Source: Stappia indica
GTDB taxonomy: Bacteria; Pseudomonadota; Alphaproteobacteria; Rhizobiales; Stappiaceae
Assembly: GCF_009789575.1 (NCBI RefSeq)
Contig: NZ_CP046908.1
Span: forward strand, 3,501,001 to 3,565,000
Reading direction: 5' to 3'
Length of the DNA stretch: 64,000 nucleotides
Shown here: positions 1-64,000 of the stretch, piece by piece
Layout of the letters: the number at the start of each line of letters is the position of its first letter
Numbering within the stretch: position 1 is the stretch's first letter
Program-made: the position numbers and the translations under genes
The notes under the pieces: model-generated
Databases searched by the model: none
What the model was told of the DNA's origin: nothing
Seen by the model: only the letters and a program-made list of their open reading frames with translations

Positions 1-1
1 C

Positions 2-244
2 GGTGCCGATTGCCCGGTCGTCGTCGCCTACCGGGTCGGCTGGCCGGACCAGAGCTTCATCCACGGCACGCTTACCGACATTCGCGAGAAGGTGCGCGAG
101 GCGAAGATCACCCGCACCGCGCTCATCTTCGTCGGCCGGGCGCTGCAGCCGCAGGCGGATTTCCGCGACAGCGCCCTCTACCATGCCGACCATGTCCATG
201 TGCTGCGGCCGAAAAAAAAGAAAACGGCTAAAACCGGGGCCTGA
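2..244 (+). CDS. cobM: Precorrin-4 C(11)-methyltransferase, C-terminal part
   Basis: Only the last 80 residues lie in the window, and the start is off the left edge. The readable tail runs GADCPVVVAYRVGWPDQ, then a TRTALIFVGRAL segment and a Lys-rich end. This matches the C-terminal lobe of CobM/CbiF, the SAM-dependent enzyme that methylates C-11 of precorrin-4 in corrin synthesis. Location beside cobB, cobA, cbiD and cobK supports the call. The family fold is shared with other precorrin methyltransferases such as CobA, CobI and CobJ, but this tail pattern is the CobM/CbiF one. The frame is open from base 2 with no internal stop. Confidence 0.85.
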   Translation, partial: GADCPVVVAYRVGWPDQSFIHGTLTDIREKVREAKITRTALIFVGRALQPQADFRDSALYHADHVHVLRPKKKKTAKTGA

Positions 245-328
245 AGCAGCACGCCGGGCCGCGATTTGCATCTCGCGGCGCCTCTCCTTAGGCTTGGGCC
301 ATCCCAACAGCCAAAGGAGAGACCCGCC

Positions 329-955
329 ATGGAGACGGACAACCCGCTCTTGCAACGTGCCTACGCCCTGGATGGCGACAGGGAGCGTATCCGCGATCTC
401 TATGCCGACTGGGCGCAAAGCTACGACGACGACACGGTCGGCGGCATGGGCTATGTCGCCCCGGCGCTCGCCGCCGAGGCGCTGGCGAGCGAGATCGGGG
501 ACAGCGCCGGCGCGGTGCTCGATGCCGGGTGCGGCACCGGCCTTGTCGGCCTGGAACTGAGCCGGCGTACGAAGGCTGAGATCGACGGCGTCGACCTCAG
601 CCCCGGCATGCTGGACCAGGCCTCGGAAAAGGGCGTCTACCGCCGGCTTGCCGAGGCGGACCTGACCCGTCCGCTGGACCTGCCCGATAACGCTTATGAC
701 GGGGTTGTGAGCGTCGGCGTCTTCACCAGCGGCCATGTCGGGCCGCAGGCCATCGACGAGCTCGCGCGTGTCGCGCGTCCCGGCGCGCCGCTTGTCGTGA
801 CCGTGCATGAGAAGGTCTGGGAGAGCGACGGCTATCCGGCGCATCTCAAGACGATGGAGGACAGGGGCATCGCCCGCATCCGCGCCATCCGCGACACCGC
901 CTATCACGAAAAGGAAGGCTATCGCTGCAAGCTCTGCCTGCTCGAGGCCGCCTGA
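329..955 (+). CDS. Class I SAM-dependent methyltransferase
   Basis: A 208-residue protein with a Rossmann-type SAM site (VLDAGCGTGLVGLEL, about residues 71-85) and a following acidic DGVDLSPGML strand-2 motif. The ATG at 329 is chosen because AAAGGAGA lies nine bases upstream; an in-frame start at 266 has no such site. The fold resembles UbiE/methyltransferase-11 proteins (Williams-Beuren syndrome MerM-like). The substrate cannot be read from sequence. It lies between cobM and the convergent cobB, but no corrin-specific motif is present, so involvement in cobalamin synthesis is unproven. Confidence 0.85.
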   Translation: METDNPLLQRAYALDGDRERIRDLYADWAQSYDDDTVGGMGYVAPALAAEALASEIGDSAGAVLDAGCGTGLVGLELSRRTKAEIDGVDLSPGMLDQASEKGVYRRLAEADLTRPLDLPDNAYDGVVSVGVFTSGHVGPQAIDELARVARPGAPLVVTVHEKVWESDGYPAHLKTMEDRGIARIRAIRDTAYHEKEGYRCKLCLLEAA

Positions 956-962
956 TCAGTGT

Positions 963-994
963 CTGATCGGCCGGGGTCACACCCGGTCGATCAG
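963..994. terminator. Bidirectional terminator-like hairpin overlapping the cobB end
   Basis: Long inverted repeat: CTGATCGGCCGGG on the left pairs with CCCGGTCGATCAG on the right, with two mismatched positions and a short loop. It sits between the stop of the plus-strand methyltransferase (955) and the stop of minus-strand cobB (977) and includes the last cobB codons. No long T-run follows on either side, so it may act as an mRNA end stabiliser rather than an intrinsic terminator. Confidence 0.5.
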
Positions 995-2290
995 GTGGAT
1001 AAACGAGCCCGACACGCGGCCGACGCGCAGTCCGACATCGCCGAACGGCGCTCCAAGCGCGTCCCTTGCCTCGAACAATCGCTCAGCCTGCCCCTCGTGC
1101 ACGATGGTCGCGTAGTGGAATTCGTGACCCGTCAGCTCGCCCTGCCAGGGCGCACCGGGAAGGGCCTTGAGCCGCCGGTAGCCGAGATGCCGCTTGCGGG
1201 TCGCAAAGCTCGTTTCCAGCGGCAGCAGCCCGAGCATCGCATGCCGCGTTCCCTCGGCGTCCGTCAGGTGCTCGCCGAGCACCATGTAGCCGCCGCATTC
1301 GCCGTAGATCAGGGCACCGCGCGCCGCCGCCGCCTGCATGCCCTGCCGGAACCGGCCGGCCGCCGCGATTCGTTCCGCATGCAGTTCCGGATAGCCGCCG
1401 GGCAGATAGACAGCATCGCTCTCCGCATCCGGCGCCTCGTCGGCAAGGGGCGAGAAGAACGAGAGTTCGGCCCCCTGCGCCTGCCAACCTGTCAGAAGAT
1501 GCGGATAGGCAAAGGCGAAGGCAGTATCGCGGGCGATTGCGACGCGCTGGCCGGGCGGTGGCAGCGTCGCACTCGTGGCCGATCCGCTGGGCGCAAGCGG
1601 ACGTGCCAGTGCGCGGAGCGCACTGAGGTCGCAGCTCTCGGCGACGCGCGCGGCCGCATGCTCCAGGAACCCTGCGAGATCGCCGTGTTCTCCCGCCTGC
1701 ACCAGTCCGAGATGGCGTTCCGGCAGGTCGAGCCCGGCATCGCGTGGCACCGCGCCGAGGGTCGGCATGGCGATGCCGGCAAGCGCTGCACGCAGCATCT
1801 CTTCGTGGCGCGGACTGCCGACCCGGTTGAGGATCACGCCGGCGACGGTCACATCCGCGCGGTGATCGCGAAAGCCCCGCACCAGCGCGGCGACCGACTG
1901 CGACTGCTTTCCCGCATCCACCACCAGAACGACCGGCAGCTCCAGCCGTGCGGCCAGGTCTGCGGTCGAGCCGCTGCCGTCGGCGGCGCCGTCGAAAAGG
2001 CCCATGACGCCTTCGACCAGCAGCAGGTCGGCGCGCTCAGCCTGGGCCGAGGCCAGCTTGTCGATGAGCGCGCCGCGCATGGCGAAGGGATCGAGATTGA
2101 CGCAATCCGTGCCGCTCGCCGCCGCATGGAAGGCCGGGTCGATATAGTCCGGCCCGGTCTTGGCGCTGGCGACCTTGGTCCCTGCCTTGCGGAAGGCGGC
2201 AAGCAGGGCGAGCGTCAGCGTGGTCTTGCCGCTGCCGGATGCCGGTGCGGCGATGACGAGGCCGCTGGCCGGCCCGGATCTGGTGTTCAT
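977..2290 (-). CDS. cobB: Cobyrinate/hydrogenobyrinate a,c-diamide synthase
   Basis: A 437-residue two-domain amidotransferase. The N-terminal dethiobiotin-synthetase-like ATPase shows a P-loop APASGSGKTT (residues 15-24). The C-terminal glutaminase domain has YGECGGYMVLGE with the probable nucleophile Cys332 and a terminal His (about 432). The enzyme amidates the a and c side chains of the corrin ring using glutamine and ATP. The ATG at 2290 is one base past the cobA stop (2292), so the two are probably translationally coupled. The annotated family names (CobB versus CbiA) depend on whether cobalt is already inserted; sequence alone does not settle that here. Confidence 0.93.
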   Translation of the reverse strand: MNTRSGPASGLVIAAPASGSGKTTLTLALLAAFRKAGTKVASAKTGPDYIDPAFHAAASGTDCVNLDPFAMRGALIDKLASAQAERADLLLVEGVMGLFDGAADGSGSTADLAARLELPVVLVVDAGKQSQSVAALVRGFRDHRADVTVAGVILNRVGSPRHEEMLRAALAGIAMPTLGAVPRDAGLDLPERHLGLVQAGEHGDLAGFLEHAAARVAESCDLSALRALARPLAPSGSATSATLPPPGQRVAIARDTAFAFAYPHLLTGWQAQGAELSFFSPLADEAPDAESDAVYLPGGYPELHAERIAAAGRFRQGMQAAAARGALIYGECGGYMVLGEHLTDAEGTRHAMLGLLPLETSFATRKRHLGYRRLKALPGAPWQGELTGHEFHYATIVHEGQAERLFEARDALGAPFGDVGLRVGRVSGSFIHLIDRV

Positions 2291-2291
2291 G

Positions 2292-3230
2292 TCAACCGCT
2301 GCTCGCCGGCCGTGCAGCGGTGCCCTCGCGCAGATCCAGTGGATCCGGGTCGAGCTTCCGCCCGGCCAGTGCGCCGAGCCAGTCCAGCCCTGCACGCAGG
2401 CGCACCACTTCGCCCACGACCACGATGGCCGGCGGTTCCAGCCCGGCGGCCTCCGCATCGGCGGAGGCATGCGCCAGCGTCGTCTCCAGCACCTTCTGGT
2501 CGGGCAGGGAGGCATTGCAGACGATGGCGACGGGCTCCTCGCCCCGGCGCCCGCCGGCCAGCAGCTTGGAGACGATCAGGTCGAGATGCTTCATCGCCAT
2601 GTACATGACGATGACGGGAGAGCCGCGCGCCACTGCGTCCCAGTCGATGGCCGAAGGCGTCAGGCCGGTCTGGTCGTGGCCGGTCAGGAAGGTCACGGCC
2701 TGGTTGGTGTCGCGATGGGTCGCGGGAATGCCGGCATAGGCGAGGCCGCCGATACCGGCGGTCACGCCGGGAATGATGCGGAACGGCACGCCGTGCGAGA
2801 CCAGCGTCAGGGCCTCCTCGCCGCCGCGGCCGAAGACGAACGGGTCGCCGCCCTTCAGCCGCAGCACCCGCTTGCCGGCCCGCGCATAGTCCACGAGCTT
2901 CAGCGAGATGTCGCGCTGCTTCGGGCTCGGCTTGCCGCCGCGCTTGCCGGCATAGTCGATGATCGCGTCCGGCCGCGCGAGGCCGAGGATCGAGGCATCG
3001 ACCAGCGCGTCGTGCACGATGACATCGGCCTGGGCGAGGCCGTTGAGGACATGCAGCGTCAACAGGCCGGGGTCGCCCGGTCCTGCGCCGGCCAGCCACA
3101 CCCAGCCGGGCAGGAAGTCCGGCAGCGGAAAGCCGCGTCGGGCCAGCCCGTCGAGCGCCTCGCCGACGACGGTACAGGAACCGGATGCCGCCGGTGCGGC
3201 GGGCTGATCTGGGTGTTTCGCGTTTGACAT
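2292..3230 (-). CDS. cobA: Uroporphyrinogen-III C-methyltransferase (SUMT)
   Basis: A 312-residue SAM-dependent enzyme that methylates uroporphyrinogen III at C-2 and C-7 to give precorrin-2, the entry step to corrins (and siroheme). Signature motifs are VWLAGAGPGDPGLLTL near the N-terminus and LRLKGGDPFVFGRGGEE, both diagnostic for SUMT. The protein carries about 33 extra N-terminal residues before the catalytic fold. The ATG at 3230 (MSNAKHPD) is preferred over an upstream in-frame Met at 3290, because the shorter form leaves about 100 bases of divergent promoter space to cbiD. It lacks the CysG oxidase/ferrochelatase domain. Confidence 0.93.
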   Translation of the reverse strand: MSNAKHPDQPAAPAASGSCTVVGEALDGLARRGFPLPDFLPGWVWLAGAGPGDPGLLTLHVLNGLAQADVIVHDALVDASILGLARPDAIIDYAGKRGGKPSPKQRDISLKLVDYARAGKRVLRLKGGDPFVFGRGGEEALTLVSHGVPFRIIPGVTAGIGGLAYAGIPATHRDTNQAVTFLTGHDQTGLTPSAIDWDAVARGSPVIVMYMAMKHLDLIVSKLLAGGRRGEEPVAIVCNASLPDQKVLETTLAHASADAEAAGLEPPAIVVVGEVVRLRAGLDWLGALAGRKLDPDPLDLREGTAARPASSG

Positions 3231-3332
3231 CCTGATTGTTTCTACGCCGCTCCGCCCGCCGCGCCAAGGTCGGTTGGCGTCGGCTTCCATAGCAATTGCG
3301 ACCTAGCCGTGCCCGCCCCTATAGTCCGGCGC
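3231..3332. promoter_or_regulatory. Divergent promoter region between cobA and cbiD
   Basis: About 100 bases separate the divergent cobA and cbiD starts, so promoters for both corrin operons must lie here unless they are read through. I see no B12-box or cobalamin riboswitch architecture and no clear -35/-10 pair. The position rests on gene arrangement only. Confidence 0.45.
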
Positions 3333-4439
3333 ATGAACCGCAAGGAAACATCCGCGCTTCGCCGGGGCTGGACCACCGGCACCTGTGCGACCGCCGCAGC
3401 CAAGGCGGCCTATCAGGCCTTGCTGACGGGCGTGTTTCCCGATCCCGTCGAGGTGACCCTGCCGAAGGGCGAGCGGCCCGCCTTCGCCCTTGCGCTGGAG
3501 GAACTGGGGCAGGGCTTTGCCCGCGCCGGCATCGTCAAGGATGCGGGCGACGATCCCGACGTGACCCATGGCGCGACGGTGATCGCCAGTGTGCGCCTCG
3601 CGCCGGCCGGCTCGGGCGTCCTGTTCCGTGCCGGCGAGGGCGTCGGCACGGTGACGCGCGCCGGCCTGCCGATCCCGCCGGGCGAGCCGGCAATCAATCC
3701 GGTGCCGCGCGAGATGATCCGCGGCGTCATTGCCGAGGTGGCGGCGCGCTTCGGCGCGAGCGGCGATGTCGAGGTGGAGATCTCGATCCCCGGCGGCGAG
3801 GCGCTGGCGCAGCGGACCATGAACCCGCGCCTCGGCATCCTCGGGGGATTGTCGGTGCTCGGCACGACGGGCATCGTCCGCCCGTTCTCCTGCGCCGCCT
3901 GGATCGCCTCGATCCATCGCGGCGTCGATGTGGCGCGCGCCGCCGGTCTGCCGCATGTGGTCGGCGCCACCGGCTCGACCTCGGAGGATGCGGTGAAGGC
4001 GCGCTACGATCTTCCCGAGATGGCCTATCTCGACATGGGCGATTTCGCCGGCGGGCTGCTCAAGTATCTGCGTGCCCATCCCGTGCCGAAGCTGACGCTG
4101 GCCGGCGGCTTTGCCAAGTTCGTCAAGCTGGCGCAGGGCGCGCTCGACCTGCATTCGGCGCGCAGCCAGGTGGATTTCGCAGCGCTTGCCCTGCTGCTGG
4201 AGCGCTCCGGTGCCCCGGCGGAGATCGTCGAGGCGGCGAGGGGCGCCAACACCGCCAAGGAGGTGCTCGACCGCGCCGAAGCCGCCGGCATCGATGTCGC
4301 CGCCGAAGTGGCGCGCGGCGCCCATGCCGCCGCCCGCGCCGTGCTGCGCGATGCGCCGGTCGATATCGAGGTGCTGGTGGTCGACCGGGCCGGCGCCGTC
4401 GTCGCGCACCGTCCGTTCGATGCGGAAGACCTCGCGTGA
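3333..4439 (+). CDS. cbiD: Cobalt-precorrin-5B C(1)-methyltransferase
   Basis: A 368-residue CbiD. The family signature near the N-terminus, RRGWTTGTCATAAAKAA, is intact, followed by the conserved GLSVLGTTGIVRPFS and KFVKLAQGALDLHS segments. The protein methylates C-1 of the ring with loss of the acetaldehyde fragment in the cobalt-early route. ATG at 3333 is chosen; an in-frame GTG at 3309 would add eight residues. Its stop overlaps the cobK GTG (GTGA), implying coupled translation. The presence of CbiD beside aerobic-type Cob genes is notable, because CobF does this methylation in the classical aerobic pathway. Confidence 0.92.
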   Translation: MNRKETSALRRGWTTGTCATAAAKAAYQALLTGVFPDPVEVTLPKGERPAFALALEELGQGFARAGIVKDAGDDPDVTHGATVIASVRLAPAGSGVLFRAGEGVGTVTRAGLPIPPGEPAINPVPREMIRGVIAEVAARFGASGDVEVEISIPGGEALAQRTMNPRLGILGGLSVLGTTGIVRPFSCAAWIASIHRGVDVARAAGLPHVVGATGSTSEDAVKARYDLPEMAYLDMGDFAGGLLKYLRAHPVPKLTLAGGFAKFVKLAQGALDLHSARSQVDFAALALLLERSGAPAEIVEAARGANTAKEVLDRAEAAGIDVAAEVARGAHAAARAVLRDAPVDIEVLVVDRAGAVVAHRPFDAEDLA

Positions 4440-5182
4440 GCGTCCCGCTCCCGGTCCTGCTGCTGGCCGGCACCGGCGAGGCAAGGGCCCTTGCCGGCCG
4501 GCTTGCCGGCAATCCGCGTTTCGCGGTCACCGCGTCGCTGGCCGGCATCGTCGAACGGCCCGAAGCCTATCCGGTTCGCGTGCGGATCGGCGGCTTCGGC
4601 GGGGCGCAAGGGCTGGGCGCGTGGCTGCGGGGCGAGGGCATCGCGGCGGTGATCGATGCCACCCATCCCTTTGCCGCGCGCATCTCCGCCAATGCCGTTC
4701 TCGCCTCGCTGGCAACCGGCATTCCCCTGTTGCGGCTGGAGCGTCCGGCCTGGCAGGCCGCACCGGGCGATGACTGGCACGAGGTCGTGGATCTCGACGA
4801 GGCTTCTGCCAGGCTTCCGCAGGGCGCACGTCCCTTCCTCGCCGTCGGCCGCAAGGAAATCTCGCGCTTTTCGCAGCGCCGCGATCTCGACTGTTTGATG
4901 CGGATGATCGACCCGCCGGAGCCGAAGACCTTGCTGCCGCCCGGCCGTCTGGTACTCGCACGGCCCTCCAGGGACGTGGATGCGGAAGTGGCCTTGCTGG
5001 AGCAGCACGGCGCGACCCATCTGGTCACGAAGAACAGCGGCGGCCCATGGGGCGAGGCGAAGCTGCTCGCCGCCCGCCGTCTCGGCCTGCCGGTCATCAT
5101 CGTGCGCCGGCCGGACCTTGCCGGCGGCGAGGTGGTTGCGGACGTCCCGGCTGCGCTCGCCTGGCTGGAAGCGCGGCTTTGA
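4436..5182 (+). CDS. cobK: Precorrin-6A reductase
   Basis: A 248-residue NAD(P)H-dependent reductase of the CobK/CbiJ family, which reduces the macrocycle at C-18/C-19. Readable motifs are LLLAGTGEARALAGRL at the N-terminal nucleotide-binding strand, AAVIDATHPFAARISANA, and LVTKNSGGPWGEAKL near the C-terminus. The start is a GTG whose last two bases are shared with the cbiD stop codon; no ATG lies nearby. CobK and CbiJ are close homologues, so the name does not by itself show which corrin route is used. Confidence 0.92.
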   Translation: MSVPLPVLLLAGTGEARALAGRLAGNPRFAVTASLAGIVERPEAYPVRVRIGGFGGAQGLGAWLRGEGIAAVIDATHPFAARISANAVLASLATGIPLLRLERPAWQAAPGDDWHEVVDLDEASARLPQGARPFLAVGRKEISRFSQRRDLDCLMRMIDPPEPKTLLPPGRLVLARPSRDVDAEVALLEQHGATHLVTKNSGGPWGEAKLLAARRLGLPVIIVRRPDLAGGEVVADVPAALAWLEARL

Positions 5183-5186
5183 TGCC

Positions 5187-5960
5187 TCAGGCGCGGGCGG
5201 ACTTTCCCGACAGCTTCAGGCGCAGGATCTTCCACAGATAGCGGAGGATGCCGGTCGTATAGCGCTGGCCGAGCCGCTTGGGCTCCTGGCCCAGCCGGTA
5301 GACCCATTCCAGCCCGTTGCTCCGCATCAGGGAGGGTGCCCGCGTCACCTCGCCGGCGGTGAAGTCGAACAGTGCGCCGACGCCAAGGGCCAGCGGCACG
5401 TCAAGATCGTCCCAGAGCCGGTCGATGAGGAGTTCCTGCCGCGGATTTCCCATCGCCACCAGCAGGATGTCGGGACGGGCGGCATTGATGCCGGCAACGA
5501 TCTGCGGAAGCTCGTCTTCGCCGAAATATCCGCTGCGCCAGCCGCAGACGGCGATGGCGGGATGGCGGGCCGCGAACAGGCCGGCGGCTTTCTCCACCAC
5601 TTCGGGTCGGGCGCCGAACAGATAGACGCGCGTGCCTACGGGCGCTGCGTCCAGCAGCGCCGGCACGAAGTCGGTGCCGTTGAGATTGTCCTCAAAGCCC
5701 GTGCCGGACAGCAGCCGCGCACCGATTTCCGCACCGATCCCGTCGTTCAGCACGAGGAAGCGGGAGAGCGCGTCGGCGAAGGCCGGGTCGTCCATCGCCA
5801 GCAGCAGGCCGTGCGCATTGGCGAAGGCGACGGCAAGGCGGCTGCCGGACCCCGGCACGGCGAGCAGACGGCGGATGGCCGCCTCGCGGCTGAGGCGCGC
5901 GACGGCCACCGGGCCGATCTGCACGCTCTCCAGGTCTGTCGTGGCGATCTCTCGCGTCAT
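5187..5960 (-). CDS. WecG/TagA/CpsF-family glycosyltransferase (GT26)
   Basis: A 257-residue inverting glycosyltransferase of family GT26. Diagnostic segments are FLVLNDGIGAEIGARLL and LLVAMGNPRQELLIDRLW. Family members move ManNAc, ManNAcA or glucose onto a lipid-linked sugar early in polysaccharide assembly on the inner face of the cytoplasmic membrane. The ATG at 5960 has GGAAG seven bases upstream; an in-frame GTG at 5996 is less well supported. It ends five bases from cobK, convergently, and faces away from the wzz-like gene, so both promoters probably lie at 5961-6212. It is the first gene of the exopolysaccharide region. Confidence 0.9.
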   Translation of the reverse strand: MTREIATTDLESVQIGPVAVARLSREAAIRRLLAVPGSGSRLAVAFANAHGLLLAMDDPAFADALSRFLVLNDGIGAEIGARLLSGTGFEDNLNGTDFVPALLDAAPVGTRVYLFGARPEVVEKAAGLFAARHPAIAVCGWRSGYFGEDELPQIVAGINAARPDILLVAMGNPRQELLIDRLWDDLDVPLALGVGALFDFTAGEVTRAPSLMRSNGLEWVYRLGQEPKRLGQRYTTGILRYLWKILRLKLSGKSARA

Positions 5961-6212
5961 CCGCTTCCGTCCGTTGCCTTTGCCCGGCACTGTCACAGGT
6001 ATGGGGTGTACCGATCAACAGCAGTCTAACGATACTCCGCAGGATTCGGGCGAGCATGAACACCCGGTTAACCGCGAGGTCGGGCTCGCCGTTTGCAGCG
6101 GTCCTTTGGGGAAATGTTAACCATGACGGAAGAGACTGGCGAGTGTGCCGGCCCTGGGGCGTGGCGGTGAGCCGGGCTCCCGGCGCGTGAGAACAGCGAT
6201 GGCTTTCCGAGC
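5961..6212. promoter_or_regulatory. Divergent promoter region upstream of the polysaccharide genes
   Basis: About 250 bases between the divergent GT26 and wzz-like genes. It is locally less GC-rich than the flanking genes (6000-6125), as expected of a promoter. I could not identify a defined operator or a convincing -35/-10 pair. Confidence 0.4.
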
Positions 6213-8225
6213 ATGATCGATATCTACCAGATCCCCGGCATTCTGAAGAAGCGCATGATCTGGCTGATCATCCTGCCGTTGCTCTTCATGACGCTCGCTC
6301 TCGTCTATCTGACCATGCGCACCCCGAACTACCGCGCGGTGGTCGAAATGCTGATCGAGCCGCAGGCTCTCCAGATCGTCGGCAACGAAATCGTGTCGCG
6401 CCAGGGCGGGGACAGCGTCCAGCGTCTCGCCATCGACAGCCAGACCTATGTGATTCTCTCCAATTCCGCGCTCAACGAGGTCGTCGACAAGCTCGACCTG
6501 GAGAACGATCCGGCGATCCTGCCGAAATCCGGCGGGCTGCTGTCGAAGCTGCTGGGCGGCGGCAAGGAGCCGTCGGCACAGGATCGGCGCGCCGCGGCGA
6601 TCAGCAACCTGCGCGAACGCCTGCAGGTGATGCGGATCGAGAATTCCTTCGTCTTCAACATCTTCATGCAGCACCCCGACCGCTTCAAGGCGGCCGAGAT
6701 CGCCAACGAGGCCGCCCGCATCTATCTCGACGAACAGCGCACGCGGCGCACCGAGTCCACCTTGCGCGCCTCCGTCGAGCTGCAGGCCCAGGCGGACGGC
6801 ATGCGCAAGCGCGTCGAGGACGCCGAGGCGAAGGTCGAGGCCTTCCGGGCCGAGAACGGTCTGATCCGCACCAGCGAACGCGGGCTTGTCGTGGGCCAGC
6901 AGTTGCAGGAGCTGAACTCCCAGCTGACCCAGGCGCGTGTCGAGCTGGAGGGCGCGCGCGCCAATGCCGATCTGCTCGCAGGCCTCACCGCCGATGCCAT
7001 CGAGAGCGGCTCCCTGCCCGTCAGGCTGCAGACATCGACCCTCGGCTCCCTGCGCGTCCAGTACGCCCGCATCGCCGAGCGGGAAGCACAAGCGGCGACG
7101 ACGCTCGGCACCAATCATCCGCAGCTGCGTGAGCTGCGCTCCCAGCTGGCCAACACGCGCGAGATGATCGACGACGAACTCAGTCGCGTGCGTCGCTCCG
7201 CCAATGCCGACCTGCAGCGCGCGGAGGCCAATGTCGCGGCGTTGGAAACCCAGCTTCAGGGCGTGACCTCCACCAGCGTCGACCAGAGCAGGGCCGAGAT
7301 CCAGCTGCGCCAGCTCGAGAACGAGGCGGACTCGCTCGCCACCGTCTACCGGGCCTTCCTGAGCCGGGCAAAGGAACTCGACGAGCAGAGCAGCATCGAC
7401 ACCAGCAATTCCCGCATCATCTCGCCGGCGGTGGCGCCGCTTCGCTCGATGGGCCCCTCCGGCCTGATCGTCCTGCTGGCGGCCGGTGTCTTCGGCACCA
7501 TCATGGCGGCAGGCTCCGCCGTCGGCTGGGAGATTCTCAACGGCAAGCTCGGCTCCGAGCGCGAGCTGGTGGACATTACCGGCGTGCCGCTCATCGCCAG
7601 CCTGACGGTGCCCGGCGGCCGCCGCGGCCTGCGCAAGCGCTCCGACGACGGCGTGGCCGAGCGCCAGCTTGCGGTCACGCGCATCGCCTTCGCGCTGCGC
7701 CACGCGTTCGAGAACGAACGCCCCGCTCATGTGCTTGTGCTCGCAACGGGCAGCGGGACCGATATCGCGCCGCTGTCCCGTGCGATCGCGGCCAGCCTCT
7801 ACGACATGGGCGAGGACGTGCTGCTTGCCCGTCCCGGCGACGGGACGGCGCGCCTCGCAGCCCCGGCCGGCGGGACCGCCGTTGCCGAGGCGGGAGGGCG
7901 CTCGCGCCTGTCCGCCCGTCGCCGCCAGGCCGAGACCGCGGCACCGGCGCCGGTGCCGGCCGCGCCCTTCACCGTCGAGCGGCTGGACGGGCGTGCCAGC
8001 CAGGCGGGCGTCGACGCGTTCGACACGACGGGGGCCGAGTTCCTGATCATCGACGGCGGGTCGGCGCTGTCCAACCCCCACCTCCCGATGCTTCTCGACT
8101 ACAGCGATGCGATCCTGCTGGTCACCCGGGTCGGCGACACGGCCCGGTCCGACCTCGACCGCACGCTCGCCCTGCTCAAGCCCTGGGAAGAGCGGATGAT
8201 CGGCAATGTCGCGCTGGCGGCCTGA
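6213..8225 (+). CDS. Wzz/GumC-type polysaccharide chain-length protein with degenerate kinase-like domain
   Basis: A 670-residue inner-membrane co-polymerase. There is one membrane helix at about residues 15-35, a large periplasmic part with coiled-coil helices at about 165-400, and the PAVAP-rich second membrane helix at about 412-436. These set polymer length in Wzy-dependent export. The cytoplasmic tail (about 440-670) looks like a BY-kinase fold (VLVLATGSGTDIAP, then FLIIDGGSAL), but the Walker A Gly-Lys-Ser/Thr is missing and there is no Tyr-rich tail, so kinase activity is unlikely. The stop overlaps the start of the polymerase-like gene by 20 bases. Confidence 0.88.
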   Translation: MIDIYQIPGILKKRMIWLIILPLLFMTLALVYLTMRTPNYRAVVEMLIEPQALQIVGNEIVSRQGGDSVQRLAIDSQTYVILSNSALNEVVDKLDLENDPAILPKSGGLLSKLLGGGKEPSAQDRRAAAISNLRERLQVMRIENSFVFNIFMQHPDRFKAAEIANEAARIYLDEQRTRRTESTLRASVELQAQADGMRKRVEDAEAKVEAFRAENGLIRTSERGLVVGQQLQELNSQLTQARVELEGARANADLLAGLTADAIESGSLPVRLQTSTLGSLRVQYARIAEREAQAATTLGTNHPQLRELRSQLANTREMIDDELSRVRRSANADLQRAEANVAALETQLQGVTSTSVDQSRAEIQLRQLENEADSLATVYRAFLSRAKELDEQSSIDTSNSRIISPAVAPLRSMGPSGLIVLLAAGVFGTIMAAGSAVGWEILNGKLGSERELVDITGVPLIASLTVPGGRRGLRKRSDDGVAERQLAVTRIAFALRHAFENERPAHVLVLATGSGTDIAPLSRAIAASLYDMGEDVLLARPGDGTARLAAPAGGTAVAEAGGRSRLSARRRQAETAAPAPVPAAPFTVERLDGRASQAGVDAFDTTGAEFLIIDGGSALSNPHLPMLLDYSDAILLVTRVGDTARSDLDRTLALLKPWEERMIGNVALAA

Positions 8226-9495
8226 AACGTCGGGCGCGCCCGTCTGGAGCAGGCTTCCTGCAGCGCGTCCGACCGCCGTTCGCCGGCCGGATACCTACGA
8301 TCTGTGGATCCGGGCCGCCGGGCTGCTGGTCATCGGCACCATCGTCTTCAACTTCTTCCTGGCGTTCCTGAACACCCGCGTGATGGGGGTGTCGCAGAAC
8401 ATCGTGATGCTGGCGGAGCTTGTGCTGATCGCCGGCGCCATGATCCTGGCTGCCGACCGGCGCGCCGGGCTCTATGCGCTGCTGGCCGTCTACCTCGCCT
8501 ATGTGGCGCTGATCCTGGCGCTGCGGCCCGAGCTCGACCTGAAGGCGATCCGCGACGGACTGATCCCCATCGCGTTCTATTTCCTGGGGCGCCGGGTCCG
8601 CGACATCGAGAGCGTCGACCGTATCGTGCTGCTGTCGGCAGGCATCGTCGTGGCCATCGGCTTCTTCGAGTACTTCCTGCTCGACCTGTTCGTCGCCAAC
8701 GTCAATGTGCTGAAATACTACATCTCCCGCGGTACACTGGAGGTCGGCGACAACCTCGTCGAGGATTCCTCGCTCTTCATCAGCGGCACCCGCATGCAGG
8801 GCCGCAACCTGCTGCCGTTCCTCGGCACCCACCGGGTGTCGTCGGTCTTTCTCGAGCCGGTGGCGATGGGCAATTACGGCGCCTTCCTGGTGCTGTGGGC
8901 GGTCTTCCGAAAGGACATGACCCATCGCTGGCTGCTTCTGGCGGCGGCCTGCGTCGTCATCGTCCTCGGCGATGCGCGCTTCGGCATGATGGTCTGCTTT
9001 GCCCTGATCGCGGTGATCATGGTCTATCGCCTTGTGCCCCGGCTGATCTGGGTGCTGGTGCCGGCCTTCATCACGCTGGCCATGGCGGTCTACGGCATGT
9101 CGACCGATGCGCTGCGCTGGGAGGACGATCTGGGCGGGCGCTGGCTGCATGCCTCCTGGCTGCTGCTCAAGCTCGACACCCAGGGCGTGTTCGGCATTTC
9201 CAGTTATGGCGGCTTTCTGGAGGATAACGGCTATGCCTATTCGCTCCATCAGCTTGGCCTCATCGGCATTGCCGGCCTGTGGTCGCTCTACATCTTCGCG
9301 CCGGTGCGCTCGCCCGACGCCTGGCGGTTCCGCGCCCCGCTCGTGACCTATATCTGCCTGCTGATGGTGGTCTCGGCCTCGTTCTACTCGATCAAGACCG
9401 CCGGACTTCTGTGGTTCTGCGCCGGTGCCGTCGACGTCTGGCGCGGCTTTGCAGCCAGCCGTCAGCGCACCGAAGACCCGAGCGCCTCGCGGTAG
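8206..9495 (+). CDS. O-antigen-polymerase-like (Wzy) membrane protein
   Basis: A 429-residue polytopic membrane protein with about ten hydrophobic segments and a large polar loop at about residues 170-215 (SRGTLEVGDNLVEDSS, SGTRMQGRNLLPF). Wzy-type polymerases show this topology and poor sequence conservation. Its place directly after the chain-length protein, with a 20-base overlap, fits the polymerase that joins repeat units in the periplasm. GumE-like is another possible family label. The 3' end overlaps the convergent glycosyltransferase gene by 34 bases. Confidence 0.7.
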   Translation: MSRWRPETSGAPVWSRLPAARPTAVRRPDTYDLWIRAAGLLVIGTIVFNFFLAFLNTRVMGVSQNIVMLAELVLIAGAMILAADRRAGLYALLAVYLAYVALILALRPELDLKAIRDGLIPIAFYFLGRRVRDIESVDRIVLLSAGIVVAIGFFEYFLLDLFVANVNVLKYYISRGTLEVGDNLVEDSSLFISGTRMQGRNLLPFLGTHRVSSVFLEPVAMGNYGAFLVLWAVFRKDMTHRWLLLAAACVVIVLGDARFGMMVCFALIAVIMVYRLVPRLIWVLVPAFITLAMAVYGMSTDALRWEDDLGGRWLHASWLLLKLDTQGVFGISSYGGFLEDNGYAYSLHQLGLIGIAGLWSLYIFAPVRSPDAWRFRAPLVTYICLLMVVSASFYSIKTAGLLWFCAGAVDVWRGFAASRQRTEDPSASR

Positions 9496-10607
9496 AACTC
9501 CGCGTAGCGTTCGGCCGTGCTCTCCCAGGAATAGGTCTGGGCTACCGCAATCGCCGCCGCGCGCGCGCCTTGCGGGTTTCCGCAGAGCCTTGCATGGGCT
9601 GCGGCAAGCGCGTTGGCCGCCTGCTCGGCATTGCCGAAGTCCGCCAGCGCGATCTCGGCGTGCTTGCGCGCAAAGGCGGAAAAGGCGGCATTCGGCTCCA
9701 CGACCGGCACCAGGCCCGCGCTCATTGCCTCGATCAGGGCAATGCCGAAGCCCTCATAGACGGAGGCGCTGGCAAACAGGCTCGCGCGGCCGACGATCTC
9801 GCGCATCGCTGCATCGTCCGGGCCGACATGGAGCCGCGCCCGGCCAGCGAGCCCGCGTTCGCCGATCATCGCCTCCACGTCCTTGCCGCTCCAGTCGAAC
9901 GGCGTGCCGACGATGTCGAGGGTCCAGTCCGGATCGCGCCGGGCGAGGACCGCGAAGGCGTCGAGCACCCGGTCGATGCGCTTGTTGTGCGACAGCCGGC
10001 CGATGCTGACGATGCCCTTCGCCGGGCTTTTCGCGCCCGCATCGCCGAGCTTGGAGAGATCGACGCCGTTTTCGATCAAGCGCACCTTGCTGGGGGCGAT
10101 GGTGGCGAAGCGCTCGTAGTCGCTCTGGCTGCAGCAGGCGATGCCGCGATAGGCGGTCGCCGACAGCCGCGTCAGGGTGTTGAACCAGACGGTCTTCAGC
10201 CCGCCTGCCGTGCCGGAGTGGAAGAAACCGCCATGGGTGGTGGCAACGAGCGGCCTGCGGTGAAACGGGGCGGCAAGGGCGAGCGCGTCGAAGAAAAAGT
10301 CGATGGCGTGGACATGCACGAGCCCCGCGCCGGCGATCGCCCGGAAGATCCCCGGCGTGACGGGATAGCGCGTCGAGCCGTGCCAGGGCAGGCGGATCAC
10401 CTCGATGCCGTCGATGATCTCCCGCGCGGGCAGGCGCTCTCCCGTGCCGCCGCGAAAGACGCGGTCGCAGGTGACGATCCTGACGCTGGCGAAGCGGTCC
10501 TTCTGCCGGGCGGCGAGGCTTGCGACGAAGTCCTCCAGCCCGCCGACGCTCGGCCTGTACTGGCGCACCACATGCACCAGGTGCAACTGGTCGTCCGGCG
10601 GGATCAT
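9462..10607 (-). CDS. Glycosyltransferase family 4
   Basis: A 381-residue GT-B glycosyltransferase. The N-terminal acceptor domain begins LHLVHVVRQYRPSVGGLEDF. The C-terminal donor domain has the family EX7E motif in YEGFGIALIEAMSAGLVPV and GIVSIGRLSHNKRID. It probably adds a sugar to the lipid-linked repeat unit in the cytoplasm. The ATG at 10607 overlaps the stop of the upstream deacetylase gene (ATGA), giving a two-gene operon. Donor and acceptor are unknown. The end overlaps the plus-strand polymerase-like gene by 34 bases. Confidence 0.9.
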   Translation of the reverse strand: MIPPDDQLHLVHVVRQYRPSVGGLEDFVASLAARQKDRFASVRIVTCDRVFRGGTGERLPAREIIDGIEVIRLPWHGSTRYPVTPGIFRAIAGAGLVHVHAIDFFFDALALAAPFHRRPLVATTHGGFFHSGTAGGLKTVWFNTLTRLSATAYRGIACCSQSDYERFATIAPSKVRLIENGVDLSKLGDAGAKSPAKGIVSIGRLSHNKRIDRVLDAFAVLARRDPDWTLDIVGTPFDWSGKDVEAMIGERGLAGRARLHVGPDDAAMREIVGRASLFASASVYEGFGIALIEAMSAGLVPVVEPNAAFSAFARKHAEIALADFGNAEQAANALAAAHARLCGNPQGARAAAIAVAQTYSWESTAERYAEFYREALGSSVR

Positions 10608-11713
10608 GCGGCAGGGGCCGTCACCCCGGCCAGCGGATTGCCGCCGCGGGTGGCAAGCGCCCGGAACAGTCCGTCGATGCCGCATTCGGTATAGGAGGCG
10701 GAATCCGCCGTGAACTCGGCATTCTGCCGCGGCAGGGTGAACATGTGGCCGGCATGGGCCGGGAACAGGCAGCCCGGCGTGGTGGTCACCGCGGTGCGAA
10801 AGCCCGCCTCGCGCACGACCCTCGGCTCGCGCTCGCCCGACAGCGACGGCGGCCCGTAAGGGTAGGCGAAATGCGGCACCTCGCGGCCCAGCAGCGCTTC
10901 CAGATAGGCCTTGTTGTCGGCGATGTCGGCACGCAATTGGTCTTCGCCCAGCAGGGCGAGGGCGCGGTGCGTCGTGGTATGGGCGCCGATCTCGATCAGG
11001 GGGTGCCGGTCGGCGGCTTTCACGCCGGCATCGTCCAGCGTGTAGCGGGCGACGATGTCGGCGACGCAGACGCCGTGCGCCGTGAACGTCGGACCGAGCA
11101 TCTCTGCCCGGTGGAAGTCCTCCCAGATCCAGGCGACCGCCCGCCGCAGGCCGGCGATCTTGCTGTTGGTATCAGGGCAGGTGAAGCGTTGTCCCATCGG
11201 CTCGATCTCGATTCTCTCGCGCGAGCGGAAGAGTTCGGTCAGGCCCAGCCACCAGGCATTGATGGTGCGGGTCATCATCTCGGTCGGGACATAGATCGTT
11301 GCCGGAGCGGCGTATTTCTCCAGGAGCGGCAGCGCGAGGTCGATATTGGAGCGATAGCCGTCGTCGAAGGTCAGCACGGCGAAGGGGCGCGGATCGTTCT
11401 GGGCGATGCGGCGCGTTGCCTCGTCGAGCGTCACCACCTGCCGGCCGCGCTGCTTCAGTCCGGCCAGGATGCGGCCGAAATCGTCGATCAGGCATCCCTG
11501 GTCGAGATGCGCGCGGGTGTTCCGGGTGAAGTGGTGGAACATCAGGATGACGCCGGAGCCGCCATAGCGATAGCCGATCAGGCGGGTGAGGCGGCTCTTC
11601 GCCAGCATCCGCAGCCCGAACGTCTTGATCCGCCGGCGCGTGCGCTCGCCGGTCGTCAGCTGCGGCGTAACGGTCGGTACGGCTTGCAGCAGGCTGTGGG
11701 TTCTTGCCGTCAT
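10604..11713 (-). CDS. Polysaccharide deacetylase (CE4/NodB-like)
   Basis: A 369-residue protein with the NodB homology domain: AVLTFDDGYRSNID (catalytic Asp and metal-binding Asp), GAHTTTHRAL (the two metal-binding His) and FAYPYGPPSL. CE4 enzymes remove N- or O-acetyl groups from glycans. An insertion of about 80 residues between the first and second motifs holds a Trp-rich helix. No signal peptide is evident, so it may act on lipid-linked intermediates or be exported by another route. It is the first gene of a minus-strand pair with the downstream GT4. Confidence 0.9.
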   Translation of the reverse strand: MTARTHSLLQAVPTVTPQLTTGERTRRRIKTFGLRMLAKSRLTRLIGYRYGGSGVILMFHHFTRNTRAHLDQGCLIDDFGRILAGLKQRGRQVVTLDEATRRIAQNDPRPFAVLTFDDGYRSNIDLALPLLEKYAAPATIYVPTEMMTRTINAWWLGLTELFRSRERIEIEPMGQRFTCPDTNSKIAGLRRAVAWIWEDFHRAEMLGPTFTAHGVCVADIVARYTLDDAGVKAADRHPLIEIGAHTTTHRALALLGEDQLRADIADNKAYLEALLGREVPHFAYPYGPPSLSGEREPRVVREAGFRTAVTTTPGCLFPAHAGHMFTLPRQNAEFTADSASYTECGIDGLFRALATRGGNPLAGVTAPAA

Positions 11714-12027
11714 CTTATAGCCATCCTGTCATGCAGGAAGTCTTCCGTTTTCGTGTCCCGTCTGCTCGAAGCTAGCGGCAGACCGTGAACGCCGGGTTGC
11801 AGGCGGCCTGCCTGTGCCGCGTTTCGATTGCCATGGTAAAGCAAAATTGAAGACCGGCGCCGATCCAGGCCTTTCCTATTGCGGCAAGCTCCGGTTAACG
11901 CCATTGACCGGAAGCTTCTCCCGGATGCGCCGGAAATCGCTGCGAACACGGCCGATTAACATGTTTCGGCTAGTCAGGTGGTGAGTTGAAACCCGCAGGC
12001 ACCAGACCCACGGAAACGCCCAGGCCG
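11714..12027. promoter_or_regulatory. Divergent intergenic region in the polysaccharide locus
   Basis: About 310 bases between the deacetylase and the second GT4 gene, which point away from each other. It is noticeably richer in A/T around 11830-11920 than its neighbours. No perfect dyad or clear -35/-10 pair stands out. It presumably drives both operons. If the TTG at 11986 is used instead of ATG 12028, the region is 42 bases shorter. Confidence 0.4.
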
Positions 12028-13260
12028 ATGCGAATCTTGATGGCTTGCGCCGCCTTTCCTCCCTTCATGGACGGCGGGGGGCCCATTTCAGCCCTGATGC
12101 TGGCCCGCATGCTTGCGGGCGAGGGACATGTGCTGCGCGTCGTCAATGTCGCGGACGAGGAAGCGCTGGAGCAGGCCGACGGTTTCGAGATCCGGCGCAT
12201 CCGCCCGCCCAATGTCTACTGGAACTACCGCCGGCCGCGCCCGACCTGGAAGAAGATCGCCTGGCATCTGCTGGAAAACGGCAATCCCCGCGCCTTCACG
12301 GCGATGCGCCGCGAGATCGCCGACTTCCGTCCCGACGTCCTGCTCACCGACAGCATCGAGAACATCAACGTGGCGTCCTGGGCGGCTGCCCGTTCCCTGG
12401 GTGTGCCGGTCGCCCACACGCTGCGCAGCGCCTTCCTGCTGTGCTGGCGCGGCGTCATGCAGAAGGCCGACGGGAGCAATTGCGACGGCCAGTGCGCCAG
12501 CTGCTGGCTCACCTCGCTCGGCAAGCGGCATTTCACCCGCTATGTCGACGCGGTCTGCGGCGAAAGCCGGGAGGTCATCGCGCGGCATCTGTCGGCCGGC
12601 TATTTCCCCAATGCGGCGACCCGGCGCATTCCCGGCGCCATCGATCCGGTGCCCGGTGCGACCGCGCGGCGCTTTCCGCAAGACAGGCCGCTGCGCATCG
12701 GCTTCCTCAGCGTCCATACCGCTTTCAAGGGGCTGCAGGTTCTGGCACAGGCGGCCGCCTTGGGCGTCGCGTCTCGCTCTGTGGACTACGTCATCGCCGG
12801 CACCTCGCCCGACGGCAGCGATGCTGCGGCACTGACGAAAGGTTTCCCGGCGGACAGGACCCGCTTCGTCGGCTGGGCCGATCCGGCGGCCTTCTTCCCG
12901 CAGGTCGACGTCCTGGTCTTCCCGTCCATCGGCCGCGAGGCGTTCGGCCGGGTCGCCATCGAGGCCTTCGCCCATGGCGTGCCGGTGCTCGGTTCCGATC
13001 TTGGCGGCATTGCCGAAACCGTCGTTCCGGACCATAACGGCTTCCTGTTCCCGGCCGGCGATGCGGCATCGCTTGCCGGGCTGATCGAGCGGATCGCCGG
13101 CGACGGCGCCCTCTTCGAACGTCTGTCGCAGGGGGCGCTCGCCTCGGCGGAGCCCTATTATCGGCCGCATGTGGCGGCCGCCTATACCCAGTTTCTGGAG
13201 ACAGCAGTGGAACATGCGGCAGCGCGCGCCGGCGGTGTGCGGGAGCAGGTGGCCTCATGA
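12028..13260 (+). CDS. Glycosyltransferase family 4
   Basis: A 410-residue GT4 enzyme starting MRILMACAAFPPFMDGGGP, the usual first strand and Gly-rich loop of the family. The donor domain shows FPSIGREAFGRVAIEAFAHG (EX7E-type) and GSDLGGIAETV. A Cys cluster (NCDGQCASCW) lies near the middle, as in several GT4 enzymes. A TTG at 11986 could extend the N-terminus by 14 residues and has GGTGG upstream, so the start is uncertain. The stop overlaps the flippase ATG by four bases. Confidence 0.88.
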   Translation: MRILMACAAFPPFMDGGGPISALMLARMLAGEGHVLRVVNVADEEALEQADGFEIRRIRPPNVYWNYRRPRPTWKKIAWHLLENGNPRAFTAMRREIADFRPDVLLTDSIENINVASWAAARSLGVPVAHTLRSAFLLCWRGVMQKADGSNCDGQCASCWLTSLGKRHFTRYVDAVCGESREVIARHLSAGYFPNAATRRIPGAIDPVPGATARRFPQDRPLRIGFLSVHTAFKGLQVLAQAAALGVASRSVDYVIAGTSPDGSDAAALTKGFPADRTRFVGWADPAAFFPQVDVLVFPSIGREAFGRVAIEAFAHGVPVLGSDLGGIAETVVPDHNGFLFPAGDAASLAGLIERIAGDGALFERLSQGALASAEPYYRPHVAAAYTQFLETAVEHAAARAGGVREQVAS

Positions 13261-14645
13261 TAGAGCGGATCCGCGCGATCGCCGCCGGCAAGGGCTTTCG
13301 GAAGATCTTCTGGTCCCTCGTCAGCCGAGGCAGCAGCACGGTGCTGAGCTTCGCCCTGCTGTTCGTGGCGAGCCATGTGCTCGATACGGACGAGTACGGC
13401 CTCTACATCTTTCTCTTCTCGGTTGGTTCGTCGCTGGGGCTGATCGCGGTCTTCGGCCAGCAGGTGCTGCTGATGAAGCACTTTCGGCTGGCCAGCCATG
13501 CCCGCGGGGAAACCAACCAGTCGCTCCTCTACTACAATGCGCTGTGGCTCGGCATCGGCTGCGGCGGTCAGCTGCTGGCCGCTTTCGTCATCTGGCTGTT
13601 TTCCGACCGGCTTCCCTACCCTTACGACCACCTGCCCATCGCCTTGCTGTTCGGCGCGATCTTCACGCTCAGCGAGTACATGCAGAGCTACTTCATCGTC
13701 CATGCGCGCATCGTGCTGGCCCTGGTGCCGCGCGAAAATCTCTGGCGCCTGCTGTCGTGCCTGGCTCTGGCCGGCCTTGCCTGGGCCGGCCTGCTGCACA
13801 CGGGCTCGGCCGCCATCGAGATCGTCACCGGCCTGCTCGCGCTGATGGTCGGCTACCAGTTCGTCCGTTTCGTCGCCCATGAGGGGCTCGGCTTCCTGCG
13901 CGCGTCCGGCGCGCGGGCCGAGGTTCCCTCGCGCGAGTGGCGGCGCGAGACGCTGACCTTCTCGGCCAACGGCTTCTTCTCCTCGGCCGCGCTCTATTTC
14001 GAGACGATCCTGATCGGCATTGCCATCGGTCTCGATGTGGCGGCCTTCTATTTCGTCGCCACCCGCATCGCCTCCCTGCTGATCCTGCCCGTGCTGGCGA
14101 TCGACACGGTCGGCGTGCCGCTGATTTCCGCCCGCTTCCAGGAGCGGGACCATGCCGGCGCGCAGAAGCTGGTCTCGATGCTCTCGGCCGGCAGCTTCGT
14201 CCTGGCCGCCATCGGCGGCGTCGTGCTGTTCGTGGTCGGCCCCTTCGTGCTGCATCTCTTCAATCCGGCCTTTGTCGAGCATTTCCCGGTGCTGGTGCTG
14301 CTGTCCATCGGCGCGATCGCCCATGCCTTCTTCGGCCCCGGCACCTGGCTGATGATGATCGGCGGCGGCGAGGCCTATCTGCTCAAGGCGCGCAGCGTTG
14401 TCTTCGTCGTCTATCTCGGCATGCTCTTCGTGCTGGCCAGCCAGTTCGGGCCGGAGGGCGTTGCCATGGCCGGCGTGCTCGAGCTGGTGACCCTGCATCT
14501 GATCTCGCGGCGCTGGGTCCTGCGCCACTGGCAGGTCGACAATGCCGCCACGTCCTTCCTCATGTTGCGGTGGCGCGAGAGGCGGGCGGCGGCCGGAAAG
14601 GTCCGGGACGGGGCACTGGAGGCAGGCGACAATGGTCGTCCGTAG
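13257..14645 (+). CDS. Wzx-type polysaccharide flippase
   Basis: A 462-residue protein with about 12-14 hydrophobic helices and the polysaccharide-synthesis/MATE pattern: FWSLVSRGSSTVLSFALLFV at the N-terminus, then ETILIGIAIGLDVAAFY in the second half. Such proteins translocate lipid-linked repeat units across the cytoplasmic membrane. It is translationally coupled to the GT4 before it (ATGA) and overlaps the GH5 gene after it by 14 bases. With the chain-length and polymerase-like proteins it completes a Wzx/Wzy-dependent set. Confidence 0.88.
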   Translation: MIERIRAIAAGKGFRKIFWSLVSRGSSTVLSFALLFVASHVLDTDEYGLYIFLFSVGSSLGLIAVFGQQVLLMKHFRLASHARGETNQSLLYYNALWLGIGCGGQLLAAFVIWLFSDRLPYPYDHLPIALLFGAIFTLSEYMQSYFIVHARIVLALVPRENLWRLLSCLALAGLAWAGLLHTGSAAIEIVTGLLALMVGYQFVRFVAHEGLGFLRASGARAEVPSREWRRETLTFSANGFFSSAALYFETILIGIAIGLDVAAFYFVATRIASLLILPVLAIDTVGVPLISARFQERDHAGAQKLVSMLSAGSFVLAAIGGVVLFVVGPFVLHLFNPAFVEHFPVLVLLSIGAIAHAFFGPGTWLMMIGGGEAYLLKARSVVFVVYLGMLFVLASQFGPEGVAMAGVLELVTLHLISRRWVLRHWQVDNAATSFLMLRWRERRAAAGKVRDGALEAGDNGRP

Positions 14646-15684
14646 GACCATTGCCGGCAGCGTTCTCGTCTCGCTGCTGTTTGGCGCGCTTCCTGCTTCC
14701 GCGGCCGAGTGCCTGCGCGGCGCCAATGCGGCCGGCGCCGAGTTCGGCGAGGTCCTGCCGGGCGAGTTCGGCCGCCACTACATCTACCCTTCCGCCGAGA
14801 CCCTGCGCTACCTGCGCTCCAAGGGCATGAACGTCATCCGCCTGCCGTTCCGCTGGGAGCGGCTGCAGAAAAAGCAGTTCGCCGAGTTCGACAAGGTCGA
14901 GCTCAAGCGCTTGCAGGAGACGGTCGCCACCGCCACCGGCCTCGGCATGACGGTGGTGCTCGATCCCAGCAACTTCGCCATGTATTACCAGAAGAACATC
15001 GGCAGCGAGGATGTGCCCATCGAGGCCTTCGCCGATTTCTGGCGCCGGCTCGCGCCGCTCTTTTCGGGGCGCGACGACATCATCTACCTGATCATGAACG
15101 AGCCGGCCTTCGTCACGGCGCAGCAATGGCTGCCGGCGGCGAACGCAGCCATCGCCGAGGTGCGCAAGGCGGGGGCGGACAACTTCGTCCTCGTGCCCGG
15201 CACCATCTGGACGGCCGCCGTGCACTGGTACGCCGACCAGGAGGGCGGCTCCAACGCGCAGGTGATGCGCGGTGTGGTCGACCCGATGAACCACTACGGC
15301 TTCGACATCCACCAGTATCTCGACGACGACTATTCCGGCACCAAGACCGCCTGCAACAAGGTGGACGAGGCGATTGCCGGCCTGGAGCGCGTCACCGCCT
15401 GGATGGAGGAAACCGGCAACCGCGCCTTCCTCGGCGAGTTCGGCGGCCATGCCCGCCCCGACTGCTATCGCGGCCTTGCCCGTGTCGTCAGCCTGCTGAA
15501 CTCGCGCCCCGACATCTGGACCGGCTGGACGATCTGGGCCGCCGGCGACTGGTGGGGCGACTACCCGCTTTCGGTGCAGCCGCTGGAGGACGGTCTCGAC
15601 CGGCCGCAGATGGTGGCGATCGAGCCGTTCATCGCCCGCAAGACACCGGAGGAGCGCTCGTGCGAGGCGCTGCGCCGCCGATGA
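14632..15684 (+). CDS. Secreted glycoside hydrolase family 5 (endoglucanase-like)
   Basis: A 350-residue protein with a signal peptide (cleavage expected after PASAAE, about residue 25). The catalytic TIM-barrel has the GH5 acid/base in YLIMNEPAFV and the nucleophile in AFLGEFGGHA; the VIRLPFRWERLQ and HQYLDDD segments are also typical. The ATG at 14632 has GGAGG upstream. Glycanases inside polysaccharide loci commonly trim or release polymer, so a cellulase label may be too narrow. It overlaps the flippase end and its stop overlaps the next ATG. Confidence 0.9.
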   Translation: MVVRRTIAGSVLVSLLFGALPASAAECLRGANAAGAEFGEVLPGEFGRHYIYPSAETLRYLRSKGMNVIRLPFRWERLQKKQFAEFDKVELKRLQETVATATGLGMTVVLDPSNFAMYYQKNIGSEDVPIEAFADFWRRLAPLFSGRDDIIYLIMNEPAFVTAQQWLPAANAAIAEVRKAGADNFVLVPGTIWTAAVHWYADQEGGSNAQVMRGVVDPMNHYGFDIHQYLDDDYSGTKTACNKVDEAIAGLERVTAWMEETGNRAFLGEFGGHARPDCYRGLARVVSLLNSRPDIWTGWTIWAAGDWWGDYPLSVQPLEDGLDRPQMVAIEPFIARKTPEERSCEALRRR

Positions 15685-17465
15685 CAGGTTCGGCCCTCGC
15701 CCCGCGCATGCCGGTGGCCTTCGCCGAGACGGTCGGCCTGCTGGATCTGGCCGGCGGCGATGTCGGCGTGGTGATCTGCGAGCCTTGGGGCTACGAGGCG
15801 CAATGCGCCCGCCGCGCCCTGCGCGTCCTCTCCGACCGGCTGTCGGCGCTGGGCTGCCCGGTGCTGCGCTACGACCAGCCGGGCTCTGGCGATGCGCTGG
15901 CCGCCGGTGCCGATATCGACGGGCTGGCTCCGTTCGAGGTAGCGCTTGCGGCGGCCTGCGAGACGCTGCTGCGGGGCACCCGCGCCACCCGTGTCGTGCT
16001 CGTCGGGCTCGGCCTCGGTGCGGCCCTGTGCCTGCGCCATGCCGTCTCCCATCCGCAGACCGTGTCCGGCCTCGTGCTTCTGGCGCCCCCGGCCAAGGGG
16101 CGCGTCTGGCTGCGCGAGTTGCAGGCCCGCGCCGTGATGATCGGCGAGGTCACCGGTTCTGCTCCCGCGCCCGGCCCCGGCGAGGCGCTGCGCATCGCCG
16201 GCCTGCCCATGTCGAAGGCGCTGGCGGACGAGCTGCGCGCCCTCGACCTGACCGCACCAGACGGCCTGCCCGCCTGCCCGGTCCTGGCGCTCGCCCGCGA
16301 AGGACGCGCCGCGGAAGGTGCCCTTTGCGAGGCGCTTGCCGCCGCCACCGGCGGCGAGGCCGGCATCATGTCCGGCTACGACGAGCTGATGACCGATCCG
16401 ACCGGCTCCCTCGTGCCGGAAGCGGATTTCGCCCGTGTCCTGTCCTGGGTCCAGCGCCTGCTGCCGCGGGCCGATGCCGCTCCCGCCGGCGATGGCGCGG
16501 CAACGCCCCCTGCCGCCCGGCTTGCCGGCCCGTCCTTCACGGAGACGTTGTGCCTCTTCGGCCCGCAGGAGACGCTGGTCGGCGTCTGGTGCGCGCCGTC
16601 CCGGCCCGATCCGCAGGCCCTGCCGGTGATCCTGCTCAATGCCGGCGGCAATCCGCGTGCCGGCTGGGCGCGCGGCGGGGTGGAGCTCGCCCGCTCGCTC
16701 GCAGTGTCCGGCGTGCCCTCCTTCCGGTTCGACATCGCCGATATCGGCGACAGCCGTCCGCTCCCCGGTGGTCCGCAGGTGGTCCACTATCACGCAGGCC
16801 TGCCGGCGCAGCTGTCGGCGGCCATCGACCTGTGCCAGGCGATGGGCGGCGGCGACCGCGTCGTGGTGACGGGCAATTGCGGCGGCGCCTATCTCGCGCT
16901 CAACGGTGCGCTGGCCGACACGCGCATCGCCCATGTGGTCGCGGTCAACCTTCAGCGTTTCCTGTGGGACCCGCGCGACGACGTTGCCGAGGTGCTCCGC
17001 TTCGGCCACAGCTCGGCGAGCGAGTACGGCCGCAAGCTGTTCGATCTTGGCAAGTGGAAGCGGGTGCTGGCCGGAAAGTCCGATCCGCTCGGCATCCTGC
17101 GCAGCCTTGCCGTGCGGGCCTGGCGGCAGGGCGAGCGGCGCTTGGCGCCCTGGCTGTTCGGGCTGGCGCCGTTCTCGCGGCTTTACCATCAGGTACATGC
17201 CAACCTTGCGGCGCTGGCCTTGCGCGGCGTTGCCATCGTCCTCGTCTTCAGCGAGGGCGATCCGGGGCTTGCGCAGCTGGACACGTTCTTCGGCGACGGC
17301 TGGAAGCGGCTTGCCGCCTATCCGAATGTCGAGATCGCGATGATCCCGGATGCGGACCACAATCTCACGCCGGACGCGGCGCGTCTGGCTCTGCGCGAGC
17401 AGGTGATCGGCGCGGCCATGGCCGAGGCCGCGCGTGAAGCAGCGGGCGCTCAGCCCGCCGCGTAG
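15681..17465 (+). CDS. Tandem alpha/beta-hydrolase protein, second domain with Cys nucleophile
   Basis: A 594-residue protein made of two alpha/beta-hydrolase-like halves (about 15-265 and 285-580). In the first half the nucleophile elbow reads VGLGLGAAL, with Gly111 where Ser should be, so it looks inactive. In the second, VVTGNCGGAY places Cys400 at the elbow; candidate partners are Asp527 (FSEGDPG) and His560 (DADHNLTP). No signal peptide is seen. The ATG overlaps the GH5 stop. Exopolysaccharide loci often carry such proteins with unknown roles. A Cys elbow occurs in dienelactone hydrolases and in acyltransferases such as PHA synthase. Function is not established. Confidence 0.8.
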   Translation: MTGSALAPRMPVAFAETVGLLDLAGGDVGVVICEPWGYEAQCARRALRVLSDRLSALGCPVLRYDQPGSGDALAAGADIDGLAPFEVALAAACETLLRGTRATRVVLVGLGLGAALCLRHAVSHPQTVSGLVLLAPPAKGRVWLRELQARAVMIGEVTGSAPAPGPGEALRIAGLPMSKALADELRALDLTAPDGLPACPVLALAREGRAAEGALCEALAAATGGEAGIMSGYDELMTDPTGSLVPEADFARVLSWVQRLLPRADAAPAGDGAATPPAARLAGPSFTETLCLFGPQETLVGVWCAPSRPDPQALPVILLNAGGNPRAGWARGGVELARSLAVSGVPSFRFDIADIGDSRPLPGGPQVVHYHAGLPAQLSAAIDLCQAMGGGDRVVVTGNCGGAYLALNGALADTRIAHVVAVNLQRFLWDPRDDVAEVLRFGHSSASEYGRKLFDLGKWKRVLAGKSDPLGILRSLAVRAWRQGERRLAPWLFGLAPFSRLYHQVHANLAALALRGVAIVLVFSEGDPGLAQLDTFFGDGWKRLAAYPNVEIAMIPDADHNLTPDAARLALREQVIGAAMAEAAREAAGAQPAA

Positions 17466-19927
17466 GGCACCGGCTGGCCGCCGAGCGGCAGAACCTGCCC
17501 CTGAGGTTTGGCATCGCCCGGCGTACCCGGTCGCCGGCGCAGCGCCACCGTCTTCACATGCCCCGGTGCCAGGTGGAACCAGTTGTCGAGCGCCAGGAAC
17601 GCCTCGTCGCGGATCGACACGCTCTGCGCCACCCTGTCGCTCGAAAGCCTCAGGCACCAGCCGCCATCCGCTGTCGCGAATGCCTCAGCGGAGATCTTCG
17701 CCCCGCGCGCCGACGCCTTGCGCCCGAGCGGGAAATGGAAGGCCTCGTCCAGCACCGCATCGGTGTCGGGATCGAGCACCCGCACATGCACGCAGTCATG
17801 CGAGGGCGGGCCGAAGCGGAAGGCGTAGGTCGTGTCGAAGAAGGCGCCGATCAGCCGGGTCGCCGGCAGGGTGAGGCTGCCATGCGCAGGCATCTCCACC
17901 ACTTCGCCGCCGCTCGCCACCGCCATATGCCCCTCGCGCAGGCACGCGATCTCGACCCGCAGCGCCCGCGCAGCGGGCGTATCGTTCTGCAGATGGATGT
18001 CGAGCCCGTTGGTGCCCTCGTCGGTCACGGTGAGCCGCAGCGGGGCGAAGGCGCGGCGCAGGCCGTGCCAGGCGGATTTCGGCGTGCCGTCGCAGCCGAC
18101 CACGCCCCAGCCGGCCCCCGGCATCAGGTCCTGGAAGGTCCACACCAGCGCGCCGCCGCAGCTCGATCCCTTGCGCCGCCATTCGGCGAAGGTCGTCTCC
18201 ATCACCTCGGCGACGGCCGCGCGGCCGTGGTCCAGATAGGAAGCCGGATCGCCGTAGCGCAGGTCGAGCGGATCGACGCCGTAGAGCTCACGCACATAGT
18301 GGTCGCGCACGTCCTCGAAGTCCCAGCCGACATCCCGGTCGCGCGGCACGCCGCGTTTCCAGTCCGGATGGTGACAAGGCGCCGTCTCCGAGACCGCGCC
18401 GGGCTCCGGCACGTTGGAAAAGGCGAGGCATTCGCCGGCAAAGCGCACATGCGCCCGCCTGGCATCCTCCAGCGGCCGGCGATAGGCGCCGACACCGTAG
18501 TAATGGGCAATGCCTGCATTGGGCGAAAACGGCATGGCCCCGCCGCTCGGCGAGTTCGGCACATAGGGCACGTCGGGCCGCGCGCTCGCCGCCGCACCCG
18601 GCAGGATCTCCTCGGTCAGCGCCCCGCGCCAGCGCTCCTCGGCAAGGCCCATCATCGCGCCCTGCTGGTGCATTTCGCTGCCGCCGCAGATGACCGCCAG
18701 CGACGGCGAGGCGCTTGTCCCGCCGAGCAGATCCGACGTTTCCCGGGCGACTTTCGCCGCGAAATCCGGGTCGCTCGCCGGATAGTCGAAATTGGCGAAG
18801 GGCAGGTCCTGCCACACGAGAATGCCGAGCGCGTCGCACAGCTCGAAGAAGGCGGAGCTTTCCGGCGCCATCGTTCCGCCGATGCGCAGCATGTTCATAT
18901 GCGCGTCGCGCGCCAGTTCCAGCCAGGGGCGATAGGCGTCAGCGGTGCCGGGCAGGGCGCAGATGTCGGCGCTGGTCCACACTGCGCCGCGGCAGAACAC
19001 CGGCACGCCGTTGACGAGGAGGGCGAAGCCGTTGCCGTCCGGCCCCCGGTCCACCTCGATCCGCCGGAAGCCGGTGCGTGCCAGCAGCACCCCGCGCCCT
19101 TCGCCGACGAGCCGGACCTCGTGCAGTCGCGGCGTTCCGTGGGTGTGCGGCCACCAGGGTTCGATGCCGGGAAGCTCCAGCGTGGCGGCAAGCTTGCCGT
19201 CCGCCTGCCGTTGCAGCGGCGCCTCGATGCCGGCACAGGCAATGCGCGCGGGGCCCGCAAACCCGTCGCCGGGCCGTAGCGAAACGCTCAGCTGCCCGGT
19301 GCCGTCCTCGTGCAAGGCGGAGCGGATCGAAAGATCGTGCAGCAGCACATCGGAGCGCGCGGCGAGCGTCATCGCCCGCCAGGGGCCGACCGCATGCACG
19401 CTCGGGCACCAGCCCGGCATATGGCCGAGCAGGGTGCTACGGACCATCCTCAGGCCCGGCTCGTCGGCAAGGCGCGTGCGCCAGCGTGCGCGCGGACCCT
19501 TGCGGGCGAAATGCGGCGTCAGCGCGCGAAAGCAGAAGACGAGCTCCGCCGGGCGCTCGAGATCGAATTCGACCTGGAGCGGTTGATACATGCTGTCGCA
19601 GGTCAGCAGCGGCGCACCGTCGATCCAGGCTTCGCAGACCGTCGCCAGCCCGTCGCAGCGAAAGACATGTGTCCCGGGCTTGCTCGGAGCGACGCTGCAG
19701 CGATACCAGACGTCCTTGTCGTGCAGCGGCGTCGGTGCCTCGCGGGAAAAGCGGCCTGCCGCCTCCAGCGCGGCCGCCGCCGTTCCCGGCACCTTGGCCG
19801 GCACCCAGTCTGCATCGGCCTTCAGGTCGGCAGGCGTCGTCCAGGTATTGGCAGGCGTCACGCAGAGCTGCCAGTCGGCTTCGGCAAGACGGTTCGCGGC
19901 CTCGGGCAGGGTGGCAAGGTCGATCAT
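17450..19927 (-). CDS. GH2 beta-mannosidase-like protein
   Basis: An 825-residue protein with the GH2 order: jelly-roll sugar-binding domain (about 1-190), Ig-like domain, then TIM barrel from about 290 (GFRRIEVDRGPDG). The likely acid/base is Glu418 in VICGGSEMHQ, where family members usually have Asn before Glu. The nucleophile candidate is Glu499 in RFAGECLAFSN. No signal peptide is present, so it is probably cytoplasmic. It is the last gene of the carrier-protein operon, 40 bases after the DUF1839 gene, and its 3' end overlaps the opposing hydrolase gene by 16 bases. The substrate could be a mannoside of the operon product. Confidence 0.82.
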   Translation of the reverse strand: MIDLATLPEAANRLAEADWQLCVTPANTWTTPADLKADADWVPAKVPGTAAAALEAAGRFSREAPTPLHDKDVWYRCSVAPSKPGTHVFRCDGLATVCEAWIDGAPLLTCDSMYQPLQVEFDLERPAELVFCFRALTPHFARKGPRARWRTRLADEPGLRMVRSTLLGHMPGWCPSVHAVGPWRAMTLAARSDVLLHDLSIRSALHEDGTGQLSVSLRPGDGFAGPARIACAGIEAPLQRQADGKLAATLELPGIEPWWPHTHGTPRLHEVRLVGEGRGVLLARTGFRRIEVDRGPDGNGFALLVNGVPVFCRGAVWTSADICALPGTADAYRPWLELARDAHMNMLRIGGTMAPESSAFFELCDALGILVWQDLPFANFDYPASDPDFAAKVARETSDLLGGTSASPSLAVICGGSEMHQQGAMMGLAEERWRGALTEEILPGAAASARPDVPYVPNSPSGGAMPFSPNAGIAHYYGVGAYRRPLEDARRAHVRFAGECLAFSNVPEPGAVSETAPCHHPDWKRGVPRDRDVGWDFEDVRDHYVRELYGVDPLDLRYGDPASYLDHGRAAVAEVMETTFAEWRRKGSSCGGALVWTFQDLMPGAGWGVVGCDGTPKSAWHGLRRAFAPLRLTVTDEGTNGLDIHLQNDTPAARALRVEIACLREGHMAVASGGEVVEMPAHGSLTLPATRLIGAFFDTTYAFRFGPPSHDCVHVRVLDPDTDAVLDEAFHFPLGRKASARGAKISAEAFATADGGWCLRLSSDRVAQSVSIRDEAFLALDNWFHLAPGHVKTVALRRRPGTPGDAKPQGQVLPLGGQPVPYAAG

Positions 19928-19967
19928 CTGGCTCCCCGGTATCGGGTCGGGCCGCGCGGCGAAGGCG

Positions 19968-20975
19968 TCACGCCGCGCGCGTGCGCAGGCGGGAGGGAAG
20001 TTTCTCTTCCAGCCCCGTCATCAGCGTGTTCCAGGCCGCAGCCGCAGGGTTCAGGGCCTCGCCGAGCCCGGCAAAGCGCTTGCGCGCCAGCGCCCTCGCC
20101 AGCTGGAACTGCAGCGTCTTGCAGCACTCGGAGATGGCGCGTGCAGCCTCCGCCTCCGCCGCAAGACTGCCGTCCTCGGCGAGCCAGTCGAGATGGCTGG
20201 CCGCCAGCTCGAAATTGGCGCCCGCCTGGCGCAGCGTGTTGAACGCGTATTTGTGGAAGGCCTCGAAGGGACGCTCCGACAGGGCCTCGATCTCGGCTGC
20301 GAAGCCAGATGCATAGGCGGCAAAGGGATTGTCCTTCGGCCGCCGCGCCAGATGCCCGGCGAGCAGCTTCCAGGCGATCTCGCGCAGGTTTCCGGCCGGG
20401 GCGGTGTCGGGCGCCGCCTCGGGGAATTTCGCGAATTCGGTATAGGGCAGGAAGGGCAGGGGCTGGGCGTGTTCGCCGCGCTGGAACACGCCGTCGAAGT
20501 CCTCGCCTTCCAGCTCGAAGAAGCCGGCATTGTGGAAGTAGCGCAGGCGCTTGGCATCTTCGTCCAGCGCGGTGATCGCCACCGTCGTCTTGCCGTGCTC
20601 GATGCGGTAGCTGACGCCCTGCGTGTCGGGCAGGAAATAGCTGTCCACCTCGACGAGGCACAGCCGGCCGCGGGCGATCTGCGTCGCCACATGCCGCTCG
20701 ACCGGCTCGTAGACGGCCAGTTCCGTCGCGCGGATGCCGTAGAGCGCCTCGAGATCCTCCAGCGGCACCTTGAAGAAGGTGAACTGGTCGCCCTCGAAAT
20801 CCTGCGTCAGGGCAAAGCCGAGCATCGCCTCCACCGGCAGGCCGAGCGCATGCAGCACCTCGATCCACAGATCGACATAGCAGTTGGTCTCCGGCCACAT
20901 CCGCCCTGCGTCATGCAGGGAATGCGGCCGGTAGCCGTCGGCCCGAAGGGCGGCGAGCCTGTCGAATGCGGGCAT
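19968..20975 (-). CDS. DUF1839 family protein
   Basis: A 335-residue protein that I recognise as DUF1839: GYRPHSLHDAGRMWPETNCY near the N-terminus, then a conserved acidic FEGDQFTFFK segment. No catalytic function is known. Members occur almost only next to amino acid:carrier protein ligases, which is also the case here: its ATG is two bases after the ligase stop. The C-terminal part is helical and Ala-rich. A role as transferase accepting the aminoacyl group from the carrier protein is possible from context alone. Confidence 0.85.
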   Translation of the reverse strand: MPAFDRLAALRADGYRPHSLHDAGRMWPETNCYVDLWIEVLHALGLPVEAMLGFALTQDFEGDQFTFFKVPLEDLEALYGIRATELAVYEPVERHVATQIARGRLCLVEVDSYFLPDTQGVSYRIEHGKTTVAITALDEDAKRLRYFHNAGFFELEGEDFDGVFQRGEHAQPLPFLPYTEFAKFPEAAPDTAPAGNLREIAWKLLAGHLARRPKDNPFAAYASGFAAEIEALSERPFEAFHKYAFNTLRQAGANFELAASHLDWLAEDGSLAAEAEAARAISECCKTLQFQLARALARKRFAGLGEALNPAAAAWNTLMTGLEEKLPSRLRTRAA

Positions 20976-20977
20976 GG

Positions 20978-21889
20978 TCAGCCCCACAGCGCCTTGCGCA
21001 CGTCCGCCGGCCAGTCGGCCGTCTCCAGCCCGTGGCGGGCAAAGAGCGCGAGCGCGATCCGCTCCAGGCCGAAGCCGACGCAGGCCGTGTGGGCCGTTTC
21101 GCCGTCGGCGGTCGTGAGGCCCCAGGTCGTGCCGAAATGGTCCTGGTGATAGTTGAAGCTGAGGCAGGCGGTCTTGTTGGCCGACGAGGTCACCGGGATC
21201 AGCAGCTCGAACTTCAGCTTCTGCTCGCGCTGGCTGTTGCCCATCATCTTGCCGGCGCGGCCGAAGAACGGATCGTTCGCCGTGTCCAGCTCGACATCGA
21301 GGCCGACGGCGGAGATCAGCTTCTGCCCGCGCTCCATCCAGTCCTCGCGGAACTCCATCACCTGGTCCGGCGTGCCCATACGCACGAACTCGCGCATGCG
21401 GAACAGCTGCATGCGGGCCGGGTCCTTGGAGGGCTCGTGGCGGAAGCAGTAGGACTGCAGGTCGAACAGCCCGCCGCCGGCCGGCAGCGGTCCGCGCTTG
21501 GCCACCACCGGATAGAGCGGGTAGCAGGCGGCCGGCGTCAGCACCACGTCGGTGGCCTTCTGCCCTTCCGTCCAGTCGCCGCCCTCGGCGATGCACTGCA
21601 AGAGGTTCATGTGGTCGAGCTCGCAGCCGCAGAAGCTGTGCACCGTGCCGGCCAGCTGCGGGAAGCTCTTCATGTAGCCGGAGCCTTCGAAATGCTTGCG
21701 GTTCATGCCCGGCGGAAAGCGGATCACCTCCGGCCGCGCGTCGGCCGGCGCGTGGGCGTCGATCAGCTTCTCGAAGCGTGCGATCACGTCCTCGAACGTG
21801 CCGCTGCGGCCGTAGAGGCCGTCGATGCCGGTGTCGATCAGCAGGCCGGCGTCGAGCAGCCGGTCGAGCAGCGAGCTCTGCATGTCCAT
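20978..21889 (-). CDS. Amino acid:[acyl-carrier-protein] ligase (class II aaRS-like)
   Basis: A 303-residue protein with a class II aminoacyl-tRNA synthetase catalytic core: motif 2 in [20 protein letters not shown] and motif 3 in [13 protein letters not shown]. No anticodon-binding domain is present. Cys122, Glu167 and Cys270 have the same spacing as the zinc ligands I recall for the Bradyrhizobium enzyme Bll0957 (131, 176, 279). That family resembles seryl-tRNA synthetase but loads a small amino acid, mostly glycine, onto the phosphopantetheine of a dedicated carrier protein. The carrier gene is two genes upstream in the same operon. Confidence 0.93.
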
Positions 21890-21902
21890 GGGTCCCTCCC
21901 GA

Positions 21903-23084
21903 TCAGCCGTAAAGGCTGGTGTCCTGCTTGTGCACGAGCAGCATGGTCGACGTGTTGCCGAGAATGCGGTCGTTGGAAATCATCAGCTGGGCCGAATGCG
22001 CATCGCGCAGGTGCCGGCCGAGGCTGTAGGGCGTGCCGTTCTTGTAGGCGAGGATGCCGCAGATCAGCATGCAGTGATTGATGATCGACAGGATCGTCTG
22101 CGAGCTGGCGATCTTCAGGTTGTTCATCGCCACGGCAAAGCTCATCGCCGAGAGCTTGTCCTCGTCCAGCCGCGCCGCGTCGTATTTCTCGATGGCGGCC
22201 ACGATGCTGGCCTTGACGCCCTGCAGCAGGGCCGAGGCCTCGGCGACGCGCAAGGCGCCGGGCGGCGCCTGGTCGGGGCTGCGGCGGGCGGCGGCGCGCA
22301 CGAAGGCCTGCGCCTTGGCGAAGGCATCGGCGGCGATGCCGTACCACACCGCGCTCCACAGGATGTGCGAATGGGCGAGCATCGACTGGGCCGCGATCTC
22401 GGCGAAGGGCCGGGGCAGGATCTGCTTTGCCGGCGCCTCGCCCTTGAACAGGAAGCCGTCGGAGCAGGTGCCGCGCATGCCCAGCGTGTCCCACACATGG
22501 GTGCGCTCGAGCGTGTACTGGTCCTTCAGGAAGACGGTCATCACCTGGTCGCTGGAGGCGGCTTGCGGATGCGCGCGCGAGGTGATCAGGATGGCGTCGG
22601 CTTCCGTGCCGTAGGAGATGACGGTGGCGTCCTTCTGCAGTCGGCAGGTGTCGCCGTCCACCTCGATCGCGCAGATCGAGTTGCGCAGGTTGCCGCCGAT
22701 GCCCCCTTCCGTCGTTGCCGAGGCGAGCAGCAGCTGCTCGGCCGCGACGCGGACCATGAAGCCGCGGTGCCAGTCGTCCTCCTCGCCGTGGCTGACCAGG
22801 CTCGAGACCTTGATCTGGTGCATGGCGAAGACCATCGCGGCCGCGGCGCAGGCCTGACCGAGAATGGCGCAAAGCTCGGAAATCTCCGCGACCGACGCCC
22901 CGTCGCCGCCCAGCTCTGCCGGGATCTGGCATCCCAGCAGCCGTTCGTGCCGCATCGCATCGACCGCCTCGCGCGGGAAGCGCGCCGCGTTGTCGACCGC
23001 ATTCGCATGGGTGGCGGCGATCGCTGCCACCCGCCGCATGCGCTCGCACAGCGTCATGGCCTTTGCGGAGCCGAGCATGGTCAT
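21903..23084 (-). CDS. Acyl-CoA dehydrogenase-family flavoprotein
   Basis: A 393-residue acyl-CoA dehydrogenase-fold protein: helical N-terminal domain with [20 protein letters not shown], a middle barrel with [19 protein letters not shown] (FAD/substrate loop), and a helical C-terminal domain ending in [19 protein letters not shown]. In carrier-protein pathways such enzymes oxidise the alpha/beta or alpha/N bond of the tethered acyl group; here the tethered group would be aminoacyl. The ATG overlaps the carrier-protein stop by one base. Substrate and product are unknown. Confidence 0.88.
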
Positions 23085-23341
23085 CACGCCACCTGCTCGT
23101 CCGGTGCGAGCTCGGCCACTGCCGAGGAGATCGCGCCGATGCTGGAGAAGGTCTTGCGGTTGAGCATGGTCTCGGGGAATTCGATGTCGAACCGCTCCTC
23201 CAGCGCCAGCATCAGCTGCACGGAGGCGAAGGACGACAGGCCCGCGGCATACAGGTCCGCGTCGTCGGCAAGCGTGGCGACATCCCCCGGCAGCTTCCCA
23301 TGGCTGGCGATGATCTTGCGCACATCTTCGATGATCGACAT
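23084..23341 (-). CDS. Acyl carrier protein for aminoacyl groups
   Basis: An 85-residue four-helix carrier protein, first gene of the minus-strand operon. The phosphopantetheine attachment site is in YAAGLSSFASVQ; by alignment with the usual G-L-D-S-L pattern the modified residue is Ser37, with Ser replacing the normal Asp before it. CAGGAG lies eight bases before the ATG. Dedicated carrier proteins next to amino acid:carrier protein ligases are charged by them after activation by a phosphopantetheinyl transferase. None of the fatty-acid ACP neighbours (fabD, fabG, fabF) is here. Confidence 0.9.
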   Translation of the reverse strand: MSIIEDVRKIIASHGKLPGDVATLADDADLYAAGLSSFASVQLMLALEERFDIEFPETMLNRKTFSSIGAISSAVAELAPDEQVA

Positions 23342-23755
23342 TGTGAAACTCCTGTAAATGTGACGCCTGGATGCTTTTACGCCTGAAACGACGCTGTTTC
23401 ACGTGGTATCTCATGCCCGCATTGAAAATATCTAAATGTAAATACATCCATGATCGCGAAAATGATTAAGGTTAATGCGAAATTGCGACAAGCAGTGAGC
23501 AGGCAAGTCTGAAAGTTTTCAGCGGGCCCCGAGCGGCGCCCCGCCTGTCGGTGGCGAGACCGGCGCATGCAGCCGCATGTCCGGTCTGGCATCGGGGCGA
23601 GCGGGTCTCCGCAGGGCTCCCGTCCTGCACCGCTGTTTTAATTGACCGTCCGGTCGATCAATTATTATATGCCGACGAGGGGCGTTGACGCCCGCCTGCG
23701 GGGCGGGGAAAAAGACGCCGGCAATAACGGTCCGGGCGGACCAGGGAGGTCTTTG
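23342..23755. promoter_or_regulatory. AT-rich divergent control region between carrier-protein operon and thiolase
   Basis: About 410 bases without a gene. The stretch 23370-23520 is strikingly AT-rich for this window. It holds at least two dyads: TGAAAC-6-GTTTCA at 23384-23401 and ATGTA-AA-TACAT at 23436-23447. A third dyad near the thiolase is listed separately. The left half probably carries the promoter of the carrier-protein operon and the right half that of the thiolase. No transcript start can be assigned from sequence alone. Confidence 0.5.
23640..23663. promoter_or_regulatory. Palindromic operator candidate upstream of the thiolase
   Basis: Two overlapping dyads: the perfect GACCG-TC-CGGTC at 23644-23655, and a wider AATTGACCG/CGATCAATT pair with one mismatch spanning 23640-23663. 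The inner 12-mer resembles TetR-family operators. It lies about 90 bases before the thiolase ATG; no TetR gene is in the window. Confidence 0.5.
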
Positions 23756-24961
23756 ATGCGCAATGCCTATATCGTCGACTATGTCCGCACGCCGATCGGC
23801 CGCTTCGGCGGTGCGTTGTCTTCGGTGCGGGCGGACGATCTCGGTGCCGTGCCGATCCGCGCCCTGGTCGCGCGCAATGGCGGCGTCGACTGGGCGCGCG
23901 TCGACGACGTGATCTACGGCTGCGCCAACCAGGCGGGCGAGGACAACCGCAATGTTGCGCGCATGGCAGCGCTTCTTGCCGGCCTGCCGGTCGAGGTGCC
24001 CGGCACCACGGTCAACCGCCTGTGCGGCTCGGGCATGGATGCGGTGATCATGGCCGCGCGCGCCATCCGCACCGGCGAGGCCGATCTGATGATCGCCGGC
24101 GGCGTGGAGAGCATGTCCCGCGCGCCCTTCGTCCTGCCCAAGGCCGACAGCGCCTTTTCCCGACATGCCGAGATCCACGACACCACCATCGGCTGGCGCT
24201 TCGTCAATCCCGTGATGAAGGCGCAATACGGCATCGATTCCATGCCCGAGACGGCGGAAAACGTCGCCACGGACTACAACATCGTGCGCGCCGACCAGGA
24301 TGCCTTCGCCGCCCGCTCGCAGGACCGCGCCGTCGCGGCCCAGGAGAACGGCCGTCTTGGCCGCGAAATCGTCCCGGTCACCATTCCGCAGCGCAAGGGC
24401 GATCCCGTCGTCGTCGAGCGCGACGAGCATCCGCGCGCCGGCACCACCGCCGAGAAGCTCGCCAAGCTGCCGACCCCGTTCCGCCAGGGTGGGTCGGTGA
24501 CGGCCGGCAATGCCTCCGGCGTCAATGACGGCGCCGCCGCGCTGCTGATCGCCTCCGAAGAGGCGGTGAAGGCCTATGGCCTGACGCCGATCGCCCGCAT
24601 CATTGGCGGTGCGGCGGCGGGCGTGCCGCCGCGCGTCATGGGCATCGGTCCGGTGCCGGCGACGCGCAAGCTGATGGCGCTGCTCGGCCTGTCGATTGCG
24701 GATTTCGACGTCGTCGAGCTGAACGAGGCCTTCGCGGCCCAGGGGCTGGCGGTGATGCGCGAGCTGGGACTGGCGGACGATGCTGCCCACGTCAATCCGA
24801 ATGGCGGGGCCATCGCGCTCGGCCATCCGCTCGGCATGTCGGGCGCGCGCATCGTCGGCACGGCCGCGCTGGAGCTGGTCGAGCGCGGCAAGGCTCGCGC
24901 GCTTGCCACCATGTGCATCGGCGTCGGTCAGGGCATCGCCTGCGCCATCGAGCGCGCCTGA
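23756..24961 (+). CDS. pcaF: 3-oxoadipyl-CoA thiolase (acetyl-CoA C-acyltransferase)
   Basis: A 401-residue thiolase. Close to PcaF along its length as I remember it: [20 protein letters not shown], then [11 protein letters not shown] with the acylated Cys, [19 protein letters not shown] with the catalytic His, and [10 protein letters not shown] with the second Cys. It cleaves 3-oxoadipyl-CoA to succinyl-CoA and acetyl-CoA at the end of the beta-ketoadipate or phenylacetate pathway. GGGAGGT precedes the ATG. No other pca or paa gene is in the window, so related 3-ketoacyl-CoA substrates remain possible. Confidence 0.88.
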
Positions 24962-25118
24962 CGCCGCCCGTTACGCCCTGCAGGGGCGAAAATGGCGCGG
25001 GAAAAGTTTCCCGAGATCTCTTGACGTTCGGTGGTCCGCAGGCGGACAACCGCAGCGTGGTTCCGGAACTGGGGCAGACTGCGGCGCCTTTCGCCGCAGC
25101 CGGAATGTGGAGATCGAT

Positions 25119-25409
25119 ATGGCAGAGGGCGAGGACGAGGCCCGGCGCAGCAGCCGGGTCAGGACTCTCAAGCAGGGGCGACTCGTTCTGGAGGGCAAGG
25201 GCGGTTTCGGCATCGACTGCCGGATCGTCAATCTTTCCGCCCATGGCGCCCGGCTGAAGCTGGAAACGCCGCTGACCCGCAGCGAGGCCGTCGACCTCAT
25301 CTTCCTTCCCGAGAACATCCGCACCCCGGTCAAGGTCATCTGGCAGGACGGCAACCTCATGGGGGTGGAGTTTTCCGAGCCCCTGACCTGGCTGAAGAAC
25401 CTGACCTGA
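25119..25409 (+). CDS. PilZ-domain protein
   Basis: A 96-residue single-domain protein. The c-di-GMP-binding pattern is present: an Arg-rich start (RRSSRVRTLKQGRLVL) and NLSAHGARLKLE (D/NxSxxG). GGAG lies six bases before the ATG at 25119. It presumably senses c-di-GMP in the cytoplasm, and its place near polysaccharide genes suggests a regulatory link to surface polymers, which is inference. It ends 13 bases from the opposing methyltransferase. Confidence 0.88.
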   Translation: MAEGEDEARRSSRVRTLKQGRLVLEGKGGFGIDCRIVNLSAHGARLKLETPLTRSEAVDLIFLPENIRTPVKVIWQDGNLMGVEFSEPLTWLKNLT

Positions 25410-25422
25410 TCCTGGCTGGTCC

Positions 25423-26238
25423 CTAGCTGGCGGGGAGGGCGGCGAGGTCGAAATGGCCGACCCGGGTCACCAGTTCGCCTGAGCGGATCTGCTCCAGCCG
25501 CAGCGAAAGCCACGCCTCCACGTCTGCCGCATCCGCGCCGGTCTCGCGTGCCGCCTGCGCCCAGCCCTCCACCAGCATCGTCTGAAAGGCGCTCTCGCCG
25601 GCCAGGGCTTCCCAGTCGGCCGCCCCCTCCTCGACATGCAGGCCCGCCTTGCGGAAGGCCGCCGCCGCATGGGCATGCGCCTTCGGTCCGAGCGCCGGGC
25701 CGAAGCCCTTGTCGCTGCCCTGATGTGCCAGCATCCCGCCGCGCACCGTCTCGTCGAACGGATGCGCCGGCTCCAGCGACTGCCGTCCGTCATAGGTCAG
25801 CATGGCAAGGAACGGCAGGCCGCGCCCGGCCAGCGTCTCGGCCAACCCGTCGATCCAGCCCGCCGAGACGAGGTCGAGAAACGCGGAGGTCGTCACCGCA
25901 TCGATCCCGGACAGCAGCTCGGCCGGGAGCCCCGGCGCAAGGTCCGCGGCGACGATCTCGGCCGCCAGCCCGTCGCGTTCGGCCATCTCGCGGGCCAGCG
26001 CCATCAGCGCCGGGTCGTGCTCGGCCAGCCGCCAGCTGGTGGCAAAGCGCAAATGCGGGTGCAGCGCGCGCATGGTCGCGCCGGTTCCCGCGCCAAGGTC
26101 GAGGATTACCAGCGCGTCGCCCTTCTTGCGGGCGCGTGCCTCGAGGTGATCGAGAAAGGCCTCGCGCACGGCCGCGTTGCGCGCCCGCAGGTCCGCCGGT
26201 TCGCGCGCCGAAAGCCAGTCGCCGGAAAAGCCGCTCAT
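25423..26238 (-). CDS. SAM-dependent methyltransferase, last gene of the PTPS-like operon
   Basis: A 271-residue class I methyltransferase with VILDLGAGTGATMRAL as the SAM-binding loop and a VTTSAFLDLVS segment on strand 4. The ATG at 26238 overlaps the end of the GT4 gene (stop at 26235) by four bases, so it belongs to the dehydrogenase/PTPS-like/GT4 operon. The substrate is unknown. The fold is generic; operon context suggests it modifies the same small molecule or lipid as its neighbours. Confidence 0.85.
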   Translation of the reverse strand: MSGFSGDWLSAREPADLRARNAAVREAFLDHLEARARKKGDALVILDLGAGTGATMRALHPHLRFATSWRLAEHDPALMALAREMAERDGLAAEIVAADLAPGLPAELLSGIDAVTTSAFLDLVSAGWIDGLAETLAGRGLPFLAMLTYDGRQSLEPAHPFDETVRGGMLAHQGSDKGFGPALGPKAHAHAAAAFRKAGLHVEEGAADWEALAGESAFQTMLVEGWAQAARETGADAADVEAWLSLRLEQIRSGELVTRVGHFDLAALPAS

Positions 26239-27305
26239 CGTCCAATCTCCGCAATCAGGGCGGCGAGCCGCCGGGCCTGGTCCTGCCAGCCCGGCAGGCC
26301 CTGCGCATGGGCGCGTGCCGCCTGTGCCATGGTTTTGGTGCGCTGCGGATCGTCCGCCAGCTGCCGCATCGCCGCGCCCACGGCCGCCGCATCGCCGGCC
26401 TCGCACAGGATGCCGGCAGCGCTAGGAACGGTGTCGCGTACCGCGCCGGCTCCGGTCGCAATGAGGGGAAGGCCATGCGCCATCGCCTCGACGAAGGCCA
26501 TGCCGTAGCCCTCGTAGAGCGTCGTCAGCGCGAAAGCATCCGCCTCGGCGTAGAGCGCCTCGAGCGCCGCCTTCGGCAGCGCCCCGTGCAGGCGCACCTG
26601 CCGCGACAGGCCGAGCCGGTCGATCTCCGCACGCACACGGCTCGCGTGAGCCGCGTCGAGCTTGTCGCTGCCGGCGATGTCCAGCGTGATCCGCGTGTCG
26701 CGCAGGCCGGCAAGCGCCGCCAGCAGCGTCGGGTGATCCTTGCGCGGCACCAGCGAGCCGACGCACAACAGGCGGAACGGATCGCCCGCCTGCCGGTTGC
26801 GCCGCGTGTGCGGCGGCGGCAGGACGAGGCCGGGCTCCAGCACGCTCACGCGCTCGCGGGCCATGCCGAATTCGGCGGCGACGGCGGCCGCGGTTGCCTG
26901 GCTCGTCGTCACCACATGGCGCGCCAGCGCCAGCGCGCGGCGCTCGCTGACATGCAGTTCCGCCGCCCGGTCTGCGGGAATGTCGCTCTCGTGGGCCAGG
27001 GGATGGTGCACCAGCGCGATCAGCCGCAGCCGCTGAGCATGCGGGGCGGCGATCGCGTCCATCACGCCGAAGGCCAGCCCGTCGATCATCACGACCTCGC
27101 CGTCGGCAAGGCCGGAGAGCAGGCGTTCGCCGGCTTCAAGCGTGGCCGGCGAGGGCGCAGGGTAGCCCTCGCCGAGCGTCAGCGCGGTCGCCTCGACGCC
27201 GATGGCGGCCAGGGCCGCAAGCAGCTCGCGGTCATAGACATAGCCGCCGGTCGGCGTCTCCAGCCGGCCCGGATACAGAAAGGTGAGCCGGGCTGCGGCC
27301 GTCAT
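26235..27305 (-). CDS. Glycosyltransferase family 4
   Basis: A 356-residue GT-B enzyme. The N-terminal domain starts LTFLYPGRLETPTGGYVYDR. The donor site shows LLCVGSLVPRKDHPTLL and TTLYEGYGMAFVEAMAHGLP, with the EX7E motif intact. Its stop is shared with the methyltransferase start on one side, and its ATG at 27305 abuts the stop of the PTPS-like gene on the other, so expression is tightly coupled. It is separated by over 13 kb from the exopolysaccharide GT4 genes and is more likely part of this small operon's own pathway. Acceptor unknown. Confidence 0.88.
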   Translation of the reverse strand: MTAAARLTFLYPGRLETPTGGYVYDRELLAALAAIGVEATALTLGEGYPAPSPATLEAGERLLSGLADGEVVMIDGLAFGVMDAIAAPHAQRLRLIALVHHPLAHESDIPADRAAELHVSERRALALARHVVTTSQATAAAVAAEFGMARERVSVLEPGLVLPPPHTRRNRQAGDPFRLLCVGSLVPRKDHPTLLAALAGLRDTRITLDIAGSDKLDAAHASRVRAEIDRLGLSRQVRLHGALPKAALEALYAEADAFALTTLYEGYGMAFVEAMAHGLPLIATGAGAVRDTVPSAAGILCEAGDAAAVGAAMRQLADDPQRTKTMAQAARAHAQGLPGWQDQARRLAALIAEIGR

Positions 27306-27703
27306 CAGATCTTGCCTTCGTACCAGGCCCGTGCGGCATGGGACTCGTGCAGCGTCACGCGGATCGAGGCGAGCTCGCTGCCCGGACGCCCGAGCCGGTT
27401 CTCGCGCGCGGCCCGTGCCAGCGCGTCGAAGATGTGGCGGCTCAGGAACTCGGTGGTGGTGTTCTTGCCCTTGAACTCCGGCACGTCGTCGAGATTGCGG
27501 TAGTTCAGCGGCGTCAACGTCTCCTTGAGCACCTCATGGGCGCGGCCGATGTCGATGACGATGCCGTTCTCGTCGAGCTCCTGCGAAAAGAACGCGGCAT
27601 CGACGACGAAGGTCGCACCGTGCAGCTGCTGCGCGGGGCCGAAGACGTCGCCCTTGAACGAATGGGCGATCATGATGTGGTCGCGGACTTCGACGGCGTG
27701 CAT
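27305..27703 (-). CDS. Divergent 6-pyruvoyl-tetrahydropterin synthase/QueD-fold protein
   Basis: A 132-residue protein of the PTPS/QueD family by overall pattern (IMIAHSF, QLHGATFVVDAAF, VIDIGRAHEVLK, NTTTEFLSRHIFDAL, HESHAARAWYE). Zinc ligands His14 and His28 are present, but the third position of the usual His-Gly-His is Ala30. The catalytic Cys position is Ala24, and the LDHxxLN His is Tyr (LNYRNLDD). It is therefore unlikely to be a standard PTPS or QueD. The ATG at 27703 is chosen because the family N-terminus begins there. It is the second gene of a four-gene operon. Confidence 0.85.
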   Translation of the reverse strand: MHAVEVRDHIMIAHSFKGDVFGPAQQLHGATFVVDAAFFSQELDENGIVIDIGRAHEVLKETLTPLNYRNLDDVPEFKGKNTTTEFLSRHIFDALARAARENRLGRPGSELASIRVTLHESHAARAWYEGKI

Positions 27704-27815
27704 GTGTCGGGATCTCCTGTTGGAACCGGGCGGAGGCGGGAGGGCTGGTGTCGATACGCAAGACGGCCGCGTCCGGGTCGGTGCGGCGCGCATGTGACGT
27801 CAAATTGCGCCGACA

Positions 27816-28862
27816 TCAGGGCGCAGCGGCCGTCTCGCCGTTGTTTTTCACGTCGTTTTCCGCCCCGTGGCGGATCGGCTGCGCCAGCACCGGAACCCGG
27901 CCGGCAAAGATCTCCGGCAGCCGGACGGGCGCCTCCTCGATGGAAATCGGCGGCGAGATCAGCACGTCGAGCGCCGGGTCACGCAGAAGTGACAGGGCCG
28001 TCTCCATGCGCCGGCGATAGGTCCAGCGCGCCTGCCGGTCCGGCGGCAAGCTGCCGACCTGGCTGGAACGCAGCGTCAGCCGCCGGCTGTGGAAGCTGCC
28101 GCCCAGATGCGCGGTGACGGGCTTGGCGCCGTACCAGCTCATCTCCACCACCTTCGCCTCGCGTCCGGCCAGGGAAAGTGCGGTGTCGAGGCCGGAGGGG
28201 TGGCCGCTGGTGTGGAAGACGAGATCCTGGTCGGGCGGCGCTTCGCCGGGCAGTGCGAACCCCGCGCCGAGCGCGCGGGCGCAGGTTTCCTTCGCCGGAT
28301 CCGTGTCGACGACCGTCACCCGTGTGCCGGGCAGTCGGGCGGCCAGATAGGCGACCAGCAGCCCGACGACCCCGCCGCCGACCACGGCAACGTGATCTCC
28401 CGGTGAGGCGCCGCCGTCCCATAACCCGTTGAGCGCGGTCTCTATGTTGGCCGCCAGGATCGCCCGCAGCGCGGGCACGCCGTCAGGAATCGGCACGGCG
28501 GCGGAACCGGAAACGGCGAAGCGAGTTTGATGAGGATGAAGAACGAAAACGGTTTCGCCGGTTCGCGCCGGATCGCCCTCGACGATTTCGCCGACACAGG
28601 CGTAGCCATACTTCACCGGGAAGGGGAAATCCCCCTCCTGGAACGGCGCGCGCATGCGCTGCCATTCGCTTTCCGGCACCGCTCCGGTGAACACAAGCCG
28701 CTCGGTTCCAAGGCTCACGCCGCTCCACAAGGTGCGCACCAGCACCTCGTCTTCAGCCGGCCTCCGTACTTCCTGCAGGCGCAGTTCCAGCGTCTCCGGA
28801 CCCGTGGTCCAGAGTGCTTGTGCGTTGCAAGAAAATTTATTCGGCATGCTGCGCTGCGTCAC
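27816..28862 (-). CDS. Zinc-type alcohol dehydrogenase-like oxidoreductase (MDR family)
   Basis: A 348-residue medium-chain dehydrogenase/reductase. The Rossmann loop is VAVVGGGVVGLLVAYL followed by VTVVDTDPAKE; an N-terminal GroES-like domain has LVRTLWSGVSLGTE and the KYGYACVGEIVEG strand. The catalytic-zinc Cys of classical alcohol dehydrogenases is replaced (WSGVSLG) and the structural-zinc Cys loop is absent. The start is GTG at 28862, supported by TAAGGAGGATTT immediately upstream; the next ATG (28847) is too far from that site. It is the first gene of the PTPS-like operon, 112 bases before it. Confidence 0.87.
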   Translation of the reverse strand: MTQRSMPNKFSCNAQALWTTGPETLELRLQEVRRPAEDEVLVRTLWSGVSLGTERLVFTGAVPESEWQRMRAPFQEGDFPFPVKYGYACVGEIVEGDPARTGETVFVLHPHQTRFAVSGSAAVPIPDGVPALRAILAANIETALNGLWDGGASPGDHVAVVGGGVVGLLVAYLAARLPGTRVTVVDTDPAKETCARALGAGFALPGEAPPDQDLVFHTSGHPSGLDTALSLAGREAKVVEMSWYGAKPVTAHLGGSFHSRRLTLRSSQVGSLPPDRQARWTYRRRMETALSLLRDPALDVLISPPISIEEAPVRLPEIFAGRVPVLAQPIRHGAENDVKNNGETAAAP

Positions 28863-28952
28863 AAATCCTCCTTAGTCCGGGGCAACGTATAGCGCAACAG
28901 ACGGGGCTGGGCATCCGCTATCGCCGACCATCTGTTTACGAGGTTGTGTTTC

Positions 28953-30845
28953 ATGTTTCAGAGCAGGTTGCCGACTTACCTCACACCGGATTCCTCCGGC
29001 AACGGCGTCGTTGCGCCGTCCCCGGACCTTCACCAGGCCGCGCCCGCAGATGCCGCAAGGCTCGCGCGTCGGCGCGCCGTTTTCGCCACCCTCGTGCTTG
29101 CCACCATGGCCGGTTTGACCGCGCTGCTGGGCCTCGCCTTTTCCGGCGACGGCGGCATCACATGGGCCGAGTGGCTGATGATCGCCTGCTTCCTGCTGAC
29201 CTTGCCGTGGACGGCAATCGGCTTCTGGAATGCGGTGATCGGCCTGTCGGTCATGCGCCTGTCGCGCGACCCGCTCGCCGCCGTCTCGACCCTGCGTCCG
29301 GGCGATGCCGCCCGCGACAGCGCGTCGTCGACCGCCATCCTCTCCTGCATCCGCAACGAGGATGTGGACGGTGTCGCCGCCTCGCTCGATGCGATGGCGG
29401 CGGACCTGGTGCGCTCGGGCCGCTCCGCCGGCTTCACGCTCTATGTCCTCAGCGACACCAATGTCGAGGAGATCGCCGACCGCGAGGAGCGCGCCTTTGC
29501 CGAACTGGCCGCGCGCTGGGAGGGCCGCCTGCCGGTGCTCTACCGTCGCCGGTCGGAGAACCCCGGCTTCAAGGCCGGCAACATCCGCGACTTCCTCGAC
29601 CGCTGGGGCGCCGCGCATGACTATGCCATCGTGCTCGATGCCGACAGCTTCATGTCGGCCAACACGATGCTCGACATGGTCGCGCGCATGGACGCAAACC
29701 CGCGCGTCGGCATTCTGCAGACGCTGGTCGTCGGCATGCCGACCACCAGCGCCTTTGCCCGCATCTTCCAGTTCGGCATGCGCCTCGGCATGCGCTCCTA
29801 CACGCTGGGCAGCGCCTGGTGGCAGGGCGATTGCGGTCCCTATTGGGGCCACAACGCGATCCTCCGGGTGGCACCCTTCGCGGAGCACTGTCATCTGCCG
29901 AAGCTGCCGGGCAAGGGCCCGCTCTCCGGCTGGGTGCTGAGCCACGACCAGGTCGAGGCCGTCCTGATGCGCCGCGCCGGCTACGAGGTGCGCGTGCTTC
30001 CCGTCGAGGGCGAGAGCTTCGAGGAGAACCCGCCCAACATGCTGGAGTTCATCCGCCGCGAGCTGCGCTGGTGCCAGGGCAATCTCCAGTACATCAAGCT
30101 GCTCGGCCTGCCGGACCTCAAGCCGGTCAGCCGCATCCAGCTGTTCCTGGCGATCCTGATGTTCGTGTCCGCCCCGGCCTGGCTGACCTTCATGGCGACC
30201 GGCGCGGTTCTGGTGGCCTTGGGCAGCGGCGAGCTGATCCGTTTCGACCTGACGGCGGGCTTCGCGCTTTTCGTCATCGTCATGACGATGATCTTCGCGC
30301 CGAAGATCTCCACCTTCTTCGACATCCTTGCCGACAGCAAGCTGCGCGCCGCTTTCGGCGGGGGCCTGCGCGTTACGGCAAGCTGGGTGACCGAGCTGGT
30401 CTTCTCCATGCTGATGGCGCCGATCATCGCGGTTGCCGTCACGCTCTTCGTCGCCGGCCTGCCCTTCGGCAAGGCCATCGGCTGGGGTGCGCAGATCCGC
30501 GACAACCGCACCCTGCCGCTCGGCCTGTGCGCCTCCAAGCTGTGGCCGCAGACCCTGTTCGGCCTGGCCGGCTTCGTGTGGGCCTTCGCCTTCACCCCGG
30601 ACCTGATCTGGCCGCTGCTGCCGGTCATTCTCGGCCCGGCTCTCGCCGTTCCGCTGGCCCGCCTGAGTTCGGGCGAGGCCGCCGGCCGTCTGGCGCTTGC
30701 CTCGCATCTGTGGCGTCTGCCGGAGGAGGTCGTGCCGGCCGAGTGCCTGCTGCCGCTGCGGCTTCCCGCCCATGCCTCGCTCGGCGTCTCCTTCGGCGGA
30801 GCGCATGGCGGCATGGCGCCGGATCTCGCCCGCGCCGACGGCTGA
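28953..30845 (+). CDS. opgH: Osmoregulated periplasmic glucan glucosyltransferase
   Basis: A 630-residue GT2 membrane glucosyltransferase (MdoH/OpgH). Catalytic segments: AILSCIRNEDVDGV, VLDADSFMSANTM (DxD), and RRELRWCQGNLQY (the QxxRW-type motif). Two membrane helices lie before the cytoplasmic GT domain and about six after it. It polymerises UDP-glucose into the linear backbone of periplasmic glucans and exports it. The ATG at 28953 has GAGG nine bases upstream. It is shorter than the E. coli protein, as is usual in alphaproteobacteria. opgG is not in the window; opgC lies 7 kb downstream. Confidence 0.92.
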   Translation: MFQSRLPTYLTPDSSGNGVVAPSPDLHQAAPADAARLARRRAVFATLVLATMAGLTALLGLAFSGDGGITWAEWLMIACFLLTLPWTAIGFWNAVIGLSVMRLSRDPLAAVSTLRPGDAARDSASSTAILSCIRNEDVDGVAASLDAMAADLVRSGRSAGFTLYVLSDTNVEEIADREERAFAELAARWEGRLPVLYRRRSENPGFKAGNIRDFLDRWGAAHDYAIVLDADSFMSANTMLDMVARMDANPRVGILQTLVVGMPTTSAFARIFQFGMRLGMRSYTLGSAWWQGDCGPYWGHNAILRVAPFAEHCHLPKLPGKGPLSGWVLSHDQVEAVLMRRAGYEVRVLPVEGESFEENPPNMLEFIRRELRWCQGNLQYIKLLGLPDLKPVSRIQLFLAILMFVSAPAWLTFMATGAVLVALGSGELIRFDLTAGFALFVIVMTMIFAPKISTFFDILADSKLRAAFGGGLRVTASWVTELVFSMLMAPIIAVAVTLFVAGLPFGKAIGWGAQIRDNRTLPLGLCASKLWPQTLFGLAGFVWAFAFTPDLIWPLLPVILGPALAVPLARLSSGEAAGRLALASHLWRLPEEVVPAECLLPLRLPAHASLGVSFGGAHGGMAPDLARADG

Positions 30846-30864
30846 GCCTGGCTTTCGCGTCCCC

Positions 30865-30901
30865 GGCGGATCACTCCGGCCTCGCGCCGCGGTGATCCGC
30901 C
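30865..30901 (+). terminator. Hairpin after opgH
   Basis: Perfect 10-base stem GGCGGATCAC / GTGATCCGCC with a 17-base GC-rich loop, 20 bases after the opgH stop. There is no U-run, so it may be a Rho-assisted or mRNA-stabilising structure. Confidence 0.5.
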
Positions 30902-31003
30902 GTGCACGCCCTGTCGCGGGCCGTTGATTTGAGCGGATCGGGCCTTTGCGGCACCTTGGTCCTCGCCGCCGGGCGCATCGTCCGGCCACGGGAGACAGAT
31001 GTC

Positions 31004-31498
31004 ATGCAATCTCATGCCGCTCCGGCCGCCGCCGCTGCCAGCTTCTTTCCGCCGCTCACCCTGGCGACCCTTGTCACCGCTCTCATCGCCGGCGTGCTCG
31101 CCGACGGTACCTGGGAGTTCTGGGCGCGGGTGATCACGCCGCTGTGGGTCGGCGGTCCGCTGCAGCCGGCAGCGCTCGTCCAGTCGGTCTTCGGCTTCAG
31201 CAGCTTCGCCCTTGCCGAGGCGATCCACCTCGTCGTCGGCGTGGTCTTCTACCCGCTCGGCTATCTCTTCATCGCAAAGCCCATCGCCGACCGGTTCCTG
31301 CCGTTCCTGCCCTGGCCCGTCGTGGCGCTGGGCTATGGCGTCGGCCTGTGGATCTTCGCGCTCTACATCATGGCGCATCTCTTCGCCGGCCTGCCGCCCT
31401 TCCTGAACTTCATCACCTTGACCTGGGCCTCGCTCATCGGTCACCTGCTGTTCGGGCTGGTCGTCGGTATCGTGGTGCGCTGGCGGATGCCGGCATGA
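31004..31498 (+). CDS. Small polytopic membrane protein, function unknown
   Basis: A 164-residue protein with four predicted membrane helices (about residues 18-38, 60-90, 98-122, 135-158). It has a repeated Ala/Leu/Phe composition and no soluble domain. GGGAGA precedes the ATG at 31004. I do not recognise a characterised family. It stands alone between opgH and the CoA-transferase operon on the same strand, with gaps of about 160 and 40 bases. A link to osmoregulated glucans is only positional. Confidence 0.72.
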   Translation: MQSHAAPAAAAASFFPPLTLATLVTALIAGVLADGTWEFWARVITPLWVGGPLQPAALVQSVFGFSSFALAEAIHLVVGVVFYPLGYLFIAKPIADRFLPFLPWPVVALGYGVGLWIFALYIMAHLFAGLPPFLNFITLTWASLIGHLLFGLVVGIVVRWRMPA

Positions 31499-31541
31499 GC
31501 CGCCGCCGTTCCGGTCACCCGCTAGTCTGTCACGAGGTGAA

Positions 31542-32834
31542 ATGACGTCGTCCGATACCGCTTCTGCTTCTGCCGCACCGCGCCCGGGCGGCAGGGGGCC
31601 GCTTGCCGGGGTGAAGGTGCTCGACCTGTCGCGCATCCTTGCCGGCCCCACCGCCACCCAGCTGCTCGGCGATCTCGGCGCCGACGTCGTCAAGATCGAG
31701 CGGCCCGACAGCGGCGACGACACCCGCGGCTGGGGGCCGCCCTTCCTGCGCGATGCGGACGGCAACGAGACCCGCGAGAGCGCCTATTACCTCTCTTCCA
31801 ACCGCAACAAGCGCTCGCTCGCCGTCGATCTGTCGAGCGAGGAGGGCATTGCCCTGGTGCGCCGGCTGGCGCGCTGCGCCGATGTGCTGGTGGAGAATTT
31901 CAAGGTCGGCGACCTTGCCCGCCGCGGCCTCGGCTACGAGGCGCTGTCGGCGGAAAATCCCGGCCTCGTCTATTGCTCGATCTCCGGCTTCGGCCAGGAC
32001 GGGCCCTATGCCCACCGGGCCGGCTACGACTTTCTCATCCAGGGCATGGGCGGGCTGATGTCGCTCACCGGCCGGCCGGATGCGGAGGGCGGCGAGCAGA
32101 CCAAGGCCGGCGTCGGCATCGCCGACGTCATGTGCGGCATGTATGCCTCCAGCGCCATTCTCGCCGCGCTGCATCACCGCAGCGCCACCGGCGAGGGCCA
32201 GCATCTCGACATCGCGCTGTTCGACACGCAGGTCGCCTGGCTGATCAACCAGGGCGTCGCCTGCCTCACCGACGGCAACGTGCCGCCGCGCCGGGGCAAT
32301 GCCCATCCCACCATCGTGCCCTACAACGCCTATCCGGCGCGCGACGGCTCCTTCATCCTCGCCGTCGGCAACGATGCGCAATTCGCCCGCTTCTGCGAGG
32401 TGGCAGGCCGGCCGGAGCTTGCCAGCGACCCGCGCTTTGCCCGCAATGCCGACCGGGTGCGCAACCGGCTGGAGCTGGAGCCCGAGATCGAGCGGCTGAC
32501 GGCAACGCGCGACCGCGCCGACTGGATCGCCGCGCTGGAGGCGGTCGGCGTGCCCTGCGGCCCGATCAACGATGTCGGCGAGGTCTTCGCCGATCCGCAG
32601 GTCGTCCATCGCGGCATGCGCATCGAGATGGAGCACCCCTTGGGTCGCGACGGACACGTGTCGCTGATCGGCAACCCGCTGAAGCTCTCGCGCACCCCGG
32701 TCACCTATCGCCATGCCCCGCCGCGCCTCGGCGAGGGCGGCGTCGAGGCGCTGGCCGAATGGCTCGGCGAGGACGACACTGGCATCCGGGCGCTGGCGGC
32801 ACGCGGCGCCATCGCACTGGCGGAGACGGAATGA
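31542..32834 (+). CDS. CaiB/BaiF-type (class III) CoA-transferase
   Basis: A 430-residue CoA-transferase. Family motifs are VKVLDLSRILAGPTATQLL, GADVVKIERPDSGDDTR, SNRNKRSLAVDL and AGYDFLIQGMGG, which carries the catalytic Asp. CoA is moved between organic acids through mixed anhydride and enzyme thioester intermediates. Formyl-CoA:oxalate and succinyl-CoA:dicarboxylate transferases belong here; sequence does not identify the acids. The stop overlaps the start of a ThDP enzyme (ATGA), so the two probably act on one pathway. Confidence 0.9.
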   Translation: MTSSDTASASAAPRPGGRGPLAGVKVLDLSRILAGPTATQLLGDLGADVVKIERPDSGDDTRGWGPPFLRDADGNETRESAYYLSSNRNKRSLAVDLSSEEGIALVRRLARCADVLVENFKVGDLARRGLGYEALSAENPGLVYCSISGFGQDGPYAHRAGYDFLIQGMGGLMSLTGRPDAEGGEQTKAGVGIADVMCGMYASSAILAALHHRSATGEGQHLDIALFDTQVAWLINQGVACLTDGNVPPRRGNAHPTIVPYNAYPARDGSFILAVGNDAQFARFCEVAGRPELASDPRFARNADRVRNRLELEPEIERLTATRDRADWIAALEAVGVPCGPINDVGEVFADPQVVHRGMRIEMEHPLGRDGHVSLIGNPLKLSRTPVTYRHAPPRLGEGGVEALAEWLGEDDTGIRALAARGAIALAETE

Positions 32835-34462
32835 GCGGGACGGGAGCGGATTTCATCGCCGCCAAGCTGCGGCAGGCCGGCTGCACCCACGCCTTCGGCA
32901 TGCCGGGCGGCGAGGTGCTGGCCTTGATGGGCGCGCTGGAGGCGGCGGGCATCGCCTTCCAGCTGGTCAAGCACGAGAATGCCGGCGGCTTCATGGGCGA
33001 GGGTGTCTGGCATGCGCAGGCCCGCGCCGGACGCGAGGCGCCCGCCGTCCTGCTCGCCACGCTCGGTCCCGGCGTTGCCAATGCGGTCAATGTGGTCGCC
33101 AACGCGCTGCAGGACCGGGTGCCGCTCGTCTTCCTGACCGGCTGCGTCGATGCCCGCGAGGCGGAAACCTACACCCACCAGGTTTTCGATCATGGCGCCT
33201 TGCTGCGCCCGGTGGTCAAGGCGAGCTTCCGCGCCGCCCCCGGCGCGCTGGGCGCGATGATGGACAAGGCGATCCTCACCGCCCTGGACGGCCAGCCCGG
33301 CCCGGTCCATGTCGACGTGCCCATCGGCATCGCGGAAGGCGCCTGCGAGGAGGGGCTGCACCCTCTGCCGCAGCGCGTCTCGCCGCGCGATCTTGCTCCG
33401 GCCGGCCCTTCGCTGGAGGCGGCCCGCGCGCTGCTGGCAGGTGCCGAGCGGCCCATCGCCATCGCCGGCGTCGATGCGGTCAACGAGGATGCGGGCGCGG
33501 CCGTCGCCGCCTTCTGCCGGGCCCATAACGTGCCGCTCATTACCAGCTACAAGGCCAAGGGCCTGCTCGACGAGGCCGACCTGCTGGCTCTCGGCGGTGC
33601 GGGTCTGTCGCCGCGTGCCGACGCGCAGCTGCTGCCGTTGCTTGCGGCCTCCGACTGCGTCCTGCTCCTCGGCTACGATCCGATCGAGATGCGCATCAAC
33701 TGGCGAAACCCGTGGCCAGCCGATGCGCCGGTGGTGGAAGTCGCTGCGAGCCCGCGCCGGCACGGCATGCATGCCGTCCGCCATATTCTGCCCTGCGGCG
33801 TTGCGCCGGCGCTTGCCGCCTTGGGCGAGGGGCTCGCCCCGCGTGCCACCTGGCCGGACGGGGAGATTGCGGCCGCGCGCACAGCGCTCGCCGCCCAGTT
33901 CGCGCCCGAGCCCTCCGGCTGGGGGCCGGCCGCCGTCTTCCATACCCTGCGCGATGTCCTGCCGGCCGAGACGGTGGCGACCGCCGACAGCGGCGCCCAT
34001 CGCATCCTCGTTTCGCAGATCTGGCGCGCCGGCTTTCCGCGCGCCATGTTGCAGTCCTCGGCCCTGTGCACCATGGCCTGCGCCCTGCCGCTCGGCATCG
34101 GCCACGCCATCGCCGAGCCGGAGCGTCCGGTCGTCGTCTTCGTCGGCGATGCGGGGCTGGAGATGGGGCTCGGCGAGCTTGCCACCTTGCGCGACCTCGG
34201 TCTACCGGTTCTGGTCTGCGTTCTGGTCGACGAGAGCCTCGCCCTCATCGAGCTGAAGCAGCGCGCCAGCCAGCGCCCCAATGTCGGCGTCGACTTTGCC
34301 GGCACCGATTTCCCCGCGCTTGCCCGCGCGCTCGGCGGCCATGGCGTGTGGGTGGACGATGCGGCAACGCTCGCCCGCGAGGCGGCCGCCGCGCTCTCCC
34401 GCAACACCTACACCCTGCTTGCCTGCCGCATCGGCCGGCGCGCCTATGACGGCAAGTTCTGA
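32831..34462 (+). CDS. Thiamine diphosphate-dependent enzyme (acetolactate synthase-like fold)
   Basis: A 543-residue ThDP enzyme with the three-domain order PYR (1-170), central (180-320), PP (350-540). The cofactor-activating Glu is in LVKHENAGGFMGEG. The metal-binding motif is VGDAGLEMGLGELATL followed by VLVDESLALIELKQ, with Asp where Asn is usual. The ATG at 32831 overlaps the CoA-transferase stop. A pair of class III CoA-transferase and ThDP enzyme recalls formyl-CoA transferase/oxalyl-CoA decarboxylase, but the N-terminus does not look like oxalyl-CoA decarboxylase. Substrate unresolved. Confidence 0.85.
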   Translation: MSGTGADFIAAKLRQAGCTHAFGMPGGEVLALMGALEAAGIAFQLVKHENAGGFMGEGVWHAQARAGREAPAVLLATLGPGVANAVNVVANALQDRVPLVFLTGCVDAREAETYTHQVFDHGALLRPVVKASFRAAPGALGAMMDKAILTALDGQPGPVHVDVPIGIAEGACEEGLHPLPQRVSPRDLAPAGPSLEAARALLAGAERPIAIAGVDAVNEDAGAAVAAFCRAHNVPLITSYKAKGLLDEADLLALGGAGLSPRADAQLLPLLAASDCVLLLGYDPIEMRINWRNPWPADAPVVEVAASPRRHGMHAVRHILPCGVAPALAALGEGLAPRATWPDGEIAAARTALAAQFAPEPSGWGPAAVFHTLRDVLPAETVATADSGAHRILVSQIWRAGFPRAMLQSSALCTMACALPLGIGHAIAEPERPVVVFVGDAGLEMGLGELATLRDLGLPVLVCVLVDESLALIELKQRASQRPNVGVDFAGTDFPALARALGGHGVWVDDAATLAREAAAALSRNTYTLLACRIGRRAYDGKF

Positions 34463-34490
34463 ACCGCTCCGGGAGAGGCGGTCTTGAAAA

Positions 34491-34508
34491 TGTAAAGCGT
34501 GCTTGACA
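34491..34508. promoter_or_regulatory. Operator copy 1 overlapping a -35 element
   Basis: TGTAAAGCGTGCTTGACA: a dyad with arms TGTAAAGC and GCTTGACA (one mismatch). Its last six bases are a consensus -35 (TTGACA). It lies about 50 bases before the membrane-protein ATG. The sequence is nearly identical to the second copy at 34529-34546, on the same helical face region (38 bases centre to centre). Confidence 0.7.
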
Positions 34509-34528
34509 TTCTTGGGTGCGGCGACGAA

Positions 34529-34546
34529 TGTAAAGCACGCTTTACA
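34529..34546. promoter_or_regulatory. Operator copy 2 (perfect dyad)
   Basis: TGTAAAGCACGCTTTACA, arms TGTAAAGC and GCTTTACA with a two-base spacer. It covers the expected -10/start area of the promoter whose -35 is in copy 1, and ends 12 bases before the ATG at 34559. Likely bound by the XRE regulator encoded second in the operon. Confidence 0.72.
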
Positions 34547-34558
34547 AAAGGAACCGTC

Positions 34559-34954
34559 ATGGACAAGCGAAACGCGTCTCTCACTCTTCGCCGCGCGATC
34601 CCCTGTTTCGTGGCCTTTGCCGCCTATGTGATCGTTCTTGTCGTTTCGCTGCGCCTGCTCGCGCATGGTGTCGAGGGGCGGGCAGCCGAGCTTGCCGTAT
34701 CGCTCAGCCCGGTCATTCCCGTCATCGCCTTGTGCTTTTGTATCGTCCGGCTCATCCGCGGCATGGACGAGATGCATCGGGCCATCCAGCTCGAGGCTCT
34801 CTCCATGTCCGTCGCCGCGACAGCGCTGGCGACCTTCAGCTACGGGTTCCTGGAGAATGTCGGGTTTCCGAAAGTGTCGCTCTTCGTGGTCCTGCCGCTG
34901 ATGTGCGGCTTCTGGGCGGCCGGGACCTTCCTTGCCCAGTGGCGCTACCGATGA
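34559..34954 (+). CDS. Membrane protein paired with an XRE regulator
   Basis: A 131-residue protein with four hydrophobic helices (about 12-34, 45-65, 82-100, 106-125). AAAGGAACC precedes the ATG. The stop overlaps the next gene's ATG (ATGA), forming a two-gene operon with a short Cro-like regulator. Such small-membrane-protein/XRE pairs are widespread and of unknown role. I do not recognise a named family with certainty. The tandem operators upstream suggest strong autorepression. Confidence 0.8.
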   Translation: MDKRNASLTLRRAIPCFVAFAAYVIVLVVSLRLLAHGVEGRAAELAVSLSPVIPVIALCFCIVRLIRGMDEMHRAIQLEALSMSVAATALATFSYGFLENVGFPKVSLFVVLPLMCGFWAAGTFLAQWRYR

Positions 34955-35139
34955 AGAACTGCATCCAGGAGCTGCGGGCCGCGCGCAAATGGTCCCAGGC
35001 GGACCTTGCCGAGCAGCTGGATGTCTCGCGCCAGACGGTGAACGCCCTGGAGCGCGGCCGTTACGACCCCAGCCTGCCGCTCGCCTTCCGCATCGCCCGC
35101 CTGTTCGGCGTCGCCATCGAGGATGTCTTCCAGCCCTGA
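34951..35139 (+). CDS. Short XRE-family transcriptional regulator
   Basis: A 62-residue single HTH domain: IQELRAARKWSQADLAEQLD then VSRQTVNALERGRYDPSLPL. This is the compact YgzD/Cro-like type often paired with a small membrane protein. It probably binds the two TGTAAAG dyads upstream of the operon and represses its own transcription. The ATG overlaps the stop of the membrane-protein gene, so the two products should be made in proportion. Confidence 0.9.
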   Translation: MKNCIQELRAARKWSQADLAEQLDVSRQTVNALERGRYDPSLPLAFRIARLFGVAIEDVFQP

Positions 35140-35185
35140 TGCCTGCCCCCGATGTCAGGGACCGGCCTTGCCTGAAACGCAAACA

Positions 35186-35211
35186 GCCGGGATGCGTTTC
35201 CGCGTCCCGGC
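35186..35211 (-). terminator. Hairpin terminator between converging genes
   Basis: GCCGGGATGCG / CGCGTCCCGGC stem (one mismatch) with TTTC loop, between the XRE gene (ends 35139) and the minus-strand transporter (ends 35239). On the minus strand it is followed by TGTTTGCGTTT, giving an imperfect T-tract, so it fits best as the transporter terminator and may serve both directions. Confidence 0.65.
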
Positions 35212-35238
35212 CCTTGTGTCGATGTTGTCCCGCCCGTC

Positions 35239-36399
35239 TCAGCCCATGCCGAGCTTCAGGCGCAGGCGGGTGCCGACCAGGCTTCCCATGAAGCCGAAGA
35301 CCAGCCACAGCCAGCCGTGCAGCGAGCCGGAGGCGATGCCGCCGAGATAGGCGCCGATGTTGCAGCCATAGGCGAGCCTTGCGCCGTAGCCCATCAACAG
35401 GCCGCCGAGGATCGCGGTCGCAAGGTCGCGGCCCGACAGCTTCCACACCGGCGCATATTTGCTGGCGAGCGCTGCTGCCGCCATCGCGCCGAACAGGATG
35501 CCGAAATTCATCACCGAGGTCGCGTCGGCGAAGACCGAGGCCTCCAGCGCGCCCTTCTGCCACTGCCAGTACGGCCAGTCGGTGACGGTCACGCCGAGGC
35601 CCTGCAGGATCTTGGCGCCCCACAGCGCGAAGCCCGATGTGATGCCCCAGGGGCGGCCGAGCACGATGAAGGTGGCGATGCCGACCAGCGCGATGGCGAC
35701 GGCGCCGGCCACCAGCGACCAGGGGCCGGTCAGGTAGGACACCGTGGCGCGCGGCTCGGCAAGGCTGCCATGGGCGCGCTTTTCCATCCGCACGCTCCAC
35801 AGCGCGATCAGCGCCAGCACCGCGGCGGTCGCGGCATAGGCGCCGAGCGGGCCGAACTCGCTCACCAGCGAGACCGCCGGCAGCTTCGGCAACTGGCCCC
35901 ACAGGTGCATGTGCGGAGTCGCGGCGACCGATCCGGCGATGAAGGCGGCCAGCGTCACCATCATGCGGGTCGAGCCGCCGCCTGCGGTGAACAGCGTGCC
36001 GGAGGCGCAGCCGCCGCCGAGCTGCATGCCGACGCCGAAGGCGAAGGCGCCGATGGCAGCCGCAATGCCGAAGGGAAACACGAAGCCGCCGGTCGGCATG
36101 CCGAAGGCGGCGCCCCAGGCGATCAGCGGGAAGGAGACGGCCGAGGTCAGCAGGATCAGCAGGAACTGCGCGCGCAATCCGCCGCCGCGCTTTTCCGTCA
36201 CCAGCCGGCGCCAGGCCGCGGTGAAGCCGAAGCTGGCGTGATAGAGCGCAAGACCGGCGAAGCCGCCGATCACGACGGCGGCACCGAGCCGCCAGCCGCT
36301 GGTATTGGCGGCGAGGACCGCGACGGTTGCAAGGCCGGCGAGCGAAATCGCCAGCACGTTGCGGTTGGGGCCTGAGAGGGTTTGGGCAAGGCTTGTCAT
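35239..36399 (-). CDS. YeeE/YedE family sulfur-compound transporter
   Basis: A 386-residue membrane protein of about ten helices with the duplicated YeeE/YedE pattern: GMQLGGGCASGTLFTAGGGS in the first half and YGARLAYGCNIGAYLGG in the second, each with one conserved Cys. The characterised homologue TsuA carries thiosulfate through such Cys residues. The ATG at 36399 is chosen; an in-frame GTG six bases earlier is possible. The common partner TusA/YeeD is not adjacent, so the exact substrate (thiosulfate or another sulfur species) is open. Confidence 0.87.
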   Translation of the reverse strand: MTSLAQTLSGPNRNVLAISLAGLATVAVLAANTSGWRLGAAVVIGGFAGLALYHASFGFTAAWRRLVTEKRGGGLRAQFLLILLTSAVSFPLIAWGAAFGMPTGGFVFPFGIAAAIGAFAFGVGMQLGGGCASGTLFTAGGGSTRMMVTLAAFIAGSVAATPHMHLWGQLPKLPAVSLVSEFGPLGAYAATAAVLALIALWSVRMEKRAHGSLAEPRATVSYLTGPWSLVAGAVAIALVGIATFIVLGRPWGITSGFALWGAKILQGLGVTVTDWPYWQWQKGALEASVFADATSVMNFGILFGAMAAAALASKYAPVWKLSGRDLATAILGGLLMGYGARLAYGCNIGAYLGGIASGSLHGWLWLVFGFMGSLVGTRLRLKLGMG

Positions 36400-36676
36400 G
36401 GTCACTCATCTAGCGCGGGAGCGGCCTGTTGCGAAAGGTACCGCGTTCCTCGGCAGGGCGCCTGCGCGCAAATCCGGTTTCGCGGTTTCGCCTTCTTTGG
36501 AAGATACATCCCTTGATCGGGGAGCGGAGTACACGCCGGCCGCAAGCTTTTGTGTTTTGCTTGTCATCGGAGCCGGCGGGAAACTTCAGGGGCTGACAGG
36601 ACCCATGTCCGCTGCCCGGCTCCTCTTCGCCGGTCCGCGGCAGGCGGCTGCAAGGCCGCCGGCAGGATGCGACGAG

Positions 36677-38059
36677 ATGACGATTACCGACGCCTATGGC
36701 TACCCGCTCACCCTTTCCGATGCCGGCGCATTGCAGCCCTGGCGCGGGGCGGTGCGCGCCTTTCTCGCCCATGGCCGGGCAACGCCGGACCTCGTTGCCG
36801 AGACGCTGCGCCTTGCGCCCGACTTCGCGCTCTGCCACGCCGTCCACGGCCTTTTCTGCATGCTGCTCGGCCGGCGCGAAATGGTCGCCGTCGCCGCCGA
36901 GGACCTGGAGCGGGCACGCACCGCCTCCGCCGCCGTCGGGGTGAGCCCGCGCGAGGCGGCCGTGGTCAATGCGCTGGGGGACTGGCTTGCCGGCCATCCC
37001 GCCCGCGCGGGTGCCCGGCTGGATGCGGCCCTTGCCGACCATCCGGCCGATCCGCTGCTGATGAAGCTCGTTCATGCCATCCGCTTCGTGCTGGGCGATG
37101 CCGCCGGCATGCGCCGCTCGCTGGCCGGCGTCGAGCATGCCTTCGCGCCCGATCATCCCGAGCGCGGCTATTTTCTCGGCTGCCAGGCTTTCGCGCTGGA
37201 GGAGACGGGCGACTATGCGCTGGCCGAGCGTGTCGGCCGCGAGGCCGTCGCCCTTGCGCCGGACGATGCCTGGGGCCTGCATGCGGTCGCCCATGTCTAC
37301 GACATGACCGCGCGGGTGGAGGACGGGCGCGCCTGGCTGGAGGCCAACACGGCCGCCTTCTCCCACTGCAACAATTTCCGCTTTCACGTCTGGTGGCATC
37401 TGGCGCTGATGTATCTGGAGCGCGGCGACGTCTCCCGCGTGCTGGAACTCTACGATGAGGAGATCCGTGCCGAGCGCACCGACGATTATCGCGACATCTC
37501 CAATGCCGCCTCGCTCCTGGTGCGGCTGGAGATCGAGGGCGTCAATGTCGGCGGCCGCTGGGACGAGCTCGCCCGCCTTGCCGAGGCGCGGGTCGACGAC
37601 CGCTGCAACATCTTCGCCGATCTTCATTACATGCTGTCGCTGGAAGGCGGCGACCGGCGCGATGCCGCCGATGCGCTGATCGCCTCCATGGGCGCCCATG
37701 CCGGCGAGGAGACCGACATGGGCCGCATCGCCGCCGCCGCCGGCATGCCCGCCGTGCTCGGCCTGGAGGCCTGGGCGCGCGGCAACTACTTCTCCGCCTT
37801 CCGCCATCTCGACCGCGCCCGCCCGCAGCTTTTCCGCATCGGCGGCAGCCACGCGCAGCGCGATGTGTTCGAGCGGCTGGCCATCGAGGCGGCCTTGCGC
37901 GCGGGCCTGTGCCTGGAGGCGGAACGATTGCTGCGCGAGCGCGTTACCCTTCGCGGCGGGCTCGACCGTTTCGCGGAAGTTCGCTTCGAGCGGGCCGAGC
38001 GGATGCGCCTGGCCACCCGGCTCATGCAGGACGAGGCCTTGCGGGCCATTCCGGCCTGA
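36677..38059 (+). CDS. TTC38-like tetratricopeptide repeat protein
   Basis: A 460-residue soluble protein of paired helices matching the tetratricopeptide repeat protein 38 family: ETLRLAPDFALCHAVHGLFC, the conserved WGLHAVAHVYDMTARVEDG and FRFHVWWHLALMYLERGD. Bacterial members have no known activity. The ATG at 36677 follows a GACGAG sequence, a weak ribosome site, but the family N-terminus (DAYGYPLTLSDA) begins right after it. It is divergent from the YedE-like gene across a 277-base region and precedes opgC by 145 bases. Confidence 0.82.
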   Translation: MTITDAYGYPLTLSDAGALQPWRGAVRAFLAHGRATPDLVAETLRLAPDFALCHAVHGLFCMLLGRREMVAVAAEDLERARTASAAVGVSPREAAVVNALGDWLAGHPARAGARLDAALADHPADPLLMKLVHAIRFVLGDAAGMRRSLAGVEHAFAPDHPERGYFLGCQAFALEETGDYALAERVGREAVALAPDDAWGLHAVAHVYDMTARVEDGRAWLEANTAAFSHCNNFRFHVWWHLALMYLERGDVSRVLELYDEEIRAERTDDYRDISNAASLLVRLEIEGVNVGGRWDELARLAEARVDDRCNIFADLHYMLSLEGGDRRDAADALIASMGAHAGEETDMGRIAAAAGMPAVLGLEAWARGNYFSAFRHLDRARPQLFRIGGSHAQRDVFERLAIEAALRAGLCLEAERLLRERVTLRGGLDRFAEVRFERAERMRLATRLMQDEALRAIPA

Positions 38060-38204
38060 ACGGCACGGCAAGACCCGCGCGAATTCGGTGCAGGCAGGCA
38101 TGCCTGGGGGAGGTCTGCCCTCATTGGGCCATGATCGGCGGGTGAAAGAACCGCCCCGCAGGCAGGCTCGCCGGCGGCATCAAGAGGATCGTCTGCTCGT
38201 GAAC

Positions 38205-39473
38205 ATGCATGTCTCGCCGGCCCTCAGCCCTCCGCGTCCGCGCGATCCAAGGCTCGATTTCTTTCGCGGCCTCGGCATGTTCATCATCTTCGTCGCGCAT
38301 CTGCCGGAAAACACCTGGACGCTATGGATCCCGGCCCGGTTCGGCTTTTCCGATGCGACGGAGATCTTCGTCTTCTGCTCGGGCATGGCCTCGGCGCTCG
38401 CCTTCGGCAAGGTCTTCGACCAGCACGGCTGGCTGATGGGCGTCGCGCGCACCGGCCACCGGATCTGGCAGGTTTATTTCGCCCATGTCTGCCAGTTCCT
38501 GGTCATCGCCGCCGGTCTCGTGTGGATCCAGCAAAGCGGCTATCTGGCCGAGTGCTGCGGCCTGACGCAGGATTATGTCGCCTCGCTCAACCTGTGGCCC
38601 TTCTTCGAACAGACGCAGGACACGCTGCCCGGCCTGCTGACGCTCACCTATGTGCCGAACTATTTCGACATCCTGCCGATGTATATCGTCATCCTCGCCC
38701 TGATGCCGGTGATGCTGGCCGCCTCGCGCCTGTCGAGATGGGCCGTCTTCGCGCTGATGGCGGGGCTTTGGCTGGCCGCCGGACAGGGCCTCTTCGACCT
38801 GCCGGCCGAGCCCTGGTCGGACCGGGCCTGGTTCTTCAATCCCTTCGCCTGGCAGCTCGTCTTCTTCACCGGCTTCGCCTTCATGCGCGGCTGGATCCCG
38901 GCCCCGCCGGTCTCGGCCGCGCTGATCGGCTTGTCGGCGGCCGTCTTGCTGGCCTCCGTGCCCTTTGCCTGGCACGTCGCCTACAACGAGGTGCCGGCGC
39001 TGCTCGCCGCCCGCGATGCGATCACGCCGCTTTGGGACAAGAGCACCTTCGGCGCCTTCCGCTATCTGCATTTCCTGGCGCTCGCCTATCTTGCCTGGGT
39101 GGCGGTGGGCGCGGGCGGGTCGCGGCTGCTTGCGGAAAATCTCTGGGGCCGCGTCGTCAACGTGGTGCAGAAGGTCGGCCAGCAGTCGCTCGCCGTCTTC
39201 CTCGCCAGCCTCGTGCTGGCCCAGGCCATCGGCATCTTGCGCGACATGGCCTGGGGCCGCGGCGATCCGCTGGCCGAGTTCCTGGCCAATATCGCCGGCT
39301 TTGCCGGCCTGATCGCCGTCGCCTATCTGGTGTCCTGGTACAAGAAGCAGCCCTGGCGGCGCCCGCCTGCCGGAAAGTCCGGTCCGGGTCCTAAGTCCTC
39401 CGACGGCGGCTCGGCCAGGAGCGAGCGCAGCCCGGCCGCGCGCGCCGTGCAACCGGCAGCGACCACGAGCTGA
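38205..39473 (+). CDS. opgC: OpgC-type membrane acyltransferase (periplasmic glucan succinylation)
   Basis: A 422-residue protein with about ten membrane helices. The family start RDPRLDFFRGLGMFIIFVAH and the ATEIFVFCSGMASALAFGKV segment are typical of OpgC, which adds succinyl groups to osmoregulated periplasmic glucans. The C-terminal 40 residues are a charged cytoplasmic tail. An in-frame GTG at 38199 has GAGGA ten bases upstream and could be the true start, adding two residues. opgH is 7 kb upstream on the same strand. Confidence 0.88.
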   Translation: MHVSPALSPPRPRDPRLDFFRGLGMFIIFVAHLPENTWTLWIPARFGFSDATEIFVFCSGMASALAFGKVFDQHGWLMGVARTGHRIWQVYFAHVCQFLVIAAGLVWIQQSGYLAECCGLTQDYVASLNLWPFFEQTQDTLPGLLTLTYVPNYFDILPMYIVILALMPVMLAASRLSRWAVFALMAGLWLAAGQGLFDLPAEPWSDRAWFFNPFAWQLVFFTGFAFMRGWIPAPPVSAALIGLSAAVLLASVPFAWHVAYNEVPALLAARDAITPLWDKSTFGAFRYLHFLALAYLAWVAVGAGGSRLLAENLWGRVVNVVQKVGQQSLAVFLASLVLAQAIGILRDMAWGRGDPLAEFLANIAGFAGLIAVAYLVSWYKKQPWRRPPAGKSGPGPKSSDGGSARSERSPAARAVQPAATTS

Positions 39474-39508
39474 GATCGGGCCGGTTGGGGCGGCGCGGAC
39501 GCTCCGCC

Positions 39509-40366
39509 TCAGCCGGGCCAGCCGCGCCGCTGCGCGATCAGCTGCCAGCCCTGTTCCACCCATTCGGCGCGGATGCTGTGCCCACCCGCATGCAGGCACA
39601 CTTCCAGCAGGCCGGGGCCGTCGCGTGCCTCCTGCAGCTGGCAGGAGAGCCCTTGCGCCGGCGCGCCTTGCGGAAATTTGGCCGCAAGCCCCGCCTGCCG
39701 CTGCCACAGGGCAAGGCTCTTGGCGACGTCCGACTGGCGCCAGTGCTCGCCGATGGCCCGTCCCTCCAGCGGCACCGTCCGGTCCGCCGTGCCGTGCACA
39801 TGCACCAGCATCGGCAGGGGCGAGGGGCAGGCCTGCGGTACCGGGTCCCAGAAGGCGCCGGCCACCGCCACATAGCCGGCGAAGAGCTCGCCCTCGCGGC
39901 AGGCGACGTTCCACGCCATCGATCCGCCCATCGAAAAGCCGGTCAGCACGGTCTTCTCGCCGGCAATGCCGAAGCGGGTCTTCAGATCGGCGGCCAGAGC
40001 CCGGAAGAAGGCGAATTCGTCGCGCAGCTGCCGCGGCGCGCCGGGATAGGACCAGGTTCCGCCTTCCCCTTGCGGAGCGACGAAGGCAACGCCCAGCCGT
40101 TCGGCAAGCCGCGCCCAGGCTCCGTTGCGCATCTCCGCCTCGGCCGAGCCGCGCCATCCGTGCAGGAAGACGATCGCCCCCTTCGGCGGCGCTCCTTGCG
40201 GCAGGAGGATGCGATATTCGCCCCCTTCGATGGCGCAGGGCGTGTCGCTGCCGCAGCCGGGCGCACTGCCGGCGGCAAGGGCCGGGGACGACGCCAGCCA
40301 CAGGCCGGCGAGCATGGCGGCGGCGAGCGAGGGCAAGGCAGGGGCGAAAGAGGTGGGACAGGACAT
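39509..40366 (-). CDS. Secreted PHB-depolymerase/LpqC-type alpha/beta-hydrolase
   Basis: A 285-residue protein with a signal peptide (MLAGLWLASSPALAA, about residues 16-31). Hydrolase features: FLHGWRGSAEAE (oxyanion loop), TGFSMGGSMAW (Ser nucleophile), VHVHGTADRTVP (acid region) and CLHAGGHSIRAEW (His). This pattern is that of periplasmic polyhydroxybutyrate-depolymerase-like or feruloyl-esterase-like enzymes; the natural ester is unknown. GGGAG precedes the ATG at 40366. It stands alone between opgC (convergent) and the cio operon. Confidence 0.85.
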   Translation of the reverse strand: MSCPTSFAPALPSLAAAMLAGLWLASSPALAAGSAPGCGSDTPCAIEGGEYRILLPQGAPPKGAIVFLHGWRGSAEAEMRNGAWARLAERLGVAFVAPQGEGGTWSYPGAPRQLRDEFAFFRALAADLKTRFGIAGEKTVLTGFSMGGSMAWNVACREGELFAGYVAVAGAFWDPVPQACPSPLPMLVHVHGTADRTVPLEGRAIGEHWRQSDVAKSLALWQRQAGLAAKFPQGAPAQGLSCQLQEARDGPGLLEVCLHAGGHSIRAEWVEQGWQLIAQRRGWPG

Positions 40367-40538
40367 CGGCAGCTCCCGGGAAAACGGAATGCATGACGGA
40401 TCAGGGATCCAGCATGGGCCCGTCCCGCGGTTCCCGGCAAGCGTGTCCTGCGCGGTTCCCCTCACGCTTCGGTGAAGGTCGCCGCCCGACCTGCTGCGGC
40501 GAGTTTCGAATATGTCTCACCCGGCAGCGTAAGAGCGA

Positions 40539-40661
40539 CTAGAGGATCGCCCAGCGGATGATGCTGGCGATCACGAACAGCGTCGCGACGCCCGCCAGCC
40601 ACAGCCCGGCGAACCAGGCGAGCCGCTGGTAGAGCGGCCGCTCGGACCCGTCCCGCGTCAT
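40539..40661 (-). CDS. DUF2474 single-helix protein of the bd-type oxidase
   Basis: A 40-residue protein with one membrane helix (LAWFAGLWLAGVATLFVIAS) and a short basic N-terminus. It matches DUF2474, a tiny protein found after cioB/cydB in cyanide-insensitive oxidase operons. Its ATG overlaps the cydB stop (ATGA). By analogy with E. coli CydX it may be a stabilising third subunit, which is inference. Confidence 0.82.
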   Translation of the reverse strand: MTRDGSERPLYQRLAWFAGLWLAGVATLFVIASIIRWAIL

Positions 40662-41668
40662 CAGTGATAGCCCTCGTCGGGCCGCACCTTGCCGCGGAAC
40701 ACCCAGTAGGCATAGGCGGTATAGGCCAGGATCATCGGGATCAGCACCACCGCCCCGGCAAGCAGGAACAGGAGCGAGCTGTCGGGCGCGGCCGCCTGCC
40801 AGATGGTGATCGAGGTCGGCACCACATAGGGGAACAGGCTGACGCCGAGCCCGGCGAAGGTGACGAGGAAGAGCCCGAGGCTCGCCAGGAACGGCAACCC
40901 GTCGCGGGTCGAGCGCAGGCTGGAGAACAGCAGCACGGCCAGCCCCAGCACCAGCAGCGGCACCGGCGCGGTGTAGAAGATCTGCGGGAACTCGAACCAG
41001 CGCGCGGCGAATTGCGGGTGCAGCGCCGGCGTCCACAGGCTGACCACCGCGATCATCGCCAGCAGAAGTCCGCCGAGCACCTTCGCCTTGTCGCGGAAAT
41101 GCTCCTGCATCGGCCCTTCGCATTTCCACACCAGCCAGGTGGCGCCGAGCAGCGCATAGCCGATCACGACGGCAAGGCCGGTCATCAGGGAGAACGGCGT
41201 CAGCCAGTCGAGCCAGCCGCCGGCATAGGCGCGTCCTTCCACGTCGATGCCCTGGATGATGGCGCCGAGCGCGATGCCCTGCGCCAGCGCCGCCGTCAGC
41301 GAGCCGAGGAAGAAGGCGACATCCCACACCCATTGCCGCTCGGGGCGCGCCTTGAAGCGGAATTCGAAGACGACGCCGCGGAAGATCAGGCCGAACAGCA
41401 TCGCCATGATCGGCACGTAGAGGGCGGGCATCAGCACCGCATAGGCCAGCGGGAAGACCGCATAGAGCCCGCCGCCGCCCAGCACCAGCCAGGTCTCGTT
41501 GCCGTCCCATACCGGCGCGACGGAGTTCATCATCACGTCGCGCTCGGTCTTGGAGCGGGCGGTGGGGAACAGGATGCCGAGGCCGAGGTCGAAGCCGTCC
41601 AGCACCACGTACAGGAACACGGCGGTGGCGATCAGCAGGGCCCAGATGAGGGCGAGGTCGAAGATCAT
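40661..41668 (-). CDS. cydB: Cytochrome bd-type quinol oxidase subunit II (CioB-like)
   Basis: A 335-residue membrane protein of eight to nine helices. Typical segments are FLYVVLDGFDLGLGILFP, APVWDGNETWLVLGGGGLYA and GIALGAIIQGIDVEG. It pairs with subunit I to reduce O2 with quinol electrons without proton pumping. Length and companion features agree with the CioAB (cyanide-insensitive) branch. The ATG at 41668 lies four bases beyond the cydA stop, and the stop overlaps the DUF2474 gene. Confidence 0.93.
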   Translation of the reverse strand: MIFDLALIWALLIATAVFLYVVLDGFDLGLGILFPTARSKTERDVMMNSVAPVWDGNETWLVLGGGGLYAVFPLAYAVLMPALYVPIMAMLFGLIFRGVVFEFRFKARPERQWVWDVAFFLGSLTAALAQGIALGAIIQGIDVEGRAYAGGWLDWLTPFSLMTGLAVVIGYALLGATWLVWKCEGPMQEHFRDKAKVLGGLLLAMIAVVSLWTPALHPQFAARWFEFPQIFYTAPVPLLVLGLAVLLFSSLRSTRDGLPFLASLGLFLVTFAGLGVSLFPYVVPTSITIWQAAAPDSSLLFLLAGAVVLIPMILAYTAYAYWVFRGKVRPDEGYH

Positions 41669-41672
41669 GGCT

Positions 41673-43079
41673 CTACTCCGCCGGCTTGGGTTCGTCTGCA
41701 TAGGCAGGGGCGGGCGTCACGCCGGCCGCGCGGGTCGGCTCGCCCTTTTGCGGCCCTTGCGCATCCCCGCCAGGCCGCATGCCCATGGCTTTCAGGATGT
41801 AGCCGGTGCCGATGCCGAAGACGATGAAATAGACCACGATGAACACCAGCAGCGAGGTCGCCACCGCCGGCGCATCGACCGGCGAGATGCTGTCGCTGGT
41901 GCGCAGCAATCCGTAGACTGTATAGGGCTGGCGGCCGACCTCGGTGGTAATCCAGCCCGCCAGCACCGCGATGAAGCCGGTCGGCCCCATCAGCAGGACC
42001 GCGCGGTGGAACAGCGGCGTGTCGGCCAGCCGTCCGCGCCAGCGCAGGTAGAGGCTCCACATGCCGATGCCCAGCATCAGGAAGCCGATGCCGACCATCA
42101 CGCGGAAGGAGAAGAAGACGATCGTGGCATTCGGCCAGTCCTCGCGCGGGAAGTCCTTCAGCCCCGGCACCCGCCCGTCGAGCGAATGGGTGAGGATCAG
42201 GCTGCCGAGCTTGGGCACCTCGACCCGGTAATGCGTCTCCGCCGCCTCCATGTCGGGAATGCCGAACAGGATCAGCGGCGCGCCGGCCTCGCCCTCGAAA
42301 TGGCCTTCCATCGCGGCGATCTTGGCCGGCTGGTGCTCCAGCGTGTTCAGCCCGTGCATGTCGCCGGCCATGATCTGCACCGGCGTCACCAGCGCCGCCA
42401 TCCACATCGCCATGGACAGCATCACCTTCGCGCCCTCGTTGCCGCGTTCCTTGAGCAGGTGCCAGGCACCGACCGCGCCGACGACGAAGGCGGTGGTCAG
42501 ATAGGCGGCCAGCATCATGTGGACGAAGCGATAGGGGAAGGAGGGGTTGAAGACGATCTCGAACCAGTTTTCGGGGATGAACTGGCCGGCCTCGTTGATC
42601 GCATGGCCGGCCGGCGTCTGCATCCAGCTGTTCACCGACAGGATCCAGAAGCCCGACAGCGCCGTGCCGAAGGCGACCATCGCGGTTGCCATGAAATGCA
42701 GCCGCGGCCCCACCCGGTTGAGCCCGAACAGCATGATGCCGAGGAAGCCGGCCTCCAGGAAGAAGGCGGACAGCACCTCGTAGCCCATCAGCGGGCCCAG
42801 AACCGGCCCGGTCTTGTCGGAGAACACCGACCAGTTGGTGCCGAACTGGTAGGTCATCACGATGCCCGAGACGACGCCCATGCCGAAGGCGACGGCGAAG
42901 ATCTTCAGCCAGTACTTGAAGAGCTGGAGATAGACCTCCCGCCGCGTCGCCAGCCACAGGCCCTCCAGCACCATCAGGTAACTGGCAAGGCCGATGGTGA
43001 AGGAGGGGAAGATGATGTGGAACGACACGGTGAAGGCGAACTGGAAGCGCGCCAGGTCGATTGCGGAAAAGTCCATCAT
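41673..43079 (-). CDS. cydA: Cytochrome bd-type quinol oxidase subunit I (CioA-like)
   Basis: A 468-residue membrane protein. The heme-ligand region LARFQFAFTVSFHIIF (His21), YRFVHMMLAAYLTTAF (second heme His) and EVGRQPYTVYGLLRT are conserved. The quinol loop is short (HQPAKIAAMEGHFE retains the Lys and Glu), as in CioA rather than E. coli CydA. AGGAG lies five bases before the ATG at 43079. First gene of the cioAB-DUF2474 operon. Expected role: oxygen reduction under low oxygen, cyanide or sulfide stress. The upstream 200 bases presumably hold its promoter. Confidence 0.93.
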   Translation of the reverse strand: MMDFSAIDLARFQFAFTVSFHIIFPSFTIGLASYLMVLEGLWLATRREVYLQLFKYWLKIFAVAFGMGVVSGIVMTYQFGTNWSVFSDKTGPVLGPLMGYEVLSAFFLEAGFLGIMLFGLNRVGPRLHFMATAMVAFGTALSGFWILSVNSWMQTPAGHAINEAGQFIPENWFEIVFNPSFPYRFVHMMLAAYLTTAFVVGAVGAWHLLKERGNEGAKVMLSMAMWMAALVTPVQIMAGDMHGLNTLEHQPAKIAAMEGHFEGEAGAPLILFGIPDMEAAETHYRVEVPKLGSLILTHSLDGRVPGLKDFPREDWPNATIVFFSFRVMVGIGFLMLGIGMWSLYLRWRGRLADTPLFHRAVLLMGPTGFIAVLAGWITTEVGRQPYTVYGLLRTSDSISPVDAPAVATSLLVFIVVYFIVFGIGTGYILKAMGMRPGGDAQGPQKGEPTRAAGVTPAPAYADEPKPAE

Positions 43080-43278
43080 GCTGGCTCCTTCGCGGGTCTG
43101 GCCGGGCCGCCGCGACCCTTGCTCGTTCCGCTGGTATGCGCCCCGGCAGGTGCGGGCGGGCGGATCCCTTGCGGGGGAAAGTTGCGCGTCCGCCGAGGCT
43201 TGGCCATGCGACCGATTGAAGCCCGAGCCTTGCGCGCTGGCAACCCCCGGCGCGGGAAATGACCGTTTTCCGGCTGTT

Positions 43279-44097
43279 TCAGCGCCAGTCGCCCTCTGTC
43301 GGGATGTTGAGCGAAATGCCGCAGTGCTTGCAGTGGACGGCGTCCGGATCGTGCCGGTTCAGGCCGCATTCGGGGCATTTGTGGGCGACCTTGAGCGGCC
43401 GGAAGATCGTCTGGACCAGCCGCAGGAACAGCCCGACGCCGACGATCATGATGAGGATGGTCAGCAGCCGTCCGTACGCGTCGGTCATGATGATGTCGCC
43501 GAACCCGGTCGTCGTCAGCGTCGTCACCGTGAAGTAGAGCGCGTCGAGAAACGTGTTGATGCCCGGGTTGCGGCCCTTTTCCAGCACATGCACCGCGGCC
43601 GAGACCACGAAGATGAACACCGTCAGGTTGACCAAGGCCTGGATCACCTGCTCGTTGCGGCGGAAGAAGGGCATGTGCCCCTGCAGCTCGCGGATCAGGT
43701 GGTAGGAGCGCAGCAGCCGCAGCATGCGCAGGACCAGCAGCATCGCCAGCCCTTCCACCACGGCACTGGCGAACAGCGAGACGATCACCACCGCATCGGC
43801 CAGCGCCATGAAGCTGCCCATGGCGCGCAGCGGCCGGTTTGCGGCGGCCAGCCGCAGCAGGTAGTCCGCCAGCATCACCGCGCCGATGATGTAGTCGAGC
43901 CGGTGGTCCGTTCCGTTGAGGCCGAACAGGATCGAGGCGAAGAAATAGGAGATGGCGAGAAAGTCGAAGACCAGCAGCCCCATCCGCCAGCGCCGGGAGC
44001 GGGCCGAACTGCCGAAATAGAGCCGGCGCACGGCGGAGCGGAAACGGGTGAACGGCGGGTCCTGCGGCTCTGCGTCGGGGCGTGTCTCGGCGGTCAT
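43279..44097 (-). CDS. Voltage-gated-type K+ channel with C-terminal zinc ribbon
   Basis: A 272-residue six-helix ion channel. S4 carries regularly spaced Arg (124, 127, 130 in VLRMLRLLRSYH). The pore has the selectivity filter TTTGFGD at 195-201, with Phe instead of the usual Tyr. A C-terminal Cys4 zinc ribbon follows S6: CPEC (241-244) and CKHC (256-259). The ribbon is unusual for this channel class and may sense metal or mediate assembly. The ATG at 44097 is preferred because upstream in-frame codons are not channel-like. Confidence 0.86.
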   Translation of the reverse strand: MTAETRPDAEPQDPPFTRFRSAVRRLYFGSSARSRRWRMGLLVFDFLAISYFFASILFGLNGTDHRLDYIIGAVMLADYLLRLAAANRPLRAMGSFMALADAVVIVSLFASAVVEGLAMLLVLRMLRLLRSYHLIRELQGHMPFFRRNEQVIQALVNLTVFIFVVSAAVHVLEKGRNPGINTFLDALYFTVTTLTTTGFGDIIMTDAYGRLLTILIMIVGVGLFLRLVQTIFRPLKVAHKCPECGLNRHDPDAVHCKHCGISLNIPTEGDWR

Positions 44098-44313
44098 GGC
44101 GCGATCATGCGCAGCGGTTCCCGGCGCGGTCAATCGGGCCCGGCCGCGCCCGGCCGTCCTGCGCCCATCGCGTGTGCGGACGGGTCTCGGGGGCGCTTGC
44201 ATCCCCCGCCGATATTCGGGCTTTGGACTCCAATGCGAATCGGAGCAAGATTTCGTTAACCATTTCAGCAGCGGCCGGCTCGACCTGCCGCAAGGTTTTT
44301 TCCGGGGAGCGTC

Positions 44314-44604
44314 ATGTCCGCCTTTGTCCAGTCCCTGCCGACCTTGAACGACAGCCTGCGCTTTGCCGAGCAGCATGTCGGCGACATCCTGCACACGCCG
44401 AAGTCTCCGGACGGTGCCGCCTATCGTTTCATCGTGCGCGGGACCGGACGCTTCGGCAACGGTGCGCGCAGCGGCAGCCCGTGCGAGGTGCTGGCCGCCA
44501 CCCGCCGCGAGGCGGAACTGCGCCGCCTGCATGCGGTCGCCACCAGCATCGCGCAATATCTGGAAGAGCGGATCGCCGCCGAAAGCCCGCTCGCCGCCGA
44601 GTGA
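44314..44604 (+). CDS. Small hypothetical protein
   Basis: A 96-residue soluble, mixed alpha/beta protein with no signal peptide or membrane helix. GGGGAG lies five bases before the ATG, and the frame has the GC-rich third positions expected of a gene. No family recognised. It lies alone between the divergent K+ channel and the convergent dipeptidase, ending 10 bases from the latter. Confidence 0.62.
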   Translation: MSAFVQSLPTLNDSLRFAEQHVGDILHTPKSPDGAAYRFIVRGTGRFGNGARSGSPCEVLAATRREAELRRLHAVATSIAQYLEERIAAESPLAAE

Positions 44605-44614
44605 GCGCCGCCCC

Positions 44615-45664
44615 TCAGTTCCAGGTCCGCTCCAGCACCGACAGCCAGTTCTTCCAGGCGATCTTCTCGATCAGCTCCTCGCCGTAGCCCGCCTCGCGGA
44701 AGGCCTGCAGCAGCACCGGCAGGCCGGCCACGTCGCCGATGGCGCGCGGCACCATGCAGCCGTCGAAATCCGAGCCGAGCGCCACCCCATCCTCGCCGAG
44801 CCGCGACAGCAGGTGGTCGGTGTGCCGCACCATCACCTCCAGCGGCGTGTCGGAGATGTTGGCCCCGTCCGGCCGCAGGAAGGCGACATGGAAGTTGAGC
44901 CCGGCCAGGCCGCCGCTTTCCGCGATGGCGTCGAGCTGCCGGTCGGTCAGGTTGCGCGCCGAAGGGCACACCGCATGGGCGTTGGAATGGGAGGCGACCA
45001 GCGGCCGGTCGGTGATCGCGGCAACGTCCCAGAAGCCCTTTTCGGTCAGGTGCGACAGGTCGACCATGATCTTCAGCCGGTTGCAGGCCCGCACCAGCTC
45101 CTTGCCCGCATCCGTCAGGCCCGGCCCCGTGTCGGGGGAGGAGGGGCAGGCCATCGGCACGCCGTCGCCGAAGATGTTCGGCCGGCTCCACACCGGCCCG
45201 AGCGAGCGCAGGCCGGCGGCGTGCAGCACCTCCAGCGCGGTCATGTCGGCGTCGATCGCCTCGGCGCCTTCCACATGCATGACCATGGCGAGCTGGCCTG
45301 CCGCCATCGCCGCGCGGATCTCGGCGGCATTGCGGCAGATCGCCACCTCGCCGGCGCTCTCGCGCTCCAGGCGCAGCGCGCGGGCGAACATGCGCAGCGT
45401 GAAGGCGAGCGCGTCCGGCTGAGCGACCTCGGCAAAGTTCGCCGGATCGTCCGGGTCGTAGCGCACCTTCAGCGCGTCGCCCAGCTGCGAGGGCACGTAG
45501 ATGGCGAACAGCCCGCCGGCGAAGCGCCCCTTGCGGGCGCGCGGCAGGTCGATGTGATCGCGCGCGGCGCGGTCGAAGAACGAGCGCTCGCGGGCGGTGC
45601 CGGCGCCGAGCTCCAGCTTGAGCAGCGTGTCGTTATGGCCGTCGAAGACGGGGATCTGGCTCAT
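44615..45664 (-). CDS. Membrane dipeptidase (peptidase M19)
   Basis: A 349-residue zinc dipeptidase of the renal-dipeptidase family. Metal ligands are visible: VFDGHNDTLL (His10, Asp12), MHVEGAEAI (bridging Glu), VDLSHLTEKG and LVASHSNAHAV (His residues). No signal peptide is seen, so it is likely cytoplasmic. It hydrolyses dipeptides, some members including D-amino acid or cysteinyl dipeptides. It follows mtnA on the same strand after 113 bases. Confidence 0.92.
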   Translation of the reverse strand: MSQIPVFDGHNDTLLKLELGAGTARERSFFDRAARDHIDLPRARKGRFAGGLFAIYVPSQLGDALKVRYDPDDPANFAEVAQPDALAFTLRMFARALRLERESAGEVAICRNAAEIRAAMAAGQLAMVMHVEGAEAIDADMTALEVLHAAGLRSLGPVWSRPNIFGDGVPMACPSSPDTGPGLTDAGKELVRACNRLKIMVDLSHLTEKGFWDVAAITDRPLVASHSNAHAVCPSARNLTDRQLDAIAESGGLAGLNFHVAFLRPDGANISDTPLEVMVRHTDHLLSRLGEDGVALGSDFDGCMVPRAIGDVAGLPVLLQAFREAGYGEELIEKIAWKNWLSVLERTWN

Positions 45665-45777
45665 TCGGATGCGTGTCCTGGGCGGTGAGGCGGGAACGGG
45701 CGGGCAGGCGCGCGAGTGTCGCCGCCCGGCCGCCGCAACGCAAGGGGGCGCCGCGCGGGCCGTTCCGCGCCCTGGGA

Positions 45778-46905
45778 TCAGGAGGCGGCGCGGCGCTCCG
45801 GGAAGAGGCTCGCGAGCCCGTCGGCGCTCGCCGCGCAGATGCCGCGCTCGGTGATCAGGCTGGTGACCAGCCGCGCCGGCGTCACGTCGAAAGCAGGGTT
45901 CGTCGCCTCCGTCGTCGGCGGGGTGATGGCGATGGTCTCGCTGCGCCCGTCCTCCGTCAGACCGGTCAGATGCGTCACCTCGCGGCCCGAGCGCTCCTCG
46001 ATCGGGATCTCGCGCAACCCGTCGCTGACGGTCCAGTCGATGGTCGAGGAGGGCAGGGCGACATGGAACGGCACGCCGTTGTCATGGGCGGCGAGCGCCT
46101 TCAGATAGGTGCCGATCTTGTTGCACACATCGCCCGTCGCCGTGGTGCGGTCGGTGCCGACGATCACCATGTCGACCAGCCCGTGCTGCATCAGGTGGCC
46201 GCCGGCATTGTCGACCACCAGCCGGTGCGACACCCCGTGTCGGCCCAGCTCCCAGGCGGTCAGCCCGGCGCCCTGGTTGCGCGGCCGCGTCTCGTCGACC
46301 CACACATGCACGGGAATGCCGGCGTCGTGCGCCTGATAGATCGGCGAGGTCGCCGTGCCCCAGTCGACGGTGGCCAGCCAGCCGGCATTGCAATGGGTCA
46401 GGATGTTGACCGGCTCGCCCCCACCCTTGCCCCCACCCTTGCCTTGGTTCTTGCGCGCGGCGATCTCGCGGATGAGCGTCAGCCCGTGCCGGCCGATGGC
46501 GTGGTTGACCTCGACATCCTCGTCGCAGATCTCGCCGGCCTTGGCCCAGGCGGCGGCGGCGCGCGCGCTCTCGGGCAGCGGCGCCACGCTGGCGGTCACC
46601 GCATCGAGCGCCCATCGCAGGTTGATCGCGGTCGGCCGGGTCGCCGCCAGCTGTGCTGCAGCCTGCGCCAGGCCGGCGTCGGACGGGTCGCGCGCCAGCG
46701 CCATCGCCAGGCCATAGGCGGCGGTGGCGCCGATCAGCGGCGCACCGCGCACCCACATGTCGCGGATCGCCGTCGCGGCCGCCTCGGGCGTTGTCAGTTC
46801 CGTGGTGACGAAGCGGTGCGGCAGCTGCGTCTGGTCGATGATGTGCACCGACCGGCCATGCTCTGCCGGCCAGATGGAGCGGTGGGCAACGCCGTCGATC
46901 TTCAT
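45778..46905 (-). CDS. mtnA: S-methyl-5-thioribose-1-phosphate isomerase
   Basis: A 375-residue MtnA, which converts methylthioribose-1-phosphate to methylthioribulose-1-phosphate in methionine salvage. Key segments: [28 protein letters not shown] (catalytic Cys) and [19 protein letters not shown] (catalytic Asp). A Gly-rich insertion KGGGKGGG, encoded by two exact 12-base repeats, precedes the catalytic Cys strand. No other methionine-salvage gene is adjacent. Related isomerases (ribose-1,5-bisphosphate type) are less likely because of the full match to the MtnA pattern. Confidence 0.92.
46417..46440. repeat. Exact 2 x 12-base tandem repeat inside mtnA
   Basis: The unit GCCCCCACCCTT occurs twice without mismatch, in frame, and encodes KGGG twice on the minus strand. 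It extends a surface loop by multiples of four residues and is a candidate site for slippage. Confidence 0.9.
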
Positions 46906-47064
46906 GACATCTCCGTATCGATGGGCCAGACCGGGCAGAGCAGGCAGGGCAGGGACCGCCCGCCGTCCGGTCGTCTCTCTTGCGGCGACCTAAAGCACTT
47001 TTCGCACCGCTTTGCCACCCGCAGCAAGGCGAAGCGGCGCGGCGAGGAGAGGGGAAAACGAAAC

Positions 47065-47092
47065 GGGGCAGGCTCCTTGCGGAACCTGCCCC
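47065..47092 (-). terminator. Rho-independent terminator of the heme operon
   Basis: Stem GGGGCAGG...CCTGCCCC extended by TCC/GGA pairs, loop TTGC. On the minus strand it is followed by GTTTCGTTTTCCCC, a T-rich tail. It lies about 40 bases after the hmuQ stop (47131) and is one of the clearest intrinsic terminators in the window. Confidence 0.8.
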
Positions 47093-47130
47093 GAACAGAC
47101 CTCACGGCTCGCGCCTGCGAACCGTCCTCG

Positions 47131-47445
47131 TCAGGCCTTCTCGGCCAGTATCGTCTCGAAGCCCTCGAATTCCGGATGGCCGAGATAGAGCGGCTTGTTG
47201 TCGCCCGCGCCCTTGTGGGCGTCGCGGAAGGCCTGGCTCTTGGTCCAGGCGAGGAAGGCATCCTTGTCCCGCCAGATCGTGTGCGAGGCATAGAGCGTGT
47301 GGTCCTCGTGGTCCGGCCCTTTCAGCAGGTGGAACTCGACGAAGCCGTCCATCGTGCCCAGATGCCGGTCGCGGTTGCGCCACACCTCCTCGAAGGCCTC
47401 CTCGTTGCCGGACTTCACGCGAAAGCGGTTCATGGCAATGTACAT
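47131..47445 (-). CDS. hmuQ: Heme-degrading monooxygenase (HmuQ/IsdG type)
   Basis: A 104-residue antibiotic-biosynthesis-monooxygenase-fold protein. Very close to rhizobial HmuQ/HmuD as I recall them (MNRFRV, FVEFHLLKGP, DNKPLYLGHPEFEGFE). The IsdG-type catalytic Asn, Trp and His are present as Asn6, Trp67 and His77. It opens heme to release iron. The ATG at 47445 overlaps the stop of the upstream DUF2325 gene, so the two are co-translated. A strong terminator follows. Confidence 0.92.
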   Translation of the reverse strand: MYIAMNRFRVKSGNEEAFEEVWRNRDRHLGTMDGFVEFHLLKGPDHEDHTLYASHTIWRDKDAFLAWTKSQAFRDAHKGAGDNKPLYLGHPEFEGFETILAEKA

Positions 47446-48761
47446 CAGGCAGTCTCTCCCTCTTCTGGCAACGGCCCCTGCAGGGCAAACTGTGCCGCCG
47501 ACCGCTCGCCGACAAGGTCCTGCAGGGCCTTGCGGAAGGCGGTCTGGCCTGTGCTGCGCAGCGGCACGAAAGGCTTGTTGAGCTTCTGGCAGATCTTCTT
47601 GGCCCGCAGGCACGCATCATGGCTGACGCAACTGACCGGGCAGAAGACGCAGTCGACGGACGGCAGCAGATGGTCGAGGCGCTGCGGTGCGTCCTCCACG
47701 CCGCCGTCGTGATGGACGAATGTGGTGTTGAAGGCTTCCGCGATGCCGCGCAGCCGGTCGCGGTGGCCGTGCATGCCGCCGACATAGAGGATCGCCTTCG
47801 GCCGTGCGGCCGCATCGGCCTGTGCAGCGCCGGTGCCAACGACGGCGACCGGTGATGGCCCTGCGGCGATGGCCGCGATCCGCGCGCCCTGCCGGGGCAT
47901 CTGCTGCGGCGCGGGGCGCCGCGTCTCCTCGCCGATCTCGCGCAGCCGCGCTTCCGCCTGCCGCGCCCGCACCCGTGCCGATTGCAGGGCCCGTCCGGCC
48001 TTGTCGAGCCGGCGGCGCAGCGAGGCTGCATCCGGTGCCGCCTCCGCCGTCTCCGGCACGCGCGCCTCGTCCGCCGCGCGTCCCGCCTTGAGCCTTGCCA
48101 GCGTCGCGCGCAGCTCGATCAGCTCCCGGTCGCGCTGGGTCAGCGCCTCGCGCAGGCCCGCCTCCACGCGCCGCGCCCGGTCCTCGGCCTCCTGCAGCTG
48201 GTCGCGCAGGGTCGCCGCCTCCTCGTTCTTCTGGCGGAACGAGGCGCCGGCCAGATGCGACCACATGTGCACCTCGCCGAAGATGCGTGCGCGCAAGGGA
48301 CCCGGCACATGCTGGTGGGTCATGAAGGCCCAGTAGGCCGGACCGACCTGGCCCCGGTCGCACATGTCGCGCCACAGGGCTTCCAGCTCGGCTACGCCGC
48401 GCGCCCGCCCGACCCGGCGCAGCGCGCCTTCGAAGCGGCCGTCGAGCAGTTTCTGGAAGGCGCGGGAGAAGGCGCAATCGGTGGTCGACAGGCGCACGAA
48501 ATGGCCGTGGACGTCGTAGTCGGGCGTGTCGGGGGAAACCTCGATGCCCACCTTGCGGGCGGTGCGGCGCAGGTCGGCGACGCTGGCGCAGGTGCCGACG
48601 ATGGAACAGTGGACGCTGTCGGCCTGCTCCCACAGCGCGATGCGCCTGCGTGCGGCCTGGCCGTCGCTGCCGATCTCCTCGCAGGCGAGCGGAGCGCGCC
48701 CCGAATGCGCGGCGACCGCATCCTCGATCGCCTTTCGCAGCTTGTCATCCCTGGCGCACAT
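47445..48761 (-). CDS. DUF2325 domain protein with coiled coil
   Basis: A 438-residue protein. The N-terminal part (1-190) is of unknown fold. It is followed by a long charged coiled coil (about 195-300) and a C-terminal DUF2325 domain (about 330-420: KAILYVGGMHGHRDRLRGI, VDCVFCPVSCVSHDACL). The DUF2325 domain is Cys-rich and may bind iron, heme or zinc. In several rhizobia a DUF2325 gene sits by heme-uptake genes, as here upstream of hmuQ and divergent from hmuP. AGGAGG lies 11 bases before the ATG, slightly far. Role unproven, probably iron-related. Confidence 0.82.
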   Translation of the reverse strand: MCARDDKLRKAIEDAVAAHSGRAPLACEEIGSDGQAARRRIALWEQADSVHCSIVGTCASVADLRRTARKVGIEVSPDTPDYDVHGHFVRLSTTDCAFSRAFQKLLDGRFEGALRRVGRARGVAELEALWRDMCDRGQVGPAYWAFMTHQHVPGPLRARIFGEVHMWSHLAGASFRQKNEEAATLRDQLQEAEDRARRVEAGLREALTQRDRELIELRATLARLKAGRAADEARVPETAEAAPDAASLRRRLDKAGRALQSARVRARQAEARLREIGEETRRPAPQQMPRQGARIAAIAAGPSPVAVVGTGAAQADAAARPKAILYVGGMHGHRDRLRGIAEAFNTTFVHHDGGVEDAPQRLDHLLPSVDCVFCPVSCVSHDACLRAKKICQKLNKPFVPLRSTGQTAFRKALQDLVGERSAAQFALQGPLPEEGETA

Positions 48762-48950
48762 GGAGCCGTGCCCCTCCTGAAACAGGTTGAAAACGCTTGG
48801 TCACGATTTGGCTGGTCAAGAGCGTGGCTTGCTGGCCGTCGAGGGAGTGGACGGGGTGCTGGCTGGCGCTTGGATCTCCGTTTGCCGTCTCCGGGCACAG
48901 CGAGAGGCGAAACGGACATTGCCTTTCCTATAAAACATGAGTATTTCAGT

Positions 48951-48979
48951 CAAGAATATTCTTGCGAACGGTTCGCAAG
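48951..48979. promoter_or_regulatory. Two overlapping perfect palindromes
   Basis: CAAGAATATTCTTG (48951-48964) and CTTGCGAACGGTTCGCAAG (48961-48979) share a CTTG. Both are perfect dyads. They lie just upstream of the iron-box-like element and are likely operator sites for a dimeric regulator, or two alternative sites. Confidence 0.6.
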
Positions 48980-48996
48980 TTTAGAGTTATTCCAAA
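48980..48996. promoter_or_regulatory. Irr-type iron control element (ICE-like)
   Basis: TTTAGAGTTATTCCAAA matches the rhizobial ICE consensus TTTAGAA-3-TTCTAAA at 12 of 14 defined positions. It is 71 bases upstream of the hmuP ATG. Irr binds such sites in Rhizobiales and controls heme uptake and synthesis genes according to iron and heme status. Confidence 0.7.
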
Positions 48997-49067
48997 CCAC
49001 GGACGGAGGAACCGGAGTTTCCGGCCATTTCGTCCAGGGCCCAAGCGATCGAAGGAGCAAGTCGATC

Positions 49068-49310
49068 ATGTCCCAGTCTGCGACCCCCGCCAACCAGGCC
49101 CCCCATCAGGCTCAGGCCGCCGCCTATCGGCGGCCGCGCACCCAGCAGCGCACCCTGACCCTGCCGAAAACGGCGAAAGTCGCGCAGGAACCGCTGGAAC
49201 TGGACAGTTCGGCCCTGTTCCAGGGTTCCCGCGAGGTTCATATCCGCCACAAGGACATGGTCTACCGGCTGTCGATCACCCGGTTCGAAAAACTGCTCCT
49301 GACCAAATAA
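49068..49310 (+). CDS. hmuP: Hemin uptake protein HemP/HmuP
   Basis: An 80-residue protein. The conserved C-terminal half reads ELDSSALFQGSREVHIRHKD then YRLSITRFEKLLLTK, diagnostic of HemP/HmuP. The N-terminal half is variable and disordered. In Bradyrhizobium, HmuP is a co-activator of heme-transport genes acting with Irr. GAAGGAG precedes the ATG. Divergent from DUF2325-hmuQ; the outer-membrane receptor and ABC transporter genes are not in the window. Confidence 0.92.
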   Translation: MSQSATPANQAPHQAQAAAYRRPRTQQRTLTLPKTAKVAQEPLELDSSALFQGSREVHIRHKDMVYRLSITRFEKLLLTK

Positions 49311-49317
49311 ACCTGCA

Positions 49318-49336
49318 GGCGGGGCCCGGCCCCGCC
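49318..49336 (+). terminator. Hairpin after hmuP
   Basis: GGCGGGG / CCCCGCC stem with a CCCGG loop, seven bases after the hmuP stop, followed by a weak pyrimidine run (CTTCGTCTCC). Probable terminator. Confidence 0.6.
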
Positions 49337-49786
49337 CTTCGTCTCCTGCCGCAGGCCTCCCCCGCGAGAGCTGCTGGAGCCGGTGCCGGAAGCGTGCCTT
49401 GGCGCGCTTCCGGCGCTTGCCTTCCGCCCGCCGATCTGCGAAGGAAAGAGCCTTCGAACGGCAACCCGGCAGGACCAGACGTGGCTCTCGGTGACACTCC
49501 GGCCGCCCTTTCCGCGGCATCGACGTTCCGGCCCTCATCGGCCGGCCTCGCCCTGCTGCCCGGCGGGCGTCGTCCTGCCCCGCGTTCGCGCCTCCTGCAG
49601 CCCCGCCCGATGCATCAGGGCCCGGCCTGCGGTCGATTTAGGCAGTTGCCGCACTGAGCCTTCTCTGCCGCCGGTCTTCGTCCTGCCGCTGGAAAGCGGC
49701 GGAAAGTCTGGTAAAAGACCCCCCGAACTCCCTTCTCACGTGCCGCGCCGGCATGCCGGCCGCGCGCTGCCAGTCACGACGGTGCC
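49337..49786. other. Gene-free region upstream of pheS
   Basis: About 450 bases with no supported gene. Frames are open only in fragments and lack ribosome sites. A small stem GCCGCT-GGAA-AGCGGC occurs at 49685-49700. I searched for a Phe-rich leader peptide or an attenuator as found before pheST in enterobacteria and saw none. The pheS promoter must lie here. Confidence 0.5.
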
Positions 49787-50869
49787 ATGTCCGAATTGCA
49801 ATCCCTTGAAACTGCGATCCTCGCCGCCATCGCCGCCGCGTCGAACGAGGCCGAGCTGGAAGAGGTGCGCATCGCCGCCCTCGGCAAGAAAGGGTCCGTG
49901 TCCGAGAAGCTGAAGACCCTGGGCTCCCTGTCGCCGGACGAGCGGCGCGAGATGGGTCCGGCGATCAACGGCCTCAAGACCCGGGTCACCGATGCGCTCG
50001 CCGCCCGCCGCGAGCTGCTGCAGGACGCGGCCCTCGACGCACGCCTCCAGCGCGAGCGTGTCGACGTGACCCTGCCGCTGCGTCCCGCTCCCGCCGAGAC
50101 CGGCCGCATCCACCCGGTCAGCCAGGTGATCGACGAGCTCACCGCGATCTTCGCCGACATGGGCTTTTCCATCGCCGAAGGCCCGGACATCGAGACCGAC
50201 CACCTCAACTTCACCCAGCTGAACTTCCCGCCCGACCATCCGGCGCGCGAGATGCACGACACGTTCTTCCTGCCCGAAAAGGCGGATGGCGAGCGCATGC
50301 TGCTGCGCACCCACACCTCGCCGGTGCAGATCCGCACGATGATGTCGCAGGAGCCGCCGATCCGGGTGATCATCCCGGGCCGCACCTATCGCTGCGACAG
50401 CGACCAGACCCACACGCCGATGTTCCACCAGGTCGAAGGCCTCGTCATCGACAAGAGCAGCCATATCGGCCACCTGAAATGGGTGCTGGAGGAGTTCTGC
50501 AAGGCCTTCTTCGAGGTCGACGAGGTGCGCATGCGCTTCCGTCCGTCCTACTTCCCCTTCACCGAGCCGTCGATGGAGGTCGACATCGGCTGCGACCGCT
50601 CGGGCAACGAGGTGAAGATCGGCGAGGGCAACGACTGGCTGGAAATCCTCGGCTGCGGCATGGTCCATCCCAATGTCATCCGCAATTGCGGCCTCGACCC
50701 GGACGTCTACCAGGGCTTCGCCTGGGGCATGGGCATCGACCGCATCGCCATGCTGAAATACGGCATGCCGGACCTGCGCGCCTTCTTCGACGCGGATGTC
50801 CGCTGGATCGAGCATTACGGCTTCCGCCCGCTCGACCTGCCGACCCTGTTCGGAGGCCTGTCGCGATGA
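49787..50869 (+). CDS. pheS: Phenylalanyl-tRNA synthetase alpha subunit
   Basis: A 360-residue class II synthetase subunit of normal length. An N-terminal coiled coil (1-85) is followed by the catalytic core: [20 protein letters not shown], the motif 2 region [34 protein letters not shown] and motif 3 [17 protein letters not shown]. It forms the alpha2beta2 enzyme with PheT. The stop overlaps the ATG of an inserted membrane-protein gene instead of leading directly to pheT. Confidence 0.97.
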
Positions 50870-51543
50870 CCGCCCGTTCTTCTCTTCCCTCCCGCCTGCG
50901 CGCGGTGCTTCTGCCGCTGCTGGCGCTCGCCGTGCTGGTCCAGGGGCTTCTCGCCCCCGTGCCTGCCGAGGCCCAGCCGGCGCAGCCCGTCTCCTTCGTC
51001 GAGGCCTGCGCCGACAAGTCCGAGGAGCGCGGCCGGCTGCGCTATTGCGATGCCTATTTCCGCGAGGGGCTCGGCCCCCAGGCCGACACGGTGCTCTATC
51101 TGCGCGACCGCATCACCACCCTGCGCGCCAGCCAGGAAGTGAATGCGGAGAGCAATTACGAGAGCTTCCTGACGGCGGTTGCCATCGTCGCCTTCCTGTC
51201 GATCGCGACCATGGTGCTGGTCACCTCCGAGCGCCGCATCTCCGGCATCGCCAAGTGGTCGTCGGTCGCCTCGGCCGCCGCCGTGCTGGTGATGGTGGCG
51301 ATCCTGACCCTCGGCTGGCTCGACAAGTACCGGGCCGAGGATGCGGCGATGCTCGAACTCGGCCTCTTGCGCGACCAGGTGGAGGTCGAGGCGTCCCACG
51401 CCATCGCCTCGGGCCGCAAGCTGGACGAGGCGACGATCCGCCGCTGGACCGACCGCCTGCACGAGATCGGCATCCGCTTCGCCAGCAATTACGGCGCCGC
51501 GTCCATCGTCCCGGACCTCGACCGCTTCACGCCGCAGAACTGA
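50866..51543 (+). CDS. Membrane protein inserted between pheS and pheT
   Basis: A 225-residue protein of unknown function. It has a signal-like N-terminus ([20 protein letters not shown]), a soluble stretch with [18 protein letters not shown], two membrane helices (about 100-118 and 130-151) and a helical C-terminal part. The ATG overlaps the pheS stop, so it is co-translated with the synthetase; pheT begins 69 bases after it. No link to translation is apparent. I do not recognise the family. Confidence 0.85.
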
Positions 51544-51612
51544 CGCAGCCGCACCGGCGCGCGGAGCCCCGCCGCGCCGGTCCCGTCACGACACCTGAAG
51601 AGACCCAAGCTC

Positions 51613-54033
51613 ATGAAGTTCACCCTGTCCTGGCTGAAGGAACATCTGGAGACCGACGCCACCCTCGACGAGATCGTCGAGGCGCTGACCCGCGTCGGCC
51701 TGGAGGTCGAGGATGTCGCCAACCCGGCCGACCGCCTCAAGCCCTTCACCATCGCCAAGGTGCTGGAGGCCCGCCAGCACCCCAATGCGGATCGCCTGCG
51801 TGTGCTCACCGTCGATGCCGGCGACGGCAAGGAGCCGCTGCAGATCGTCTGCGGCGCGCCCAATGCCCGCACCGGCCTCGTCGGCGTGCTCGCCCGTCCG
51901 GGCGACTATGTGCCCGGCATCGACGTCACCCTGTCCGTCGGCAAGATCCGCGACGTCGAAAGCTTCGGCATGATGTGCTCGGAGCGCGAGCTGGAGCTGT
52001 CGGAGGCCCATGACGGCATCATCGACCTTCCCGACGACGCGCCGGTCGGCATGTCCTACGCCGCCTATGTCGGGCTCGACGATCCGGTCATCGAGATCGG
52101 CCTGACGCCGAATCGTCCCGATTGCACCGGCGTCTCCGGCATCGCCCGCGACCTTGCCGCCGTCGGCCTCGGCAAGCTGAAGGAAAACCGCCCGGCCCAG
52201 ATCCCGGGCGAGGGCCCGTGCCCGGTCGATGTGCGGCTGGAATTCGGCGACACGCCCTCGCTCTGCCCGGCCTTCGGCCTGCGCCTGGTGCGCGGCGTCA
52301 AGAACGGCCCCTCGCCGGAGTGGATGCAGAAGCGCCTGCGCGCCATCGGCCTGCGCCCGATCAACGCGCTGGTCGACATCACCAACTACATCACCTTCGA
52401 CCGGGGCCGCCCGCTGCATGTCTTCGACGCGGCCAAGGTCAAGGGCGATCTCGTCGTGCGGCGCGGCCGCGACGGCGAGGAGCTGCTGGCGCTCGACGGG
52501 CGCACCTACAAGGTGGACGACAGCATCTGCGTCATCGCCGACGACAACGGCCTGGAATCCCTGGCCGGCATCATGGGCGGCGAGCTGTCCGGTTGCACCG
52601 ACGAGACCACCGACGTGCTGATCGAATCGGCCCTGTGGGACGAGGCCAACATCGCCCGCACCGGCCGCCGGCTCGGCATCAACACCGATGCCCGCTACCG
52701 CTTCGAGCGCGGTGCCGATCCCGCCTTCTGCCTGCCGGGCCTCGAGCTCGCCACCCGCATGGTCATGGACCTGTGCGGCGGCACGCCGAGCAAGGTGACG
52801 CTCGCCGGCGCCGTGCCGGAGACCGACCGCAGCATCGAGTTCCCTTATGCCGAGGTGAAGCGCCTGTCCGGCCTCAAGCTTTCCGAGGCCGAGATCAAGG
52901 GCGTGCTCACCCGCCTCGGCTTCTGGGTCACCGGCACCGGCGACACCGTGCGCGTCGCCCCGCCGTCCTGGCGCCCGGACATCCATGGCAAGGCGGATCT
53001 CGTCGAGGAAGTGGTGCGCATCGTCGGCCTCGATTCGGTCGCCTCGACGCCGCTGCCGCGCGGGGCCACCGTCGCCCGCCAGATGCTCACCCCGGCGCAG
53101 GTCCGCCGCTCGCAGGCGCGCCGCGCGCTCGCCGTGCGCGGCATGAAGGAGGCCGTTACCTGGTCCTTCATCCCGCAGGACCAGGCCGAGGCCTTCGGCG
53201 GCGGCTCGCCGGTCCTGCGCCTTGCCAACCCGATTTCCGCCGACATGTCGGACATGCGCCCCAGCCTGGTGCCGGGCCTTGCCACGGCGGCGCAGCGCAA
53301 TGCCGACCGCGGCTATCCGGACGTCGCCCTGTTCGAGGTCGGCCAGGTCTTCACTGATGACACGCCGCAGGGCCAGTCGATGGTCGCCGCCGGCCTGCGC
53401 CGCGGCACCGCGGTGATGACCGGCGCCGACCGCCACTGGGCCGGCAATGCGCCCGAGGTCGGCGTGTTCGACGCCCGCGCCGATGCCGAGGCGGTCCTGG
53501 CCGCCATCGGCGCGCCGGTCGACAAGCTGATGGTCTTTTCCGAAAGCGCGCCCTGGCTGCATCCGGGCCGCTCCGGCGAGCTGCGCCTCGGCCCCAAGAC
53601 GGTGCTGGCCCGCTTCGGCGAGCTGCATCCGCGCATCGCGAGGGCGTTCGATCTCGACGGCCGGCTCGCCGTCTTCGAGGTCTATCTCGATGCGGTGCCG
53701 CTGCCCAAGGGCAAGGCCGGCCGCTCCAAGGGCGCCTTCGCCGCTTCCGACCTGATGCCGGTGCGCCGCGACTTCGCCTTCGTCGTCGAGGAGGCGGTCA
53801 CCGCCGACCGGCTGCTCAAGGCCGCGCGCGCTGCCGAGAAGACCTTGATCAGCGATGTCACGCTGTTCGACGTCTATCGCGGTGCCGGCGTTGCCGAGGG
53901 TCACAAGTCGCTGGCCATCGACGTCACGCTGCAGCCGCGCGAGCGCACCCTCACCGAGGAGGAGATCGACGCGGTCGGCGCCAAGATCCGCGCCGCGGTG
54001 GAAAAGGCGACCGGCGGCACCCTGCGCGGCTGA
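51613..54033 (+). CDS. pheT: Phenylalanyl-tRNA synthetase beta subunit
   Basis: An 806-residue protein of normal length. Domain order: N-terminal B1 and tRNA-binding OB fold (about 40-150), B3/B4 editing region (about 210-390), B5 (about 400-475), catalytic-like core, and FDX-ACB anticodon-binding domain (about 712-805, [16 protein letters not shown]). [20 protein letters not shown] is a typical start. The beta subunit hydrolyses misacylated Tyr-tRNA(Phe) and recognises the tRNA. Transcribed with pheS and the intervening membrane-protein gene. Confidence 0.97.
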
Positions 54034-54177
54034 CGGCCAAGATTGAGTCTTGTGCTGCCGCCCCGCATCGGGTGGCGGCCCGTCACGGGACTTGCGCCGC
54101 GCGGGCGTGCCCTTCATCCTTGCGGGCAAGGGGGCGACGCGCGGTATTGCCTGCGCGCATCACGAAAGGGTCATGCG

Positions 54178-55224
54178 ATGAAGCCGGCGCAAGCCGTGCC
54201 TCCCGCCCTTGGCCAGGGCCTTGCCTTCGGGCGCACCACGCTGGGCGATCCCTCGCTGACGGGCGAGGACGACCGCAGGCGCGTGCTGGAACTGATCCTG
54301 CGCACCGATCCGGTGGTGATGCGCGTGCTGCGGATCGCCCGCGGTCTTGCCCTGCCGGACTGGCGGCTGGCCAGCGGTGCCATCTACCAGACCGTCTGGA
54401 ACGCGCTGACCGGCCGCCCCGCCGGCCATGGCATCCGCGATTTCGACCTGCTCTATTTCGACGGCGCCGATACCAGCTACGAGGCCGAGGACCGGGTGAT
54501 CACCCGCGCCCGCCCGCGCTTTTCGTCCCTGCCGGCGCCGGTGGAAATCCGCAACCAGGCGCGCGTGCCCCTGTGGTTTCGGCAAAAGCACGGCATCGAC
54601 TATCCGCCGCTCTCCTGCACCGACGAGGCGCTGGTCAACTACGCCGCGCGCACCCATTCGGTCGCCGTGCGGCTGGAGGCGGACGGTCGCCTGTCGCTCG
54701 CCGCGCCGTTCGGTCTGGCCGATATCTTCGCCATGCGGCTGGTGCCGAACCCGGTGCTCGACAATTCCTCGACCTATCTGGACAAGGCGCTGCGGATGAA
54801 GGCCGCCTGGCCGGAGCTGGAGATCCTGCCCTGGCCGTCGCCTGGGCTTGCCGGCGTCGCTCCGCCGAAAATCCAGCCCGAACACCCCTCCTCGCGCCCC
54901 GCTGAGGTGCCGTCTCCCGAGCCGGCCAACGAGGACGAGCCGGGCGAGGACCCGCCCGCCGTCCCGCACATACTCTCGCACCGCGAGGACCTGCTGCGGC
55001 AGAGCCCGTTCCGCCGCCATCTTGCCGGCGACCGCTATGCGCGTCTGGTGGGCGGCGATCTCGGCGCGAAGGCCGTAGCGGACGAGCCTGCGGGCGAGAG
55101 CGCAGCCGCAGCGCCTGCCGGCCCTGCGCCCTCCGATCCTGGGGCTGCGGATCAGCCGGCGGCGAGCGTTGCCCGCGACTGGATCCGCGTCTCCACCAGC
55201 CCACGGAGCGAATTTCCCAGATAG
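54178..55224 (+). CDS. Nucleotidyltransferase-family protein (PF06042-like) with Pro/Ala-rich tail
   Basis: A 348-residue protein. The first 215 residues match the NTP_transf_6-type family: LPDWRLASGAIYQTVWN, GIRDFDLLYFDG (probable metal-binding Asp pair) and a conserved PFGLADIFAMRLVPNP. Its substrate is unknown. The last 130 residues are low-complexity Pro/Ala/Glu-rich. The final 73 bases overlap the convergent pabB-pabC gene. The ATG at 54178 has GAAAGGG upstream. Tail length may vary between strains. Confidence 0.78.
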   Translation: MKPAQAVPPALGQGLAFGRTTLGDPSLTGEDDRRRVLELILRTDPVVMRVLRIARGLALPDWRLASGAIYQTVWNALTGRPAGHGIRDFDLLYFDGADTSYEAEDRVITRARPRFSSLPAPVEIRNQARVPLWFRQKHGIDYPPLSCTDEALVNYAARTHSVAVRLEADGRLSLAAPFGLADIFAMRLVPNPVLDNSSTYLDKALRMKAAWPELEILPWPSPGLAGVAPPKIQPEHPSSRPAEVPSPEPANEDEPGEDPPAVPHILSHREDLLRQSPFRRHLAGDRYARLVGGDLGAKAVADEPAGESAAAAPAGPAPSDPGAADQPAASVARDWIRVSTSPRSEFPR

Positions 55225-57014
55225 ATCTTCTCGGCCCGGGCCAGATCCTCGGGCCGCAGGTCCGCCTCCGCCGCCCGCCCGCTTTCCAGCAGCGCCTGCC
55301 GCAGCGTGCCCGGCAGCAGCCCGTGCCGCAGCGCCGGCGTCAGCAGCCGGCCGCCGCGCGCGACGAAGAGGTTGGTGAAGCTCCCTTCCGTCAGATAACC
55401 CTCGGCATTGGCGAAGATCACCTCGTCGCAGCCGGTCGAAGCACAAAGCCGCGCCCGCGTGCCGTCGTAGATCTCGCGCCGCGTCGTCTTGTGCAGCAAC
55501 AACGGATCGCCGGCCGCCATCGTCACGTCGGCGAGAGCGGCCGTCCAGTGCGAAACAGCCGGCGGCAGGTCGCGGTCTTCCAGCGACAGTTTTCCGCTGC
55601 CGGCCAGCTCCAGCCGCACCCGGCGCGGGCCCTGGAAAGCCGCTGCCCGGCCTGCCAGCAGAGCTCGCGCAGCCTCCACATCCAGCGGAAAGCCGAGCTG
55701 CGCGGCACTGTTGGTGAGCCGGCTAATATGCCGTTCGAGCAGCAGGTATCCGGCCAGCGGCTCTCCCGTCTCCGCCGGGTGCCAGGCCATGGTCTCGAAC
55801 AGCGAGAAGTCGGGCGCCTTGCGCTCCAGGAAGGCGAGCTTCAGCCGGCATTCGTCGTATTCCGGCGTGCTGGCGGAATCGAACACCAGTCCCGATCCCG
55901 CGCCCGCCTCGAACCGGCCGTCCTCGTCCACCACCAGCGTGCGGATCGCCACGTTGAAGCGGAAGTCGCCGGAGGGCTCCAGATGGCCGATGCCGCCGGT
56001 ATAGATGCCGCGCGGTCCGCTCTCTAGGCTGTGGATGATCTGCATTGCCGAGAGCTTCGGCGCCCCGGTGATCGAGCCGCAGGGAAACAGCTCGCGCATG
56101 CAGGCGGCAAAGCCGGTCTCGCTAGGGACCTCGCCTTCCACGGTCGAGGTCATCTGGAACAGCGTCGCATAGGGCTCGACCTCGAACAGGCGCGGCACTT
56201 TCACGCTGCCCGTTGCCGCGATGCGCGACAGGTCGTTGCGCATCAGGTCGACGATCATCACGTTCTCGGCCCGTGACTTCGGGTCGCTCGCGAGCGCCCG
56301 CGCGATCCGCCGGTCCTCCTCGGCCGCCCGCCCGCGCGGGGCCGTGCCCTTCATCGGCCGCGTGGCGATGCGCGTGCCGCGCCGCTCCAGGAACAGCTCG
56401 GGCGACAGCGACAGCACGGTGTGCGTTTCCGTGCGCAGGAAAGCGGCATGGCCGACCGGCTGCGACAGCAGCAGGCGGGCGAACAGCCGCGCCGGGTCGC
56501 CGGCGATCCGCCCGCGCGCCCGCATGGTCAGGTTGGCCTGGTAGATGTCGCCCTTGGCAAGATGGTCGCGCACGGCGGCAAAGGCCGCCTCATACGCCTC
56601 GCGCGTCAGCTCGAAACCGTCGACCCTGGCCTCGACCCCGCCGCAGCCCTCTTGCGCGATGTCGCCGGCGCCGATCCGCGCCAGCGCCTCGCTCAATGTC
56701 AGCTGCTCGGTCGCGTCATAGACGCCGAAGCGCACCAGTGGCAGCGCCGGGTCGCTCGGCGCGAGGCTTCGCAGCTTCTCTTCGAAGGCAAAGCCCGCCT
56801 CGTAGGCGATGTATCCGGCGACATGAAAGCCCGCGCGTGCTGCCGCCTCGGCCTCGGCGAGCGCCGCCTCGACCGCGCCGACCTCATGGCAGGCGATGAC
56901 CCGCCGCGGCCCGGCGAACAGCAGCGCCGTTCCCGCTCCCGCGTCGAAAAGCACCAGCACGTCGGCGGGTATTTCGGGAGCCGCCGCCGTTCCCGTGTCG
57001 CCGCTCTCGCCCAT
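55152..57014 (-). CDS. pabB-pabC: Fused aminodeoxychorismate synthase component I / aminodeoxychorismate lyase
   Basis: A 620-residue fusion. The N-terminal part (1-395) is chorismate-binding PabB: KGDIYQANLTMRARG, RPMKGTAPRGR, LMRNDLSRIAATGSVKV, ELFPCGSITGAPKLSAMQII. The C-terminal part (405-620) is a class IV PLP aminotransferase-fold lyase with the cofactor Lys in LLLHKTTRREIYDG and FANAEGYLTEGSFTNLFV. Together they convert chorismate and ammonia to 4-aminobenzoate for folate. The glutaminase PabA is not in the window. Ends by overlapping the nucleotidyltransferase gene tail-to-tail. Confidence 0.93.
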   Translation of the reverse strand: MGESGDTGTAAAPEIPADVLVLFDAGAGTALLFAGPRRVIACHEVGAVEAALAEAEAAARAGFHVAGYIAYEAGFAFEEKLRSLAPSDPALPLVRFGVYDATEQLTLSEALARIGAGDIAQEGCGGVEARVDGFELTREAYEAAFAAVRDHLAKGDIYQANLTMRARGRIAGDPARLFARLLLSQPVGHAAFLRTETHTVLSLSPELFLERRGTRIATRPMKGTAPRGRAAEEDRRIARALASDPKSRAENVMIVDLMRNDLSRIAATGSVKVPRLFEVEPYATLFQMTSTVEGEVPSETGFAACMRELFPCGSITGAPKLSAMQIIHSLESGPRGIYTGGIGHLEPSGDFRFNVAIRTLVVDEDGRFEAGAGSGLVFDSASTPEYDECRLKLAFLERKAPDFSLFETMAWHPAETGEPLAGYLLLERHISRLTNSAAQLGFPLDVEAARALLAGRAAAFQGPRRVRLELAGSGKLSLEDRDLPPAVSHWTAALADVTMAAGDPLLLHKTTRREIYDGTRARLCASTGCDEVIFANAEGYLTEGSFTNLFVARGGRLLTPALRHGLLPGTLRQALLESGRAAEADLRPEDLARAEKIYLGNSLRGLVETRIQSRATLAAG

Positions 57015-57126
57015 CTGCTGCCGGCCTCGTCCTGTCAGCCCGTCCCCGCCGGCCCTCTTAAGCCGGTTGCCCCGCGTTGCATAGCCGTCGGCGCGACATG
57101 GGCCCGCCCGTTTGCGCCGTGACGCT

Positions 57127-58152
57127 TCACACGGCGACGATCGCGCAGGTCATCAAGGCGCCGTAGGTGTCGCACATGCGCGCATGCACCTTGTCGAGGA
57201 TGCGGCGCGGCGAGCCCATCAGCCGGCCCATCAGGTGGTCGCGCGGGTAGCGGTAGAGCTTGCCGAGGAAGCGGGTGATGCCACGCTTGCCGGTCACATG
57301 CGCCACGCCCGCATGCTCCGCCGTCAGCGTCTTCCACAGCATCTCGTAGTTCGCCGGTATCGGCCGCGGCATGTCGCAGAACGCCGCCCCCGTCTTGCGG
57401 GCGATCAGCGTCGTGCTGCCGCTGCTTTCGGGCAGGATCTCGAAGCCCGCCTTCAGCACCATCGCCTTCAACGTCTCGTGGCTGAAATTGTAGACATGGG
57501 CGTAGTGGAAGCGGGTCCAGGGCGCGTGACTGGCATGGCCGATGTCGGGCACGGCGACGCACAGGATGCCGTCCGGCCGCAGCAGGGTGTTGAGGAAGCG
57601 CAGCGAGGCGAGCGGGTCCGGCAGGTGCTCCAGCACATGGCTGAGGTTCAGAATGTCGAAATGCTCCTTCGGCAGGTCCGCCTGCTCGAACGTGCAGTTC
57701 TGCACCGGCAGGCCGAGCTCCTCGCGGCTATAGTCGGCATAGCCGGTGTTCGGCTCGACACCCGCCACCTCGAAGCCCGCCTTGCGCGCCATGTAGAGGA
57801 TCTCGCCGCTGCCCGAGCCGATGTCGAGAAAGCGGCGCCGCTCGGGCCCGACCAGCGCGGCCAGCTGCGCCACCCGCAGATACGCGCCCGGCGCGTAGCG
57901 GTAGACATGCTTGAGCTTCGGCTTGTGGGTGCCCTTGTAGGCCTTGCGGTAGTCGTCGGCATAGAACCGCTGCAACTCCTCGGGCGAAGGGATCGGGTGG
58001 CTGTGCACCAGCCCGCAGCCGGTGCAGATCACGGTGGTCAGCTTCTGGAACCCGCGCCCCACCAGCGAGACCACCTGTCGTTCGCGCGTGCCGCAGATCG
58101 CGCAGTCGCATCCGGCCTCCAGCTTCTGGCCGGTCTTCATCGTATCGCTCAC
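57127..58152 (-). CDS. SAM-dependent methyltransferase with N-terminal zinc-binding domain
   Basis: A 341-residue protein. The N-terminus holds a Cys4 zinc site (Cys17, Cys20, Cys43, Cys46: CAICG and CTGCG), a class I SAM domain follows with RRFLDIGSGSGEI, then LSHVLEHLPDP. This resembles sugar C-methyltransferases and methyltransferase-23 proteins found near polysaccharide genes. The start is GTG at 58152, with GGGAGG four bases ahead; ATG at 58140 is less well placed. Substrate unknown. Confidence 0.86.
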   Translation of the reverse strand: MSDTMKTGQKLEAGCDCAICGTRERQVVSLVGRGFQKLTTVICTGCGLVHSHPIPSPEELQRFYADDYRKAYKGTHKPKLKHVYRYAPGAYLRVAQLAALVGPERRRFLDIGSGSGEILYMARKAGFEVAGVEPNTGYADYSREELGLPVQNCTFEQADLPKEHFDILNLSHVLEHLPDPLASLRFLNTLLRPDGILCVAVPDIGHASHAPWTRFHYAHVYNFSHETLKAMVLKAGFEILPESSGSTTLIARKTGAAFCDMPRPIPANYEMLWKTLTAEHAGVAHVTGKRGITRFLGKLYRYPRDHLMGRLMGSPRRILDKVHARMCDTYGALMTCAIVAV

Positions 58153-58338
58153 CCTGCCTCCCGAACGGTTGTTTCCCGGACGTTACGCAAGCCCCGCCGG
58201 CCCGGATCCATTCGAGATCGAACCTAGTAATTTTGCCAGGGTTTGCAACCCGACATGCCGTTGCGTCGTTACTTCTTACGTTTTCCTTCGCCGCGCGACC
58301 GGCTAGAGAATCGCGCTGGAGCAATTTCGGAGCACTGC

Positions 58339-60336
58339 ATGACCGGCGACCAGATCGCGATCCTTGCCATCCTCGCCCTGGCGATGGCGGCCTTCCTGTC
58401 CGGCCGCCTGCGGCACGACATGGTGGCGATGGGCGCGCTGATCGCCTGCGTCGCCGCCGGCCTCGTGCCTTCCGAGGAGGCCTTTGCCGGCTTCGGCCAT
58501 CCGGCGGTGATCACAGTCGCCTGCGTGCTGGTGCTCAGCCGCGGCCTGCAGACCTCCGGCGCCGTCGACGTGCTGGCCCGCACCGTGCTGCCGGACAATG
58601 CCGGGCGCACCCTGAGCCTTGCCGCGCTGACCGGCCTCGGCGCGGCGCTCTCCGGCTTCATGAACAATGTCGGCGCCATGGCGCTCCTGATGCCGGTGGC
58701 GCTGCAGCTCGCCCGCCGCCTCGACATGACGCCGGGGCGGATGCTGATGCCGCTCGCCTTCGGCACCATTCTCGGCGGCATGACCACGCTGATCGGCACG
58801 CCGCCCAACCTGATCGTCTCCGGCTTCCGCGCCTCCGCCGGCAGCGGCGGTTTTTCCATGTTCGACTTCGCGCCCGTCGGCCTTGCCGTGGCGCTGGCTG
58901 GCCTTGCCTTCATCGTCGCCGTCGGCTGGCGGCTGGTGCCGATCACCCGCGCCGCGGCCGGCGAGGCCTTCGAGGTCGGCTCGTATCTGACGGAAGTGCG
59001 GGTGGGCGAGAAGGGCAAGGCCGACGGCATGAGCCTGCACGAGATCGAGGCCGAGCTCGACAAGGCCGATGCCCAGGTCGTCGGCCTGGTGCGCGGCGGC
59101 CTGCGCGTCAGCGCCCCGCGCGGCAACCGCCGCGTCCAGGGCGGCGACGTCCTGGTGCTTGAGGCGGATGTCGAGGGCATCGCCGAGGCGCTCTCCAAGC
59201 TCGACCTCAAGCTGGAGGAGCAGGCCAAGGCCCGCGACGAGGAGCGCGAGAAGAAGGAGCGCGTGCGCGAGCAGGCGGCCCGCCGCGACGAGGACGAGCA
59301 ACGCCGCCGCGAGATCGACGAGGCGGCCAGCCTCGGCGACGTGGCGCTTGCGCCCGAACCGAAGCTCGATCCGGAGCCGGAACCGGCGCCGCAGGAGAGC
59401 GAGACGAAGAAGGCGCAGGCAAAACCCGGCGAGGGCGGCGAGGGCGAGGCCCGCGAGGCCCGCCGCGACACGGAAGCGGAAGAGGTGGTGCTGCGCGAGC
59501 TGGTGGTGCGGCCCGAATCGCAGCTGGTCGGCCGCTCGGCCCGCGACCTCGCCCTGCGCAGCCGCTTCGGCGTCAACCTGCTCGGCGTCTCGCGCGACGG
59601 GCGCCGCTCGACCTCGCGCCTGCGCACCCTGCGGCTGCAATCGGGCGACCTGCTGTTGATGCAGGGACCGGCCGACGTGCTGGCCGAGTTCGCCTCGGAG
59701 ACCGGCTGCGTGCCGCTGGCCGAGCGCGAATTGCGCATTCCCGACAAGCGCAAGGCGCTGCTGGCGGCCGGCATTCTCGGCCTGTCGATCCTGGTCACGG
59801 TCGTCGGCCTGCTGCCGGCTGCCGTCGCCTTCGCCGCCGGCGTGCTCGCCTCCATGGTTCTGCGCACCGTGCCGCTGCGCTCCGTCTACACCGCCGTCGA
59901 CTGGCCGGTGGTGGTGCTGCTCGCCGCCCTCATTCCCGTCGCCGGGGCGATGGAGGCGACCGGCACGGCCGAGCTCATCGCCACCTTCCTGGTCGGCACC
60001 CTGGCGCAGGGCCATCCGGTGGCGGCGCTGGCGATGGTGCTGGTCGTCACCATGTTCCTGTCGGACGTCATGAACAACGCGGCGACGGCGGCCGTCATGT
60101 GCCCCATCGCCATCGGCATCGCGGCGACGCTCGGCGTCAACCCGGATGCCTTCCTGATGTCGGTGGCCATCGGCGCCTCCTGCGCCTTCCTCACCCCCAT
60201 CGGCCACCAGAACAACACGCTGATCCTGGGGCCGGGCGGCTTCGGCTTCGGCGACTACTGGCGCCTCGGCCTGCCGCTGGAGCTGGTGGTGGCCTCGGTG
60301 GCCGTGCCGATGCTGCTCCTCGTCTGGCCTCTGTAA
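58339..60336 (+). CDS. SLC13-family permease with two RCK_C (TrkA-C) domains
   Basis: A 665-residue membrane transporter of the DASS/CitT type. Membrane halves at about 1-200 and 470-665 hold the paired signatures LSGFMNNVGAMALLMPVA, GTPPNLIVSGF, SDVMNNAATAAVMCP and LTPIGHQNNTLI. Two cytoplasmic RCK_C domains (about 210-290 and 383-465) lie in the central loop, separated by a 90-residue highly charged low-complexity linker (291-382). Related proteins take up sulfate, citrate or similar anions with Na+. GGAG precedes the ATG. Substrate not deducible. Confidence 0.88.
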   Translation: MTGDQIAILAILALAMAAFLSGRLRHDMVAMGALIACVAAGLVPSEEAFAGFGHPAVITVACVLVLSRGLQTSGAVDVLARTVLPDNAGRTLSLAALTGLGAALSGFMNNVGAMALLMPVALQLARRLDMTPGRMLMPLAFGTILGGMTTLIGTPPNLIVSGFRASAGSGGFSMFDFAPVGLAVALAGLAFIVAVGWRLVPITRAAAGEAFEVGSYLTEVRVGEKGKADGMSLHEIEAELDKADAQVVGLVRGGLRVSAPRGNRRVQGGDVLVLEADVEGIAEALSKLDLKLEEQAKARDEEREKKERVREQAARRDEDEQRRREIDEAASLGDVALAPEPKLDPEPEPAPQESETKKAQAKPGEGGEGEAREARRDTEAEEVVLRELVVRPESQLVGRSARDLALRSRFGVNLLGVSRDGRRSTSRLRTLRLQSGDLLLMQGPADVLAEFASETGCVPLAERELRIPDKRKALLAAGILGLSILVTVVGLLPAAVAFAAGVLASMVLRTVPLRSVYTAVDWPVVVLLAALIPVAGAMEATGTAELIATFLVGTLAQGHPVAALAMVLVVTMFLSDVMNNAATAAVMCPIAIGIAATLGVNPDAFLMSVAIGASCAFLTPIGHQNNTLILGPGGFGFGDYWRLGLPLELVVASVAVPMLLLVWPL

Positions 60337-60372
60337 GGTCGCCGAGGAGCAGGACGGGACGGATTGCGGGTA

Positions 60373-60972
60373 TCAGGCGCGCTTGCGCCCCGTGAACATC
60401 GCCGTAACCAGGTTTTCCTTGTGTTCGAAGCTGGCCAGCAGCACGCCCGCCACATGCAGGAAGATCAGCGCCAGCGTGCCGTTCGCCAGCACCTCGTGCA
60501 GCTCTTCCAGCCACTTTGCGTCGCGATAGGCCAGCGTCTCCATCATGTAGCCGGTGACGCAGATGCCGGCGGTGGCCGCGATCAGCGCCAGCACCATGGC
60601 CCCGCCCGCCGGATTGTGGCCGAGATGCCGCCGCGCCTTCAGCCGCAGGCTGTCGGCCAGGAACCGCAGCACCTCGCCCGGCGGCCGCACGAAGTCGGCA
60701 AAGCGCGCATGCTGCGGGCCGACGAAGCCCCAGACGATGCGCAGGGCCAGCAGCGCGGCGATGGTGTAGCCGGCGATCTCGTGCACCTGCTGCACCTCTT
60801 CCGCCGTCGCATAGGCGAGGGCGAAGGCACCCACCAGCGACCAGTGGAACAGGCGCACCAACGGGTCCCAGACCCGCACGGTGCCCGATACGTCCGCACC
60901 CGCACCGGCCCCCGCCGGCGTGGCGGACGGCATCACGCCGTCCGCATCCGCCTGGTTCGGCGAGCCGTTCAT
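60373..60972 (-). CDS. Cytochrome b561-type membrane protein
   Basis: A 199-residue four-helix cytochrome b. Likely heme ligands: LVRLFHWSLVGAFAL, VQQVHEIAGYTIAAL, and LEELHEVLANG with LIFLHVAGVLLAS. Members pass electrons from quinones or reductases to periplasmic partners. An N-terminal extension of 30 residues is disordered. The ATG at 60972 overlaps the stop of the PepSY gene (60969), so the PepSY protein and cytochrome are co-expressed. Confidence 0.88.
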   Translation of the reverse strand: MNGSPNQADADGVMPSATPAGAGAGADVSGTVRVWDPLVRLFHWSLVGAFALAYATAEEVQQVHEIAGYTIAALLALRIVWGFVGPQHARFADFVRPPGEVLRFLADSLRLKARRHLGHNPAGGAMVLALIAATAGICVTGYMMETLAYRDAKWLEELHEVLANGTLALIFLHVAGVLLASFEHKENLVTAMFTGRKRA

Positions 60973-61271
60973 CCCCGCTTGCCGCGCGTGTCGTCCCGGC
61001 GCAGGATCTCGCCGGTCACCGGATGCACGTCGGCCTCGATCCGCACGCCGTTGGCGTCGCGGCCCTCGACCTCGTAGACGCCGTCGTCGATCTCGATCTC
61101 GCGGATCGTGTAGCCGGCGGCCTCCATCTTGGCCGTGACGTCGGCAAGGCTCATCCACTGGTCGCGCGGCGCGTCGATGCCCCAGCGGTTGCGGCCGTCG
61201 TCGTCGCCGGCCATGGCAAGGCTCGGGCTGGCGGCGAGGGCGAGGAGGGCGATGGCAAGGGTCTTGTTCAT
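60969..61271 (-). CDS. Secreted PepSY-domain protein
   Basis: A 100-residue periplasmic protein. Signal peptide at residues 1-21 (LAIALLALAASPSLAMAG), then one PepSY domain: SLADVTAKMEAAGYTIREIE, EVEGRDANGVRIEADVHP and TGEIL. PepSY proteins commonly accompany cytochrome b and two-component genes and may bind peptides or metals. First gene of the pair with the cytochrome b. Divergent from the second PepSY/two-component operon across 139 bases. Confidence 0.9.
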   Translation of the reverse strand: MNKTLAIALLALAASPSLAMAGDDDGRNRWGIDAPRDQWMSLADVTAKMEAAGYTIREIEIDDGVYEVEGRDANGVRIEADVHPVTGEILRRDDTRGKRG

Positions 61272-61368
61272 GATGGGTCTTCCTGTTTCTGCGTTGCCGC
61301 GGCTCGCTTTCGAACCGCGAATGTCGCCATCATGGACGAGCCCCCCTGACGCCGCGCCGATGCGCCTC

Positions 61369-61385
61369 GTCAGGCAATTGTCAGG
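61369..61385. promoter_or_regulatory. Direct repeats typical of an OmpR-family binding site
   Basis: GTCAGG occurs twice with an 11-base period (61369-61374 and 61380-61385). An inverted copy, CCTGACG, lies at 61345-61351. This spacing is the usual one for PhoP/OmpR-type response regulators. It sits in the divergent region upstream of both PepSY genes and is probably bound by the regulator encoded at 61743. Confidence 0.6.
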
Positions 61386-61410
61386 ATCGATGCCTTATGG
61401 AAACGAGGTC

Positions 61411-61743
61411 ATGACCGCACATCCCACACGCCGCCGTTTCCTCCTTGCCCTTGCCGCAGCGCTGCCCGTCCTGGCCGCCGGCGCATGGCCGCTCGCCGTG
61501 CGCGCCGACGACGACGATCACGAGCGCGCCCGCCGCCTGCTGCGCTCCGGCGAGATCCGCCCCCTGTCGGAGATCCTGTCGAACGTCGAGCGCAGCGTCG
61601 GCGGCCGGGTGCTGGATGTTGACTTCGAGCGCGACGACGGCCGCTATGTCTACGAGCTCAAGATGGTGATGCCGTCCGGGCGCGTGCGCGAGGTCACCGT
61701 CGACGCCGCCACCGCACGCATCATCAAGATCGAGGACGATTGA
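61411..61743 (+). CDS. PepSY-domain protein with Tat-like signal
   Basis: A 110-residue secreted protein. RRRFLLALAAALPVLAAG is a twin-Arg-like signal; the remainder is a PepSY domain (LRSGEIRPLSEILSNVERSV, VLDVDFERDDGRYVYELKM, VDAATARII). GAGG precedes the ATG. Its TGA overlaps the ATG of the response-regulator gene (TGATG), so it is part of the sensor operon and may modulate the kinase from the periplasm. Confidence 0.88.
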   Translation: MTAHPTRRRFLLALAAALPVLAAGAWPLAVRADDDDHERARRLLRSGEIRPLSEILSNVERSVGGRVLDVDFERDDGRYVYELKMVMPSGRVREVTVDAATARIIKIEDD

Positions 61744-62408
61744 TGCGGCTTCTGTTGGTGGAGGATGACGAGCGCATCGCCCGCGATGTCGCCGCCGGGC
61801 TGACCGCCGCCGGCTATGTGGTGGAGCGGGCTGCCGACGGCGAGGACGCCTGGTTCCTCGGCGACACGGAAGACTTCGACCTCGTGGTGCTCGACCTCGG
61901 CCTTCCCGTTCTCGACGGCCTGTCGGTGCTCAAGCGCTGGCGCGCCGCCGGGCGCACCATGCCGGTGCTGGTGCTGACCGCCCGCGGCGCCTGGGCCGAG
62001 CGGGTCGAGGGCATCGATGCCGGCGCCGACGATTATCTTGCCAAGCCCTTCCGCATGGAGGAGCTGGTCGCCCGCACCCGCGCGCTGATCCGCCGCTCCG
62101 TCGGCGTCGCCACCCCCGCCATCGCCGCCGGGCACTTGATGCTCGACACCCGCCAGATGCGCGTTTCGCGCGAGGGCGTGCCGCTCGCCCTGTCGCCGCT
62201 CGAATATCGCCTCACCGCCTATCTCATGCATCACAAGGGCCGGGTCGTGCCGCCGGGCGAGCTGCTGGAGCATCTTTACGGCGACGACGATGCCCGCGAC
62301 GTCAACGCGCTGGAAGCGGTGGTCGCACGGTTGCGCCGCAAGCTCGGGCCGCACGCCATCGAGACCCGGCGCGGCTTCGGCTACCTCGTTGCGGACGCGC
62401 CCGCGTGA
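61743..62408 (+). CDS. OmpR/PhoP-family response regulator
   Basis: A 221-residue regulator. Receiver: MRLLLVEDDERIARDVAAGL (acidic pair), LVVLDLGLPVLDG (phosphorylated Asp), VLVLTARG and DYLAKPF. The C-terminal winged helix is OmpR-like (LSPLEYRLTAYLMHHKGRVV, RRGFGYLV). The pattern is close to QseB/PhoP. It is translated between the PepSY gene and the kinase with short overlaps. The GTCAGG repeats upstream of the operon are a candidate target. Confidence 0.95.
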   Translation: MRLLLVEDDERIARDVAAGLTAAGYVVERAADGEDAWFLGDTEDFDLVVLDLGLPVLDGLSVLKRWRAAGRTMPVLVLTARGAWAERVEGIDAGADDYLAKPFRMEELVARTRALIRRSVGVATPAIAAGHLMLDTRQMRVSREGVPLALSPLEYRLTAYLMHHKGRVVPPGELLEHLYGDDDARDVNALEAVVARLRRKLGPHAIETRRGFGYLVADAPA

Positions 62409-63802
62409 CGCCCCACGCTGTCCCGGCCGCCCGGCGGCGCGGCTCGCTTCGCCTGCGCCTCATCCTGGCCGGTGCCGTCTCGGTGCTCGCCGCGCTGGCG
62501 CTCGCCGCCGCCGGTCTGCTGGTGCTGTTCGAGCGCCATGTCGAGCGGCGCATCGACCAGGAGCTTTCCGTCCATCTCGACCAGCTCGTTGCCGGTCTCG
62601 ACCGCACTGCCGGCGGCGCGCTGGTGCTCCTGCGTCCGCCCGGCGATCCGCGTTTCGCCGTGCCGCTCTCCGGCCTCTACTGGCAGTACGAGGGCCGGAA
62701 CGCCGTTCAGCGCTCGCGCTCGCTCTGGGATTTCGAGCTGGCCCTGCCGGCGGAGGAAAACGGCGATCCGCTGCCCCATCGCCACACTCTGGCCGGCCCC
62801 GGCGACACGCAGCTTCTGCTGCTGGAGCGGGTGGTCGAGCTGCGCGGCGCGCCCGTCCGCGTCGCCGTTGCCCTCGACCGGCGCGAGATCGACACGGCGA
62901 CGCGCGCCTTCGGCCTCGACCTTGCGCCCTATCTTGCCGTGCTCGCCCTGTTCCTGATGGCCGCGGCGGTGGCGCAGGTCACCATCGGCCTGCGGCCGCT
63001 CACGGCGGTGCGCGACGGGCTCGCCGCCATCCGATCGGGCCGCCGTACCCGGCTCGGCGACGATTTTCCCGACGAGATCCGCCCGCTCGCTGGCGAGCTC
63101 GACGGCTTGCTCGCCGCCCGCGAGGCGCAGGTGGAGAGCGCCCGCGCCCGGGCCGGCGATCTTGCCCATGGCCTGCGCACGCCGCTGCAGGTGCTGGCCG
63201 GCGATGTCGAGCGGCTGCAGGCGCGCGGCGAGACCGAGATCGCCGCCGAGATCGAGACCGTCGCGCTGTCGATGCGCCGCCATGTGGAGCGGGAGCTTGC
63301 CCGCGCCCGCCTTGCCTCCGGGCGCGGCACGGCAACGGCCGCCCCTGCCGCCGTGGCACGGGCCGTCGTCGCCGTCGTCTCGCGCACGCCGGCCGGCTCC
63401 CGGCTCGACTGGCAGGTGGAGATTGCGGAGGGCGCGCGCCTTGCCATCGATCCGGATGACCTTGCCGAGGCGCTCGGCAATTTGGCCGAAAACGCCGCCC
63501 GTCACGCGGTCGCCCGGGTCCGCTTCACTCTGGATGAGGCACCCGGCGAGGAAGCCGGCGAAACGCCGCGCCTCGTCCGGCTTGCCGTGCGCGACGACGG
63601 GCCGGGCATTCCGCAAGACCTGATCGGCACGCTCACCGCACGCGGCGGCCGGCTCGATATGGCCGGCGGCAGCGGCGCCGGGCTCGGCCTTGCCATCGTC
63701 TCCGACATTGCCGAGGCCTGGGGCGGCCGCCTCCTCGTCGAGAACCGCGGGCCCGGCCTTGAAGCGGCCTTGTGCCTGCGCCCCGCGCCCTCCGGCACCT
63801 GA
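62405..63802 (+). CDS. Sensor histidine kinase (PhoQ/QseC-like)
   Basis: A 465-residue membrane kinase. Membrane helices at about 18-42 and 175-195 flank a periplasmic sensor of about 130 residues. It has a HAMP-like region, H-box DLAHGLRTPLQVLAGDVERL, N-box NLAENAARHAV, and G-boxes DDGPGIP and GSGAGLGLAIVSDIAEAWGG. Start is a GTG that overlaps the regulator's stop (GTGA). The partner is the response regulator just upstream. The signal is unknown; the PepSY neighbours suggest envelope stress, a metal or peptides. Confidence 0.93.
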   Translation: MTPHAVPAARRRGSLRLRLILAGAVSVLAALALAAAGLLVLFERHVERRIDQELSVHLDQLVAGLDRTAGGALVLLRPPGDPRFAVPLSGLYWQYEGRNAVQRSRSLWDFELALPAEENGDPLPHRHTLAGPGDTQLLLLERVVELRGAPVRVAVALDRREIDTATRAFGLDLAPYLAVLALFLMAAAVAQVTIGLRPLTAVRDGLAAIRSGRRTRLGDDFPDEIRPLAGELDGLLAAREAQVESARARAGDLAHGLRTPLQVLAGDVERLQARGETEIAAEIETVALSMRRHVERELARARLASGRGTATAAPAAVARAVVAVVSRTPAGSRLDWQVEIAEGARLAIDPDDLAEALGNLAENAARHAVARVRFTLDEAPGEEAGETPRLVRLAVRDDGPGIPQDLIGTLTARGGRLDMAGGSGAGLGLAIVSDIAEAWGGRLLVENRGPGLEAALCLRPAPSGT

Positions 63803-63830
63803 GGGCTGCAGGTCTCAGACCTGATGCGCG

Positions 63831-64000
63831 TCAGGCCGGCGGCGGCAGGATGGTCATGCCGGTCGCGCCGGCCACCTGCATCACCTTCGCCACGTCCGGC
63901 GGCCCGTCCATCGGCGCAGGCGCGCTCGTCTCGTCGGCGACCGGCTTGCCCAGCTCGGTGAAGAACCGCTCGTGCATGTGGCCCGGCGCATTCAGGATCA
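63831..64000 (-). CDS. Cupin-domain protein, C-terminal end
   Basis: Only the last 56 residues are inside the window; the gene continues off the right edge on the minus strand. The readable part is ILNAPGHMHERFFTELG, then a Pro/Ala linker, then KVMQVAGATGMTILPPP and a stop. This tail is typical of single-domain cupins annotated near quercetin dioxygenase. The cupin metal site is off the edge. The call rests on the ...HERFFTELG... pattern. Confidence 0.6.
   Translation of the reverse strand, partial: ILNAPGHMHERFFTELGKPVADETSAPAPMDGPPDVAKVMQVAGATGMTILPPPA

Follow-up and report, generated by a model that had tools for sequence, protein, structure and literature searches.

A Conserved Carrier-Protein Operon of Stappia indica and Its Facing Cys Hydrolase as Candidate Parts of an Exopolysaccharide-Decorating System

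Although carrier-protein ligases of the aaRS-like type have been on record since 2010, no product has been assigned to them to our knowledge. A 64,000-nt window of Stappia indica DNA (the whole stretch analyzed, to which all coordinates refer) poses the question anew: what does an operon built around such a ligase make, and does the exopolysaccharide (EPS) locus that it faces belong to the same pathway? The initial annotation had envisaged a small aminoacyl unit, oxidized on the carrier and transferred by DUF1839 or by a facing hydrolase, perhaps onto a mannose-containing glycan, an interpretation that is partly supported by the evidence below.

Gene order and the carrier-loading module

The five-gene operon is real and very constant. 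The order carrier protein (CP) > acyl-CoA-dehydrogenase (ACAD)-like flavoenzyme > aaRS-like ligase > DUF1839 > GH2 is complete in 92 of 96 loci, which rules out chance clustering of the five genes; these counts are lower bounds, since the gene caller overlooked the carrier gene in L103. One of the loci short of the full order is explained by a missed gene call. The 98 type A loci include some genomes twice (e.g., L162 to L165 repeat earlier ones), and L106, which has no ligase, was kept out of them. The best 80 of 567 make up the named loci, which are therefore close kin; dereplication left 25 loci. Neighbor counts left out L001 to L021, L117 to L146, and the short loci L184 to L213, L225 to L251, and L272 to L274, and chosen neighbor proteins were scanned for families in L216, L218, and L151. 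In the window, all five genes lie on the minus strand where they had been placed initially, and we treat them as one operon. Gaps of two bases or overlaps had been described up to the GH2 gene; this holds for the CP and ACAD-like genes, which overlap by one base, and for the 2-base gap between ligase and DUF1839, but not for the 13 bases that separate the ACAD-like and ligase genes. DUF1839 and GH2 are 40 bases apart, and the 16-base tail-to-tail overlap of the GH2 gene with the facing hydrolase gene was confirmed.

The carrier protein (85 aa; 23084 to 23341, minus strand) matches PF00550 (1.7e-08) and the equivalog model NF005480 (116 bits; cutoff, 72). Its S37, within a GLSS motif, is at least 97% conserved in 93 aligned rows and is likely the phosphopantetheine site. 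The ligase (303 aa; 20978 to 21889, minus strand) scored 513.4 bits against NF005479, well above the curated cutoff of 357, in agreement with its assignment to a known family. Its solved relative is Amino acid--[acyl-carrier-protein] ligase 1 (Bll0957; E = 2e-100), and the window residues C122, E167, and C270, at least 97% conserved in 95 rows, align with Cys131, Glu176, and Cys279 of Bll0957, which we take to be Zn ligands. SerRS-paralogue amino acid:[carrier protein] ligases, namely, Bll0957, Bll6282, and Atu2573, were reportedly described by Mocibob in 2010, work that PMC2922099 cites. Relatives of the aaRS-like ligase load a carrier protein, and those tested prefer glycine; a member of the NF005479 family would be expected to load glycine or alanine. 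The window system resembles these in a ligase over the NCBIfam cutoff, in the adjoining carrier and flavoenzyme, and in the retained Zn positions. In contrast, 12 ligase-only loci (L147 to L158) show neither DUF1839 nor GH2; any carrier called in them is divergent, and their ligases branch apart from those of the DUF1839 operons. We assign Bll0957, by kinship, to this ligase-only group; because the group branches separately, its glycine preference may not be transferable to the window ligase, and reading the amino acid off from Bll0957 was dropped. A 291-aa protein that follows the ligase in L151 was likewise dropped as a GNAT candidate, as Pfam finds nothing in it.

The flavoenzyme (393 aa; 21903 to 23084, minus strand) carries the N-terminal domain PF02771 (2.7e-10), and its nearest solved chains are FAD-dependent oxidoreductase (3m9v, 4kcf), DnmZ, nitrososynthase, and short-chain acyl-CoA dehydrogenase (7p98). 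By sequence, chains of nitrososynthase-like flavin enzymes, a subgroup associated with N-oxidation of amines, are among the nearest (E = 2.5e-14 to 6e-12), mixed with the short-chain dehydrogenase. No catalytic Glu was found at the aligned places of the C-terminal or helix-G site, presumably the known catalytic Glu positions of ACADs, among the top 12 patterns of each of the two stretches, both sites having been placed by pairwise alignment only. An ordinary dehydrogenase is less favored because no conserved Glu was seen at the known sites. Some rows of the flavoenzyme alignment read ISNER instead of ISNDR.

DUF1839 and the GH2 enzyme

DUF1839 (335 aa; 19968 to 20975, minus strand; PF08893, 430.5 bits with a gathering score of 22.5) is predicted to be a papain-like Cys acyltransferase with C32, in a TNCY motif, as nucleophile. 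Foldseek searches with its AF2 model (pLDDT, 93.2) returned 19 matches at an E value of ≤0.001, and all 19 were AziU2/U3, CtaG, or CcbD, aligned over the whole length (323 to 369 columns) with TM-scores of 0.53 to 0.62. By sequence, no match of DUF1839 to CcbD/CtaG/AziU was found, the PDB profile search yielding two chance-level matches. C32 is present in at least 97% of 96 rows, and H127 and H148 are invariant in 48 rows; the DUF1839 proteins of L020 and L021 are devoid of the Cys. This predicted kinship in fold, new here for DUF1839, supports its earlier designation as a transferase. BtrH is grouped with CcbD and CtaG as a carrier-dependent Cys acyltransferase, a type expected to form amides from a carrier thioester, and no BtrH structure was among the DUF1839 Foldseek matches listed.

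CtaG and AziU2/U3 belong to secondary-metabolite pathways other than lincosamide, and we take Atu2574, which figures in an earlier prediction, to be a DUF1839 protein as well. CcbD moves carrier-bound Pro to its Cys and then to a sugar amine, as set out in the part of PMC12945683 covered. Shared traits of DUF1839 and CcbD/LmbD include the predicted whole-length fold, a conserved Cys, a carrier-bound amino acid, and a gene set suggestive of a sugar; whereas the catalytic residues of CcbD are Cys-His-Glu, those ascribed to DUF1839 are C-(T/S)-H (PMC12945683 and PMC10318531, in part). The portion of PMC10318531 (2023) covered suggests that DUF1839 has a glycan role, and a note in proof in Iyer and Aravind 2010 (PMC2922099, in part) predicted that Atu2574 couples an amino acid with an amino sugar of the cell surface. 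The core idea of an amino acid placed on a surface sugar is therefore not new, having been printed in 2010. The window operon very likely belongs to this Atu2574-type system, with which it shares the gene set and the core prediction of an amide ligase for "liposaccharide" aminoacylation; the part of PMC2922099 covered names no alpha/beta hydrolase partner, Atu2574 fold, or loader swap.

The GH2 beta-mannosidase-like enzyme (825 aa; 17450 to 19927, minus strand) has the N-terminal domain PF22666 and matches the beta-mannosidases 5n6u and 6byc. Its E418 (acid/base) and E499 (nucleophile) align with those of 6byc and are kept in at least 97% of 94 rows. The Asn before the acid/base Glu is not kept, S417 standing there in at least 97% of the 94 rows, and neither is the WGGG segment, with RIGGT and variants where RxWGGG is expected. 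A crude scan of the first 40 residues found a strongly hydrophobic stretch in 0 of 94 rows, and the enzyme is probably cytoplasmic. No GH2 gene is present in L102, and none was seen in the stretches of L263 and L269. The beta-mannosidase-type GH2 lends slight support to a mannose-containing glycan, but no ManC-like gene was found in the window locus; of the 21 hydrolase loci from family f216 (at a guess, the Burkholderiaceae), 11 have ManC-like genes.

The facing hydrolase and the exopolysaccharide locus

The gene that meets GH2 tail to tail encodes a tandem alpha/beta hydrolase (594 aa; 15681 to 17465, plus strand), in which a hydr2-like domain, whose nucleophile position is occupied by Gly, is followed by a hydr1-like domain with C400 and D559-H560. 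Its matches to the exosortase-A models TIGR03100/TIGR03101 stay below the cutoffs (98.6 versus 168.45 and 43.2 versus 202.75). The label "Cys-type hydrolase" was upheld: the second domain reads GNCGG, the GxC elbow with its Cys occurs in 64 of 64 aligned homologues, and C400, D559, and H560 are invariant in 17 rows. Among the 60 rows listed for the nucleophile place of the hydr2-like domain, 7 have Ser and the rest have Gly or Arg.

The full-length hydrolase was found in 16 of 16 genomes with DUF1839 versus 1 of 382 without it; in a second set (the family of G675), hydrolase matches occurred in 80 of 85 genomes with DUF1839 and 5 of 115 without. The genomes are not independent, such that Fisher values overstate the evidence. 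The first count takes the 17 full-length matches (>400 bits) among the 27 of 398 genomes found at an E value of ≤1e-20 and excludes 10 partial ones (75 to 152 bits). The second, at an E value of ≤1e-60, includes some partial or split matches (e.g., G772, G817, G891, and G913), and its set shares at least five genomes with the first (G607, G613, G675, G677, and G681). Five DUF1839-positive genomes had no hydrolase even at an E value of 1e-10, two of which (G900 and G901) have a partial DUF1839. The hydrolase lies near 18 of the 25 dereplicated DUF1839 loci, 0 of 12 ligase-only loci, and 0 of 18 control regions. Where it lies away from the operon, it is often among EPS genes (L219 and L221 to L224), in L219 and L221 on another contig amid Wzz/Wzc/GT genes. 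Because of the co-occurrence with DUF1839 across genomes, we reject the reading of the hydrolase as an unrelated convergent neighbor and propose it, as the initial annotation had it going with the operon, as a putative sixth component of the system, new here.

The hydrolase and GH2 might instead serve quality control, removing misassembled polymer precursors, so that CP, flavoenzyme, ligase, and DUF1839 alone would make up the decorating pathway. We regard this as rather unlikely: the two catalytic Glu residues retained in an altered GH2 site, the loci where GH2 is missing or not seen, and the quality control suggested for the hydr1 relative Bcam1334 (PMC3584217, in part) are in its favor, but the hydrolase follows DUF1839 closely, which a general EPS quality-control enzyme need not do. 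In the literature covered on a link between hydrolase and carrier, which took in few subscription papers, the Bcam1334 paper was the only relevant one; in the main text of Haft 2006 (PMC1569441), the words hydrolase, carrier protein, ligase, decarboxylase, and acyl never occur.

The facing locus further comprises genes for a GH5 glycoside hydrolase (14632 to 15684, plus strand; PF00150, 4e-44), whose N terminus is signal-peptide-like by eye, a Wzx-type flippase (13257 to 14645, plus strand; PF01943) with ∼9 TM segments in a crude hydropathy scan, a GT4 glycosyltransferase (12097 to 13260, plus strand; PF13692), a polysaccharide deacetylase (10604 to 11713, minus strand; PF01522), a second GT4 glycosyltransferase (9462 to 10607, minus strand; PF00534), a 429-aa membrane protein (8206 to 9495, plus strand; ∼7 TM segments by crude hydropathy scan), and a Wzz chain-length protein (6213 to 8225, plus strand; PF02706, 1e-08; GNVR, 2e-06). 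Flippase, Wzz, and glycosyltransferases agree with its description as a Wzx/Wzy locus, whereas the 429-aa protein, without a Pfam family, is only a possible Wzy. Polysaccharide genes other than the hydrolase lie near 14 of the 25 dereplicated loci, 3 of 12 ligase-only loci, and 0 of 18 control regions, as counted with 12 families (the hydrolase included) that were built from the window locus and L107 genes and therefore favor loci resembling those two. The proposed link between DUF1839 operons and glycan genes was not refuted by this neighborhood comparison. Counting the hydrolase raises the figure to 22 of 25, with the hydrolase as the sole polysaccharide-type gene found in 8 (e.g., L105 and L112) and none in 3.

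These 8 loci also suit another explanation, namely, that the operon product is a soluble small molecule (an aminoacyl sugar of the lincosamide or mycothiol kind, or a signal) activated or recycled by GH2 and the hydrolase, the EPS genes being co-regulated neighbors only. Such a product, which we consider unlikely, would fit the part of CcbD in lincosamide synthesis, the origin of CtaG and AziU2/U3 from other secondary metabolites, and the crude scan of GH2 without an export signal. However, the hydrolase tracks DUF1839, often among Wzz/Wzc/GT genes and even from another contig, a second loader type accompanies the same carrier and hydrolase beside Wzc (L218), and the unlabelled neighbors differ between loci.

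A predicted pathway and its relatives

On balance, we lean slightly toward a six-protein system, made up of the operon and the facing hydrolase, that attaches a small acyl group, derived from an amino acid, to a building block of the EPS; its acceptor, its oxidation chemistry, and the role of GH2 are what we infer. Judging from its relatives, the aaRS-like ligase would activate a small amino acid and load the carrier protein. The flavoenzyme would oxidize the carrier-bound amino acid, probably at Calpha-N or by oxygenation rather than by Calpha-Cbeta desaturation, which is less likely because glycine cannot undergo it. Given its fold and gene context, DUF1839 would take the acyl group onto C32 and pass it to an amine, most likely that of a cytoplasmic amino sugar, as CcbD does. 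The Cys hydrolase, because of its co-occurrence with DUF1839, may act on the same carrier- or sugar-bound acyl group, either as a second transferase or as a proofreading thioesterase. GH2 might trim or recycle a beta-mannosyl-like intermediate, the weakest step of the scheme, and Wzx/Wzy would then flip and polymerize the decorated unit.

The Dlt system, which D-alanylates teichoic acids, offers a partial parallel, in that the window carrier weakly resembles DltC (31.6 bits; cutoff, 68) and the sister locus L218 has an adenylation domain closest to A-domain and DltA models. Unlike in Dlt, transfer is predicted here to be cytoplasmic and carried out by a Cys enzyme; no MBOAT match, as for a DltB-type membrane transferase, was found among the 14 window proteins scanned. 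In L218, the adenylation domain stands with an NF005480 carrier and the hydrolase beside Wzc, an arrangement that, on sequence grounds, is a loader swap, new here, with a DltA-like loader in place of the ligase and carrier and hydrolase retained. L218 is one of 21 f216 hydrolase neighborhoods (with L252 to L271) hand-picked across genera from the 85 positive genomes; in 6 of these 21 stretches, neither a carrier nor a loader, flavoenzyme, DUF1839, or GH2 is seen.

A wider reading, to which we give somewhat less than an even chance, is a general thiotemplated decoration of Gram-negative EPS in which one carrier and one Cys hydrolase pair work with exchangeable loaders and modifiers, the pair being a carrier-to-glycan acyl transferase or editor. 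Loaders would be the aaRS-like ligase, a DltA-like domain, an exosortase-type AMP ligase, and perhaps whole NRPSs; flavoenzyme, DUF1839, and GH2 would be the exchangeable modifiers, and the hydrolase pair, whose sole annotation is "exosortase A-associated," would amount to a Gram-negative counterpart of Dlt. The parts list now holds six proteins linked to EPS loci with counted controls, each Cys enzyme (DUF1839 and the hydrolase) is given a testable role, and three gene sets that had been annotated apart, namely, aaRS-like ligase operons, the adenylation-domain loader, and exosortase-A-type hydrolases, are connected. If the proposed six-protein system is right, surface polymers of rhizobia, Stappia, and family f216 would carry an aminoacyl or oxidized aminoacyl group, which acid-hydrolysis composition analysis could overlook.

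The exosortase-A-associated set (TIGR03098, TIGR03099, TIGR03100, and TIGR03101) is represented by L216, where hydr2 adjoins hydr1 beside TIGR03098 and TIGR03099 genes and a carrier-sized protein. Its likeness to the window system lies in a carrier-sized protein, an AMP ligase, the hydr2-hydr1 pair, and the GxC elbow in the hydr1 part; in contrast, the window hydrolase is one fused protein that falls below both cutoffs, and the window has an aaRS-like loader plus DUF1839 and GH2. The gene company in L216 would also agree with an acyl group on an envelope protein or lipid in need of the EPS machinery, on the pattern of exosortase/PEP-CTERM proteins, rather than on the polysaccharide. We judge this improbable, as the window hydrolase misses the exosortase models and the structural kin CcbD works on a sugar amine. 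A Foldseek search with the model of the hydrolase gave 1238 matches at an E value of ≤0.001, of which the 50 listed are mainly ordinary alpha/beta hydrolases.

A conserved five-gene operon facing a polysaccharide locus

The initial annotation described a five-gene minus-strand operon, and all five genes were located where it had placed them: carrier protein (CP; 23084-23341), flavoenzyme of the acyl-CoA dehydrogenase-like type (ACD; 21903-23084), aaRS-like amino acid:CP ligase (LIG; 20978-21889), DUF1839 protein (DUF; 19968-20975), and GH2 enzyme (17450-19927). In this order the gaps are -1, 13, 2, and 40 bases; the spacing of two bases or overlaps claimed up to GH2 is thus wrong at one junction. 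Facing the operon are plus-strand genes for Wzz, a multi-TM protein, GT4, a flippase, GH5, and a 594-aa tandem hydrolase (HYD; 15681-17465), with GT4 and polysaccharide deacetylase genes on the opposite strand of that locus. The genome is a single contig of 5.117 Mb and close to Stappia: its ligase shares 99% identity with the Stappia sp. WLB 29 ligase. A 3-oxoadipyl-CoA thiolase gene (23756-24961), divergent from the operon, is probably unrelated to it; among the loci compared, only L022-L026 and L114 have the same neighbor.

DUF1839 occurs in 5/385 genomes of the class sample and 16/398 of the phylum sample, the window genome counted in both. From a scan of named genomes with 567 relatives, the best 80 loci were taken; most of their titles name Rhizobium, Shinella, Stappia, Brucella/Ochrobactrum, or Agrobacterium vitis. 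To these, 15 longer stretches from further genomes were joined. The complete order CP>ACD>LIG>DUF>GH2 was found in 92 of 96 loci, including the window, with median gaps of -1, 5, 5, and 16 bases. In the other four, the operon meets a contig edge (L071), GH2 is absent (L102), an existing carrier gene was overlooked by the gene caller used (L103), or DUF1839 stands alone close to a contig end (L106). The operon is a real, well-conserved system.

Polysaccharide genes and earlier predictions

The 98 loci with both ligase and DUF1839 were dereplicated to 25 (<80% identical), and their stretches were searched for 11 polysaccharide-gene families plus HYD. At least one of these 12 families was present in 22/25 stretches and at least two in 13/25; HYD was the sole one found in 8/25, and none was found in 3/25 (L027, L102, and L111). 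The co-occurrence of DUF1839 operons with glycan genes, which the initial annotation had proposed to check, holds even with HYD excluded: 14/25 stretches carry at least one polysaccharide family versus 0/18 control regions (0/348 genes) from the same genome set, an association not seen in every locus within 20 kb. Among the ligase-only loci, 3/12 have a polysaccharide gene, each time Wzz. In L107, a locus of genome family f216, the operon adjoins a WcaJ-type transferase, ManC, and Wzc.

According to Iyer/Aravind 2010 (PMC2922099), the SerRS paralogue is surrounded by genes for a carrier, a redox enzyme, a glycosidase, and the conserved uncharacterized protein Atu2574, and by liposaccharide genes; an amide is predicted to form with an amino group of a sugar on the cell surface, and the aminoacyl group to be monooxygenated. 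We infer that Atu2574 is a DUF1839 protein because this description and the gene order fit. The prediction is in essence the idea of the initial annotation, which was already in print; a glycan role for DUF1839 is also suggested in PMC10318531. The present system is very likely a member of the kind predicted in 2010, to which we add HYD, a CcbD-type fold match, a loader swap, counted controls, and residue tests.

Proposed roles of the operon enzymes

Gene set, order, co-occurrence, predicted fold, and conserved residues are the basis of a scheme whose chemistry in the window organism we infer throughout. The ligase would load an amino acid, the flavoenzyme would oxidize the loaded group, and DUF1839 would transfer it to the amine of a cytoplasmic sugar intermediate; HYD may serve in a second transfer or proofreading, GH2 in trimming, and Wzx/Wzy in flipping and then polymerization.

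The window ligase is of the Bll0957 type and keeps all three positions that we take to be the Zn ligands of that type. In the ligase tree, the ligases of L147-L158, the 12 ligase-only loci scoring over the cut-off, form a separate branch (support 96/85), and the joint branch of DUF1839- or HYD-linked ligases is weakly supported (80/78). Flavoenzyme and ligase stay together in L147-L158, and no DUF1839 or GH2 was seen in these stretches. The first module (ligase and flavoenzyme) seems to feed different pathways, since the genes behind it vary by lineage: a 291-aa protein without a Pfam family, a Cys/Met-metabolism gene, or an alpha/beta hydrolase accompanied by an AMP ligase and a carrier-sized protein. 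Distant ligase relatives below the cut-off (L159, L160, and L161; E ~1e-38 to 1e-50) occur in other families.

The solved chains closest to the flavoenzyme are 3m9v and 4kcf (both presumably KijD3), DnmZ, a short-chain dehydrogenase, and a nitrososynthase; a conserved Glu was not seen in its C-terminal and helix-G stretches. Glycine has no Cbeta, so the usual desaturation would be impossible if it were the substrate; in that case, oxygenation or Calpha-N oxidation remains.

The AF2 model of DUF1839 (pLDDT 93.2; pTM 0.92) gave 19 Foldseek matches in the PDB at E<=0.001, all AziU2/U3, CtaG, or CcbD (323-369 columns aligned, TM 0.53-0.62, identity 12-16%). According to PMC12945683, CcbD moves carrier-bound proline to its own Cys and then hands it on to a sugar amine. 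C32, H127, and H148 are conserved in DUF1839, which PMC10318531 describes as papain-like, with a C(T/S)H triad. Two f216 genomes, G613 and G681, have an operon copy without the Cys (NRH/NQQ for NCY; L020 and L021) and a second copy with it, possibly, to judge by these residues, an inactive/active pair. The copies lie in L113 and L106 in G613, and at 6901-7881 and 11732-12799 of L107 in G681; in G681, the Cys-bearing copy is convergent beyond GH2. Stretches L257-L261 and L270 share this convergent arrangement.

GH2 keeps both catalytic Glu residues, but Ser replaces the Asn preceding the acid/base and the WGGG segment is altered, which makes a plain beta-mannoside an unlikely substrate. A crude scan found no N-terminal hydrophobic stretch in 94/94 rows.

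A tandem hydrolase as a proposed sixth component

HYD comprises two alpha/beta hydrolase domains, hydr2_PEP-like and then hydr1_PEP-like. At the nucleophile place, the first has Gly in the window and Ser in 7/60 rows shown; the second has a G-x-C-x-G motif (Cys in 64/64) and an invariant D559-H560 (17 rows). The window HYD is fused and scores below both NCBIfam cut-offs (hydr1/hydr2), whereas the exosortase-A set in stretch L216 has unfused hydr2 and hydr1 genes over the cut-off. Next to these lie an AMP ligase (TIGR03098) and a carrier-sized protein of 83 aa, which matches the carrier profile weakly and has no NCBIfam family; the stretch also contains a TIGR03099 decarboxylase. Hydr pairs also share a stretch with a giant adenylation-domain-matching protein in L214 (pair at 9125-10802; 2331 aa) and L217 (8792-10535; 2106 aa).

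HYD lies within the stretch of 18/25 dereplicated loci with ligase and DUF1839, immediately adjoining the operon in 15/25. The whole-genome profile carries more weight: full-length HYD (>400 bits) occurs in 17/398 genomes, namely, all 16 with DUF1839 plus G675 without it; partial matches (75-152 bits) in 10 more genomes, left out of this count, are read as separate hydr1/hydr2 genes. In G186, HYD is not near the operon but on another contig. HYD copies away from the operon are often among EPS genes: in G551 (L219) and G475 (L221), there on other contigs, and in G677, G728, and G607 (L222-L224); for a second G551 copy (L220), an EPS setting is not evident. HYD is a newly recognized, nearly constant partner that links the system to exosortase-type genes, and our literature search found no report of it as a carrier partner.

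A second sample of 200 genomes from the family of G675, at least 5 of them common to the first, contained DUF1839 in 85, HYD in 85, and both in 80. Five DUF1839-positive genomes gave no HYD even at E 1e-10; their DUF1839 matches are partial in G900 and G901, with at least one full-length match in G857, G886, and G930. Five genomes have HYD without DUF1839 (G675, G753, G784, G787, and G806), and in the three whose neighborhoods were viewed, other carrier systems adjoin HYD: an adenylation domain and carrier (G675), a ligase-flavoenzyme-carrier set (G753), or two ligases (G784). Of the other parts of the system (carrier, loader, flavoenzyme, DUF1839, GH2), at least one lies in 15 of 21 f216 HYD stretches and none in the other 6. 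In L218, an adenylation domain and a carrier precede a fused HYD. The domain scores best with the A-domain model (346 bits, cut-off 317), ahead of DltA models, which stay under cut-off; the carrier matches NF005480, the equivalog of the window carrier (110 bits, cut-off 72).
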